NCBI GenBank assembly: GCA_905160935.1
Contig: CAJHZI010000207.1
Coordinates: forward strand, 868,001-932,000
DNA length: 64,000 nucleotides
Origin: Enchytraeus crypticus
Taxonomy: Eukaryota > Annelida > Clitellata > Enchytraeida > Enchytraeidae
Direction of reading: 5' to 3'
The notes under the pieces are model-generated. The model had not been told where the DNA came from, ran no database searches, and saw only the letters and a program-made list of their open reading frames with translations. A program made the translations under genes and the position numbers. The stretch's first letter is position 1; each line of letters begins with the position of its first letter. Positions 1-64,000 of this stretch are shown here, piece after piece.

Positions 1-204
1 TATATATATATGTGTGTGTGTGTGTGTGTGGTGTGTGTGTGTGTGTGTGTGCATTTATGTATATATGATGTATCTGATCCTGTCTGTTTTTGACGAATAA
101 AAAAATTAATGGGCTATATATATATATTATATATATATATATATAGATATATTTATATAGCCTGATCTTGATCCTATCTGTTTTTGACGAAAAAATATAA
201 TGGG

Positions 205-266
<62 letters not shown>

Positions 267-350
267 CCCATTCATTTTTTATACATCATATATACATAAA
301 TAAACACGCATATACACAAATCCACATACTACATATAAAAAATTAATGGG

Positions 351-388
<38 letters not shown>

Positions 389-456
389 CCCATTCATTCT
401 TTATACATCATATATACATAAATAAACACGCATATACACAAATGCACATACTATCA
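1..456. repeat. TG/TA microsatellites with inverted flanking modules
   Basis: (TA)n and (TG)n tracts dominate. The long TA runs at about 207-264 and 354-385 are bounded by GGGCCTATA on the left and TATAGGCCCA on the right, so each block is a near-perfect palindrome. A short module reading GATCCTGTCTGTTTTTGACG (about 76-95) recurs at about 171-190. A ~55-bp module with TAAATAAACACGCATATAC is directly duplicated at about 282-340 and 396-455. No coding potential. Confidence 0.85.
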
Positions 457-560
457 TATAACAATCGAAATGCATTATAAGAAACTTAAATAGAGTTCCT
501 ACTAAATCCAGGACTAGCATTAAACTCCTAGTAATATTAATTTAATTATTTTAATTACAT
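457..560 (+). repeat. interspersed repeat shared with 12330-12500
   Basis: The stretch with ATAAGAAACTTAAATAGA and TTCCTACTAA, followed by TAGCATTAAAC, recurs at 12437-12490 with few changes. In both places it lies beside a TA microsatellite and a GACAGGATCA-type module, so the two copies are one interspersed family. I do not recognise the family. Confidence 0.6.
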
Positions 561-839
561 ATTAATTACATGAAATTATTTTACTCTCTACTCTAGGAGC
601 CATTTAAATCCATTACTCTTTGTCACGGTAACCTCAGTTAGTATCCACTTACTATATGCTTTGTGTGTTAACATTTAAGATTTAATTTATTAAAAATAAT
701 TAATGGGTTACAACAACTGATTTAGTATAGCTTAAATTCAATATACTCAAATATATCAGATGATAAAATGACTTACATCTATGTAATGAAACTAAGAATG
801 AATAGGATTTGTGTCACTACAGCTCAAGTGACAGAAGAA

Positions 840-1114
840 AAATCTTGATACTAATGGCTCTGAAAACTATAGGCCAACCTCAATTCTATATTTTATTTTT
901 AAACGCTTAAAGCATGTAATGTGTGTCATCTGATCCGAATACATCTTACTTAAATGCCAATCAGTTGCTACCAGACTGTCAAGCTGCAATTAGAGCTTTC
1001 TTCTCTACCGAGTCTGCACTTCTTAAAGTGACTTCAGACATATCAGTGGCTGTGGATGGGGGTCAGCTCCCTCTTCTTATGATGCTTGATCGTAGATTTT
1101 GGCATTTTAACTAA
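840..1114 (+). pseudogene. decayed LINE reverse-transcriptase fragment
   Basis: The frame from about 930 reads LNANQLLPDCQAAIRAFFST, followed by ESALLKVTSDISVAVDGGQL and PLLMMLD. This matches the fingers region just before the first catalytic Asp of non-LTR reverse transcriptases (usual form: LLPDCQSAYR, then HSTETALLKV and a LLALLDLSAAFD block). Traces of the upstream ENYRP block are visible near 860 in another frame. The catalytic block is lost after LMMLD, so this is a dead 5'-truncated and internally broken copy. Confidence 0.75.
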
Positions 1115-1289
1115 ATTAATTTGGGAGAGTGGTTTGGATATAGAAAATTCTTTGTCAATTGTGTGCATTTAATTATTTATTGTTTGCTTAACAGTAATTG
1201 TTGCAATGTGAAGATGTGCCTTTGCACGGTGTACTTCTTAAGAGATTACCATTAACATATGAGCAGCATAGCATTACAGATCTTCTTCA

Positions 1290-1293
1290 ACAT

Positions 1294-1337
<44 letters not shown>

Positions 1338-1358
1338 ATATATATATATATACATGTA

Positions 1359-1397
<39 letters not shown>

Positions 1398-1500
1398 CAT
1401 ACATATATTATATATATTATATATATACATGTATATATATATATATGTATTCTGTATACATGTATATGCACTAAGATATATGTATTTACATGTATATATA
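1290..1500. repeat. (TA)n microsatellite with ATGTATG interruptions
   Basis: About 200 bp of nearly pure TA dinucleotide with TACATGTA-type interruptions. It abuts the mariner element, which begins at a TA in this tract; such tracts are natural Tc1/mariner targets. Confidence 0.9.
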
Positions 1501-1504
1501 TGTA

Positions 1505-2477
1505 CAGGCTGCGCATTAAAAAATATCCCCCTAGCACAATTACGATTGATTAGCCAATTATTGATATTTCGTCTTGAAATTGTAATGTTCTCTTGTGGAG
1601 GAATTTTTCCACAAGCTCACCAAATGTTGTAAAACTATTTTTAAAGTAACCGGAGTTATCCCGGTTTTGCGAAAAAAATTGATATTTTTCATTTAACACG
1701 CAACGTGAAACGTCAATTAAAATTAATTCCTTTTGAAAATGTGCTGGCTCTGAAAGGGCCCGTTAAATGATGACGACTCTGATACTGTGCTACAATGTAT
1801 TACACTAACACTACTCTGCCGAAACTAATTGAAGACTGTAGCAAGTTAAAGTAAAATGATTTAATTTTTCAACAGGACGGCGCGCCGGCTCACACTTCAT
1901 ATCTTGCGCAAAACTTACTTGAACAATATAGCCCAGTTTTCATAAAAGAGGATGAGTGGCCTCCTAATTCTCCAGATATTAAGCAACTTGATTTTTATCT
2001 GGTGAACCATGTTGGAAAAGTATCGTTCTTTCAAGCCCAAACCCAGAAAAGCAGTAGAATTGAGGCTGTTCTTCGAGAGATCTGGAAAGACATACCGCAA
2101 CAGTCTATTGACAGCGCAATTTTATCTGTATGAAAAGACTTCTGTCCGGCATTAAAGCCCAGAGCGTTCGTTTCCAGCACAAATTGTAGCCCAAAATCAG
2201 AGTCGTCATCATCTAACGGCCTTTTTCAGGGCCAGCATATTTTCAAAAAGGAATTGATTCTAATTGACGTTTTACATTGCGTGTTAAATGAAAAAATCAA
2301 TTTTTTTCGCAAAACTTGGATAACTCCGGTTCCTTTAAAAATGTTCTTACAAGATTTGGTAAGCTTGTGGCAATATTCCTTCACAAGAGGACCCTAAAAT
2401 TTCAAGGCGAAATATCAATAATTAATTGACTAATCTATCGTAATTGTGCAAGAGGGATATTTTTAATGTGCAGCCTG
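1505..2477 (+). mobile_element. Tc1/mariner element with ~290-bp terminal inverted repeats
   Basis: The left end CAGGCTGCGCATTAAAAA at 1505 is matched in inverted orientation at the right end (CAGGCTGCACATTAAAAAT read from 2477), and the element is flanked on both sides by TA (1503-1504 and 2478-2479). The inverted repeats continue at high similarity for about 290 bp (1505-1797 and 2186-2477), up to a shared GATGATGACGACTCTGAT block. Between them lies the C-terminal part of a transposase. At 973 bp it is an internally deleted, non-autonomous copy. Confidence 0.92.
1855..2133 (+). pseudogene. Tc1/mariner transposase, C-terminal remnant
   Basis: The open frame reads LIFQQDGAPAHTSYLAQNLL, then about 15 residues later EDEWPPNSPDIKQLDFYLVN, and ends at TGA 2131-2133. 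These are the QDGAPAHTS block (second catalytic Asp) and the WPPNSPDLNPLD block (third catalytic Asp) of the DDE/D domain. A stop codon (1852-1854) lies just upstream. The N-terminal DNA-binding region and first catalytic Asp are missing, so the piece cannot be an active transposase. It sits exactly between the long inverted repeats. Confidence 0.9.
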
Positions 2478-2519
2478 TATATATTTATACATATATACAT
2501 TCTTAAGTATATATTAATA

Positions 2520-2527
2520 TAAATATA

Positions 2528-2575
<48 letters not shown>
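2520..2575. repeat. (TA)n microsatellite
   Basis: About 55 bp of TA dinucleotide between the mariner element and the hAT element. Confidence 0.9.
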
Positions 2576-2597
2576 TAAGATATGAAGACCACAGACG

Positions 2598-3331
2598 GAG
2601 TGGCGGATCCAAGGAGGCACAGTGGGCCCACCCCCCCCCCCCCTTTGGTCGGGCGATAAAAAAATGTAAAAATATATTTTCATTGTTTCTAAAGCAATTT
2701 CTATGTGTCAATGTGTTGTAGGGGCAGAGGTTTGGGGGGGATATGAGAAGGAACTTAGTTCCTCTAGCTCAAATTTGTTCAATTATGGGATTAGGGGGCC
2801 ATATTTGTTATCCAAGGAGCCCTGAATAACGGCAGGGGGCTCGAAAATGTTGATCGCTTTACATGTAGTTGCTCTCAATTTTCACTTTAACCACTGTATA
2901 AAAGGAAAAAAGGGTGTAAGTAAAAAGTGAACTCTGTCCCGGAGCAGTGTTGCACATAGCCTTGGCTGGGAGGGACTTAAGCCCCCCCACCGCCAAAATT
3001 TGGTCACTTTTGCAATTCGTCCAGATCCGCTGAGTTTCTTCTTCAGAGATGAAAAATTAGCCTACTTGTTTTCTAAAACATATGTAGGATTTTGGCATTT
3101 TAGGTTTTCCTCTCACTTTAGTATGCGTATGAGTGGGGGGGGGGGGGGGGAAGATACGGGAACACACTCACTCTATGAGCCGAGAGCAGTAGTGAAAAAT
3201 ATTGAGCTCTCCCCCCTCAGCATTTTTCTGGTTGCATTACATGTCCCGAAGAAGGCGGGGCTTACGCACAAAATGTGTATACTCTCAAAAACAAATTCGC
3301 CCCCTTAAAAGAATTCTTGGATCCGCCCCTG
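2598..3331. mobile_element. non-autonomous hAT-type transposon with perfect 8-bp TSD
   Basis: The left terminus GAGTGGCGGATCCAAG (2598) and the right terminus read inward, CAGGGGCGGATCCAAG (from 3331), form 16-bp inverted repeats with two mismatches. The flanks CACAGACG at 2590-2597 and CACAGACG at 3332-3339 are identical 8-bp target duplications, the hAT hallmark. The 734-bp body has C-runs and G-runs (about 2628-2642 and 3136-3150) and no recognisable transposase. Confidence 0.92.
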
Positions 3332-3339
3332 CACAGACG

Positions 3340-3945
3340 CCTAAAACACCGGAAATTACAAGATTGGAAGTCACCGGAGAGAAATTATGGAGTGCAATAT
3401 CAATTAGAAGACAATACCATTTAACGTCAAGAATACCACATACTACAGAATATACTAATAATAATAATGTATGAATAAGCAAAATGATCATCTAACATAC
3501 ATTTACGTGTAATTAGTTTGACATCTTTCACGATTATGTCAAACAAAATTCTGAGGTACGAGGTTCAATTTTGTAACGTTTTTGAAGTTCCATATAGTAT
3601 TAGTTCAAAAAAGTTATTCCAAATTTTATTTTTGATTAAACAATATCCGTCTGTCACTCTCCTATGTAGGCCATACCAAATAGCTTACTTTTACTTGGAA
3701 AACAAGCAATCAAAATTCCAAGTAATTTTCCAAGGTAAATTTTAAATAGCACCGTAAATGAACCCTTTAAGCTATAATTCTCCGACTATATGGCGTTAGT
3801 ATTAAATTTCTATACAACCAATTAAATCTCTGCTCTGTAGAAAATAGTTGACAATAGCATTATTCAGCAAAATTCAGCAATTCTTTTTCATATATAGATA
3901 ACTTAACATGTATAAGCAATAATACTGCTTAGAAAAAGGCTATCT
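3340..3945. other. spacer with no recognised feature
   Basis: AT-rich unique-looking DNA. Short open frames here show no family motif, no codon bias and no splice-supported extension. Confidence 0.5.
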
Positions 3946-3949
3946 ACAT

Positions 3950-4035
3950 ATATGACGTCCATGATATCATCAAATTGCATGAGGAGACGGACGTTAAATC
4001 TTTATTATTTTTATTTTTATTTTTATTTTATTTTC
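3950..4035 (+). repeat. LINE 3'-tail fragment, plus orientation
   Basis: GACGTCCATGATATCATC followed by GAGGAGACGGACGTTAAA and (ATTTTT)n matches the 3' end of the LINE at 8317-8985 (TGACATCATC, GATGAGGAAACGGACGTTAAA, then a short A/T repeat). A typical 5'-truncated insertion; only the tail is recognisable. Confidence 0.7.
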
Positions 4036-4237
4036 AAAAAATGCAATGGCAGTCGAAGTGTTCTTTATATTTAAGAACTTTAGTAAACAGCTTTCTAAAA
4101 TAAACTAAATATACAATAGGAATATACGTTATATCTAGCAGAAATTCTTTAGAGATTGTATAAGAACTATTTTGGTTACTCAGATCATGATAACAAAGAG
4201 TAAAACATACCTCAAAACATCTCAAACATCTCAAAGG

Positions 4238-4478
4238 ACTCATGCCTAAAGACACATGCCCAAAGAATCATGCCTAAGCACTCAGGTCTAAAGACACATG
4301 CCTAGAGAATCATGTCTAAAGACTCATGTCTAAAGACGCGTGTCTGAAGACTCTTTTTTTTAAAACTCATGTCTGAAGACGCATGTCTAAAAACGCATGC
4401 CTAAAAACGCATGTCTAAAGACTCATGTCTAAAGGACTCATGCCTAAAGACGCGTGCCTGAAGACTCGTTGCCTTAAA
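4238..4478 (+). repeat. 14-bp minisatellite
   Basis: About 15 consecutive copies of a 14-bp unit close to TCTAAAGACTCATG, with variants such as CCTAAAGACACATG and TCTAAAGACGCGTG and one poly-T insertion near 4355. Confidence 0.9.
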
Positions 4479-4504
4479 GAATTTGCAGCACTTTAACCTT
4501 TTGT

Positions 4505-4840
4505 ATATTCCATATTCGTAAGATGTAATCTACAATTATTTTCATATCCGTAAGGGCAATTTGCATCTCTTTCCATACCCGCAGGATGTAATCTGAATTT
4601 TTTATTTTCATACCCTTAAGATGCAATCTACATTTATTTCATACCTGTAAGATATAATATGCATTAGCTTCCATGCCTGTAAGATGTAGGCCTAATCTGC
4701 ATTTACTTGCATACCAGTAACATGTAACCTGCATTTATATGCATACCGGTAAGATATAATCTGTATTTAATTCCATATCGGTAAGAAGTAATCTGCATTT
4801 ACTTCCATACTCGTAAAATGTAATACGCATCTATTTTCTT
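4505..4840 (+). repeat. ~32-bp degenerate minisatellite
   Basis: About ten diverged copies of a unit built from CATACCNGTAAGATGTAATC plus TGCATTTA and a short T-rich joint. It directly follows the 14-bp array. Confidence 0.8.
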
Positions 4841-6000
4841 CACCCAAATGCTATAGACCTGATTGTGCTCCTTAAAGAAATGCTTTTCTGTTTAAATGGA
4901 AAGATTCAAACAAATATACGGTAAAGACGATATCTAAATACTCAAGGCCACAAAATATATTTGTAAACTGGTGGTCAAGATTGGGTGCTTTAAAGCACGA
5001 TTCTACGCTGTATAATAAATGATACTAGGCCTACATGAACAGTAAATATAAAAAAATTATCCCTGTTAGCATAATTGAAAACCACAATTAACAGATTGAA
5101 TTTGATATCCTTGGAAAAATGAAGCGCTGCAGGTTACTACGCTTGCTACGGTAACAACAAATGAAACTTATTAACTGAACACTTTTTAGCTCCATTGAAG
5201 ACAGGATAGTAATGAGTTTTAATAATAGCAATTATTATTATAAAAATTAGTAGTAATAATTATACTAATAACAATTATTGCAATACTAGCGACAGTAATA
5301 CTAATAATAATTTAAACAATAAATAATAGAAATAATGAAAGTAAAAATTAAATAATAATATTATTATTATTACTACTATTAAGATTACTTTTTTTAATTG
5401 CCCTGGGCTGCATAAGGCCCTGGGCTAAAATAGAAGATAAAAAAAGACTTTATTTAATTAAAAGAAAGATGAAAAAATATTTAAAATAGTTCCTCTACGC
5501 TCTGGGAGGCCGCATTCGCCAATGTGCCACGAATGCATACAGCATTAAAACGCTGGAGTGCAACAGATAGGCGCTGCCATAGTAAGGCTTTTTCACGTTG
5601 GTCGCCTGTAATGGCAATGGTTCTCCTATTATTATTGCTATTTTTATTATTTTTATTTTTTATATTATTATTATTGCTATATTATCACTATTAATACGAT
5701 TATAACTCAAGCTTAGTTTCAGGACTATCGCTAGGCCGTTTCGCACCAATTAATTAGTATTTGTTTACCCTGTATGTCATGGTTTGATAAAAAAAAAGAT
5801 TTGAGCAAAAAGTGCCGAATCGCCGCCCAGTTACTCAAAATCACAAACTATATCAATCTCAGTAGTACTATGTCATTAACATAACCCTTAAGGTTTATTA
5901 TTAGCATTGCCCTTAAGGTTATGATCTAGGCACCCATATCTAGTGAAATAAGTTGCTAGGTTAAAGGATTGCATCCTGTAGACACACTTTGAGCTGTCGT
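4841..6000. other. AT-rich spacer with (ATT)n tracts
   Basis: Contains A/T trinucleotide tracts (about 5215-5390 and 5625-5700) and, at about 5403-5425, a duplicated GCCCTGGGCT. About 5490-5620 is relatively GC-richer and may be an old repeat, but I see no coding motif. Confidence 0.5.
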
Positions 6001-6004
6001 ACAA

Positions 6005-6100
6005 TTCTCTCTCTTTCTCTCTCTCTCTTAGAGCACTGCCCATTGGCAGGTCCATGGCATATAACTTCTCGACATAGTTCTAGCCTCTGTCGAAAAATGA
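6005..6100 (-). repeat. SINE-B 3' fragment with (CT)n tail
   Basis: (CT)n followed by TAGAGCACTGCCCATTGGCA and GGTCCATGGCATATAA is the reverse complement of the SINE-B end (ATGGACCTGCC, then TTGGCAGTGCACT, then (GA)n). Other copies: 13815, 15035, 27265, 30575, 33725, 38690, 47490, 49190, 54405 and 57490. Confidence 0.8.
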
Positions 6101-6118
6101 CCTCATGCTAAACTAAGA

Positions 6119-6400
6119 GGAGCTGGAGGAGCTGTTGCTGGTGCTGGTGCTAGTGCTGGTGCTGGTGCTGATTCTGGAGCTGGTGCTGGTGCTGGTGCTA
6201 GTGCTAGTGCTGGTGCTGGTGCTGGTGCTGGTGCTGGTGCTAGTGCTAGTGCTGGTGCTGGTGCTGGTGCTGGTGCTTGTGCTGGTGCTTGTGCTGGTGC
6301 TAGTGCTAGTGCTGGTGCTGGTGCTAGTGCTGGTGCTGATACTCATGCTGGTGCTGATGCTGGTGCTGGTGCTGGTTCTGGTGCTGGTGTGTTCCGTGAT
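6119..6400 (+). repeat. (GGTGCT)n hexanucleotide array
   Basis: About 45 copies of GGTGCT/AGTGCT. It is open in several frames (Ser-Thr repeats on minus, Leu-Val on plus) only because the hexamer lacks stop codons. No flanking exon or start context suggests a gene. Confidence 0.92.
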
Positions 6401-7107
6401 ATGGTGGCCGGAGCAGCTCAAGTAGAGGAGCTCAGAGCCGAACTTGAGAGAATGGAGCACCGGCAATTACAGCTGATATGTGATGCTGACTAGTGTTGAA
6501 GATAATCTTAGTTAGACATGTAATATTATGTAAAATAAGATCAATAATATCATCAATGGGCTTAAGATTCATTACATATAGTGTATATGTAATAAATAAG
6601 TACGTAATATTTAATCATTCATATTTTGTAAAGTCTTTTTATGTTACTTCAATACACTTTTAGTATTTTGAAATACAATTTTTCATAATTGGTAGAATGT
6701 GTCTACTTTCCCCGATAAATTGAAAACGTTTTCATAGGAATCGATTAACACTGGAATCAATACAAACCCATTTGAACGAGAGGTCCCTGGACCCCTTGAG
6801 GACTGCCGTTTAGTGTGTATGTTGATCAGAAACGAGTGTTTAACGCGAGACAGACTACTTATCATCTCAAATTCCACCGGTTAAGCTTTTCGCTTGTTCT
6901 CTATACAAGAATTACCAACAAAACCTTGGTCACGATTTTGGTTATATTTTTAAAATCTGGTTTTAAACACATAATTGGTAAATTATGGCTTAAACAATTG
7001 ACAATTTATTGCGAATTTTAGTTGTGCTTAGTTATGTGTGTTATCGCATTGAATATCTTTCTGTTGTATCCGGATATATGCGATACGTGCTTGTCTGTTT
7101 TCCTGTT
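6401..7107. other. spacer downstream of GPCR gene 1
   Basis: AT-rich DNA without a recognised repeat or gene. Probably beyond the 3' end of the GPCR transcript. Confidence 0.4.
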
Positions 7108-7113
7108 TTTATT
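7108..7113 (-). promoter_or_regulatory. candidate polyadenylation signal of GPCR gene 1
   Basis: AATAAA on the minus strand about 250 nt past the GPCR stop codon. This is a plausible 3'-UTR end, but the hexamer is common in AT-rich DNA. Confidence 0.3.
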
Positions 7114-7144
7114 TACTACCATGATTTTGGTGAAATACAGATTA

Positions 7145-7220
7145 TACAGAGAAAGAAAGAGTTGGGGAGAGAGAGCTAGAGATAGAGTGAGAGAGAGAGA
7201 ACTGGAGAGAGAGATAGAAA
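7145..7220 (+). repeat. (GA)n microsatellite
   Basis: Imperfect GA tract within the expected 3' UTR of the first GPCR gene. Confidence 0.8.
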
Positions 7221-7363
7221 GAGAGAAGGTGAGAGCATAAACTTCTTTACAAAGGTCTCTTCTTTTAGGTAGAAACTTATAATTCGATTCCAAATCGAAC
7301 GATTCCTTGCTACTCTGAATGACGATCATCACTGGACAGAAACACAGGAGACTGCTGTAGTTT

Positions 7364-10022
7364 CTATCTGCTACTGCTCCTACGGATTACCAGAGAGATC
7401 CTGCTCAGGAAGTTCTGTGCCGACTGCTGAATGCGATCGTTTGAGAGAGTGTACAAGTAGGGATTAACTGCAGAGTTAGCATATGTTAATATGGCGATTG
7501 CATACTGAACCCAAGTGTTCGCAACGTATGCGGTGGAAAAGCTTTCAAACACAATCATATCCATGTAGACGTTTAACGGTGCCCAGAGAATTACAAAAGC
7601 TCCGGCAATGCAGACTAAAGTTCTAAAGATCCGGACTTGCCTTGTTCTTGCCAAATTGGTATGCTTGGCCGGCTGAGATGGGTTTATCAAATTCGATAAA
7701 GAATGCGCAGAATTTGTTGAAACTAAACGCTTGTCATTGGGCTGAACATTTGGGACGGTTGATGAATTATCTTTACGTATCACGGACGCCTCCAAAGTAT
7801 TGGAATCTGTCCCTCTAGAAGCCTCTACTTGAGATTGTTCCATAGAATGACTATCGTTCAATTGAGACACTTGTCCATGATATGAAGTGGCGGATTTCCG
7901 AGACACTAATGCACTAACTTCATCTCGTGGTAGAATTCTTTTTCCAGATTGCACAAGACTCCAATAAACCGCGCACATACAGGATATCATTAGGACACTC
8001 GGGATGTTGTATCCGATCAGAGCGAAGAGTACGGCCAGGTGCTTCAGGTAAATTCCAGAAGCCGCAGTACACAGATGACTTCTAGTGTATATTCTTTCGG
8101 TAATTCTGTAAGGCAAAATGGTGACAAGAATTATGCACCTGCAAAACAGACGCAAGTCAGATAAACAAATAGTAGTATATGCATTAAAATAGCATTTGAT
8201 GTTGACCAATTACATGATTTTATCATTTGTGTTGTTTTACATAGATCTTTGGACTGATTTTCTGGATTTTGGAATTTGCAAACATTTTGGGCCTTCCTTT
8301 TGCTCACCGGCTTGGATATAAATAAATAAATAAATAAAGGTTTAACGTCCGTTTCCTCATCCAGAGATGATGTCAGGGACGTCCCCAACAGCAAACATCA
8401 CTACAGATCAATTCATCCAGACCAATCTGCGAAAGAAATGTGCTGAGGAGAAGCAAGGTCCTAAACGAAAGCCAGTCCGGTGATCAAAAAATGGTCAAGG
8501 TAGATTGATTATGTCTATGGTGGGAAAAGGTAAGTTTAAGCTTGCTAGAGAATGTTGAAAGAGAAAAACAAGAGCGAAGATTAGCAGGTAAAGAGTTTCA
8601 GATTGTGGGTGCTGCGTAAGAAAATGAACGTCTGCCCAATGACGTGAGAATATTTGGAACTGAGAGAAGATTGGCATCGGTGGAGCGAAGTGCACGTGAG
8701 GGACGATAGGGAAGAAGAATTTCAGATAAGTAAGAAGTCTTGCCAAATCGCAGAGTTTTGAAAGTTAATAGAGCTATTTTATATTTTATGCGTTGATTAG
8801 CAGGGAGCCAATGAAGACTGCGAAGTAGAGAAAGAGAGCGAAATTGAAGTCGAGAGGACTTACAAACAACACGTGCAAGAGAATTTTGGACGTGCTGCAA
8901 ACGATTGAGAGAAGAAGTAGGCAACCCATGTAATAATGAATATGCCTCAATACTTTGCGATGTTCCCATCGATCACAGTAGCACTTTAATTGTTGTTATA
9001 CTATGTTGTTTTATTTGTGTGTATCTGTCTACATAGATACTTATAAAAGTCACTTCATATGAACTATTCCGTTTGCGGGCGAGTCCAGGATGTTAAACGA
9101 CATATTATGTGGGTTCAAATCTTGGACTCGCTCGTCACTGATATCGCTTTCGACAGATAAAACGAACGTTAACATTGGCTTTATGGCTATATACAAGACA
9201 ACACAAAGCCCATATACAAAATATTCCATAAATCCATTTGCACGATTGTTTGTCATATACGTTTTCACGATCATTCCTGGCTTATTTTTCGCATTTTCTC
9301 GTCGTTTCATTGAACTGCGTACGGTACAAATCATGCATTACTTATTTGTACGTTAACACTAAATTTCATTACTGCATTAATACTAAGAAGTATCTGTATA
9401 TGTAGGTACTCCTTCATGAGCGAGAAAGCGGAGCGTAGTTTACATTCTTTGAAATAAGTATACATATACAGTAAGTTAATTAATAGACAAATTTGAAGTT
9501 AATTAAACTTTGTACCTAAATTTATAAATGTGTACTATATTCTTACCATATGGCTACGATAAATCTCAGCATTCTTGCTCTGGTAGCATACCGCCTGTAG
9601 CTCATCGGCCAACACCCTGCCCAACATCTGTCCACTGATATGGCAACAGTTCCTAGGATATTGGCCGATATGAGTAACCAGGTAACGGTTAAATAGACAA
9701 CACAACCGGCTCTAGTTGGTGGCCAAGTATATCTCGTGTACCAGAGCATTCCGGAGAACGGCATGTTGGATATACCCGCCAACAAGTCTACCACCGTCTG
9801 ATTCAAGAGAAGTAGATTGAAGTTAACTTTAAGCAAACGTTTCCTGTCGATTATAAATCCTGCTAGCACAATACCATTTCCAGTGAGCGTCACAATCATT
9901 ACAAGATAATATGAGGAGAGGGCCAATATTCTGCTGACCTCTAGTGGCCTAGTTGAGTTGACTGACCTATTCCCAGAGTCCAACGTAGATTCCAATGAGT
10001 AATTATAGGAGTGATTCAGCAT
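7364..10022 (-). CDS. rhodopsin-family GPCR 1, two coding exons
   Basis: Coding exons are 10022-9547 (ending ATATG before a GTAAGA donor) and 8138-7364 (after a TTTTGCAG acceptor). The phase-2 junction rebuilds Trp159, and 1251 nt gives 416 aa. Seven hydrophobic segments carry class A landmarks: N49 (1.50), D79 (2.50), C107 (3.25) pairing with ECL2 C182, W344 and P346 of the FxxxWxP block in TM6, and NSAVNPYLY 380-388 in TM7. The third intracellular loop is long (about 222-325) and polar, as in muscarinic and histamine H3-like receptors, and PMSYR after TM3 also resembles them. Oddities: DRC (131-133) replaces DRY, and Thr114 stands at 3.32 where amine receptors have Asp. The N-terminus has NYS, NRS and NST glycosylation sequons and no signal peptide. 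It is likely a plasma-membrane, G-protein-coupled receptor; the ligand is unknown and an amine is doubtful. Its close paralogue lies 7.6 kb upstream on the same strand. Confidence 0.9.
8317..8985 (-). mobile_element. 5'-truncated LINE (RT C-terminus plus 3' UTR) in GPCR 1 intron
   Basis: On the minus strand 8969-8598 reads through SLLHGLPTSSLNRLQHVQNS, LARVV and later LHWLPANQRIKYKIALLTFK. This is the conserved C-terminal region of CR1/L2/Jockey-type non-LTR reverse transcriptases, followed by YRPSRALRS. A frameshift follows at the PTI/WNSLP-type block, then a 3' UTR ending in GATGAGGAAACGGACGTTAA and an (ATTT)n tail. A second copy of the last ~290 bp lies at 29885-30180. The copy is dead and intronic. 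Confidence 0.88.
9065..9180 (+). repeat. SINE-A copy, rearranged, in GPCR 1 intron
   Basis: GGGTTCAAATCTTGGACTCG (B-box region), GTCACTGATATCGCTTTCGA and an AACGAACGTTAAC tail match the SINE-A family (best copies 37095 and 45997). The A-box half is disturbed by an inserted piece. Confidence 0.7.
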
Positions 10023-10990
10023 AATTATTGATCAGCTGTATACAATAAACGTATGTGTACAAGCTGTATACTCTATACTCTTAACTTGATATAATTATCT
10101 TTAACATGTACTGCTTAATCCAATGGTTTAAAATAAAATTTATTATTATCTAGTTGCTTATGATCATACATCTACAATGCATGTAGGCCTATAGTGAATT
10201 GAAAATTTACATAGTGTATATATTCAGCAGAATAATATTTTCTAAAAGTGTTAGGTTTTAAGGTTATTATGCTCGGAATTAATTCCACTAATATGATTCT
10301 TTTACGTTTCATGTTTTACTGCCTTTTGAATAATTCCCATATCAAAGAAGGATCCGTGTAACAGCTACCTGTGCAGGTAGCGGTAAAGTGGCGGCAGAAG
10401 TGTACGTAGCTACCCCCTCAAATATTTCATGTTACATTTTTAAGCGTATATCATGCAAATCCATTTCTCTTACCTACAAGAATTATAGTAAAACAGGCAA
10501 TATACAACGAAGCACAAATAGTAGTAGCCTATGCATAAAAAAAAAAAAAAATTTTCATAAACTAATTAATGAAGCTAAAGGATCAAAATCCGAGAGAGAA
10601 ATTCAGAACAGATCAGATCAAAGATTGTATAGGGAATAGCACAAAAGGATTTAGATTCTTTTTAAAGCTATCAGATGCATAAGAATGTCTAATAAAACGC
10701 TGAAATTCAATCCATATTTTGGGACCTGCTACAGGAAAAGACTTACCTACATTAAAAAAACTGTTCGACTTCTAGGAACGGCAAGTTCCAGACTCAACAT
10801 ATGGCAAGTTTTTTTTAAATCGAAGAAGTACTTATCTAATACTGTGCAGTTAGACACGCTTAAGATATGCCGGGGCTGAGTTATTCAGGCATTTGAACTT
10901 TCAAATAGGATTTAAATTCGATGCATTCGAGAATGTTAAGCCAATGAAGTTGCTATTGTGTTAAGAATCAACGTTAGCCAATATGTCAAT
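10023..10990. other. upstream region of GPCR gene 1
   Basis: About 1 kb 5' of the GPCR start codon. It may hold a promoter or 5'-UTR exon, but no clear TATA box, initiator or splice pair stands out. Contains an A-tract near 10540. Confidence 0.4.
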
Positions 10991-10997
10991 AAGTAAG

Positions 10998-11138
10998 AAA
11001 AGCTAAGGTAACGGCTAAGGTTAACGTCAGTTTCCTCACTCGAAAGCGTTGTCAGTGACGGGCGGGCCCAGTATTTGAACCCCGCACATACTGATCCGCG
11101 GTCGAGTATCTTACCCACTTTGCCACTGGCTCCAGCCA
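10998..11138 (-). repeat. SINE-A copy, minus orientation
   Basis: On the minus strand it runs from a GGCTGGAGCC-like head through an A-box with GGTAAGATACTCGA, a B-box GGTTCAAATAC, GTCACTGACAACGCTTTCGA, then GTGAGGAAACTGACGTTAAC and an AGC-rich tail. Nearly full length. Confidence 0.88.
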
Positions 11139-12295
11139 GTCAAATTCAGCATAAAATATTTTTATAGGACATCGAAAAGATTAAAAACGATCTTCAGCCT
11201 ACCTCATAAACTCTTATTGAGATCGACAGTACATTATAGCAGCTAGGAAAGATATACAATAAAGCTTCGAGGCACTCATTGAAATCTTAATATCAGTGAT
11301 ATCATAATTTTAATGTCATAAATATTCGCTAATAAGTCGTAAATACAATTAATATGCATGCTGCTGTGATTTTATCAACTATTCTGTGTGCCTGTTTACT
11401 AGCTCCTGAGAAATATGTAAAATTCTACTGGAGCAGTAAACAGCTCATATTTTTAAAACGCAACATATGCACTATCTACATGTACTATCTAGAGCTTTCT
11501 GAATGATAGACAGTAACACCTAAGTAGGTATAAAAATGGAAGCTGTTCTAAATTAATGATTATTAAATTTCTTCGTTTGTTGACCGATTCATTTTGTTTG
11601 ATGTCTCAGTCATTTAGTTTTAAAAGTGTATACTGTATAGTGTATAATTACATGAACATTTAATTAAAGTTATCGTCATTTTTATATGTCCAGCTTAGCA
11701 GTTAGAATAAATCTTAATCTTATAGAGACTATAAAATTAATTCAAAAAAATCCGTTTTACCTTATACAAGGTAGAAAGTATTACATTATTAAGTTTAATA
11801 AACTACTGAATCAACTCAACTAAACTTGATGACCACTTCAACAATTTCAATAAATAGGACTAGGCCCCTAAACATTACCAATTCGAGAAAATGTACCCAA
11901 CTGATATTATTCACAAAAACTGAACTGATTTTTGATTTCATACTGCAGTATAATTATGAAGCAATGGCTGTACATGTATAAATATCAGCGTTCACGAACG
12001 CTATTTCTAAGAAGCTTTTCAACTTATCGAGAACATTTTTATATCAAAAGCAAAACCAGGTATTGTTAAAATTTAAATATGAAGGCGTAACTCTAATACG
12101 TTCTATCCATATCAGATTAAAATTTCCTCCAAGTGCTTTGCACATATATTAGTTGTGTTCAGTTCAATTACTCGTGACATTTTAAATCAAGCAATATCCT
12201 GCATTTTTCCGGTGGCCTGTGACTTAATTTTTTTCTTTGAAGTTCCTGTTCTTTTATTGTTGAATTCTCTTCTTGCATCCTATCCATCTCTTTCA
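11139..12295. other. AT-rich spacer, nothing recognised
   Basis: No open frame, repeat or motif that I can name; single-copy in appearance. Confidence 0.45.
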
Positions 12296-12299
<4 letters not shown>

Positions 12300-12340
<41 letters not shown>

Positions 12341-12500
12341 TTTCTTTATGCGTCAAAAGCAGACAGGATCAAGATACATCATACATACATATATATACAC
12401 ACACATATACCTGCAATCATTGATTAATCGAAATGAATTATAAGAAACTTAAATAGATTTCCTACTAATTCCAGCAGTAGCATTAAACGTTCGTCAATGA
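12300..12500 (+). repeat. TA tract plus interspersed repeat shared with 1-560
   Basis: (TA)n at 12301-12337 is followed by TGCGTCAAAAGCAGACAGGA (12350-12369) and by AAGAAACTTAAATAGATTTC (12443-12462). The same modules occur at 66-190 and 457-540. Confidence 0.75.
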
Positions 12501-13810
12501 AATACCCGCTTCTACCATGAGACACTCTATTGTCCAGAACCATCGAATCAATTAATCCCGAGCCAGCTCTCCTCAACCTTTGCTTTCAACTCCAGTAAGT
12601 CTTATGTCTAGATTGGTAGCTATTCATATATCTCTGCTAATTACCAATTTAAATATTTGGGTTTTTAACATACCTACTCTACAATTAGAGGGCCTATAAA
12701 GTCATAACTCGATTTCATCAATCCCAGTCCGATAAACATGAATTATCAGTAGATACGGGTTGATAAATCTTCTACTTACTCTGATCAATACAAGAGCACA
12801 CGAGAGAAAGAACACAAGAAATCATGAGTGTTTTATGGTGTTAATAGATTGCCTATTGATGGATCGAAATTTTAAAAAAATTAAATAATAATTTGACCTG
12901 GTTATGGTCAAATCACCGCAGGCTAAACCATTCCTATACTGGGAGTGTCCAAAGAAGTGACCAAGGATAAGGATGATTTAGCATGAGTGACATGGGCTTG
13001 TTGTAAACTCTACAGTAAAGTATGATGAACAATATCAGTTAGGTAGCCCCACGATATAGAATATATAAATAATAAGATCCATATCTTATTATTTACATAT
13101 TCTGTATAGTTGGCATGTAAGACCATGGGTACTCTATAATAATCCCGAATTGCCGATATCTCACTTTATTTTGTACATTTGGATTTTTGACATTACATTC
13201 TCATCATAAAACACCAACAATTTGCGACATCTGTAGAATAACGTGATTGTGAATTTCAAGGAGCATGATACGTACAAACTACAGTATTACAAAGAAGTAA
13301 TTCTGGTCATAACATTTAAATAAAGAGTAATACCTACTAAAACTAAACTCATTTTTGAGTTGCTTGGTATCTGACACAGCGCAGAAATCATACACAGTTA
13401 GAAAATCACATATAATCTCAGTAAGGCATAATATCACTCACAAATTTAGAAGCAATCTTTGCCTTTGTAAAGCAGCATCATAAAGAAAATATTGCCACTC
13501 ATAGTGTGTACAGTTTTAATTAAGAGTGAGTTTAAAAGGATGGGCTCTATCTCTAAGTTTACGACGACAGTTACCTTCATTGGTGGCGTAGGAGAAAAGA
13601 AAACGTGATGAGAGTTATACTAACTACAGATCAATCAGATAAACTATCAATCAGATAATCTCGTGTCTGATTTTTCGACAATTTCACTAAAGAGATGACT
13701 ATCATAAACAAAAATGCACTTTTTAGCCTTCCATAGAAAAGCCTCTAGTCTCAATTTATCTCAGGCTACAATAAAGCCCCACGTGAACTGAGATGTGTAA
13801 GTTAGTTTCG
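12501..13810. other. AT-rich spacer, nothing recognised
   Basis: No gene or named repeat. ATATCTTATTATTTA-type short palindromes occur near 13070-13095. Confidence 0.45.
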
Positions 13811-13814
13811 ACAG

Positions 13815-14065
13815 CTGTGCTTATCTCTCTCTAGTGTTCAGCCACGTTACAGGTCCAAGATAGATCTTCATACTCAGAGTCTGCTTTCATGCTCCTATAA
13901 AGAGCACTAAAGCACTTCATAGGAGCAATAGATTATAAGTTAATCCCTTCGCAAAGGCTATGCCTTATCCATACCTTATGTAGCCTTTAACTTGGAAAAA
14001 TGGCTTCTGAGGTAGTCCCCTGGTGCCTTCTTCAGTTCTTTCCCAGTCACCTCTTACAACTAAAC
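13815..14065 (-). repeat. SINE-B, near full length, minus orientation
   Basis: Read on the minus strand: GACTGGGAAAGAACTGAAGA, ACTACCTCAGAAGCCATTTT, GGCTACATAAGGTATGGATA, GAAGGGATTAACTT, CATGAAAGCAGACTCTGAGT, a TTGGACCTG block, then CTAGAGAGAGATAAG. The same order of blocks is seen on the plus strand at 57490-57700 and 33725-33930. Confidence 0.85.
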
Positions 14066-14120
14066 TAAGTGCAGTTAACGGGTGGTCTATTTTTCAGTTT
14101 TTCGGACACAACTCGGTTAT
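14066..14120 (+). repeat. family C fragment
   Basis: GTGCAGTTAACGGGTGGTCT and TCGGACACAACTCGGTTATA match the 3' portion of family C at 57065-57130 and 63080-63120. It abuts SINE-B in the opposite orientation. Confidence 0.65.
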
Positions 14121-14815
14121 AATTATATATTTTGGTAATTAATTGGTGCATTTAAATTGCAATAATTTTTGGAAACCATAACTTTCTCTTGGTTTGTTAA
14201 TGCATAATAGTGACCTTAGATTTTTTTAAACGACTGCAGTCGATTCTATGAACGATGCACTTTTTCTGTCTGTCAGACTTCATTAGCTTTGAAATCAACA
14301 TCAAGAATATTCATTTAGTCAGACTTAAATCATGAAATCATTATTATGCCCCCGAGATCTGGAATAGAGCCCACTGACAAGAAAATACTTATATAGCCTT
14401 AAAGGCTCTTGGGTGAGTAGATATCCACGCATTAATATCAGTTGTGACTACAGGAATATCAGTATTTCAATAGGAATACAATGCAATTTAATACAATAAA
14501 AAAGATTATAGGGCCTACATCATATGGATATTGTAAATAGCCTTCTCATCAGAAGGATATTTGAAGGATGTTCCCAGCGAAATATTCAAAACAAGCAGTT
14601 GCACAGTATCGACTGTGTATTACATGCTCGTAATGCTTTTTCGCATTAAAATTTCACACAGCTTGATTTGGAAAATATACTATGGAATACTATGACTTTG
14701 CGGTGCCAATATGGAGACGATATTCCCCAGTCTTACTCATGTAACCGATATAAATAATTTTCCCGTTCTGAGTCCGGGCCATTGGACCAAACGTAAACTG
14801 CTAGTTTAGTAAGAG
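14121..14815. other. AT-rich spacer, nothing recognised
   Basis: No coding or named repeat signal. Confidence 0.45.
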
Positions 14816-14859
14816 CTACAACTGAACAAGATAACAGGAAACCATCTCAGAAGCCATGC

Positions 14860-14878
14860 TATTCCCTCTCTCTTTCTT

Positions 14879-14939
<61 letters not shown>

Positions 14940-14990
14940 GCCATGTGGCAGGTCCAATGTACATATTCATAATCTTCATAAAGAATATTT
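14860..14990 (-). repeat. (CT)n/(TA)n tract and SINE-B 3' end, minus orientation
   Basis: (CT)n then (TA)n precede TGCCATGTGGCAGGTCCAAT and GTACATATTCAT, the reverse complement of the SINE-B end. The microsatellite is the tail of this SINE-B copy. Confidence 0.75.
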
Positions 14991-15034
14991 ACCTTATACC
15001 AGACACTAGCAGAACACTTTGGAGACACGATTTT

Positions 15035-15182
15035 CATGATTAAGACGAAGAGTAAAGGAAGAGATTTTGTGAAGGGATTAACTTGTTGACCTATGGAGTG
15101 CTTTTTAGGGAACCTGAAAACAGACTCTGAGTACGAATATGTACCTTGGACTTGCCACTTGGCAGAACACAGAGAAAGATAT
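15035..15182 (+). repeat. SINE-B 3' two-thirds, plus orientation
   Basis: TTTGTGAAGGGATTAACTTG, CTATGGAGTGCTTTTTAGGG, CAGACTCTGAGTACGAATAT, GTACCTTGGACTTGCCACTT and GGCAGAACACAGAGAAAGAT match the 57590-57700 copy. It lies head to head with the minus copy at 14860. Confidence 0.85.
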
Positions 15183-15807
15183 ATGAAGTGTAATGTTCTG
15201 CAGGATGTGCATGCGACACACGTACGTTCAACCTGCATGGGGCATAAACGTGTGAATATTGAATGACGTTTCTGGAGACTTTTAATAAACTTCAATACAA
15301 TAATTTTAGTGTATGTAGACCGTGTTCTCTTACATTCTATGATTGTTCTTTAGATGCGCCGGATGTTAACTACCACCGAGATACTTTCAATCTGAGAAAA
15401 AAACATTCAATATCTTTTTGTTCGCTGATCAACGAAAGCGTTGACCTACTGCAAGTGTCGGATGTAGATAACTAGGCCTATTTTTTTAGAAAATTTGTAT
15501 TATGTTACAAAAGGCCTACTTTTGATTTACACGCAGATTAGAAAAGTTTCTGCTATTAATGATGTAGTAGATATCGATTACTCAGGTCATATTACATCAG
15601 TGCAAATTGCAAATTAATAGCCAATAGAAAATAATTAATGAAATAATTCTAGTTATACGAATTTCAGACTAATCTTAAATTTAAGAATAAACTCTAAATA
15701 AAATTTGTAAAAAGTTAGACCTCATTAACTAACAGAGCTCAAAAATAAAAATAAATTAAATAAGTATTTAAGATATTAGTTCAAATTATTTCATACAAAG
15801 CTAAACA

Positions 15808-15938
15808 GTTAAGGCAAACGTCAGTTTTCTAACTAGAAAGCGATGTCAGTGGAAGGCGAGTCCAGAATTTGAACCACGCACACACTGATTCGCGGTAGAG
15901 TATCTTACCGAGGTCGCCACAGACTCCAGTCAGTATAC
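15808..15938 (-). repeat. SINE-A copy, minus orientation
   Basis: AACGTCAGTTTTCTAACTAG (15818-15837), AAAGCGATGTCAGT and GAATTTGAACCACGCACA are the reverse complement of the SINE-A tail and B-box; the head ends at CTCCAGTCAG. Confidence 0.85.
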
Positions 15939-17640
15939 CCTAGGCGTATAGGAATAAGCCTATAAGCCTATTTAAGTAATTATTGAAGTAATATCATATA
16001 AAAGTATCATTAGACAATGCCAACAACAACAACTACACATTAGAGGACTAATATAATTCATACATCATCGAACACTAAGAAGCTAAACTGATGAAAAGAT
16101 GACATCATTAAAAGTTTCAAAGACAAAATAAACAATACCAGTCGAAGTATTCAAACTTAGAAACTTTTGACCTGCGCGCTAGTCGCAATAAAAATAAAGC
16201 TAATTTGACTTCAGATTACTTATTACAAGTGACTATCAAATACAATACAATTGCACTGTCGATGTTTCAAACATATTGCCATCTGCATGTTAGGCTAGTA
16301 CGATGCCGGAACGGACACAATAAGAGTCGAGCCGGCATACAATAAGGGTCATTGGATGAAAATAGACTAATTCTATATAATTATACGTTACTCTTACTTA
16401 TTTCTAAAAGTCTTCTCTGCGCTCTATCAGAGGTTAATGAAAATGAAGCGACGAATTACATAAAGGGCTGGGAAAGAATTCCAGATTTGAGGAAAGGAAT
16501 TCTGTATCTAAAGAGTGTTTAACTCATACGTCAGCATGGCATATGGCTGATTTAGTTAAAATTTATGAAATTATGATTTTTCTGACGACATTCTCTCCTA
16601 AAGAAATGGGGTTGTACGCTTGGGAACTAGCCATGCAAGCAATAATTTCATTAAAGTTTAAATTATTGCAACTATTTTTAAAACTTTATGCTATACCTGT
16701 GCCAACAGCTGATATTACAGATATTGCACTTGCAGAGGAAATCTGAAGAAATTCTAACAGTTTATAATTCCGATACTAAGGTAGATTTAACAGTAAGTAT
16801 ATTTTAATTGCAGCTTTGAAGCTTAAATTGAAACATGAGTCTTGCCTTCTATCTCCAGAATCTGATGTTTCTACATATAGTGGATTGTGGGAAAGATAAA
16901 TAAGCAAGCCTAAATTAAGGAACAGTAAGCAATTCTACTGTAAAGAAAGGAACAGCATATAGGGAAGCTAGCCTAAACCAAATATATGGCCTAAGCACTC
17001 CGAGAGCTTACATGCAGTTACAGTGTGAATAAAGAAATCCATGGCCTCATTCACTGCATGTTGATAGAATAGCATGTACGAAGATTTCTCACAGATACGA
17101 TACATGTTGTTAATAGCTATCTAAAAGAATAAGTCACTCGTAGAACAGCTATCGGACAGGATCTTTGGTATGAGCTTAAGGAGGAGGGCGTAGTGTTTAC
17201 TAAATCGGCCTAGGAAAGACTGGAGTATCTAAAATACGAGTCAGGTAGACGGGACAATCCTCTATGTAACTGTGGTCAAGTTCAGTCGATGAACGGCATT
17301 GTAGAGACATGAGATTTGTAGAAACTCCGGTGATTAAAGTCAGTCAATGTTGTTGAATAATGGCAGTTTAGTAGTTAATGAACTATGGGATACGTTAAAA
17401 AGGATATAGTTCTATACATGTACCTGAATACAGAGGATTGACGTATTGTTCAGTATCTGATTGACAATGCACAAAATTATATTCGCAAAATTAAAATTAA
17501 AATTTGATCATGTACGTGTTTATAACAAGACGTGGCCTACATGAGAGTCAATGCACATATGTAAGTTCAACAAATCACAAAAATTAAAACTTTATAATGT
17601 CTACCAAACTATTTAGGCTTAAATTTCCTCTGAATGTGAT
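15939..17640. other. spacer between GPCR 2 and upstream SINE; one unassigned frame
   Basis: Mostly unique AT-rich DNA. A 67-codon open frame at 16543-16746 (plus) is leucine- and isoleucine-rich and matches no family I know; it has no splice support. The region near 17160-17300 is less AT-rich and may be an eroded element. Confidence 0.4.
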
Positions 17641-17654
17641 GTCTATGCAAAAAC

Positions 17655-20425
17655 TTATTGTCTACGAATAAGAGGAATAAGTCGAATTAAAATGTCTGAA
17701 ACAGATCGATGAATTCTATCGTTTGACAGAGCGTACATGAACGGATTAACAGCTGAGTTAGCGTAAGTTAAAATTCCAACTGAGTAGGATGAATAGTAAT
17801 AGGATTTATCTGCAGCAGAAACTACTCCAAGCGAAACTAAAATCAAGTAGACGTTCATTGGCAACCAAAGAACGACGTACGCACCTACGATGCAAACCAG
17901 TGTCCGAAAAACTCTGGCTTTCTTTGTTCTTGCCTGATTGACTGGGCGATCTGAATTGCGTTGCTGATTAACCAGATTATTAACAGGTACTCCTGGTGTT
18001 ACGCTGTTTTGTCGTAAAAATTTACCAAAATCTAGCAGGTTATTCGATTGCGATCTGGAAGGTTTTAGTTCTTGAAATGTCTGCGAATTTAAATTGACTG
18101 CTGATGATAATTTGTCAGCTCTCTCTTTGCGGTTGGACTGCTCCGCAGGAATTGGATCATCCAACTGGAAGGACTGTTCGCTCCCTGATCCTGGGATCGA
18201 TCTATCTGGTGTCACTATCGTTATTAGGACTTTTTGTGGCTCGAGCTTTCTTCCGGTTCGAACCAGACTCCAGTAGACGGCGAACATACAGGTGATCATC
18301 AGGGCACATGGTATGTTGTAGACCAGGATTGAAAAGAGCAATATTAGAATCTTGTATCGAATATCAGATCCCGCAGTGCATAAATCAGTGGTTGCGTGAA
18401 CTCTCTCGTTAATCATGTACGGCGCAACTGTACACATAATGGTAATCCTGCGCAGAAAAATCAAGAAGGTCATGAAACGTCATTTCAATGTATATAATAG
18501 CTAGATATCTGAATCAATCAGTAACTAATAATACCTGCAGAAGACGTTTAAATTATCTTTAATAATTTGTGTATAAAATTTTAGTCAATGCGATTTGTCC
18601 GGGCGTGTTCTTTATAGCGCGGAATTTTTAACCAGGTTTCAGTGAACCGAACACCAAGGCCTGTCGCAAGACTGAAACGAAAGTTAAACAAGTTTTTCAT
18701 GGCTCAAAGCGCTAACCGCTATAACACAAGGTAGCATATGACAGCTTTTGACAGCTAATGACAGCTTTTGACAGCTAATGACAGCTTTGACAGCTATTGA
18801 CAGCTTTTGACAGCTAATGACAGCTTTTGACAGCTAATGACAGCTCTTGATAGCTATTGACAGCTTTTGACAGTCAAGTACGTGGACACCGTGCACATTG
18901 CAGCTTTATCGATCGTCTTTAGACAAAACGCTAAAGCTGCAAATTTCTATAGATTGGGCGCAATAAATTTAGACGATAAGTTTATTAATAATCTTATTGA
19001 TATTAATGGATAAGGATAGCGTTACCGGTTAATGACATAGACAACATTCTGGACTACAGCTAAGTTTAATGCAATTCAAATAAAACTATTTAAAAAGTGC
19101 TATTTAACAGCTAAATTGAGCAGAGTATTTAAATACAATGTGATCCGCTTGTCCAACATCAAGAACGCCACACCTCTCGCTAAAATCTTGATCTCTCAGC
19201 AAGTTTGATGTTTGGCATTTACATATGAATGAGTATCAGTTAATTCATTTAACAAATTAAGGTCTCTGTCTTTCCCTAACGCCCTTTTCTTCAAATTTTC
19301 CTTTATTTTTAAAACCACCCCCCCCCTTTTAAAAAAAATAAATTCAGTTCTTCTTGGTATTTCTTAATAGAAATAAGGCTGAGCCAGTGGCTTGTTGGCA
19401 AGTTGTTAGACAACGGGTCAGTAGGTGAAGGGTTCAAATCCATTCCTCTGGCAGTCAATGTCATGTTATTGAGCTGTAAACTGACGTTAAACTTCACTTT
19501 AGCCTTTTAGACATATGTATCAGTTGCCTATATTGTATATATGAAACACTGCTTAACACGTCTTAATTTGAAATATTGCCAGTGGAATAAATCATATCCA
19601 TTCTTCTCCATAGGCACACCTCAAATGTTTCCAATTGTCGGATCTTCCTTAGGGCAAATGTTTCGCTACTTTAAAGTCGTTGTCCACGCAAGATCTTATA
19701 AATTTATAATACAGCGTTAATCTTCATAGAGTTCTTCTAGCAGTTTCTCATTATAGCTTCTTATCAAAAGATTTCTTTGCTTATGAAACTACATACATTA
19801 TTTCTGCTGCACATCTCAGAGCAACTGATATGGTAAACCAGTCTTCCATCTATAATCTATTATGTAACCAGAGACCCTCTAGAGTATGATTTACATCTTG
19901 CTAATGATCAAACCTTTAGTTAAATATAATAAAGACTACTTACCAAATGCCGGCAATAAGCTTCAACATTCTTGATTGTGTCGCGTATCGTCTGTAGGTC
20001 ATCGGCCAACACCCTGCCCAACACCTGTCCACTGCTATAGAAGATGTCGTCAAGATATTTGCCGTTAAGAAGATCCAAGAAAAGGTCAAGTACACGGAAC
20101 AGCCAGACCTTGAGGACGGCCAGGCATACTTAGTGTACCAGAGCACTCCAGAGAATGGAATGTCGAATAGACAGACATATAAATCAATTATAGTCAAATT
20201 GACGAGAAGTAAATTGAAGTTTACTTTTAATAACTGTTTCCGGTCAATGATGAACCCAGCCAGTACTGTGCAGTTGCCGAAAAGGGCAACGATCATTATT
20301 ATGTAGTAAGAGGAAAGAGCGAACATTCTACCGATTTCGATTGACTCTGTTAAATTTGAATTGTTAAATTCTCCATCGGTTTCCGAAGGTATGGCGTCGG
20401 TGATATTGGTGGAATAATTGGACAT
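17655..20425 (-). CDS. rhodopsin-family GPCR 2, two coding exons
   Basis: Coding exons are 20425-19944 (donor GTAAGT) and 18447-17655 (acceptor CTGCGCAG). The phase-2 junction rebuilds Trp161, and 1275 nt gives 424 aa. It is a paralogue of the 7364-10022 gene, with the same intron position and phase and the shared block DRCWAGCWPM, then YRRYAT. Class A landmarks: N51 (1.50), D81 (2.50), C109 (3.25) with ECL2 C184, W355 and P357 in the TM6 LWLPMN block, and NSAVNPFMY 391-399 in TM7. Position 3.32 is Ser116, not Asp, and DRC (133-135) replaces DRY, as in the paralogue. ICL3 is long (about 223-333) and polar. NYS, NIT, NNS and NLT sequons lie at the N-terminus. This is a likely plasma-membrane receptor of the muscarinic/histamine-like branch with a ligand I cannot assign. 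The two genes probably arose by local tandem duplication and have since diverged strongly in ICL3 and the N-terminus. Confidence 0.9.
18735..18872 (+). repeat. 20-bp minisatellite in GPCR 2 intron
   Basis: About seven copies of a 20-bp unit made of two half-units (ATGACAGCTTTTGACAGCTA). Confidence 0.9.
19379..19500 (+). repeat. SINE-A copy in GPCR 2 intron
   Basis: TGAGCCAGTGGCTTGTTGGC, GGGTTCAAATCCATTCC (B box), GTCAATGTCATG and AACTGACGTTAAAC. The central tail differs from the main SINE-A type (GAGCTGTAAACTGACGTT), so it may be a subfamily. Confidence 0.75.
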
Positions 20426-21722
20426 TGCAATTATTAATCTGATGAATTGTGACAGTGTATAAATCTGATTAATTTCACAATATCAAAAGCAGGACTGAGA
20501 GTTCCTCTATATTCTTATTTAATAAAAATTTAATACTTGTTTTCATATAGAAATTAATTAAAATTGTTTGAGATTCCTAGACGCATTCAATTTATATTAT
20601 CACCCTCTCCTTACTTACATAAATAAACTGACGATGCACATTATATTATATACTCATTCTCAACTACCACTTATACATACTTTCAAGAAAAAATCAGTAG
20701 CCTTAAAGATTATAATCGATTATTTGTAGTACCAGAAATCATCTCCATTAAACCCTAGAATCCACATGATGATTCCGCTTCAATTATATCTCTAAGAATT
20801 CTGTTTTAGAGCATTCATATAGCTCTTAAAATAACTCCAGTAGTCATTTTAATACAAAAATTCAGCCGAATTTATAGACATAAAATAAAATGTAGAAACA
20901 TTGGTTGATGCAATGGAGCACACCAGCTGTTAACACAACGTGATGTCTGCTAGATGAACACTTTTGCAGGTGTTTTCTCACTTCGTATCTACATTGCGTG
21001 TCGTCTTCCCTTTTTCTATTTTCTGTTCTTGTATAAAATATGGCTCTCAGACTTAGTTTTCTCTTCTGTAACTCTTTCTTAATCTCTTTACCTCATTACT
21101 TTGTTCTACTCTTTTCTTCCCTTTACAGTTGAAAATTTACTCTTTTGTTCTTCTCATGGTAACATCCTTTGAGTCCTCTCTCTTTCTAACTGATCCTAAC
21201 ATCCCTCTCTATAACGAGTAAATCTTTAGACAAAGAGTGAAACAATTGATCCTATCTCTACTCTACTACATGGCCTACACTGCATCATAACCTTCAGAAA
21301 AGGAGGAAATGAATACAGGATATTTCAGCAGAGTAATCGTGCAATCAAGCTTATAGTTGTGTCTTTTACTTACCATTAAAAATTATACTTATCCAGAAAT
21401 AGAAGACTTAAGTAAAAGTTATTTTTATCATTTTATCGAGCTTCATTTAGCTCTGTATCACATCTGCGGTCTAGAAGATGTTTCGTCTTTGAAGTAGAAA
21501 TTTCACATAAAAACTAATATGTTCTAAAATTAAGTTATAGTTACCTAAATAATTACTGTACAACGTACAGCACGCTTCCAAATGTCCAATTTCGATTCAA
21601 GACACTAATATTTAAGGGTGTAATAAAACAAAATCCTGCTGACATTTCTAAAAACTAATTTTCACACTGTACTTTCGCGATAAATGCCAGCATATCAACA
21701 CTCGCATATTTTGTGCGTAATG
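20426..21722. other. upstream region of GPCR gene 2
   Basis: AT-rich. A stretch near 21000-21230 is pyrimidine-rich. No promoter element or 5' exon can be assigned. Confidence 0.4.
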
Positions 21723-21730
21723 GACTATAT

Positions 21731-22125
21731 CAGTGCTTCTCAACCATAGTCCTCAGATCACAAGTTCTCCACGGCAATTGCGTCATATGTTCCGCGAGAA
21801 GTATTGTTGAACAAATTATTGTAAACAGAAAATTTTAAACATTTTTAGCAATGCTGCAGTTCAAAACATAGCAGCAGGCTCAGTATAATCATAAATCATA
21901 TCACCATGATAATGTATTGTTTGTAATATAATTTGTCACTTCGTTGAAAACTAGGGCTAACCGTTATATTCTGGACACTCTAGACTTGTATTTCGCAAAT
22001 TATTATCGTTCCATGCAGCATATTTTATAACGAGGCTCTTATTGTATAACAACAAATTAAGTGCTTCGTATTGCCCCATGGAAATAAATTATGCTACGCA
22101 TTTTAAAAAAGGCTGAGAAACGCTG
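21731..22125. mobile_element. hAT (Charlie-type) MITE
   Basis: The left end CAGTGCTTCTCAACC and the right end read inward, CAGCGTTTCTCAGCC, are 12/15 identical and match the CAGNGNTTCTCAACC termini of Charlie-type hAT elements. Internal GTTCCGCGAGAAGTATT is also typical of such MITEs. The flanks GACTATAT (21723-21730) and GCTGATAT (22126-22133) are a degenerate candidate 8-bp duplication. About 395 bp with no coding capacity. Confidence 0.8.
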
Positions 22126-22800
22126 GCTGATATAACCACTCGAAGAATGCCAGGTAAATAGACTTCTCCGAGAATCAAACCTCGACAAATCTGATGACTT
22201 TTCATGATTTTATGTCCATTTTTTTCTCTCAGAACACGCGCATTCCGCTAACTTGTAACTCTTAGTCACGCCATCGAAACATTTTCTAAATACATTACCT
22301 AAGCAGGAGACTGTCACTGTTGCCTCTGCTACAGATTTACTACAAACATGATTCAATTGTTAATTGGCAGTAATGCATTCAAGGTTGCTGCACTGAAACT
22401 GTGACATTCTTGTGACAAGACCTTTTTCCTTGAATCTTAATAGGATTAGCTAGAAGTCCTAATATGTTGTATGCCAGATTGAATATATCGGCTGCCCTTT
22501 AACAGCGATTCTGTATCTCCTTTTCTCTTTAGTATATCGTGAGACAAATATGTTCTTAAACGAAATCCTAACAAATCAAGCAAAACAAAGAGTAAACGAA
22601 GAAAAGTAAAAGAAAGTCAAGTCCTTGTTTTGCTAAGTTCATGTGTCTGTATAACATGACTTTCTTAAAACAAGCATAATATATCTAGAAATGAGCAAAA
22701 TGAACTAAGTACAATTTTTCTTTAAACTTAATTTTTATGTCTAGATTTAAATAGGATTTTTATGGTGTATGGTGATAAATATGCATGAGGATGAAGTGCT
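22126..22800. other. spacer, nothing recognised
   Basis: No gene or named repeat seen. Confidence 0.4.
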
Positions 22801-22829
22801 TATCATCCATTATCAGTGTTTATCATCGT

Positions 22830-23015
22830 CTTTTAAAGCGGGTACGTCATAAACGAAGTTAAGCAAAGTCACTCTGGGGTTTGTATTTAGATGGGCGACC
22901 ACATTTAAACACCAAGTGCTGACAACTTTGAATGAAATAAACTCAAGAGGGTTGGAAGGTTATTCTTAAATCCAGACTGGCTGTCATTGCGCTGTTAAAC
23001 TGAAACGTTTACTAA
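22830..23015 (+). repeat. 5S rRNA-derived SINE or pseudogene
   Basis: CGAAGTTAAGCAAAGTC (22854) followed by GTTTGTATTTAGATGGGCGA then CC, and by ACCAAGTGCTG, corresponds to the 3' two-thirds of 5S rRNA, including its internal control region (CGAAGTTAAGCAACGTC and ACTTGGATGGGTGACC). The 3' extension ends with GCGCTGTTAAACTGAAACGT, reminiscent of the SINE-A and LINE tails here, which favours a 5S-headed SINE (SINE3 type) over a plain pseudogene. Only one copy is visible in the window. Confidence 0.75.
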
Positions 23016-24060
23016 TAATCACAGGAAGAAAAAGGAAAGAACAAAAACTACTAAAACAACAACTAAACATTTCTATGTTTAGTTAGCAGCGTAAAGAAAT
23101 GCGTAACTGAACAGTGTAACTCAGTAAATAAGTGCAAGTGGTGAGGTGCAAAACTATTCAGTCATTAACTGAATAAATTAATTTTAATTAATTAATTAAT
23201 TAAAATAAATCAATTAATAAATATAATTTGTTTCGATGAGCCAAAAATAATGTTCTGGAAAACAAATTCATATAACTGACAGCCGTAGATGGTAGATGCT
23301 TCTGCTTTCATTCTCTTATATTCTTGGCCTTAACTGAAGAGTTCAAGCTTGAAAAATATCAATAAAGTATTTTGACAACATACATAGAAGGCATAAAGTT
23401 TTAAGATTTAAATTAATCTATTTGAGATTGTGAAATCGTCTAAAAGCAATATCCATGCAGTCGCCCTCTATCAATGCAGTGCCTTTCTTGATGTGTGCTG
23501 CAGAATGATTCCACTAATTCATAAAGAATTAAAATCGAAGTAAATCAAGATTTTTTGGGGTAGGGAAGATTCGAGATTTGGAATTCTAAACGATTTGACA
23601 ACTTGTTCACTTGTCAAGCGGATGATAGAAATATATGGAGGAGTTATATATCTTGGACCTCTCAGTAATGAATGCCGTGAAAATAATGAAGCTGTAATAA
23701 TAATTAAAGGACTTTCAATTAATTACAGCTTCTTTGGAAAACTTTAAACGACGAAAAAACTCATCAATCTGCTAATGCGCGCTAGATTATAATGATAAGT
23801 AAGCCGATATGCTCTGATGTCGGATTGAAAATTACATCTCAGCGGATAGCTCGGCAGGACATTTCCCATCACACAGAAACAGCAGATGATTTTAGTAATG
23901 TGATGTATATTATTATTCCAATGACAGGTAATGAAAGGTCTACGACTGGAAATTGAAATCATGATACTGAGAGAGCGTGTATATTGTCTGCTAAAAAGAT
24001 TGCAAATATTTTGAAATTACATCGCGCAGTAAATTTTTAATTTAGCCGCTCAGGTCAGTG
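23016..24060. other. spacer with an AT palindrome
   Basis: An (ATTA)n palindromic tract at 23184-23216; otherwise nothing recognised. Confidence 0.4.
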
Positions 24061-24087
24061 ACAAAAATGCGTAGAAATGAACGTAAT

Positions 24088-24152
24088 GTTGGTTGAGTTG
24101 GCAGCAATCTTGCCTGATAAACAAGAGGCCATAGGTTCGAAACCTAACTCTC
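24088..24152 (+). repeat. tRNA-derived SINE head
   Basis: GGTTGAGTTGGCAGCAATCT (A box-like) and ATAGGTTCGAAACCTA (B box) are spaced as in a tRNA. The arms do not fold into an intact acceptor stem, so this is a tRNA-derived repeat, not a functional tRNA. Confidence 0.6.
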
Positions 24153-24234
24153 TTTTGTAAAATAGTCTATTACACCTATTTGAAGAATAATTTAAACATC
24201 ATGAAATCCAAGGAAAGCTTTGGCTTCCGCATTA

Positions 24235-24435
24235 ATAACAATAATAATAATAATGATAATAATAATAACCATGGGCCCTATGAATCCCGATGGAGTTGAC
24301 TTTATTAATTGCATAGGCAGACTTATTGCAGAGCAAACCGGCGATAAGCGAGAGACATCTTTTCTTTGGCAAAGGCTTTCCATGACTTTGCAAAGATTTA
24401 ATGCAGTCTGCTTCAACAATTCTTTTAAGCCGATT
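24235..24435 (+). pseudogene. retroelement ORF fragment
   Basis: After an (ATA)n tract the frame reads MGPMNPDGVDFINCIGRLIA, then GDKRETSFLWQRLSMTLQRF and NAVCF. Retroelement pol C-termini in invertebrates carry a similar GPM, F, LG, TGD-RE, FLxQRLSxxxQRxNA pattern. The frame runs on to a stop at about 24508 without further similarity. The recognition is from memory of the pattern and is tentative. Confidence 0.5.
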
Positions 24436-24519
24436 GATGACCTCGAGGCGATTCAGCACGTATTGCTTGAATCGTTTTTATCAAACCCCAGGTTCTTTAA
24501 ACCGGGGTAAATTTAAAAA

Positions 24520-24535
24520 AAAAATAATAATAATC

Positions 24536-24569
<34 letters not shown>

Positions 24570-24628
24570 AGATTTAACGTCCGTTTCCTCATCTAAGGAT
24601 GATGTCAGGAACGTTTGTGTATCAGCAT
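24520..24628 (-). repeat. (ATA)n tail and LINE 3'-end fragment, minus orientation
   Basis: (AAT)n at 24524-24568, then TTTAACGTCCGTTTCCTCAT and GATGATGTCAGGAACGT, the reverse complement of the LINE 3' end at 8330-8370. The microsatellite is the tail of this truncated insertion. Confidence 0.8.
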
Positions 24629-25190
24629 TATTGTTGATACTTAAACAGACCGGTTGATGTTCGAATACTTGAATCATTGAACTCAAATATACATCTTTAT
24701 TTTAACTATCATTCTCTTAGAGAAGATTTGATTGATGGAGAATGTCTATAGGCAGTTTTACTCAATTGTCAACTTCATCTTTACTCCGGCATTGTGCTCT
24801 TATTCCAGTTATAACATGACTCAATTGCAATATAATATACTAATTTTATTCGCGTCATGATTTAAATACCCAAGTATAATTTTGCGAACATTTCGTAACT
24901 CGTTTATACGCCCAGATAGAATGAAACTGAAAAAGACTAAAGGATAATGTATTGAGACTATTAATGACCTTTGTAGCCTAATATTATATTGGCTACGACG
25001 GAGCAGCGATGGACATGTTACTAAAAACTTTGTTAAACTCACCTATAATTCTTATTCCTAACTGTTTAACTAGTTCCCGTCAATCCGACTATTATAGCCA
25101 ATCCGGCTATTAAAGAATTAATTAAGAAGAGCCGGTGAATTAATCAGACAAACAACCTGAACAGAGCGACCGTAATGAAAAACTCTGAAT
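24629..25190. other. spacer, nothing recognised
   Basis: No gene or named repeat. Confidence 0.4.
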
Positions 25191-25194
25191 TCAA

Positions 25195-25262
25195 TAAGCT
25201 ACAACAACAGCAATTAGAGTGCTACTGTCGTCAATGCAACATCGTGTGCTATTGAGTATATT
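25195..25262 (+). repeat. family D fragment
   Basis: CAATTAGAGTGCTACTGTCG and TCAATGCAACATCG match family D at 27783 and 62059 (TTAGAGTGCTA, TCATCAATGACAACATCGAG). Confidence 0.7.
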
Positions 25263-25594
25263 TTAAGAAGACTAACAAATAAAAATATACAAATGGTACG
25301 AAACCCAATATTCGGAAGCCAGGGCAAAAATAGGGAATTAAAGCAAAGGAAGTTGGAATGAGTAGTAAATAATAAATACATGTAATAAATGTTGCCTGAT
25401 TAGTATGATTTAAATGTTCAACTATTTGTTGAAGAAATACTGATATTGTGTGCTATTTCCCAATAAAAATCGTCAAATTGAATTTCTGGATATGTTTCTC
25501 TTGGTTTGTTAAGCAAGCTAATGGTATTAAAATTAGATTGTTTCAAATCTTAGAATTGTGAATTGAACTTAAGAATGCACGTGTTCATAACAGG

Positions 25595-25722
25595 CTACTA
25601 ACGCTATTATGACAACGCTATTAATGCTATTATGACAGTACTATTAATGCTATTATGACAGCGCTATTAATGATATTATGACAGCGCTATTAATGCTATT
25701 ATGACAGTGCTATTAGACGAGT
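25595..25722 (+). repeat. 23-bp minisatellite
   Basis: About five copies of GCTATTATGACAGCGCTATT plus AAT. Confidence 0.9.
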
Positions 25723-26855
25723 AGCCTATGACTGTAGCAACTTACCAATGATTCTGGTGTTGTTTGCTAACTTGTCACATGTTTTGCAGATGCGCACTGT
25801 GCAGTGTGCAGTGTACACATACTAAAGCGATTGTGGCCTTTTGTTACTAGGCTACCTAACAGTTCATTTTTCACGTTCGAAGCTAGTACTTTGTTCTACA
25901 TTGAATGGTGTCCGAATTAAAATGGTATAAAATTATAACTAAATATAACTAAATGGTGCAGTGATTGGCTGATTCCACATTCTGAAACGATAACGAATAT
26001 CTTGTCTTATAGTAGTGACACCTGGAGAAAGGGTTGACACTTTTAGCTACCGGTTCTTCAAAAACGACGACATATCAACGAGTTACTAAAAATAATTGAT
26101 ATAGCCAGGCTTGTAGTCCTCGAGACCTGATCTTGGTTTCGAGACCGCTTGAGGCCGGATTTTTTCGGTCTGGGTTTTAGTCTCGAAGGAACCGGTCTTG
26201 GTCTTGGTCTCGAGTGATTGGTCTCGGATATTTTCGAGTCAACTTCAGTGACCTATAGGCCTATTATTTTAATTATTTTCAAGAAGTTGTGAACTAACAA
26301 GTTGCAAGAATTATATACACATGTATGTATGATGTAGTGCAATAACGTGCTCTACCATAAAGTGTCGTCTACAGATAATAGATCGAGTAGATACTTTCAA
26401 ATTCAAAGCAGATATGGGAAACTCAATTGACACTAATATCAAACGGTAATATTAAGAATATATCAGACTATATTTAGAAAAAACATTAATGTCCTAGTAT
26501 ACGGCACTAATTCGTGAAGGCTTCTTACACCAGTCTAGTCAATTCTTACGGCTTTCATTTAGAAATTTTGTATGAATCACGGTCTAATTCGTTTTTGAAA
26601 GAATCATACCTAATCGCTAATCTATAAGGACATTACCCCCACTGGACAAAGTTGTATGTCTCATTTGATTTAAGTTACACAGCCTTCTGGTACACGGTCT
26701 TCTAAATTAATTACTCTTGTGAGACCTAGCTATCCTTCACTCTCTCAGCTATCCAATCGTACTTTCCAGCTTGCTCATCGCAGATTTGGAGTTCTCTTCT
26801 GTCTACTCTTCGTTCGAAAGTCTTCTTTTTAATCTTTTAGATTCAGCCACAGCAC
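25723..26855. other. spacer with a GAGACC-rich element remnant
   Basis: About 26111-26245 holds inverted GTCTCGAGACC-like motifs (CTTGTAGTCCTCGAGACC, then GGTCTTGGTCTCGAG). These look like one end of a DNA transposon, but the partner end was not found. Confidence 0.4.
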
Positions 26856-26858
26856 AAG

Positions 26859-26859
<1 letters not shown>

Positions 26860-26928
<69 letters not shown>

Positions 26929-26952
26929 ATATATATATATGCGCATATATAT

Positions 26953-26996
<44 letters not shown>

Positions 26997-26997
26997 G

Positions 26998-27031
<34 letters not shown>

Positions 27032-27068
27032 CGTATATATATATGCGTATATATATATATATAAATAT
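26860..27068. repeat. (TA)n microsatellite with ATGCGC/ACGT interruptions
   Basis: About 200 bp of TA repeat; the apparent tyrosine-isoleucine frames on both strands are artefacts. Confidence 0.93.
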
Positions 27069-27264
27069 ATCTGTCACCCACGTAACTTATTAGTTAAGAA
27101 CTTAAGGTCTCGATCAGAACATAGAAAAGTAATTTTATCATGTAGTGTTCCTTACCAAATTGTTTAAGTATCTGATATTGTCTTAGTTAAATGAAAATTT
27201 TTATATAAATTTGCAAAATAGACTTTTGAAAGCAAATATCCTAGTGGAATAGATTTTTGAGTAT

Positions 27265-27398
27265 GATATACTCATAGGAGCTGAGAAAGGCATTGTGGGT
27301 CCACCTCGAAAACGGACGATAGAGTTGAGTGGAGGCTTTATATACATGTACCATGCATATGCCAGATGGCAGTGCACTATGAGAGAGATTCTAATACA
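27265..27398 (+). repeat. SINE-B, shortened copy
   Basis: GAGCTGAGAAAGGCATTGTG, a TCCACCTCG block and, after a deletion, ATGGCAGTGCACTATGAGAG AGATTC follow the SINE-B order. Confidence 0.65.
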
Positions 27399-27644
27399 TC
27401 CACCAAATTGAACGGATGTGTTTTGCAAAAATTGTTGTGCCATACTCTAAACAAGCTTCTAGGCCTATTGTCGATATATCTGCATATAGGTTTCAGTTTG
27501 AAACTATTGGACATGTACATCTCCATGACAAAGGAATGTGCTTAGAATACCACATTTTTTAAATTATCATAATAAATTCTGATAGCAATACAACTGCTGT
27601 TGGGAAAGAAGGCATTTCCAATGGGATACCTCCATATTATTTGG

Positions 27645-27682
27645 ATACACACACGCATAAATAAACACGCACACACACTTAC
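27645..27682 (+). repeat. (AC)n-rich tract
   Basis: ACACACACGCATAAATAAAC and CACGCACACACAC; related to the module at 282-455. Confidence 0.6.
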
Positions 27683-27763
27683 TTGCATACAAACTTCGAT
27701 CAAGGTGTGCATCTTCCTCATCAGAAATTCATGGATTCAGCCCTAGATATAGATGAGCAGCAG

Positions 27764-27930
27764 GCTTATTATTTAATAACAACAATTAGAGTGCTACCAT
27801 CATCAATGACAACATCGAGCATAATTGAGACAAAATCAAGCCGGCGAGCAAAAAAAAGAAAGTCCAAAAACGGCGAAAATTCCAAAATCCAGATAATCAA
27901 TCCAAAGTTATTTGACATGAAAGTTTTCAA
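27764..27930 (+). repeat. interspersed family D copy
   Basis: From ACAACAATTAGAGTGCTAC through TCATCAATGACAACATCGAG, ATTGAGACAAAATCAAGCCG and CAAAATCCAGATAATCAATC it matches 62050-62185 closely. A frame (TTIRVLPSSMTTSS, then ETKSSRR) is conserved in both copies, but the copies are too short to say whether it was ever coding. Confidence 0.8.
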
Positions 27931-28560
27931 TCTGTACTTGATTAGATAATAGTAAGTGAATACAAAACTTTATTTGCATGTAGGAATATATAATTTGGGT
28001 CATTTGACAAAGAACTGAAGCAAAATGTACAATAATTTTCCGGTAGAGTGTATTAGAGACCTAATGCTAGTTATATAAAATGACAGCAAGGTTTATAAAC
28101 TATGAAGAATGCATTAATCTAACATGCAAAATAATTGAATGTCGGTATATACACTACAATAAAAAATCAGCCGAATAGAAACTGAAGAAACATAAAATAT
28201 TAAACAATAATAATTATACAATCAAATGTGGAGTCTAAAGTCCAAATATATCAAAGTGGTACCTTGTTGTCTTTGCAAAAATTGGCAACAAACGACATAC
28301 ATATATGATAAGTCACTAAAGCAGGCGTTTCTGATAACTACCGCAAATCAATAAATTACACATTCGTATCATAAATCATTCTTTTCATAAATTGGCCTAA
28401 CTCCTTTAAGCAGTGAATCGTGCACATTATTATATAAAATTACTCTCAGCAATCTCTGCACAAAAATATTTTATGTAGCTAGTAAGCGAATTACAAACGT
28501 CGATAATTAGGCCTATACAAAAATGTCTTCGGTTTTAAATAGTTGGAACAAAACCTAACT
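27931..28560. other. spacer, nothing recognised
   Basis: AT-rich with no gene signal. Confidence 0.4.
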
Positions 28561-28574
28561 TTTTTCTTTTTTTA

Positions 28575-28690
28575 TACGGAAAATGCAATAAATTGCCTGA
28601 CGGTTTAAACATGTGCTAATAAAAGTGATAGATATCAACATTGTTGATCATTTCACTATAATACGTGTGTTTATACCAACGTGGAGTGCA
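28575..28690 (+). repeat. SINE-V 3' part, plus orientation
   Basis: GGTTTAAACATGTGCTAATA, AAAGTGATAGATATCAACAT and TGTTGATCATTTCACTATAA match the reverse complement of the minus copies at 32095 and 49845. Confidence 0.8.
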
Positions 28691-29126
28691 AATGCAAGTG
28701 TGCTGAACATCCAGAGCTCACTTTAACTTATACTAGTAACAGTAAGTCATTACTGCAATACTACATACACTTGATGGAATATTAAAACACTGCTTTTAAA
28801 AAATGGTTACATGTATCTTACTACGATTTAAAGAAGCTGCAGGTTTAGAAGGCATACACTACACAATACAATATAATTGATTTTAAAAAGCTTTAACTCT
28901 AAGTTGAATTTCTGCTTCGGTATATTTTTATAACTGCCACCTACACAGTCGAATTGAGTTTCGAAAAAGTTGTCTGTCAGACTCTCCTGTAGCCCTACTT
29001 GTCATTGCTTATCACTGCTTATCATTAATTACAAATGCTAGGAATTGCTTACAACGCGGTATAGCACCTTATCATCATCACTTTCTTGTATCACCTTAAC
29101 GATGTCGGAGAGGTGGCTCAGATCCT
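28691..29126. other. 3' flank of the 82-aa gene
   Basis: AT-rich; includes a short run of TTATCACTGCTTATCATT repeats near 29005. No recognisable element. Confidence 0.4.
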
Positions 29127-29375
29127 CTAGCAAAGCGGTTTCATGCCGACCATATTTTCTGCAAACTGATACGGAAACTGGATAATACCAAGCAAGGCAT
29201 CCGTGACTCCCTTGATGGGATCAATGCAGGCACCAAAAGGTAATAGGAAAACATAAACCCATGCAATCAAGAATCCAATGGGCCAGCCAATAAATATGAG
29301 TAGCAGAAACCAAATAAGGGCCCACAGAAGTCCTGGGCATAAATCGGCCTTTCCCATACCCTCTCCAGTGCCCAT
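29127..29375 (-). CDS. 82-aa hydrophobic-hairpin membrane protein
   Basis: A single-exon frame of 82 codons. The ATG lies in AAAGATGG (A at -3, G at +4), and an in-frame TAA 30 nt upstream fixes the start. Residues 1-12 are Gly-rich and soluble. Residues 15-49 are a long hydrophobic stretch split by Trp31-Pro32 (LIFIGWPIGF), suggesting two membrane helices or a re-entrant hairpin. Residues 51-75 form an amphipathic segment (IDPIKGVTDALLGIIQFPYQ), and the protein ends MKPLC. Cys13, Cys50 and Cys82 could be lipidated. I recall short uncharacterised invertebrate proteins of this layout (CPG..LW...FIGWP..., PFGAC..P.KG, AENM, PLC), so it appears to be a real conserved family, but I know no function. 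Codon use and the intact frame support coding, and no repeat overlaps it. Confidence 0.75.
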   Translation of the reverse strand: MGTGEGMGKADLCPGLLWALIWFLLLIFIGWPIGFLIAWVYVFLLPFGACIDPIKGVTDALLGIIQFPYQFAENMVGMKPLC

Positions 29376-29880
29376 CTTTCTTGAACTATGTATTGGATTT
29401 TCTTAAGAGTCGATGGAAATCAGTCTTTCCGTCACAGTTTAGGGGTTTCTCTCGGTTTTCTTATCGCCAATAGCTGCTTGCTGTGAATTCTTATTTCTTG
29501 TTTTAGGGGCTTTCAATTTATTGTTTACGGTAATACTAATACTCAATGGTTGTTCTAAATTCCAATGAATGCAAATATTTGTAAAATAAATTTATTGATG
29601 AAATTGCTAGAGATTCTGAATATTCGCCTTTAAAATCCTCCACTGTTGAATTATTTTCATACAGCCGACTGATTGCCCTATTCGTCCTACGACTGTAGCG
29701 CCAAATGCCTTTGGATTTACGTATAATTAATGATAATTACACAAAGAACAGAGATAATGAAACAATTGAGTCCAGCAAGAGAGTTCCTTTATTAAACAAA
29801 TGATTGGCTAAATCATTTATTGTGGATTCTACAACAGAAAACACAGTATTAGAGTCAAATAAATAAAAACAGTAGGTCTT
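29376..29880. other. upstream flank of the 82-aa gene
   Basis: Presumed promoter region, but no TATA box at a sensible distance. The rest is AT-rich spacer. Confidence 0.35.
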
Positions 29881-29884
29881 AATT

Positions 29885-30180
29885 GAATCTTGAAAAGAAT
29901 AAATAATTTTCTCTTCTTGTTTTTCTCTGTCAACATTCTCTAGCAAGTTTAAGACTTATCTTTTCCCACCATAGACATAATCAAACTACCCTACCATTTT
30001 TTGATCACCGGACTGGCTTTCGTTTAGGACCTTACTTCTCCTCAGCACATTTCTTTTGCTGATTGGTCTGGGTGAACTGATCTGTAGTGATGTGTGCTGT
30101 TGGGAACGTCCCTGACATCATCCCTGGATGAGGAAAAGGATGTTAAGCCTTTATTACTACTATTATTATTATTATATTAT
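29885..30180 (+). mobile_element. LINE 3' end (second copy), plus orientation
   Basis: TTCTCTTCTTGTTTTTCTCT, CAACATTCTCTAGCAAG, CCCACCATAGACATAATCAA, TGATCACCGGACTGGCTTTC, CTCCTCAGCACATTTCTTT, CTGATCTGTAGTGATGT, then TCCCTGACATCATCCCTGGA and (ATT)n. It is the reverse complement of 8317-8580 and so the same LINE family, truncated about 300 bp from its end. Confidence 0.9.
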
Positions 30181-30570
30181 TTAAAGTCATATTTGCATCT
30201 CTGTAATACATTCTCATCAAAGTTGTTTTTTATATTAATCTTCATGCCACATCTTCAACGCATTGTCATTCAAACCATCCTTTGTCCTTTCCAATCCATT
30301 TCACTTCCTGTAAGCATACTTGTCATCAACAAAGCATATTATTTCATAGATTTATCTCCAATAATTGCTCCTTAAATAATTCGTAATACCTTTCATTGAA
30401 TCAGTCATTACTGTCTCCGAATAGAAATTGAATATTAGAACTTTGATTATAGCTTTCTAATTACTTTGCAAATTATAGCATTAAAACATTAATTTATTTA
30501 ATACATTAAATCTTTAATTTACTTAATTCAGAAATTAATACATATAGCTGGTATCAAATTATACATATAT
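30181..30570. other. spacer, nothing recognised
   Basis: AT-rich. Confidence 0.4.
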
Positions 30571-30574
30571 AGCC

Positions 30575-30698
30575 ATCTCTCTCTCCTAGTGCACTGCCTA
30601 CTGGCAGGTCCATGGTATATAAAGCGTCCACTCTTTTCTATTTCGGCTTTCCTCTTCATATTCACATATGAGTCTTTGACTTTCCTCTTCATATCTAC
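30575..30698 (-). repeat. SINE-B fragment, minus orientation
   Basis: CTCTCTCTCCTAGTGCACTG, CCTACTGGCAGGTCCATGGT, then TCTTCATATTCACATATGAG repeated once as TCTTCATATCTACATATGAG. The hAT element at 30707 inserted at its edge. Confidence 0.8.
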
Positions 30699-30721
30699 AT
30701 ATGAGTTAGAGATGGGAATCG

Positions 30722-30885
30722 AACCGAACCCGAACCGAACCGAACCCTAAAATCTAGAATTTTGATCGAACCGAACTCGAACCCAGACTCTGACCGAACC
30801 CGAACCGAACCCGAACACAGACTCTGGCCGAACCCGAACCAAACCCAGACTTCGTCCAAACCGAACTGAACCAAACTCTTATAGT
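30722..30885 (+). repeat. (CCGAA)-type subterminal minisatellite
   Basis: Tandem CCGAACCCGAACCGAA units with GACTCTGACCG spacers, inside the left end of the hAT element; such arrays may serve as subterminal transposase sites. Confidence 0.85.
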
Positions 30886-31039
30886 TCCTTTCTTCCAGCC
30901 TGACATGAAATAAAGATAGTAAGAACAATACAAATATATATTATTTTTTGCATTTACATGTCTTACAGTATCTAACAGCATATATTCAGGTAAGGCTGGT
31001 TCCGACACAAATTTTAAAATGGTTGCCGTACAAAGGAAT

Positions 31040-31166
31040 GGTAGCGGGAAGCGAGACGGGCCTACAGAAGATAATGGATAGTCTGAATGATACGGCATTG
31101 AAATATGGAATGAAGATTAACATCAAAGAGACAAAAGTGATGAGAGTATTCCATAAAAATCTGAAA
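31040..31166 (+). pseudogene. LINE reverse-transcriptase fragment nested in hAT element
   Basis: The frame reads AGSETGLQKIMDSLNDTALK then YGMKINIKETKVMRV. This is the RT palm/thumb block of non-LTR elements (LQ.ILD.LN....KYGMKIN.KKTKVM). The YADD box that should lie upstream is not in frame. It is a captured or inserted fragment. Confidence 0.8.
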
Positions 31167-32094
31167 ATGCTTGACTCCATCTGATTTGTTCTTGTTAAAT
31201 TCAAATTATGAATTTTTTCTAATTTTATTGCGCTACCTTAATATTTTTGCAGCCAGATTTACAAATAATTATATATGCCATTCTATATGTGTTAAGACTA
31301 TCTGGGGTAAATAATTTTGCACCATAGCAATGCAATAGTTTCATAACTATTTTCGAAACTTCATAGTTGATCTGAGAGTTTCAATTTTGAAACCCTAAGG
31401 TAAATTATGAAGCCTATTACTGGTCAGTTGATAGCAAACGGTGTATATTATGATCATTTTTCTATGGAAGTACACGTGTTTACCAAATCATCTTTATTTG
31501 ACATTTTTATGTTACTAAATTGCACTTTGTCTTTGAAATATTGGATCAAATTTTAGCCAAGACATTTCCACTTAATTATAAACGTATCTAATATATAGGC
31601 CTATAGTGACAAAAAAATTTAATAAATTGAGGAAGCATTCTATTTGCTCGTTATAATCAAGGAGAATATTTCAGATACAATAATAAAGTTAAATATCTAT
31701 ATTATGACCATTTGTTGGTCAACCTCCAATATTTGAAGAAATGTACAGGAATAAATACCACTTCTCTCCTTTTTTCATTGTCATATTTTTATCCAGGTGG
31801 AAAAAATGTGGCAGCTATTATGACTTAATGAATTTTTAAGCATATTTACCAACCGAATAAGCATACTTTACGAATCGAACCGAACCCGAACTCTGGAAAT
31901 TCATAAAATTCCCATCTCTAATATGAGTGAGTCTTTAAATCAACTAACATACCTAATCTCGGCCTGCCTCATATAGTCATAGCAAACATGATCATAATCT
32001 TCATCGTCATCTTTAACTTAAGCCGTAACTTTCTGTTGGAGAAGACTAGTTAACAGTTAAGGTATAAGATAAATAAGTAACTTAAATAAATCAC

Positions 32095-32340
32095 CGGCTG
32101 TATAGTAAAACACGCATTATAGTGAAATGATCAACTATGCTGATACCTATCACTTTTTATAAAATCACATGTTTAAACCGGTAGGCAATTTAGACCATTT
32201 TCCGTGCAACCAGTCCAGTGAATATCCGAGATTTTACTCTCAGATCAGCACGGATGAGATTCGAACCCACGAGGGTTCAATTCACTTCGGGAACTGTCAT
32301 TAAAACTGAATGACCTTACCCCTACGCTAAGAAGACATTT
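32095..32340 (-). repeat. SINE-V, near full length, minus orientation
   Basis: On the minus strand: an A box-like TAGCGTAGGGGTAAGG, a B box CGTGGGTTCGAATCTCAT, CTGATCTGAGAGTAAAATCT, then GGTTTAAACATGTGATT and GTTGATCATTTCACTATAAT. tRNA-derived. Other copies: 28575, 49845, 62487 and 63205. Confidence 0.88.
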
Positions 32341-33720
32341 GCACAATCTGTACTGCACGCATAACAAACTGATATATAGTTCAACTTGGTGCAAATGTCA
32401 ATTTCGTGTAAGCCTAATGCTTCAATTTCATCTATGCCCATTAGGCCCAATACACCACACGAATAGCTGTTGTATTCCACTGCATAGGCGTAACTAGCGT
32501 GTTTATATAGGAGTAAACCGTATGTGCTGAGGTTACCAGCAAGCCTGGTGCAGAGACCACTAGGCGTTGTTCAGAGTTAGGCTGAAAGGTTTCAGTTAAC
32601 TGTCTATTAGTTCCTCACTGCAGGCAATCACGGATATGAAAAATTTTAACGAAACCGGTTATATAATGCATATCACTTTTGATATCATAAAAATTATAAA
32701 GTATAAACTATCACTTATTTTTCTGTTACACTCACCACGAACGTAAGATTAAATCCATCAAACTGGGCACTTACTATAGATGGTTTATTACTAACAGTGA
32801 ATATCACGAGTTCTATAAATATCTATTAAATATCTATTATAAATATCTATATAAATATTTATTAAATATAAATATCTATAAATGTAAATATCTATTTTAT
32901 TTTATTCTGTTAATTTTATTTTGCTTTTCTGCGTGTATACTGCACATGCACATCAAGACTCCTGAAGACTGGGACAAAATTGCATACCACTAGTTATATG
33001 TATATTAATAACTTCAGAAATAATTAAAATATTTTCGCAATTCAAGGTCTTCTAGAGGAGTAATTCTGGCAAACAACCTGTAAACTGTATGCAAAAATTT
33101 ACATTTAAATATTTAAACTATTTAAACATGTTAGCCAAAGGGGTTAAAGTCCTAGCTCTCAATTTTCCTGAGGTGCGTTCCCCTGCTATGGGCCCATATT
33201 GGACACGAGGAAACATTTTAATACATTAGAGAGGGGTCTGAAACATTCTGACCCATCCCCTACCTCTTATATCCTACTTTAACTACTGGGTTAGCCTACA
33301 TTTTCTTTTGAAAAGTCAGCTACTAAGAGCTACTGTGATGGACTACAGCTATGAACTATGACAAATATATTACAATCATATATTCTAATTGAAGAATTTA
33401 TATTGAACTCTCAAGTCATTAAGCATCTAAACATTTTCCAACTCAAACTACTTTCCATTTTGATCACATTGAAAACATGAACATGCTTAGAGCACTACCG
33501 TACTGATATTTCCAATTTTGACATTTATGCTGCTTTTCTCGCATAGGCTAGTTATTAATGAATGTTGACTTTTGCTGGATATCACTCTACCTAATATCGC
33601 AGCTAAAGCGATAACTAAGCATTCATAGTGAACTATGCAGGCTTAGTTTTTCATGATTTCCATTTTTGTGTCCGGAACACTGAAGATTAGAGCAACCGTC
33701 AACTACATGTGTCGTACGAG
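32341..33720. other. spacer with an (AAATATCTAT)n tract
   Basis: Short ATAAATATCTAT repeats at 32815-32895. Around 33172-33260 is a GC-richer patch (TATGGGCCCATATTGG) without an identifiable element. Confidence 0.4.
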
Positions 33721-33724
33721 GTGA

Positions 33725-33930
33725 CAGAGCAATGACTGAGGAAGGCAACAAGAAACCGCATCAGAAGCCTTTTCCCCAAGCTATCAGTTTTATACGGTAT
33801 GCATGATGCTTAGCTTTAGTAAAGGGATTAACTTGTTGATCTATGGAGTGCTCCTTTAAGGAGCGTGAAAGCAGACTCTAAGTACCTTAGGTCACTTGGA
33901 AGAACAATGTAGAGAGAGATGAACTAAGAA
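33725..33930 (+). repeat. SINE-B, near full length, plus orientation
   Basis: ACTGAGGAAGGCAACAAGAA, ACCGCATCAGAAGCCTTTTC, AAAGGGATTAACTTGTTGAT, CTATGGAGTGCTCC, GAGCGTGAAAGCAGACTCTA and a GAGAGAGATGAA end. Confidence 0.85.
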
Positions 33931-34204
33931 TAGACCTATATTATCACACGGTCATTTATTCTATGTTGACTGTAGTGGTATTTGAACACAGTTCTACAGA
34001 CATTGTGATTCAGAGGACACGATCAAAACGTCCAGCCCAAACCTTTCCATTGCATTTAAGGCAGCCAACTTGGAACTTTAGAGTCGTTTTCGCAGATAGA
34101 AATACATTATTAGCGACAAATCAGTCCAGCGAAAAGCAGAATTTAGCATCATGATTATTTATCCGAGTATCAGCATCTATTGACTATCTCAACCTAGAAT
34201 ATTT

Positions 34205-34465
34205 GTGGGAAAATGTGGTGCCTAACTCAGCCTAACTGTGGGCAAATGTGTTTCCTATCTCAACCTAACTGTAGGCAGATGTGTTGCTTATCTCAATTTA
34301 ACTATAGGCTGCCTAACAGTAGGCAAATTTGTTGCCTATCTCAACCTAACTGTAGGCAAATCTGTTGTCTATCTCAACCTATCTATAGACAAATGTGTTG
34401 CCTATCTCAACCTAACTGTAGGCATTTTTGTTGCCTATCGCAACCTAACTGTAGGCACATGTGTA
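34205..34465 (+). repeat. 33-bp minisatellite
   Basis: About eight copies of TGCCTATCTCAACCTAACTG then TAGGCAAATGTGT. Open in two plus-strand frames because 33 is divisible by 3; there is no other reason to call a gene. Confidence 0.9.
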
Positions 34466-34754
34466 AACGGGAGTATTATACTGAAGTAGAACCAATGAGT
34501 GATAAATTCTGACAGCTTCACAGGTTACAGTAAATTTTAAAAAGTCAGTAAATCGCGTAGTGAATCGACTCGTTAGTTTTGTAAAGCATAAAATTGTTGT
34601 ATAACGGAATCCCGATGCTGAGGCTGATGTGATGCTGTGGTGAGAATATCATTTACTGTGTTGTAGGTCAAGTGCAGAAAAATCGCAGTCATTAGCTAAA
34701 ACACCAGCAGCAGTTTAGAGATAAATAGAGATAGATGGAAACAGAAACGAGAAT

Positions 34755-34840
34755 TGAGAAAAACAAGAGAGAGAGAGAGACAGAGAAAGAGAGAGAGAGA
34801 GAGAGGGAGAGAGAGAGAGAGAGAAAGGGAGAGAAAGATG
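34755..34840 (+). repeat. (GA)n microsatellite
   Basis: About 80 bp of GA repeat with a few A/G interruptions. Confidence 0.92.
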
Positions 34841-34859
34841 AATTAGCATAGCCGTGCGT

Positions 34860-35000
34860 GCTACATCATCATCATCATCATCTTCTTCTTCTTCCTTTTA
34901 ATCCCAGTTAACTAGGGTCGGGATACGAACGGACCTTCTCCATTCCTCTTTGTCCCATACCAATATCAAAATCTCCTCCATTCATTAAGCTCCGGTTAAA
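34860..35000 (+). repeat. family C copy with (ATC)n/(TTC)n head
   Basis: (ATC)n(TTC)n then TTAATCCCAGTTAACTAGGG, TCGGGATACGAACGGACCTT and CTCCATTCCTCTTTGTCCCA. The same block order occurs at 41105, 59255 and 60800. Confidence 0.82.
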
Positions 35001-35500
35001 ACATTTAAAAGTTCAATGCTACAAACTTTGGAATGAACCATTCTGCTTTTCCTTTACGAAGGCTTGAATTGCACTTGAATTATATGAACTGTACAGTGTG
35101 CAGGTTGGCTACCCCTTTGTTCCAGTAGTTTCTAAAATAACTAATTAATTGAATATATGCCGCATGAGTAAATTTCACTAGCCGAAGTTGATTGTAATGC
35201 AATATTCACATTACAATCATTGCATAACGTGAACATGCTAATATTTATTTTGTGTCTTTTTTACTTTCTTTATTTAAGTTGCAAAGATTTAATATTTAGC
35301 TCCATTTTAGTTCGTATATATTTCCGGTACTACCTATAGCAATAACCCTTTTTAAACTTATTAGAGTATAAATTTCGGTACTTCATGTTTTTGTTGTAAT
35401 AAACAACTTCTAAGTTTTGTTCCAATAAGGCTCTCGGCGTTATTTTTAAGAAGGCTTATCTTGGAGAAGTTCTCGAGTCCAATGTCGCAAAGACCATGTT
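35001..35500. other. spacer, nothing recognised
   Basis: AT-rich. Confidence 0.4.
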
Positions 35501-35504
35501 GACA

Positions 35505-35605
35505 ATGTCGAGTCAATATATGAGAATTGAACTCATAAACTCTTGTTTCAATGTCCGATGGAACCAGCTGAGCTACAGAATCAGTCGCGCTAATTAAGTA
35601 ACACA
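35505..35605 (-). repeat. tRNA-derived SINE with intact A and B boxes
   Basis: On the minus strand: TGTAGCTCAGCTGGTTCCAT (an excellent A box, TAGCTCAGCTGG) and GAGTTCAATTCTC (B box) about 35 nt later, then a non-tRNA tail TTGACTCGACATTGTCAACA. The 5' and 3' sides do not pair as an acceptor stem, so it is a SINE or tRNA pseudogene. A frame that reads through it in protein space is not a gene. Confidence 0.7.
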
Positions 35606-36239
35606 AAAACACAAGTAGACGCATAGCATACAATGTACAAATTTTGTCTAAGATCTGAAATCTACTAAAGTCAGTTCGATTTTTAGCTATGGAGTGAACG
35701 GAGAATCATTACAATTCTAAAGTTATTCTGAGATCAGAGTCATAATCTATACTAGGAATGCGTATTTCTCTAAGAAAGTAATAAATAGCACAAAATAAAT
35801 TTCATCTAAATTTGTCAACTAACAACCAAGCTGGCAAAGTCAACAGATCCTGCATTAGACCTCTCAACAAGTTGACAACAGCAACTTATAACAAGTTTTA
35901 CTCATAGAATAGAGAATTAAATATTAATAATATAACAATAATAATAATAATATAACAATTACATAATTAATAACAATTATATTCTAAAACTTTGGCTTTA
36001 CTGACAAGTAACAAGTTATGCGCTACGCAAGTCAATAGATGGCCTGCACAGAATTTCTTACAAAAACTTAGAAATCATAGTATAACGCGAGTAAAAGAGA
36101 ATGATCTATCATTTGTGTTTTGTCAACCAATGTGCATACGTTGTGCATGCATTGCTAGAGAGTCAAATCAAATGATCATTGTTTAATTCACTACATTGTA
36201 ACAATCTGCGGTTGTCAGATTGTGATTAAATAAAGAATT
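35606..36239. other. spacer with a short (ATA)n tract
   Basis: (AATAAT)n-like tract near 35925-35980; nothing else. Confidence 0.4.
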
Positions 36240-36244
36240 GGTTA

Positions 36245-36425
36245 TTATTATCAGGGTCGGTCAACAACCTGTTTTCATGAGTTGCAACAGGTTTTCTACA
36301 TTAGGATCATTTTTGTCCCACGTTTTGCATCTCTACATGGTTTTTCGCCAGTTATCATTGATTTTAATTATGTTGTCATTGATTGTTAATTGATTGTAGC
36401 ACTCTAATTGTTGTTATTGTTTTTG
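36245..36425 (-). repeat. family D copy, diverged, minus orientation
   Basis: Read on minus: ACAATAACAACAATTAGAGT GCTAC, then AATCAATGACAACAT. The remainder (ACCATGTAGAGATGCAAAAC) is not shared with the shorter copies and may be the body of the element. Confidence 0.6.
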
Positions 36426-37090
36426 AAACTGACAATATTATGACAGCTTCTGAAGTTAGGGAATTTGATGAAATCGCTGCATAAATATTAATGAAGCAAA
36501 TTTTTTCTATTTTAGATTAAATCTATTCTAGCACTCAAAATCTACCATTTCTTCCACCGGGAAAGCGTTGCTAAGACCAGGAGGCGTATTGTGCACTGTC
36601 TTATCTACGAGCCAATTATACATGTACACTCTAGGCACGACGACTGATTGCTAACGTTTCACGGGGACCGGCATATTTTATCGGCCCTCAATTGTTGCCC
36701 ATGCAGTAGTAAAATTTCGATGGGTACTCAAGAAATATTGACCGATAAAACAGTGCAATAAACAAAGCCTACAAAAGTACTGTAATGCCAAGCGATAAAG
36801 CATGTAGATTTCAACTGATCTCCATGGAGGTAACTCGGCATTAATTGTTTTATGACCCAACATAGCAACGCATTTGTCAAGTTATTGTTAATAGTGGCAT
36901 TCATTTTATCAAAGGCTAAATAATACCGCAATTCATGATAACTTCGAGCATCTCTACTCCAATTTCAATCCAACTAACGATGATAGAATTCATTCAAAAA
37001 CCAAATTCAATATTAAATTTTAATAAGAAAATCCCGAAAAATATATAATTATATCCCTTACAAACCAAAAACCCTTAACGCTATGAGTTC
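36426..37090. other. spacer, nothing recognised
   Basis: A GC-richer patch at 36555-36690 has no identifiable feature. Confidence 0.4.
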
Positions 37091-37094
37091 ACAA

Positions 37095-37216
37095 GGCTGG
37101 AGACAATGGCGATGTCGGTAAGATATTCGACCGCGGAGCAGTATGTGCGGGGTTCAAATCCTTGGCTTGCCCGTCACTGACATCGCTTTCGAGTGAGGAA
37201 ACTGACGTTAACATTA
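37095..37216 (+). repeat. SINE-A, full length, plus orientation
   Basis: GGCTGGAGACAATGGCGATG, TCGGTAAGATATTCGACCGC (A box region), GGGGTTCAAATCCTTGGC (B box), CGTCACTGACATCGCTTTCG and AGTGAGGAAACTGACGTTAA. A reference copy for the family. Confidence 0.92.
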
Positions 37217-38095
37217 TTTTGAGCTTTTTTAAACAAGGTTTTCTAATATATTTCCCGTTGCTTCTTCACTCCCTGACACTTCCAGCTTGTGGGTTAATCG
37301 ACTATTTAAACGTGCGAAAAAAATTATGCCAGATCATTCTGCATTGATCTGGCTCAATATTTTATACAAGCCTGACATATAAAAGCCCAGGTGCGCATTT
37401 CTCTTTCTCTTTCTTTCTTTCCCTCTCTCTCTCTCTCTCTCTCTGTCACACTCAAAAAGCTACCTCTTAAGAGGCGCACTATGTCTATCTTCCAATCCAC
37501 AAGCAGATTTTCTCTAGAAGCGTTGCATCCCCATTTGTTTTCATTTATGTAATGGCAATGATTCGTTTAAAATTTCTTGATCTATAAATTATTTTTTATC
37601 AATATTTACATTTGCAAAGCTTTAACTTTTCACCACTGTATTGAAGTTCATTGCATTACTAACATTGTGCAGCAAGATTAAAAGAGAGATTAAGATCGTT
37701 AGCATTGTCCGTGATACGGGTACCGATTGACCAGGACCATACATATTTCGTTAGAGTACATAGAATGCACAATGTTTCTGTTTATACTTTTATAAGTTTT
37801 AGACGGTAGACTAGCAACCTTTTGTTTTGAGTTTTAGACTAATTATGGACAATTCACTGACGTAGCAACCAAATGCTTTAATAATAATAAACCTAAGCAA
37901 TAAACAACGACGACAATTGGCCATAAAACAAAGATTGAGAATCTGAACATATACAGTAGTTTAATTTATAGACGATCGAGTGCAATCAATCACAAGTACG
38001 TCACTATTAATCGTTTCAAATGTGCATCACCAAATCAAAATACAACATCTTTACAGATCCACAACAAGCAAGAGTATTGCAATATGCTTCACGCA
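37217..38095. other. spacer with a (CT)n tract
   Basis: (CT)n at 37403-37446; nothing else recognised. Confidence 0.4.
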
Positions 38096-38177
38096 GTATC
38101 TAATCTCCTGCCATACAGTCTAGAATAGTTTTTACTATATACTTGAACGCACCAAAAAAGTTCAGCATTTGTGAAAC

Positions 38178-38231
<54 letters not shown>

Positions 38232-38244
38232 TGAGATGAATGTA

Positions 38245-38292
<48 letters not shown>
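38178..38292. repeat. (GA)n then (TA)n compound microsatellite
   Basis: About 55 bp GA followed by about 42 bp TA. Confidence 0.93.
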
Positions 38293-38294
<2 letters not shown>

Positions 38295-38689
38295 AATATA
38301 GGCTATTAATATCAAATTTCCTATAGATCTATTTATATACACGTATACTAAGAGTTAAGAATTAAGTAATACATTATTGTTAAAATAATCCAGAAATATT
38401 ACTACTCCCGAAATTAACTATCGATCTGTCGTTGATAAAACTAAAGATAGCAAAGGTGAAATTAGGCACAAATAACCAAGATTACAAAGAATAGGAACAA
38501 GAATACAGATAACCAAGAATACTAAGAATAAGAATACAAAGAACAAGAAAAAGAGCTCAAAGTCGATACCAAGAAAATTTGAATTGTTTCGTTGGTCGCT
38601 AGGAGCTAGAGAATTGAGACAGTTTGTCTCGAGCCTGAGGCAATCTATTTAAGTCTTATATCATAACAACTCCATAAACGTCTGAGTTC

Positions 38690-38723
<34 letters not shown>

Positions 38724-38795
38724 GTACACTGCCTGCTGGCAGTTCCATGGTATATAACGCCTTGATAAACTTCTGAGTTAATACCATAAACGAGA
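38690..38795 (-). repeat. SINE-B 3' fragment with (CT)n tail
   Basis: (CT)n, then TAGTACACTGCCTGCTGGCA and GTTCCATGGTATATAA, as in the other minus SINE-B copies. Confidence 0.8.
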
Positions 38796-39047
38796 AGAAA
38801 TCAGAGACGACTATCTGGCCTGGTTTAGAACTCACGGCATCCCGCTTATCAAGTAAGCGCGTTGTAAATCTGCTATTTAATTGGTAGAATGATATACTGT
38901 TTACAAGTATTTAATAAAGTAATTTCAACTTGAAAGAGTTTAAAGGGCTAGTGACCAGTTCAACGTTATATCCTTGAGGCGTATTAGGCGATAGCCAAGC
39001 CAAATTCAAAAACTCCAAACCAGGATTTTCTATACAGTATATATATA

Positions 39048-39208
39048 CAGGGGCGTCCATTCACCCTAAAGCAAGCATGCACGCATATCACCTCCACTCA
39101 CGATTCGCAATTTTCCCATTCTTACCCTCTTTTTAAAACTCTGTACCTTTTTCCACTTCCCCCCCGATTTGGAAACGACGCAATTTGCGTCATTGTTGGG
39201 AAGCCCCG
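39048..39208. mobile_element. possible short hAT-like MITE
   Basis: CAGGGGCGTCCATTC at the left and, read inward from the right, CGGGGCTTCCCAACA resemble hAT termini. The flanks are both TATATA-like, so the target duplication cannot be judged in TA-rich DNA. Confidence 0.35.
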
Positions 39209-39224
39209 TATATAAGTATATGCC

Positions 39225-39227
<3 letters not shown>

Positions 39228-39293
<66 letters not shown>

Positions 39294-39345
39294 ATGTTTA
39301 TATTTATATTTTATATTATAAATATATATATATATTTATATACAA

Positions 39346-39408
<63 letters not shown>
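39228..39408. repeat. (TA)n microsatellite
   Basis: About 180 bp of interrupted TA repeat. Confidence 0.93.
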
Positions 39409-39410
<2 letters not shown>

Positions 39411-40740
39411 TAGAAAATGCTTTAACAGCTTAACAGTATGCAACAGTATAAGAATTTGGCACCGTTTACAACAATTAGTTAAAGAACACTGGTGCAATTA
39501 AATGTCACAACAGTCAAATCTTACTGCTAAAGATCTCAAATAAATAATCAATTAGAAAATAAGCTTTACAACCACGACACTATAACACACTATAAGGCAA
39601 CAACACAGATGATTCGAATACAAAGGCATGTAAAAAATAACAGTTTAACGTCGGTGTTTCGATCCGATTATGATGTCAGAGACATATCGAGACGAAAATC
39701 GAGCGAGGCCTCGACTTCAAGGCCTCCTGTATAGAAGCCAATCTTGATTCCAACCTCTAACATCTCTAATTTTTTTTAAAAATCAAACAAGAAACAATTT
39801 CAAGATTTTCTCAACATTCGTTTAAAATAAGACAGAATTAATATCGATCAACTTCAATATAAGAAACTGATCCAGTGTTTCATGAAGATCAAATAATCAG
39901 ATCAAAAGAGTAACGCTGAAACTGCCATTGTGAAATAACTCAAAGTCCGAATCAATTAATGAATTAATGCTGAAAGGACATTACCATTCGCTATAATTTT
40001 AATATAAAATATTATCTGAAAATTTCAAATATATCATTATGCAAATTGTACTTTGATTCGATTTGCTCGAGTTCATCAAATTTAAAAGTTAGCACGAGGT
40101 GACAAATACAGATACTCAAGGAAACTTCAAAGCATCTCAGTATTCGAGGCCTGTTAGCCCGATTAATATCATATAGAGTTACTTTAGGTATGGGGCGACA
40201 AATGCAGATACAGAAGTAGGAAACAGTAGATCATCTCAGAACTAGCCTATGCAATACTGAGCTACATCCGAATATCAGTCACATATCTGCTACACAGAGA
40301 CTTATTGGATTGCACAAGTGGATTAATCAATGTCCAGATAGTTAAACAGCGAGACATGTTAAACTACTGAGAACTACGCCATCGTTACTGTCGTTTCTAT
40401 TAGTAGAGTTTGAATGCACTGTTTTTTGAGTTTCAAAATATCTGAAAAATCTTTCAAGTCTTAAAATAAAAAAGTTAGTAGGAATGAAGATGAAGTGGTT
40501 TGCAGCGTTCGGTCGCCTGTACTAGACATTGATATATTGTATGATTCTTATGTGCACTGTTTTTAAAAGATATCGAGAAATTAGCAGACTAGATGTACAA
40601 TCATTTCAAGTCTAACGAAACAAAGAGATGAACGAATGAATGAATGAATAAACCAATGAACTAAAGTTAATGAATAAGTAAAACAGTAAATTGATCAGTA
40701 TATACAGTGATCAATAGCTAAATCAAATACAAGTAAAGCT
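39409..40740. other. spacer with a LINE-tail remnant
   Basis: At 39650-39690, GTTTAACGTCGGTGTTTCGA and ATGATGTCAGAGAC look like a diverged minus copy of the LINE tail. About 39690-39730 is rich in GAGGCCTCGA motifs. Otherwise unique AT-rich DNA. Confidence 0.45.
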
Positions 40741-40751
40741 ACACAACAGTA

Positions 40752-40955
40752 TGTCTATGCATAACAGCAGGCCATTGCATAACAGCAGGCCATTGCATAA
40801 CAGCAGGCCATTGCATAACAGCAGGCCATTGCATAAGAGCAGGCCTTTGCAAAAGAGCAGGCCTATGCATTTGAGAAGGCCTATGAATATAAGCAGGCCT
40901 ATCCATATGAACAGGCCTATGCAAATGAGCAGGCCTATTATTGCATAGGCCTGCT
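40752..40955 (+). repeat. 18-bp minisatellite ending in a palindrome
   Basis: Eleven or so units of CATAACAGCAGGCCATTG, drifting to AGCAGGCCTATGCAAATG types. The last unit is followed by its own inverse: AGCAGGCCTAT at 40928-40938 pairs with ATAGGCCTGCT at 40945-40955. Confidence 0.9.
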
Positions 40956-41104
40956 GTTGTAAATGCATGTCTAAGAATCGTTTATGGTACATACTCAACA
41001 ACGACATAAACAACACCGTCAACAAGTCTAGTGCTCGATCAACTCTTCAAACAGTCAATCAATCAAAATAGCTATTTAAACAATATTCCACTGTTGCAAT
41101 CAAT

Positions 41105-41345
41105 TCATCATCATCTTCTTCTTCCCTTAAATACCAGTTTAACCAGGGTCGGGATACGAATAGACCTTCTCCAATCCTCTCAGTCCCACACCATATCATC
41201 AGTCCATCCTCCATTTTTCATGCCCTTCTTAATCACCGCTTCCCACGTCAATTGTGGTAAACACTTTCTAGCTTAACATCCAGATCTTCCCTCTAAACTC
41301 TCTTTACTACTTCCTCATCTGCCTTCCTTGGGAATTATTGCAATC
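41105..41345 (+). repeat. family C copy, long
   Basis: (ATC)n(TTC)n, TTAAATACCAGTTTAACCAG, GGTCGGGATACGAATAGACC, TTCTCCAATCCTCT and CATCCTCCATTTTTCATGCC. Confidence 0.82.
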
Positions 41346-42470
41346 AATTAAACGTACTAATATTCCAACAGACTACTATCAAACAATATGGAATCAAACA
41401 ACTAATATTCCAATATAAACTACTATAAACATGCTAATTATAACTCTGACTCGCTAAATAGTTAATCTTTAAATCAACCAAACTTACTACTTAAACAAGA
41501 AACTAATCTGTCACTATGTAGACAAAAAACAAATCAAAATTAATTAAACATCTGATCATGTAAATACTCAATTTCTTTACTCAATTGACGCAGTGCATTC
41601 TTCTGTACTACTGAAAATAGCCACACACAGCTGCGAGAACAACGCGGATTAAAAAATACAAAAATTAAATGCAATAAGATTTACTCTAATGTAAATTTAG
41701 TTTAGAGTAATTTAGAGTATAAACCCAGATAAGATATAAACACGATATTCTGACAACCACGAACACCAGCTAAACATATAGCAGGCTCAATTGACACCTT
41801 TTCTTAGAACAAACATGTATTTCAGAAATTTTACGACGACAAGAATTTCCAATACAAAGAAAAAACTTATGAATAATAAGCAGATGATGCAGTATATTCA
41901 CAGTCGTATAACCTAATTAATACGTGTATATGGTACAGCATATTAGTTTATGTTGTTTGTATTTATTATTCACTTGTGATCAGATTCGGAAATCTTTCAA
42001 ACATGCATATTAGCTAGCCAGCTAAAGTAGGCATGAAACAGATGGCATAAAGACAAAACAGGTACCAAACTAAAAGCCAAATACCAGCGTCAACGATGTT
42101 TAAAGGTACTTCGAGATAAATATGTACGAGACCGATAGTAGTTAACTAGATAAGCCATCGTGTACCCTCTCTGACGGTCTATTGCTGGCGATACAATACG
42201 TACCAGTATGTTGTGCGTACTATTTAAATTTTTTATAAAATTTAATTACTGAAATATTGTAAGGAAAGTAACTGTCTAGCCCTGTTAAAAACGATTATAA
42301 GGTTTCATTAATCAGAGATTCAGACACAACCTCGTCAGATGATGACGAGTATGCGATCATTTTAACTGCAGAAATAAAAACGTTTGCAACGAGATCAGTA
42401 AGCAATCGATTTGAATTTAATACACCAGCGGCACAGTGAGTTCAGGCACAAAGGCAGCTGACAAAACCGG
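41346..42470. other. spacer, nothing recognised
   Basis: AT-rich unique DNA. Confidence 0.4.
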
Positions 42471-42484
42471 CAACAAATGTATAA

Positions 42485-42598
42485 GCTTCGCAAGCAATCA
42501 ATAAGCATTAATAAACTTAATAACCAATCAAAATGCATTAATAATCTTAGCAACCAATCAAAATGCATTAATAGGGTTAGCAACCAATCAGCAATCTT
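42485..42598 (+). repeat. 30-bp minisatellite
   Basis: About 3.5 copies of AGCAACCAATCAAAATGCAT then TAATAATCTT. Confidence 0.88.
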
Positions 42599-45500
42599 TA
42601 CTATTCTCAAAGCACACTGTGAGAATTTTGATACATTTAAGCGTAATTTCTCAGATATACAGTTTTAAATTTGTATATTATCACAAAACAGTCGAAATAA
42701 CATTTTAACATAAAATAATATCCTAAACATAAATGTATAAGTCGAAAAGTTTAATATGAAACACTTTAAAGCACGTTTTGAAAATGGAATGCATATCACC
42801 AATTCTGTATTTTCAAGAATTACATCTTTATATCTTGAAACAAGCAGATATTTTATGTTCCACCTTATTAACTGTAGTGACATAGCATCATCATTCACCT
42901 TCATATAGTACATATAGCATACGGCGCACAACGTTAATAAAACAAGTTCTGTACACATCACAACACGAGGAATGGCACATAGGTTCTGATACATTACTGA
43001 TTTACTAATACTTAGTAATATTAATTTATAATTATTCAAAACCATTACTGATTTACTAGTACTTAGTAATATTAATTTATAATTATATGAAAACGATAAC
43101 GTTAATGAAATATACGATATACTAAATAGCTGAAAAATAATGAAATAATATCAAAGCATAAAGTATCAAGTAGTATTAGTCGCTTAACACATACGTCGTA
43201 CGATTAGCTAATAGCAATTAATCATTGTAAGTAATGAGGAATTAGTAACAACACCTAACTTTCTAAGGAACAGACCTACCTGTCTGCGAGATACAACTGC
43301 GCTTAAGTGTAGCTAACATCCAGGGCAACCTCAATGCTGCGTCCAGACATCTTTAGCTATATTAATACCAAGCTTCTCTAACGCACACACCTCTAGGTGT
43401 TTATAAATAAATTTTCGTCTCTTCTATACAGCAAGAAGATTTTTACCTTCTACAACAGTTGAAAAGCTTTTCTAACAGCAAATCATCGTTAAGTAGTACA
43501 AAATCGAATAATAAGAGAAAATAATAGTATAAAATGTTTCAAAACTAAGCAACGCAATAGTCTTCTACGAGAATAATAGAATTTTACAAGTAATATCAAT
43601 AACAACAACAACATTGGCAATACAATAACATCAAAGCTCTTAAATCTGATTCCTAGAGGCAACAGTAGGTAAGGCAGTTGAATTGTGAAATCGTTTTCTA
43701 AACACAGCTAACTATAAAATATATTTATCTGCACAATCTTACATTATTCTTCAATATAATCTTAATAGACCTTGCCTAGTCCAAAAGTTATTATCTCTAA
43801 ATGCATTTATATTTGTATTTTTGTATTTTTTGATTGAAAAGAGAAGAAATGTCACACAGGATTAAATGCAATATCCACGGTTCCACAGTTCATACAAGAA
43901 TGTATAATAATACCCAGAATATTTTAGATTTAAGATCAAAACACTTAAATACTAAGATTTAGCACTTTATCCTAAACCTAGAATTTTAAAATTGAAAAAC
44001 TAAGAGTTTCCATCTGGCAATAAACTTAACTGACAAGCAAAATTTTAAACTTTACGTATACAACAAAGAGGACAAACTGTTGCGTGAGAAGGCAGACTTT
44101 CGAAGACTAGAAAAAGGGCGATGTTATTTTCTTCCACAGCTAAAAGTGAAACAAAAGACGAGTTAATTAAGTTCAAAGCAGATGATTTAGGGGTAGTTCA
44201 TTCGTCTCCGGGTGTCTGTAATATAGTAAATAATGCCACACAAAGTAGTGATTAGGATTAAAGATTTATGAGCAAGAATTTATGATTAAGATCAATAAAG
44301 ATATATAATCAATAAAGATATATAGATTTATGATTAAGTAAGATCAGTGAAGATTAGTAGTACTCGTCATCTTCAGTTACACAGTATTAATTATTAATAG
44401 TTACATATTTATTAATAATTAGAATAAAGGTAGCATGTCAGTTGTTATCAAACGATCCAACGAAGATGGGTATTTACCAATACCCATCTAATAGAAACAC
44501 ATACTGGTTAAATTAATAACTGAGATAAATATATAACTTCTTAAAAATTGCTTCTAAAGCAAACAACATTTAATTGTAATCAAACAACAAGATCGCTACA
44601 TCTGTTAATAAATTCAAATATTTAGCAGCTATACATATATTTTTTATTTACTAATATTACTGAAACAAGATTTCCATATACAATTGTTCATGAAGTCAGT
44701 TACAGCTTGTAATAGTTTTTCTTTCATCTTAAATTTATATTTATAAATCAGCTAGTATCGTCACTAGTAGACAATTAGAAGCATATTATGGACGGATCAA
44801 ATATACTCCATAAAAATAATTACGTTTCTCTTTCAATCACAATAAATTCACTAAATTATTATCGTTAAATATTAAGAGAAACAATAATCAAAATTAAACT
44901 TCACTAAGCTGACTTTATGAACAAAAATTCCAATTTACATATATATTACATAACAAACAATACCCTTACAAACTGCCAATAAATATAAATTTAATGCATA
45001 TTTAGAATGGACGAAATGGATAGATAAATAGTACACCAACATAAATTTTGAAAACTCTATAAAAATACAAACATTAAGCGCATGATAACATTTTGATCAA
45101 GAATAATCATATACTCAGTTACGCTTTATACACATATGCAAACATGTTCTACAGCTTACAATGATAGCACCGCAAAGATAAATTCTAAGCAGCATTGCCT
45201 ATTATAACTATATATAACTATATACCCATATTTCTAATTACAAACTTTTAAATTTATATTAATCATACTAAGAATCGATTGTAATAAATGACAACTATTT
45301 TTAAGCAATACGCATTATGGTAACGCGTAATTACTGAAGCAACAATATAAACTTCTCTTTTCAACACATGGCAACACAGATCTCTGATTCTTCACATATA
45401 TACATGAAAAAACAAGGCATTTATCAAACAAATCCAAACTGAAAATTCAAGTTAAAGCGTAAAGTCCGATAGCCATAAACTCTATTTGAAGCTTGTATCC

Positions 45501-45970
45501 ACTCATATCATTCATTGAAAGTTTAGAGATTTCTAATTACCGATCTTACTGACACAAATCCTGCGGCAATGATAATAGAATTCATCACAACTTAGGACAA
45601 AAACTGCTAAATGCAACACACTACAGTATGGATCTAGATTACATCTCAGTAAGCTGCATGATTATTAGGAGTAACTGAAAGTAGTTCGTAAACTCAAAAC
45701 AGAAATGCTCTGAATCTACACTGTCAATAGTTCGAGTGTCACAGACAATCCAGTACATTCAGGCATTGCATTATTGACATTTTTCAAATACTTTGCTAAA
45801 GAGATTAAATTCTGCCCCCGTATCCTCAATGTTGTCATGGACGACAGTAGCATTTGAATTCTGAACATAGCTCTTTCAGCTTCTTATGTTTAAATTTAAT
45901 GTTAGAATCACAATGATATTACAAATACTGAAAATATTACATATATTTAAATTCACCAGGCACTTTATAC
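42599..45970. other. 3.4-kb AT-rich gene-poor stretch
   Basis: No gene, SINE or LINE that I can name. A GTACTTAGTAATATTAATTT motif is directly repeated at about 43011-43030 and 43061-43080. A perfect 11-bp-arm hairpin (AGATGGGTATT, loop TACC) sits at 44464-44489. It probably belongs to the region beyond the 3' end of the ILEI gene. Confidence 0.45.
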
Positions 45971-45978
45971 AGACTTTA

Positions 45979-46115
45979 TACCGACTTCGCCATTGGCTGG
46001 AGCCAATGGCGAAGTCGGTAAGATACTCGACGGCGGATCAGTAGGTGCAGGTTCAAATCCTGGACTCGACCGTCACTGACATCGCTTTCGAGTGAGGAAA
46101 CTGACGTTAACCTTA
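45979..46115 (+). repeat. SINE-A copy preceded by its own inverted head
   Basis: SINE-A from about 45997 (AGCCAATGGCGAAGTCGGTA, AGATACTCGACGGCGG, GGTTCAAATCCTGG, GTGAGGAAACTGACGTTAAC, then (AGCTTT)n). The 20 nt at 45979-45998 are the exact reverse complement of 46001-46020, giving a 20-bp perfect palindrome over the SINE start. Confidence 0.92.
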
Positions 46116-46284
46116 GCTTTTACTTTAGCTTTACTGTTCGAAATCACCAGATTAACATATCAGTATCTATAATTTATATCATATCCAGTTACTGGAGTAT
46201 CAGTAGAACGATATGAAGCAGACGGAACTGAAGTAACTAGATAAAGCCCGTAGCTTACAGTTCACATCAAAATCTAACAGACCT

Positions 46285-49200
46285 CTACAGAGCTGGTATA
46301 TGAGACCTAGCAGCTTGAAATCTAGCTGTTTTAACTTCAGAAAACTTCCCAATTGCTGGCTTTGCATTACCCATATCACTGGCTGCTTGAAATTCAACAG
46401 CTTCAAGGCCTGCCTTTACAGGTCTTTCAGCTTCGTATTTAATACTTTTAGACCTTGAAGTTATAGGCATTTCTGATTTAAGAAAAACCGATGGAAGCTT
46501 TTCAGGATTTACAGCTACAGGCCTTATATTCTCTGGGCTAACATCTTCAGGTCTATTAGTCTTAGGCCTAACGTCCCATAGCCTAACGGAATACCGACTA
46601 TCAGTGTCCGGTTTAGCGACTAAAGACCTAGTATCCTCTAACTTAACTGTCTCCCGACTTACAGCGTCAGGTTTAGCAGCTTCAGGCCTAGTATCTGCCA
46701 ACCTAAGAGCTTCAGATCTGAGAACATCAGGCTTGGCAGCTTCAGGTCTAGTATCTTCCATTCTACGAGTTTCAGATCTGAGAACATCCGGCTTGGCAGC
46801 TTCAAGTCTAGTAGCCTCTAATTTTTCTAACTTAACTGTCTCCCGACCAACAGCAGCAAGGTTGTTAGCAGCTTCCGGTGTAGTATCTACTAGCCCAACG
46901 GTTACAGGCTTTACTTCTTGATTTTCCTGTTCAGACAGTTTGTTCGCTAATAGTTTAGACAGAGTGAGCTCTGTGGCACTAATGGTCCTCATGGTAGAAG
47001 AATAGGGCTGATGTGAAGTGAATGAGTTTGAAGGTAGTAAAAAGCCGGGAGTAGACAATGGGGCTAACCTTAACGCAGCAGGCGACGACTGGGCTTCCTT
47101 TAAAACAGCAGAAGCTGATAGAGAATTTTCAGAATCAAGAGGCAAGCTTGATGTCGTAGTATTAACAGCTATGCCTGAAGATGTTTTATTGATTCTAGTC
47201 GACCTCTCGTAACCGAGCCCAATAGATATACTCTTCACTGAGTAACAAAAATTTTACAAGGAATTTAGACATGCGACTTAATCGAGAGAATATCCTAAAA
47301 TATTATTTTTCTTCACTTATAAAATTTTCATTTATTAGTTTTTATAGCATTACATATAAAAGGTTATTAGGGTTTTTATAGCATATTAGTCGAAGCTGAG
47401 GAAGCCATAGGGGCCTACCTCGTCATAAGCAGAATCCCAAGAATAACAGTATAACATGTAAGATGATTTAAAAATCCATTCGTATGTGGACATGAAGAGG
47501 AAACGGAAGACAGAGAAGAGTGAAGGCGTGAGATACCATGGACCTGCAGTTGGCAGTGCACTAAGAGAGAGATGGCATTAACTTTTCGAAATAAGTCATT
47601 GTCATAATTTACTCTCCACCAGAGACACAATTTCTCTCCTGCTTCAGTTTCCACTCCATCATTTTTTTCTTTTTAAAGGAACACTGTGTAAGTTTCTTGA
47701 CATAGTATGTATTAGATTTATATTTATACCATAGATAATAATCTTAATGAAAACTTAAAACTGTATAACTTGTGACATTCAAACTGACTTAAATTTACCT
47801 TTAAACTTAACCTTTTGAAGACTTCCTATTCCTAACATAAAACAGCCTATTTATAGATAACTGCATGTAGAGTATAACTGTACATTAACATGTCAATGTT
47901 ATATGCAGAAACAAACGCTAATAAAATCAACGTCAGTTTCTTTTCTTGAAACGATAGCTATAAAATTATTCACAAACTTATTTATATAAATAAATTAAAA
48001 AAGAACCTTTAACAGATGCACAAGTCTTGATGTCTATAGAGCGAGACCATCTCATCGCGCTCAATGGAGCAAATTCAATCTGTAAACATACACAAGAAGT
48101 TTACACATTAAAAAACTTCCTTTTAGCGTGCCTTATATCCCTATTCGGGGTCGACACGGAGGGGACTAGATAGGAAATGGAACATTAAGGTCAGCTACCC
48201 ATCGGCCTGACACCATCAAGTGTACACGACTAGGTTTTTATTCGCACCTCGGAAGAAAAAACTCACGTCGCTACGCAGTCTCGAACTCGAGACCTCTCAT
48301 TTAAGAGGTGAGCTCTCTACCACTGTACCACGAGCCGTTCCAAACGCCTCGAAGCAGTTTTACACATAGATCTAGAATAAATATTATATACAGTACATAC
48401 TGCACTCTAGAAAAGATCAAAATCGATAAACATGTACACAACATATGGACAAAAGTTTGTACACAAATCAGAACAAAAACAGCCAACATTAAATTAAAGC
48501 AAATTTATTCATTTTTCTATTAATCTTCAAACACACTGGGGTTGACAGCGCTTAACTTTGTCTATACACCCACACTTTACCTAAGTGTGCTAAATCCTGC
48601 CCTCAATATATACAAAGATAAATACATTATAAGCACAAAGACTTACATTGCTGTTACTTTGACTACTACAGTAACAGCATTTATTACCACAATAACAGTA
48701 TTTAGTGCTACAGTAACAGCATTTACTATCACAGTAACAAGGTTTATTATTATATAATATGTACTTACATAAAGGAACTGCGTGATACCATATTTAAGTA
48801 AAGATTATTATAAGAAAGCAAGGTTTTAAGCTATAACTGCTAAAGGAAATTTTAAAGGCCACTTCTGTTGCACAAGAATATGTCCGCAACTGCCCGATAG
48901 GAATTAGAACTGCAACGCCCTCAATTCTACACCTACCATGCAGGTTTTCAATCAATTCGGCAATCAATCATCAAGCACTTAGTGGAGCCAATAATTAACA
49001 GTCATCTACTCTGAGACCGGGCCGCAACGCAATAGAACAACAAGTAATTTTAAATGTAAGTAGCGATGACGCAGAAATAGAGGAAGACATAGGTAAATTA
49101 CCTCAGACGATATATTTGTCCTAGCTAAAAGCTAAATAAAGGTCGAAGATTAGCCCCTAAGATGGGATCATCTTGCAGTTACATGATGTGCCCTTACTGA

Positions 49201-52200
49201 GCGTGAAGCAATATTACAAGAAATTTAGACACGCGTAGGATAATGTACCTTGGACCTGTCACTTTGTAGAACACTAGAAATTGAAATGGTAGTTATACGT
49301 CACTTACCTCTTCCACAGCAGATCGCCCTTTCAAGCCACGCTGTCCAATGAATGCCCAGGCATCTCTCATTTGTAATTGACTGATATAAAAACTACCAAA
49401 CTTCTGAAAAGCTTGCCTCTCTTTCGTTCCCAAACTATTTAACAATTCAACGAATAAAATGAGACATTCAAGTAATTACAAGCCTAATCAATTCAAATCA
49501 GTCAAAAGAGATCCTGTATAAAATAGTCATAATTCAACTAGGCAGCGGCTAAAGGTGATTACGAGAAAACTTTAGCTTATGACGATCAAACATTCAATAT
49601 GACATCTTACAGACCAATTGTAGAACAAGAATACAGTATTTAATACATATTAAAGATTTTCCATTTCACTGTCAGAGTCTAGTGAACTCACTAGTAATTG
49701 AATAGCACATTATTAATTTTTAGGTTAACAATTATTGCTATTTCTAAAATATACAAGACTGACAGGTAAATGCTATAGTTTGGTGGTTAAGTCATGTATG
49801 GTGCAGAATACTGGGCACTAAAAAGGGAATAATAATAACACATATTATAGTGAAATGATCAACTACGTTGACATCTATCACTTTTAATTCATTTTCCGTG
49901 TAGCCAGTCAAGTGAATGTCCGAGATTTTACTCTCAGATCAGCGCGGCTGGGATTCGAACCCACGAGGGTTCAATTCACCTCAGGATCTGTCATTTAAAA
50001 TTTCATGACGTTATCTACACCTCTAACCATTGCGCCATTGAGACATTCTACGAAGAGGACCCAGAGAACATAACGTTTTCATATCTGCATGTGGCAGATA
50101 TGAAAACGTTGATCCAATGTGTGGCAAAAATTAGGAAGGATAGAACGGAAAATGAATATGTGCGAATGAATTTGAGTGTTGAGTGGATTAGGGATAAGTT
50201 GGCACATTCCAGTATTCTCATTAGCCACTTGTTTTCTGTGACACTCAATTTCTTTTCCATTGACTTTTAATTCTTACGATTCAGACTCGTAGATTAGTAC
50301 TGGTATCGCGCAGGAATTGAAAATCATTGTTTTAATCTCAAGTTTGACATTGCGTCTTCTCAACATTTTCAGTAACTTGGAAAATGTTGCTCCTGCTAGA
50401 GCAATTCTTCTTTTAATTTCTGACTCCGACCCTCTTTCTGCTTTCGTTTTGCTTTCGAGGTAACTTATTTACAATTTAAATCTCTTTTTCCTGACGTTTA
50501 ACCGATTTGCAGACTTTTTCATTCTTTGTTGCTGGTATCATAAATTTCGCAATGTAAAAGATATTACATATATAGTTAATAAAAATTAAAATATACACCG
50601 TTTATGTAAAAGTAGACGTACGAACCAACTAAAAGTACAAAATTATTCAAATATAAAATAATCATAAACTAATATCAGCAATAAACATAGTCGCAATGAA
50701 CTATGAATTGTAATACTTCAGAAATGATAATGCAGTTTATACTGATCCGAGGATGATTTTCGTGATGTCATCCAGAAACTGATATTAAACATTTATTACT
50801 TCAATACATTTTATCACCCAGTAATTAAGCATGTGATACAATAATTGTGAGATGATTAGAGGCGTGGTTTACCTGTACGTAGCTTCATCCTGTGTCACCG
50901 CCACTACAATATCATCATCACTGATGCTGTCTAGAAACTCCACTAGGCTGGTGTTGCCTGTCAACAAATAAAATCAACAAATGTTTTCATATTCTATATA
51001 CAGAAAAGGGTGACAGAAGCGAATTAAGACATACCCGTTTTAAAATTAACTGATTTATAGAACACTAATATGTAAAGTATTAATTTTCAGTACAAGTCAT
51101 TTAATACTATGAATAAACAGCGCCTCTCATTGTCAATTAGCTAATTATTTATGAGCTCAATCAACTGCGTAGATAGCTGTTAATCAACAATAAGACGGAA
51201 GGGGCTACGGAGTGACCGTTAGAGCGTACGACTCAGGTGCAAGTGGCCAATGTTCAAAGCCCAGGTGAGTCAACGAGCAACCTACTCAAAGTGACCATAG
51301 GTTCAACGTACATAACTCAGGACGTGCTCAGGACGTGCTCAGCAGAAATATTTCACTTCAAAACACGAATAATGTCGTCAGAATAGAACGTAGCAGTTAT
51401 GTTCAAACGATGATAGCGACATAATCTAAGAAGAACCAAACAATACCAACGACACCATTAACAAGTAATAGTCGTCCAAAAGAAAAATACACGGCATGGT
51501 TGAAAGCCAAAAGCAATCCGATAAGTTAACCAAAATGATCTATTAAATCATAAAACACTAAATAACGGGGCACTAAATTAAACAATCAAACAACTTGTTT
51601 GATTGTTTAATTTAGTTAATCAATTAGTTAATTTAATTAATTCAATTAAATTTAAAATTTAATTAATTAAAATTTAATTAAATAATTTAATTAATTTAAT
51701 TTAATTTAATTAATCAATTAGTGTACATACTTGACAGAAAACGTACTAAAATTATATGTACTTCTAAACTTTAACTGCACTTAAACACTTTAACAGCATT
51801 TCTACACTTTAACTGCACTTCAAGAAAACTATATGGTACACACTTACTGAAGGAGTAGGTATCAAAGTTCTGAAATTTGAGAATATTTCTTGTTCTTGAG
51901 CTGACCACAGCAACATTGATTCCTCGTCCGACAGCTGTTGCGTCCACACTACAAAACATATGTTAGATATGAGGCGATAAAATAAAACAACCCGTTGAAC
52001 TCAATCTGCTAGTAATCCAACATCCAGCAAATGAAATATTTCATAACAATATGAATATCAAAACACATTCCAGTTGAGTAAAAATATTACTCTGTAAAAG
52101 TTAGTCATATCCAACAAATTACTGAAGTTTCATTTAGTTTCATTTATTCTGAAGTTTCTAAGCCGTTCTCTACAATTTATTCTCTAATTATTCCGCTTTT

Positions 52201-55200
52201 GATTAGGACTTCTCTTTCTGTATTCAAAGCAACATCGGCAACATGCTCAGCAAATGCAATAAATATGCCAAGATTCTACAAGTATTTCATTAACTTTACG
52301 ATGGAATATAATCTTACCGCATTCCATTTACACAGATATCAGCAAGCTGAGTATTATCCACCCCAGTGAATAGTCTGACAGGAAACGCATCCACTGCACA
52401 TTCGCTAGTCACTCCACAATAAGCGCTTTCTCTCTCGCTCACCGTAGGCTTAGTCTCAAATTCTTCAACTATGCTGCGCAGCTTTCCAACTACACAAATA
52501 ACAAATAAAGTAAGCATCATTGTTCTCAGCCACAACTAAAGTATTAGTGCAACGAAAATAGCAGTGCAACTAAAGCAGCAGCGCAACTAAAAGGCGGAAA
52601 ACAAACGGATGTTACAAAACAAATCTGCAATTAGATTAAGCAACGAACGGTAATACACGTATAATTAATATCACTTAGAAATATATATCTTGCACACTAA
52701 CCGGGTGAATTAAGGCAACCAGAGAGCTCCACGACTGGTCCGTACTCTTCATTGTTGTACCTAGGTGCATACTACAATAACAAAGTGAAATGAACGATTT
52801 ATAGTGGGATCCGTACATGTGTCAAGTTTACATTTATTTTCATTATCTCCACTGAAATTTCGAGATATCACTGACTGGCTATCATTAACTATTAGATATT
52901 GAGCATTTAGAATTTCTGAGTGTTAAGTACTACTTAGTACTAGAGTTGTACTATGATTCTAGTGGCATATATTTGCAAAATGAGGTCAGATTCAATTCAA
53001 AAGATAAGAGATTTGAGACAAAATAGAGACATCAGAAACTATGCAAATAATAAAATAATTATTTCATAAAACATATTTGTATTCTTAAAATACATTCGAG
53101 CACATAGGTACATAATTTCTGCTGTCAAAGTAATAATAAATGGCGAAATTAAAATTAAATTAAAGAAGGGAATTGTTGATTAATCAATATCAGTCAAGTT
53201 AGTAAACTTGTTTAAATCTAATTTTAAAGCCTTTGAGATAAGATGCCTGAAGTATAATAAAGTTATTTCTCATTTGCAGCCTCTAATCATTATATTATCT
53301 GTCCACTCTGCAGAAGAAGATTCGAGTATAAAATTTGTTATCCACTTCACTCTCTACTTAATTTCCCAACGACACCGTGGATTTTCACGAAATGATATCT
53401 ACGGTATATATGGACTTACTCTGTGGTTTTTGCAACAAACTACCGGTATGTACATACTATTAAAGCAACTTTATTAAGGCAATGTTATTTAAGGCAATGT
53501 TATTAAAGCAAAGCTTGCCTCTTCAATGGCAGAGCCATGATTTAGACCTCTCTGCCCCACCATGGCTAAATTCTCTCTAAACTGAATCTTGTTTATCAAT
53601 GAACTGCCGTAACCCTGCAGGAGTAATCTTGCTGCCTTCGATAATCTGTATAACAGGGAAGTATCAGAAATTAATTTATTGTTATTCCTAATAGACTATA
53701 CTGCATTATGCAATATAATAATATTGGGAATAATTATGCTACATTGTGCAATATATCTAATTATCAAAATTATCTATTTGCTGCACTCATTAATAATTAA
53801 ATATATTACACGTCCGGAGAATGCTTTTCAAAGTGAATCCTATGAAAGAGTAGGAAGTCAACAGTAACAGCAAAGAATACAAAATAAGCTTGCATAAGCT
53901 ACTGCATTTACTGAAATATTATATACCACAAATAAAAACATATAAATGCCATTTATGCCAATTTAAGCCAAATTTACTGTCATAATATTAAAGCTCGCAA
54001 CAGAAATATGGTGTAGAAGAGTTAATATCTCGTAATGATTTAAATATCTAATAATTTAAACCAAAGCCATAAAGAATAATTCAAAACATTCTAGCAGGAA
54101 CAATAAAACACAGTTATATTATCACACAAACCTTCTGGAAGATTCGTCCTGAGTAGTTAACAGAATAATATCACGAGACCTCAGGCCATCTTTCAGAAAT
54201 GAGATCAGAAGTTCGTCTAAATAGTGTCACAAATGACGACATTTATATTCAGTTGCTTCAGCAGGTGATACCTAAGTATCAGCTGTAATTCATCCATATA
54301 TAGTACTCTCTCATCAATTACAGGGATCTCAAGTAATGCATACAACAAGTGAATCGTAAGACTCGCTACTTCAAACTATCAAGTGTCAAATCAAAGTGAT
54401 CTCTCTCCCTCTCTTTTAGTGCACTGCCTACGTCTACTGGCAGGTCCATGGCATATAGTCCACACTCATCTCCATCTTTGGTTTTCCCCTTTATGTCAAC
54501 ATACAAGCAGATCTTTAAATCACCTTTTGATATACCATTATTCTTGAGGGATTCTGCTTATGACGAGGTGGGCCTCCTGTGCCTTCTTCAGCTTCGACTA
54601 ACATATACTGAGCAGGTGCGTCATTCCTTGAGAAAACAATCCTGTTTACCTAATCAAACGATATAAACCAATAATTCACAAAACTGGGTGAATGAGATAC
54701 CATAATAATTGCTGAATTCAGAGTTAATTAACTTTAAAGTTTATCGAAAAGTCCCATTAAATATCTCCTTCTAGCTGCTTATTAATACATATAATAAATA
54801 CGAATATAATAATTAGTAGTAAGAATATACTAATGAAAGCCTTAGAAAAACAGACAAAACTATGATATTAAGATAGTCAAGATAGAAGACAGAGAAAGAC
54901 AATTAATTGAAAGCCATTCTAGATGTTATATTACAAAGATTGATAAAGGTTTCACAGGTCGCAAATTGATTTAGCAACAATTCTGAATTTCAGAATAGCA
55001 TTTAAATTAATAATATACTTTTTAGAGTAAAAGTGTTAGTTCATATTATCACCTAGTCACCTTGTACCATCAGGTTGATGGTACAAGGTGACAACAGTAT
55101 TTCAAACTGCTTCTGGTATTCAGGAAGTGTCTGCAACAATATAACAGATTGTGAACCCCTTTCACTATGCTGCTGAACACATTACTCTAGCAACCTTACA

Positions 55201-58200
55201 CTAAAAATTTAGGGAAGTTCCATAAAGAAAACTGCAACTAAATATTAAGCTTAACTCGTGCAGAAACCCCAATTTTAAAATTTGAAGAGCTTGAATGAAG
55301 TAAGTTTAGCTGTTAATTAAACAACTGGTGTGTGGTTATCCTCTATATATCTTCTCCTTATTTGATACATATAAATAATAAAAGAAAACGAAGCAGACAC
55401 AACGAGTATTAGACTAGGTCACGATGAAATATGAAAAGAAAGGCAGAAAGTTTAAAAAGCGGAGAAGTTGTATATGCCTTGATCCCCTGATAATGGAGCC
55501 AACATTTTGAAAGAAAATAACAATATAATATATTAAATAATAAACAGAAACAAATTGTCAAAAATAGCATACCTGATTCAAATGTGTCGAATGTTGAAGC
55601 TGCTGTTACATTCAGCGTTTCTTCTGTAATTTAATACAATCATCATAAATGTAAATCTTTATACACTTTATTCATGTTGGTCACTAATTAAACAATGAAA
55701 TGCACCTTCTTTTCTCACCCTCTTCTCTTTTATATATTTTTTCACCTTCTTTTTTCCTTCTTTTCTATTGAATGCAGTAAGAAATCAAAACTAGAAACAT
55801 CAGAATTGCAATAAAGGTAGTGAATTACCTGTATTGTAAATTCGAATCAGTAATCATTTCTCTACAGCTGCTCTCTACCAGAAAAGATCCAAGAAACATC
55901 TAAAACTTAATACTCAGCTCATGTACTATAGCATAATCAACATCACTGCAACTACATTTAATTAACTACAAGTACACCTTGGCCTTTACCGTTTATTACT
56001 TATGAATAGTGTAAATAGGTATCGTCAGTACAAATTAGTCCAAAATCATCATTTGATGCGGAATAGCAATATAAATCTTGTTACTAATACTATAAGTATA
56101 CTTAGAAATGTTAAGCTTTCATTTCTCTTTTACAAAAATAAAAAGTATAAGTGGCATTCAACAATTATGTTCACATTTCTGCATCAAAATAAAAATTATC
56201 TGCCCAAAGATCTACCATTTCAACCTACGATCAAGTATTTTGTGCTACAACTCATCCTAAGCCTAAACAACCAACCAAGAAATTGAACCTAGCAATTTTA
56301 AAATAGTACAAAAATACAGCTAATCACAATTCTTTACATACAGACAATAATATCCAGACAATAAAATCACATTCTGGAGACACTAATTAATTATTGCCTA
56401 GAGATACCCACTTTTCCATCAGTGATGAATAGATCTTAACATTGAACCATGAGTGAGGTGGAACCCAGGCAACGTTCAAAACAAATAACCTCTGATCAAA
56501 CCTACTTTAAGCAGATACATATATCAATGTGGATATATTAACATTAAATAAAGAAATACATAGATATAGCAGGAAGTTAAAATAATGAGCATACCATTGA
56601 TGTAAACAATGCTGATTCCTCGACCATTCTGAGTATTGGGTCCTATCCATCTGAAACAGAGAATAAAATAACTTAGGTATTTAGTTATCAACATCAACAA
56701 TAACGTAAATGTATCTGCTTAATGCATAAAAAGTGACAAAGACCTCGACGGACCAAACTCTATAATAATTCATTATTCAATTTAAACGACGCACGATTTG
56801 CTCAGAAGTAACGCAGAACAAGTGACCAAATAAAATACCCCGCCTCATTAGATTATACACACTAGGCACCTAGTATTATAGATATAGATTGAACTAATAA
56901 AGAGGACCACAGATACCCTTAGAAAACCTGGAAAACTATGAGAAACGATTGTATATCACTGTCCTCACATTTTATGCAGTTATTCTAAATTCTGGAACCT
57001 AGGAGCTCACCAACTGAATCCCCTTCCTGAAGCTGGTTAGGATCTTGGTGCTTCATCGCTTTTTATGACACGTGAACTCCACGACTGGTCTATTCTTCAA
57101 CATTCCGGACACAACATGGGTAATATGACTAATATATATTATATTACTCTGAGCCATTTTAAAATCAAAAGAGTTTATCAGTTTATCAAGTCCTAACAAT
57201 TTGACAATAAACAAAAATCAAGAATCTAGGCTATAATATGTTCAAGTTTATCTATTAGAGTTACAACCTAGTTTCTCATTTCTATTTAATCTTTTAAACT
57301 GCATTAAATCTACCTAATATCTTTAATTCCCCGTGTTGTGCTCGGGTGTGGTTGGACCACTGCAGAATAGGGCAAACGCAAAAAATCTGCTGCGTGTACG
57401 AAAGAGACGACTTTAGAAGGCAGGAGCTGAGGATGGCAAGAGAGGACCCACCTCACCATTAAATATTTTCTCCAGGTTTAAATGCTAATTAATCCAGCTA
57501 ACTGAGAAAGGCAATGGGAAACCACCTCAGAAGCCATACTTTTCCCAAACTATAGGCTACATAAGGTATGAATAAGGCATAGAATTTGTGAAGGGATTAA
57601 CTTGCTGATCTAAGGAGTGCTCTTACGGAGTGAGAAAGCAGACTTTGAGTATGAATACGTACCTTGTACCTGACACTTGGCAGTGCACTGATGAGAATAT
57701 CTTTTGTATCTATTTAGAATGTACATTTGTTTAAATTAGTGTGCATTTTTAATCACAACTAGCTAAACATGTAGAATAATATATTTCTTCTCAAAAGCAA
57801 TGACTAATCATTTTTCCGCTCATATGAATGTAGATTTTATTTTCAGTTAGAAAGCACTACTAACTCTTCCCCATTATAGCAGATAGTGGCCGTAGATGCT
57901 CTACCATGTCCAGACTTTATATAATATGAAGACTTGCCGGCGGGGCACTCAATCTCCTTGTCACAGGCCGCAACTGTATCATCACAATCACTAGTCATCA
58001 GATATTCATTGGCATAATTATCATAGTAACAATAATTAGCATAATTAGCATAATCATAATTATTAGCCTAATTATCATAATAACAATAATTAGAAAAATT
58101 AGCATAATCATAATTATTAGCCTAATTATCATAATAACAATAATTAGAAAAATTAGCATAATCATAATTATTAGCCTAATTATCATAATAACAATAATTA

Positions 58201-60627
58201 GAAAAATTAGCATAATCATAATTATTAGCCTAATTATCATCAATAATTATTAGCCTAATTATTAGCCTAATTATCATAATAACAATAATTAGAAAATTAG
58301 CATAATCATAATTATTAGCCTAATTATCATAATAACAATAATTAGAAAAATTAGCATAATCATAATTATTAGCCTAATTATCATAATAACAATAATTAGA
58401 AAAATTAGCATAATCATAATTATTAGCCTAATTATCATAATAACAATAATTAGAAAAATTAGCATAATCATAATTATTAGCCTAATTATCACAACAACAA
58501 TAATTAGCCTAATTAGCCTAATCACAATTATTAGCCTAATTATCATAATAACAACAATTAGCATAATCATAATTATTAGCCTATTTATCATAATAACAGT
58601 AATTAGCATAATTATTAGAATAATTGTCATTTAAAATCCTGGGCTCGCCTGTGACTGATATCCTTTCGAGACATGAGGCTGGCAATACAACCAGCTTTAT
58701 TAGCTTAGTAGCAAATTTATTAAATATATCTTGCATAGTATTTATGTGTTCTTATTAATAAAACCAACATTCTAAAATTATCTTTATTATGCAAGAACCA
58801 AATTAATTATATATTTACAGGCACATAAGAATTAAATAAAAAATTATTAACTATTTCAAAGAAGAACTTTTCACGTGAAACCCTTTGGAGCATATGACAA
58901 GAAACTGAATGATAAATCCCCAGTGAAAAATCTATATCTTCTATTTCATGACGTTATACGTTAGTTAACAGTGAAAGATTTTGAGATTTTGCTTTAACAT
59001 CGTCGAAAGGAAAAATTTGAAACACATGCTGTTGCACTCCATTAATAATATCTAAAAGGCCATAATGTCTATTTTCTAGTCCGCAGGTGATATTGGAGTT
59101 GTCAACTTGAACTATCAAATTACAATTTGACCTGCCTTTAATTTACGGATTTATAAAAGTGCCACTAAAGAGAGACCAGAAGAGAGACAGTTAGAAATAC
59201 CAACCGATCATACAGATTAGATCATTTGGCATAAAATATATATACACGGATAAACATCATCATTATCATCCTCCCTTGAATTCCAGTTTAACCAGGGTTT
59301 GGATACAAATAGACTTCCTCAAATCCTCTCTGTCCTTCACCACATCAGCCAATCCCCTCTTTGAGACTTCCATTCATTAAAATTTTTATACCCGTATAAT
59401 GCCAAAGGATAAAAAAATACCAAAATACATAAAAATATTATCGTATTGATAAAGTAGCTAATTAATATTGAAATGCTGCTAATTAACCACTTTTACAACA
59501 CTAACCTGGTAGAGATGTCGTAGCATTTTGAAGATCTGAGAAACTTGTATCAGGTGAAGTAAACAGCAACCCTACAGGGCAGCATCAAAAGAACATCAAG
59601 TAATGCAAAATTCAACTAAATTTACTGTTTCTCAATTAAAAAAGCTTACAATATTAGATAAGCTAAATGTTAAAATACCTTACTGAATAAAGTTCACTAA
59701 AATATTACTATATATTTGAATTTATTTAATTAAAAAATACACATAAATTTTGAATGTTCGTTGTTCATTTTAAGATATATCGTTATTTTAAGAATCTTCA
59801 ATAAATATTCAATATTAATGTTAAACACAAGTATCACTGCAATGGTGCAGCTGGGATTTGAACCAGTGGCCTCCCGCTTCAGGTAAGCATGCTACCCAAA
59901 ATGGTACACATTTGGCCAAGATACATGTAATAATATAAAAGTAGATTGATGCGAATGTTCCATATTACAAATAGCATGCAATGCTCATACTTATATATTG
60001 ACACCAACATATGCTTCACAAAAAATGGGCCAGTTTTACTAAATTATATATAACAATAATATTCTAATAAATGTAAGTACAGGCAATGCAATAACATACA
60101 TTACTGTTGTTGCATGATACTTGGCTGGAACCAGAGGCGATGTTGGTAAGACATTCGACTGCAGATCTGTATGTACAAGGTTCAAAATTCTGGGCTCACC
60201 CGTAACTGACATCGCTTTAGATTGAGGAAACTGAGGCTAACATTAGCTTTACTTTACAATAATAACCAAATGAAACATAGCACAATGTCTAAATAAAAAT
60301 AAAGCATTTCAGTTCCTACGTGAGTAAAATATACAGCAACAAGAAGTCCTAGAATTTTAAAGGAGCACTGTCATCTCAACTTCAAAATATCTGCATAAAT
60401 ATAGATGCATTTGTTTTGTCATATAAATTTAACATAAATTCGTCAGAGTTGACACAAAAATCCATCATGCTATCAAACTCTGCCCGAAATAATCAACAAT
60501 AACTTCTGCGACAACTAACCTGCGTTACCATCAGTGTAGAAAATATCCACAAAAGTTATCCCGAGAACCAGAGCTATCAGCAAAAATAGAAGTCGTCTGG
60601 AGCCTATAGAAACATGTTTAATAAAGG

Positions 60628-60700
<73 letters not shown>

Positions 60701-61200
60701 TATATATATACATATGAGTATGTGTGTGTGTGTGTGCGTGTGCGTGTGTGTGCGTGTATGTATGTATGTATGTATGTATGTATGTATGTATGCATGTATG
60801 TATATCATCATCTTCCCAGACTACCCTTAAATCCTAGTTTAACCAGGGTCGGGATACGAATAATAGACTTTCTGAAGTTTATCCATTCATTTAAGTTTTT
60901 GTAGCAATTTCTGGAGCCTTGGAGCTCACCAACCGAATGCTCTTTCTGACGTTGGTTTGGATCTTGTTTTTATGTCGCCTTCTACAACACGTGCATATCA
61001 ACACGGTTGGCCTATTCTTCAAGCAATTAAAAATTAATGTAGTCATCTTCATGACATGATCATAATTAGTATGCGAATTTGTACATATATGTAGAGAGCA
61101 CTGCAAACTTAAGTAAAAAATTAGTTTAAAATAGTTTAAAATTACGCTACTTACCACCAAATAGTCTAATAATACACCTCCTGTTCAAAATACGCAGCAT
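46285..61200 (-). CDS. membrane-anchored protein with two tandem ILEI/FAM3 domains
   Basis: Fifteen coding exons: 61200-61155, 60603-60520, 59571-59506, 57973-57865, 56650-56595, 55623-55573, 54216-54132, 53645-53519, 52771-52702, 52489-52318, 51948-51848, 50957-50873, 49434-49308, 48079-48007, 47237-46285. They sum to 2205 nt, 734 aa, and every junction keeps phase; donors are GT except GC after exon 8. Residues 1-19 are basic and 20-36 hydrophobic, a type II signal-anchor (less likely a cleaved signal). ILEI domain 1 (about 66-231) has CPAGKSSYYIKSGHGRAS, TICY, NGRGISIVYING, FDTFESGD, LISFLKDG, TTQDESSR, FRENLAMVGQRG and ELSGC; domain 2 (about 232-417) has the equivalent GRGINVAVV, LVEFLDS, AVTQDEA, MRDAWAFIGQRGLKG and IDIKTC. 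Each has four Cys, as FAM3 proteins do. Residues 418-734 are a low-complexity tail with 20-residue repeats. ILEI domains occur in FAM3 cytokines and the POMGNT1 stem; a secretory-pathway or cell-surface role is inferred, function unknown. Confidence 0.88.
46516..46887 (-). repeat. 60-bp coding tandem repeat in the last exon of the ILEI gene
   Basis: Five in-register 20-residue units (residues 559-658) of the type DTRPEAAKPDVLRSEALRLA, preceded by a partial, interrupted unit (from about residue 535). The units are charged, proline-containing and free of Cys, and look like an extended or disordered stalk. Because the unit is 60 bp, copy-number change would keep frame. Confidence 0.85.
47490..47585 (+). 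repeat. SINE-B 3' fragment in intron 14
   Basis: ACATGAAGAGGAAACGGAAG, ACCATGGACCTGCAGTTGGC and AGTGCACTAAGAGAGAGATG. Confidence 0.8.
48130..48345 (-). repeat. tRNA-derived SINE in intron 13
   Basis: On minus: GGCTCGTGGTACAGTGGTAG then AGAGCTC (A box GTACAGTGGTAG) and TCTCGAGTTCGAGACTG (B box), followed by a tRNA-unrelated body (GAATAAAAACCTAGTCGTGT, CGATGGGTAGCTGACCTTAA) ending near a CTAGTCCCCTCCGTGTCGAC block. It lies in the intron just upstream of coding exon 14. Confidence 0.75.
48640..48752 (+). repeat. 15/30-bp minisatellite in intron 13
   Basis: CAGTAACAGCATTTA alternating with CTACAGTAACA/ATCACAGTAACA units, about four 30-bp copies. Confidence 0.85.
48850..48960 (-). repeat. degenerate tRNA-derived SINE in intron 13
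   Basis: On minus: GGGCGTTGCAGTTCTAATTC (B box-like) then CTATCGGGCAGTTGCGGACA and TATTCTTGTGCAACAGAAGT. This resembles the common SINE tail that follows a tRNA head; the A box is not clear. Confidence 0.5.
49190..49290 (+). repeat. SINE-B variant in intron 13
   Basis: TTACTGAGCGTGAAGCAATA, TTACAAGAAATTTAGACACG, then GTACCTTGGACCTGTCACTT and GAACACTAG. It ends about 20 bp before the donor of exon 13. Confidence 0.65.
49845..50047 (-). repeat. SINE-V, near full length, in intron 12
   Basis: On minus: TCAATGGCGCAATGGTTAGA (A box), GTGGGTTCGAATCCCAGC (B box), CGCTGATCTGAGAGTAAAAT, CACTTGACTGGCTACACGG and TGATCATTTCACTATAATAT. The best tRNA-like head of the family. Confidence 0.9.
50072..50110. 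repeat. perfect 17-bp hairpin in intron 12
   Basis: Arms AACGTTTTCATATCTGC (50072-50088) and its exact complement (50094-50110) with loop ATGTG. Confidence 0.9.
50740..50805 (+). repeat. diverged LINE tail in intron 12
   Basis: ATCCGAGGATGATTTTCGTG, ATGTCATCCAGAAACTGATA and TTAAACATTTATTAC resemble the LINE 3' end; weak. Confidence 0.4.
51190..51335 (+). repeat. tRNA-derived SINE in intron 11
   Basis: GGGGCTACGGAGTGACCGTT then AGAGCGTACGACTCAGG (A box and anticodon arm-like), GGCCAATGTTCAAAGCCC (B box), and a body containing ACTCAGGACGTGCTCAGGAC. Only one copy is visible. Confidence 0.6.
51572..51722. repeat. 22-bp-arm perfect palindrome and AT-only tract in intron 11
   Basis: The 22 nt at 51572-51593 and their exact complement at 51595-51616 are separated by a single C. 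About 100 bp of TTAATTTAATTAA-type sequence follows. Confidence 0.92.
54405..54625 (-). repeat. SINE-B, near full length, in intron 6
   Basis: CTCCCTCTCTTTTAGTGCAC, TGGCAGGTCCATGGCATATA, TCCCCTTTATGTCAACATAC, CTTATGACGAGGTGGGCCTC and CTGTGCCTTCTTCAGCTTCG. It lies about 190 bp upstream of exon 7. Confidence 0.8.
55056..55092. repeat. perfect 17-bp hairpin in intron 6
   Basis: Arms GTCACCTTGTACCATCA (55056-55072) and exact complement (55076-55092) with loop GGT. Too tight a loop and too perfect for a typical pre-miRNA. Confidence 0.9.
56985..57150 (+). repeat. family C 3' part in intron 4
   Basis: TTCTGGAACCTAGGAGCTCA, CCAACTGAATCCCCTTCCTG, TAGGATCTTGGTGCTTCATC and GGTCTATTCTTCAACATTCC align with 60910-61025. 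Confidence 0.8.
57490..57702 (+). repeat. SINE-B, full length, in intron 4
   Basis: AACTGAGAAAGGCAATGGGA, AACCACCTCAGAAGCCATAC, TTCCCAAACTATAGGCTACA, TAAGGTATGAATAAGGCATA, GTGAAGGGATTAACTTGCTG, GTGAGAAAGCAGACTTTGAG, TACCTGACACTTGGCAGTGC. A reference copy. The preceding CCCACCTCACC and GGCAGGAGCTGAGGATGG region (57330-57480) may belong to the same composite with family C. Confidence 0.88.
58005..58630 (+). repeat. 54-bp minisatellite in intron 3, ending 30 bp before exon 4 acceptor
   Basis: About eleven units of CATAATCATAATTATTAGCC, TAATTATCATAATAACAATA, ATTAGAAAAATTAG. The unit is a multiple of 3, so both strands show long repetitive frames that are not genes. Confidence 0.93.
58631..58700 (+). 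repeat. SINE-A 3' fragment in intron 3
   Basis: AAAATCCTGGGCTCGCCTGT, GACTGATATCCTTTCGAG and ATGAGGCTGG; the A-box half is replaced by the minisatellite. Confidence 0.65.
59255..59388 (+). repeat. family C copy in intron 3
   Basis: ATCATCATTATCATCCTCCC, TTGAATTCCAGTTTAACCAG, GGTTTGGATACAAATAGACT and TCCTCTCTGTCC. Confidence 0.8.
59842..59905 (-). repeat. tRNA-like repeat in intron 2
   Basis: On minus: GGTAGCATGCTTACCTGAAG (A box-like) and CACTGGTTCAAATCCCAG (B box). The spacing is tRNA-like, but the stems are incomplete. Confidence 0.55.
60123..60258 (+). repeat. SINE-A copy in intron 2
   Basis: GGCTGGAACCAGAGGCGATG, TTGGTAAGACATTCGACTGC, AAGGTTCAAAATTCTGGGCT, GTAACTGACATCGCTTTAGA, TTGAGGAAACTGAGGCTAAC. 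Confidence 0.88.
60632..60800. repeat. (TA)n-(GT)n-(ATGT)n compound microsatellite in intron 1
   Basis: About 65 bp TA, then GTGTGTGCGTGT, then ATGTATGT repeats, running into a family C copy. It begins about 30 bp upstream of the exon 2 acceptor. Confidence 0.93.
60803..61030 (+). repeat. family C, full length, in intron 1
   Basis: ATCATCATCTTCCCAG, CTTAAATCCTAGTTTAACCA, GGGTCGGGATACGAATAATA, GGAGCCTTGGAGCTCACCAA, CGTTGGTTTGGATCTTG and CGGTTGGCCTATTCTTCAAG. It joins the 5' block (as at 41105) to the 3' block (as at 56985) and so defines the family. No tRNA boxes. Confidence 0.88.
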
Positions 61201-62025
61201 TTCCTTTATAATACTGCTTTGTGAATTCCTTCTGCTTCACTCTTTCAGCCTTCTCCTTTGATTTAATTAAAGCTTATTTCGCTTGAAACTGATCACACAC
61301 TGTAGCGATATATTACTTGACAGGCCAATTTGATGATTTTACAAAACTTGAACCAAAAGTAAATTTTATTACTCAAATTAAAGCTATATCACAGAAGTTA
61401 TGAAATGTTAACACTCCTATATTGCCTAGTCCAACTTCACTACCTTTTTAATGATCAATCATCTATTAGACTGAATGTGAAAACTTCTATGCAATATACT
61501 GAATTTCATTCCTGTAACAGAATATAATTAAACACATGTTACGTAAAAATGTCTTAAAATTAACTATTACAGCATAAGCAAGTGTGGGTATTTTTTGTTA
61601 TTAGATAATGCCAGACTATTGGAAGAATTACACAGGTCCTTAATTTTACAAGTAATTGAATTTCATTTGGATGCATTTAGCCATCGGGTAGGCTATAATT
61701 TTGTTGCCTCTTAATCAATTTCATTTAAATACTTATTAGAAATTTACAGGAATCGATTAATCTATCTCTTGTACATATACATAGGATTCACATATTACAA
61801 GCAAATCAGACTGAAAATTAACTTATTTTCTTCTTTAATTATGCAACGATATCCTATCTCCTACATCGTCTCAGGAACACTTCTATAAATGAAACAGAGT
61901 AAAAAAGGAGATACATAGAAGAGAAAAATTCACCTCAAGAGGCCATTAACGTTTACAGAAACGTTGGGGGTTTCGTAACTTACCTTAGAGATTAAAATTA
62001 ATTAAATGACTGATCAGATTCATAG
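61201..62025. other. upstream region of the ILEI gene
   Basis: The promoter or 5' UTR should lie here. TTATAAAGG ends only about 5 nt before the ATG, too close to act as a TATA box for it. No other element can be assigned. Confidence 0.4.
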
Positions 62026-62049
62026 ATCTACTGCTACGGGACCAACATC

Positions 62050-62190
62050 CACAACAAGAATTAGAGTGCTACAGTCATCAATGACAACATCGAGCACTAT
62101 TGAGACAAAATCAAGCCGGCGACAGAAAGAAGCTCCAGAAACGGTGCAAATATTCAAAATCCAGAAAATCAGTCCAAAGATAAAGGGAAT
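62050..62190 (+). repeat. interspersed family D copy
   Basis: TTAGAGTGCTACAGTCATCA, ATGACAACATCGAGCACTAT, TGAGACAAAATCAAGCCGGC and TCAAAATCCAGAAAATCAGT. Nearly the same as 27783-27925. Confidence 0.82.
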
Positions 62191-62486
62191 TAAGAAAAGG
62201 AGGTTTACGAGCTGGTCGCATATCATGGATCAATATAATTAAACTATGACCAAGGTCATCCATAACGTTATTGTTAGCGTGGAAATAACTAATACATTTA
62301 TTAATTGTTCGTATATATTTGACCGAATCAATCTTACACATTTATTATTATCCTCTTTTATTTTACAACACGGAAAATCAATGCGATAAAATAACAAACT
62401 CACCTGATTACAGTGCTGCCATCACTAATTTATTGTTTCTGACAACATCGAGTACTTCTACTTCTTCCCACTAAAGTAATCAGACG

Positions 62487-62660
62487 TGAAATGATCAATT
62501 ATGTTGATATCTATCACGTTTAATATACACGTTAAAAACTTTAGGCAGTTTAGTCCATTTTCCATATAACAAGTTCAGTGAATTTCCGAGATTTTAATCT
62601 CTGATCAGCGCGGCTGGGAAAACTTCATGACGTTACCCCTACGCTATTAAGACATTCTAA
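62487..62660 (-). repeat. SINE-V subfamily lacking the B-box segment
   Basis: GTGAAATGATCAATTATGTT, TTTAATCTCTGATCAGCGCG, GCTGGGAAAACTTCATGACG, TTACCCCTACGCTATTAAGA. The segment with the B box (TTCGAACCCACGAGGG in other copies) is deleted. Confidence 0.82.
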
Positions 62661-62939
62661 TTATATTAGGCGCGTACGTAGTGTCAAAATTAATTTTATT
62701 TTACAAAACTTAAAAATTGTAAAGAGCTACAAACAGCAGCTAAATAGTTGATCTTTTTTTATCATATGCGTGTTATTTATTTTGTTTACAGAATTAATTC
62801 AACTCTTACAGATTATTCTAGATACAAATTTTTAAAAAATAAGTTCTAGAACTTTTCCGCGTAACAGAACTAAGTGATAGATGGATTAATTTTACCGTAA
62901 AAATTGAACACAATATATTTTATATTTTGCCATACAGTT

Positions 62940-63140
62940 GTCATCTTATCATGAATCCCAGCTTAAATAAGGATCGACTTCAGGGATTAAAAAATATTGT
63001 AGCAATTAATTTTGTAGCCATGGGCGCCTACCAATAGATTGCGCATTCCGACTGTGGTGTTGATTTTAGTGCTTTGTCAACTTTTACGACATGTGCAGTT
63101 AACGGTTGGCCTATTCTGCCGCAACCCCAAACATAGATAT
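62940..63140 (+). repeat. family C copy, diverged
   Basis: CATCTTATCATGAATCCCAG, GGGCGCCTACCAATAGATTG, TTTACGACATGTGCAGTTAA, CGGTTGGCCTATTCTGC. Confidence 0.75.
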
Positions 63141-63204
63141 GGGTGTTTTATTAGTTTACTTAACAAAATGGTCAAAACTTAGCTATATGTCTAGGTAGTT
63201 TTTC

Positions 63205-63256
63205 CAGCGCGGCTGGGAAAACTTCATGACGTTATCCCTACGCTATTAAGTCATTC
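63205..63256 (-). repeat. SINE-V fragment with the same deletion
   Basis: CCAGCGCGGCTGGGAAAACT then TCATGACGTTATCCCTACGC match 62603-62655, including the deletion junction. Confidence 0.8.
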
Positions 63257-63257
63257 T

Positions 63258-63365
63258 AAAGTACCTGCTAGTGTAGAGGCCGAATCTATCAATCAATTTA
63301 AGAATAGATATGATAAGTACATAAGGTGTTGCAGGGAAAGATGTGAAGTAGTAGTAGGAAAGTAA
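63258..63365 (+). pseudogene. non-LTR retrotransposon ORF C-terminus
   Basis: The frame KVPASVEAESINQFKNRYDK then YIRCC ends at TAA 63363-63365. VEAESINQFKNRxDK is the usual C-terminal block of many LINE ORF2 proteins (LPxxVVxAxSVNxFKNRLDKxW). It is a short 5'-truncated fragment whose upstream edge meets the SINE-V piece. The following ~600 bp could be its 3' UTR. Confidence 0.75.
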
Positions 63366-64000
63366 TTGGCTGAGTTATGGGGTTGCCCAGTCCTAGAAAA
63401 GTGTACAAGTTTTGATAGTTAAGTAGTTTATATAGTTAATTTAGCTTTTTTGTATAGAATGGCTATTGTCTCTTGCTGTAATGTTTGGTATGTGTGGTTT
63501 TGAGGATGTGTAGGCCTAGGTATGTTGTAATTTGACAAGTGTTAATAGTACAGGTGTGCTGGTTTCCTGTACTAGTACTGGTTATTAAGAAAATATGTTA
63601 TGCTATGCAAGATGTGTAGGTAAGTTTTATTTTATTTTGTGTGGGTCTCAAACAAGCAGTTGTGCTTTCTGACCTAGTGTCGTTATGTTAGTAGGTACAC
63701 GTGCGTATCACGATTCAGAAATGAGTACAAATATTTCGATATTTATGTAGGCTAGTGAAAATGCATTGATCGATTATACCACTTATAAGCTCATCACCAT
63801 GATAGTAATAGGTAATGGTAATAGTAAAGTCAGTGGTTTAATGGAGGGCATCCTCCCAAAAATTTTCCAGGAAGGGACGTGTCCGCTATACTATTTTGCT
63901 CAAATCCTTGTACAGATACGATAGCTGTCTCACGTACTGTTCTCCAGACTGCAAACAACTTGTGATATTCAGACTTCTATTCTTTACATTTGCCAAATCA
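63366..64000. other. possible LINE 3' UTR or spacer
   Basis: Somewhat G/T-rich on the plus strand compared with its surroundings (GTGTGG and TGTAGGTAAG motifs), no open frame. The window ends without a recognisable tail. Confidence 0.4.

Follow-up and report, generated by a model that had tools for sequence, protein, structure and literature searches.

The 64,000-nucleotide stretch of Enchytraeus crypticus DNA analysed here (contig CAJHZI010000207.1, positions 868,001 to 932,000; hereafter the window) contains a minus-strand gene at 61200..46285, with its ATG at 61200 and the end of its stop codon at 46285. We located the exons singly, by reading frame and splice sites and without the exon coordinates of the initial annotation, and obtained 15 exons that sum to 2205 nt and encode 734 residues plus the stop codon. 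The earlier claim of fifteen exons, 2205 nt and agreeing phases was thus reproduced by an independent exon location on the minus strand, although the equality of the totals has to be read with exon 14 in mind, which was initially chosen because the sum stood 73 nt short of the earlier 2205-nt total. With their phases in agreement, exons 1–13 (61200 to 49308) encode 393 residues, and the joined frame is open across 734 codons. Thirteen of the 14 introns have GT-AG boundaries, and the intron after exon 8 begins with GC.

Elsewhere in the window, the minus strand carries a tandem pair of rhodopsin-type GPCR genes (Pfam 7tm_1) at 7364–10031 and 17655–20482, each as two open frames that are split near the same profile position (110/133). 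An array of 43 copies of the hexamer GCTGGT at 6131–6389 is open in several frames, and the + frame tried gave no Pfam match.

Structure of the gene and its product

All exons are on the minus strand. Exon 1 (61155..61200) holds the start codon and encodes residues 1–16, a basic N-terminus, before a GT donor in phase 1; the alignment with the intronless paralog C574 (paralogs are named by their contigs) begins at residue 1. Exon 2 (60520..60603) encodes the putative type II signal anchor, with a hydropathy peak at residues 20–38, and is resembled by a stretch of C403 (tblastn E 0.69), in which the acceptor phase is equal as judged by eye. Since the hydrophobic segment is preceded by basic residues and followed by five N-x-S/T sites, the protein is predicted to be a type II single-pass membrane protein, in keeping with the anchor initially claimed at about residues 20–36. 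Exon 3 (59506..59571) encodes a linker ahead of domain 1 and was placed by its GT-AG boundaries and phase only, as no separate paralog exon matching it was found. A 54-nt A+T-rich repeat is arrayed in about 11 copies at 58008–58623; on the strand of the gene, the array lies upstream of exon 4 at a distance of 34 nt.

The first ILEI domain starts in exon 4 (57865..57973), which carries cysteines 69, 75 and 97 and has counterparts in C300, C403 and C170. It continues through exon 5 (56595..56650), with R112 at the position of POMGnT1 R129; exon 6 (55573..55623); exon 7 (54132..54216), with D161 at the D179 position; and exon 8 (53519..53645), with R189 at the R207 position. The donor of exon 8 is the GC mentioned above, and C300 has GT at that place. 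Domain 1 ends in exon 9 (52702..52771) with the fourth cysteine, 227. Exon 10 (52318..52489) then encodes the inter-domain linker and the start of domain 2, including cysteines 256, 262 and 284, and has counterparts in C300, C403 and C110. The R129, D179 and R207 positions of domain 2 are taken by R297 in exon 11 (51848..51948), D346 in exon 12 (50873..50957) and R374 in exon 13 (49308..49434). Exon 14 (48007..48079) would complete the domain with its fourth cysteine, 413, and leaves at a weak donor, gttctt. Exon 15 (46285..47237) encodes a 317-residue tail of degenerate 10/20-residue repeats and the stop codon; AATAAA is absent within 1500 nt after the stop, and ATTAAA occurs at 384 and 1289 nt.

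The joined 393 residues of exons 1–13 contain two stretches that match the Pfam ILEI profile (PF15711; 7.1e-42 overall). Taken alone, domain 1 scored 65.5 bits (6.3e-18) and domain 2 scored 83 bits (2.3e-23), both above the curated cut-off of 27 bits applied per domain, so that the two tandem ILEI domains proposed from the sequence by eye were borne out by the profile. Even single exon frames matched ILEI unaided: the frame at 53489–53695 reached 24.7 bits, below the cut-off, and that at 49293–49475 around exon 13 reached 27.6 bits (4.1e-6), above it. Each domain has its full set of four cysteines (eight of eight), and the two domains are 29% identical to each other.

Paralogs in the host genome

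The genome (524 Mb, 802 contigs) was searched with the Pfam ILEI profile, and the 10 matches listed all lie on other contigs; the window gene was not seen in a second copy (haplotig) in the genome. In C574 (L001:445-1914; G000:C574:64803-66272), one frame of 489 codons without introns encodes a hydrophobic anchor segment at the N-terminus, then a stalk rich in EKPAEKP repeats and then the two domains; it aligns to window residues 1–425 with 33% identity (1.25e-78). Because C574 has anchor and both domains in one intronless frame, and the exons found in C300 and C403 correspond in order, the window gene is confirmed, at the level of sequence comparison, as a single gene with two ILEI domains. 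C574 is intact and intronless, whereas the other well-read members of the family have many introns, and it looks like a retrogene.

Counterparts of window exons 4–14 were found in order in C300 (11 of 11 matched, some only at E 0.2–1.3 when taken singly), for which the anchor exon was not identified. Six of the ten C300 exons that could be delimited have the same lengths as in the window, namely exons 6, 7, 8, 9, 12 and 13 (51, 85, 127, 70, 85 and 127 nt), and exons 5, 11 and 14 differ by multiples of three; the tenth, exon 4, was wrongly delimited and left out of the length comparison, and exon 10 was not delimited. In C403, counterparts also occur in order, those of exons 2, 4, 7–11, 13 and 14 being detected by tblastn (weakest E 8.5) and those of exons 6 and 12 by eye, and a counterpart of exon 5 was not found. 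Two further loci were partly read: C170 has stretches of both domains, and C110 has domain 2 and the inter-domain linker, its domain 1 not having been read. The genome thus has at least five tandem-type genes with both domains and probably a sixth, and the window gene is not a one-off. In practical terms, the outcome is a gene model with good support, together with at least five paralogs that form a family and include an intronless member.

A tree was built from 12 domains, which include domains 1 and 2 of the four paralogs as well as FAM3 and POMGnT1; C170 and C110 were omitted as incomplete, domain 1 of C403 was entered without exon 5, and the exon 4/5 junction in domain 1 of C300 is wrong by one or two residues. 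One branch (93/94) separates the four first domains from the rest and another (75/84) groups the four second domains, in a tree with long branches in which none of the nine inner branches reached the strong-support mark of the tool. Against the three paralogs, identity is 34–41% for window domain 1 and 32–41% for domain 2. Since first domains group with first domains and second with second, and identity within a type (32–41%) exceeds that between the two window domains (29%), the duplication that produced the two domains probably preceded the divergence of the four genes.

Some other ILEI matches in the genome are divergent. They are paired on two contigs, L003/L004 (C441) about 6.4 kb apart and L005 (C777) about 1 kb apart, and these pairs are possibly further multi-ILEI genes; the L003 frame matched FAM3 in the PDB at only E 0.03. 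An ILEI exon at G000:C600:1310679-1310795 has the POMGnT1 stem as its best match (2.5e-6), and the locus is a probable annelid POMGnT1, judged from this exon.

The same genome includes a mitochondrial contig of 15,205 nt, in which the 12 in-frame stops of the COX1 match are all TGA and the first 295 residues of COX1 are open under code 5. The order of the protein genes, all on one strand, is cox1, cox2, cox3, nad6, cob, atp6, nad5, nad4L, nad4, nad1, nad3, nad2, with the large rRNA preceding nad1 and all protein genes other than COX1 named by eye from their translations; we take this order to be the annelid ground pattern. COX1 fragments on G000:C361, C424, C796, C373 and C166 have TGA stops, plus TAA or TAG in four of the five, and are likely nuclear copies of mitochondrial DNA.

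Conservation of the sugar-contact residues

In the human POMGnT1 stem, GlcNAc is contacted by R129, D179 and R207, as reported in PMC9802357; R129 and D179 are also named as contacts in PMC9437275. A single numbering offset of +86 places all three on the POMGnT1 PDB chain, and in the domain alignment their equivalents are kept in both window domains, the triad being matched at the level of sequence only. Domain 1 of C403 has a tyrosine at the D179 position, and its R129 position was not recovered. According to PMC9802357, C. elegans Fam3L2, which keeps the triad, binds GlcNAc, as do FAM3C and FAM3A; C. elegans Fam3L1, in which the D179 and R207 positions are not conserved, is described there as lacking GlcNAc binding. 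Furthermore, a phage adhesion protein module that is placed structurally with the POMGnT1 stem keeps R129 and D179, as described in PMC9437275.

Because both domains keep all three POMGnT1-stem contacts, we lean, if only slightly, towards reading the window protein as a type II-anchored, two-site GlcNAc-binding double-ILEI protein of the Golgi or the cell surface, GlcNAc binding and cell location both being predicted. The 15-exon gene would encode a type II protein whose lumenal or extracellular part comprises two FAM3/ILEI domains and a tail that is predicted to be probably disordered. Each domain would be expected to bind carbohydrate of the GlcNAc type in the manner of the POMGnT1 stem, and two such modules per anchor could allow two-site binding of glycoproteins, either in the Golgi, as for the POMGnT1 stem, or at the cell surface, with the repeat tail serving as an extended arm.

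The initial annotation had left the choice between a lectin-like and a ligand protein, and of these the residues best support the lectin-like one. The ligand is retained as a lower-ranked alternative, in which the anchor would be cleaved and the double-domain part shed to act in a cytokine-like manner through a receptor, as a FAM3-type signal for which sugar binding is secondary. Its appeal comes partly from the closest solved relatives: the first PDB sequence match is FAM3B for domain 1 (1.7e-16) and FAM3C for domain 2 (2.9e-17), followed by other FAM3 proteins and then by the POMGnT1 stem (4.2e-9 and 1.4e-10), although the E-values for FAM3 and for POMGnT1 come from alignments of unequal length. 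FAM3C is also described in PMC9802357 as rescuing the thermotaxis defect of the C. elegans famp-1 mutant. However, both sugar triads of the window protein are intact, and we regard the signalling ligand as somewhat unlikely.

Support for exon 14 and the repeat tail

Exon 14 is the doubtful exon of the model. The 2.07 kb that separate exons 13 and 15 offered 49 candidates. In the comparison with the end of C574 domain 2, exon 14 shared a score of 24 with one other candidate; in the comparison with the ends of domain 1, other candidates did better, at 27 for the window gene and at 23 for C574, where exon 14 reached 18. Equal-sized regions of the window reached a score of 29 (60 regions). Taken by itself, the alignment score was thus no better than chance and was rejected as proof of the exon, and a comparison with C300 and C403 was used in its place.

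In this comparison, the pattern W-x3-[IV]-[DET]-x3-C at the place of exon 14 was also present in the three paralogs C574, C300 and C403, and the exon itself reads IEYAGNSWPTPIDKRICVPTL in C300, LELGGPGHWPKPITEKFCLPKK in C403 and IEFAPLSAMRWSRSIDIKTCASVK in the window. The pattern was composed after the four stretches had been viewed, which makes its count post hoc: it has seven matches in the six frames of 254,000 bases, four of them being the four stretches and three lying elsewhere. In addition, the exon is entered in phase 0 and left in phase 1 in the window, C300 and C403, and the exit lies four codons and one nucleotide past the cysteine (C403 by eye). Exon 14 is retained because the paralogs keep its pattern and the intron-bearing ones its phases. 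As C300 and C403 leave the exon at the same point and in the same phase, the poor gttctt donor of the window gene is, by this comparison, at an intron position common to the paralogs.

At 322 codons from stop to stop, the frame of the tail exon exceeds every other open frame in the window. It matched no Pfam family at E up to 10, and its best PDB match (0.2) was unrelated. The G+C content by codon position is 0.52, 0.49 and 0.29 in the tail and 0.48, 0.44 and 0.41 in exons 1–14, and the differences between 60-nt repeat units fall on codon positions 1, 2 and 3 in numbers of 10, 12 and 26 (60 sites each), a count that took in three of the four units and omitted the most divergent one. An antisense frame of 176 codons (46391–46921) shares the third positions of the tail, so that this signal shows the coding register and not the strand. 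The strand was assigned because the sense frame is the longer one and its phase-1 acceptor fits exon 14. With the 317-residue frame, the matching phase and the coding signal, the repeat tail of the initial annotation stands as a reading frame; its membership of the gene is predicted, the join to exons 1–14 drawing on splice phase and coding signal alone.

A homologous terminal tail exon was not recognised in C300 or C403, both of which are expected to have a fifteenth exon since both leave exon 14 at a donor, and the tail looks gene-specific when judged against these two genes. We did not treat the window tail and the EKPAEKP stalk of C574 as homologous repeats, as they lie at opposite ends of the domains. 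The gene could instead end in or just after exon 14, with the repeat exon belonging to another gene or being only sometimes spliced in, as the weak exon 14 donor, the end of C574 at 23 residues past its last cysteine and the lack of a recognised tail exon in C300 and C403 would allow. However, C300 and C403 splice out at the homologous point in phase 1 (C403 by eye), and the repeat exon offers a fitting acceptor on the same strand and a frame of unmatched length in the window; we therefore find an early end quite unlikely and keep the tail in the model. That the gene is a decaying paralog released from constraint, with the GC donor, the weak donor and the repeat tail as signs of decay and an identity of only 32–41% to the equivalent domains of three paralogs, is very improbable in view of the frame open over 734 codons and the retention of every one of the eight domain cysteines and six sugar-contact residues.

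Comparison with known ILEI proteins

The vertebrate FAM3 family is defined by a single ILEI domain, and FAM3 proteins carry an N-terminal hydrophobic segment, as does the window protein. FAM3A, FAM3B and FAM3C (PDB 7ecq, 2yop/2yoq and 5lc2-5lc4) share the ILEI domain with four cysteines, but they have one such domain and no repeat tail, whereas the window protein has two domains and a tail. The TMEM2 cell surface hyaluronidase (PDB 8c6i) shares an ILEI-like stretch with the window domains, as a weaker PDB match (0.0091 and 4e-6). CEMIP and TMEM2 carry a G8 domain, which was absent from exons 1–13 and the tail frame in the Pfam search.

The POMGnT1 stem (PDB 5ggf-5ggp) resembles the window domains in its ILEI sequence match and in the R129, D179 and R207 positions, and POMGnT1 also has a type II anchor followed by the stem, as described in PMC9802357. 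However, its single ILEI domain is followed by a glycosyltransferase catalytic domain, and none was found in the window protein, the GNT-I catalytic domain being absent from exons 1–13 and the tail frame in Pfam.

Although the initial annotation did not recognise the double-ILEI architecture, tandem FAM3-like domains have been published for C. elegans FAMP-1/M70.4, at its N-terminus, and an amphioxus gene of similar structure is mentioned in the same source (PMC9802357). FAMP-1 is described there as needed for temperature memory in the nematode, and M70.4a is named a POMGnT1/FAM3 orthologue in PMC8478517. Like the window protein, FAMP-1 has two tandem FAM3-like domains, at least one of which carries the GlcNAc triad; window domain 1 keeps the triad, whereas Fam3L1 of FAMP-1, as portrayed in PMC9802357, does not. 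The nematode FAM3-like domains, in the same account, always precede a domain that is akin to a portion of the catalytic domain of POMGnT1. By this description, FAMP-1 continues into that domain, whereas the window protein continues into a repeat tail without a Pfam match, and a POMGnT1-derived C-terminal domain was not recognised among the Pfam and PDB matches of the tail. Because no domain related to the POMGnT1 catalytic domain was found, we regard the window gene as a variant of the tandem FAM3 type and not as a FAMP-1 member, set apart from FAMP-1 by the published description. What is particular here is the ILEI pair lacking a recognisable POMGnT1-derived C-terminal domain and, in the window member, the long repeat tail.

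No paper on an annelid tandem-ILEI family was found in the open-licence literature, and the family may be annotated elsewhere. Tentatively, annelids may carry stand-alone, membrane-anchored, two-site FAM3-type lectins that lack a glycosyltransferase part, with the tail gained by the window member, a proposal that we would sooner doubt than assert. In PMC9802357, the relation between FAM3, the POMGnT1 stem and FAMP-1 is called obscure, and FAM3 is proposed to have arisen early in chordates. Tandem ILEI proteins that form a protostome family and have no recognisable enzyme part bear on this proposal. If the annelid lectins are real, enzyme-free FAM3-like proteins would not have originated with the chordates; they would either go back further in animal evolution or have become separated from the enzyme independently in protostomes, and the repeat tail would be a gene-specific arm gained by the window member. 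With both triads intact, the window protein offers a way to test whether the domain originally served to bind sugars.
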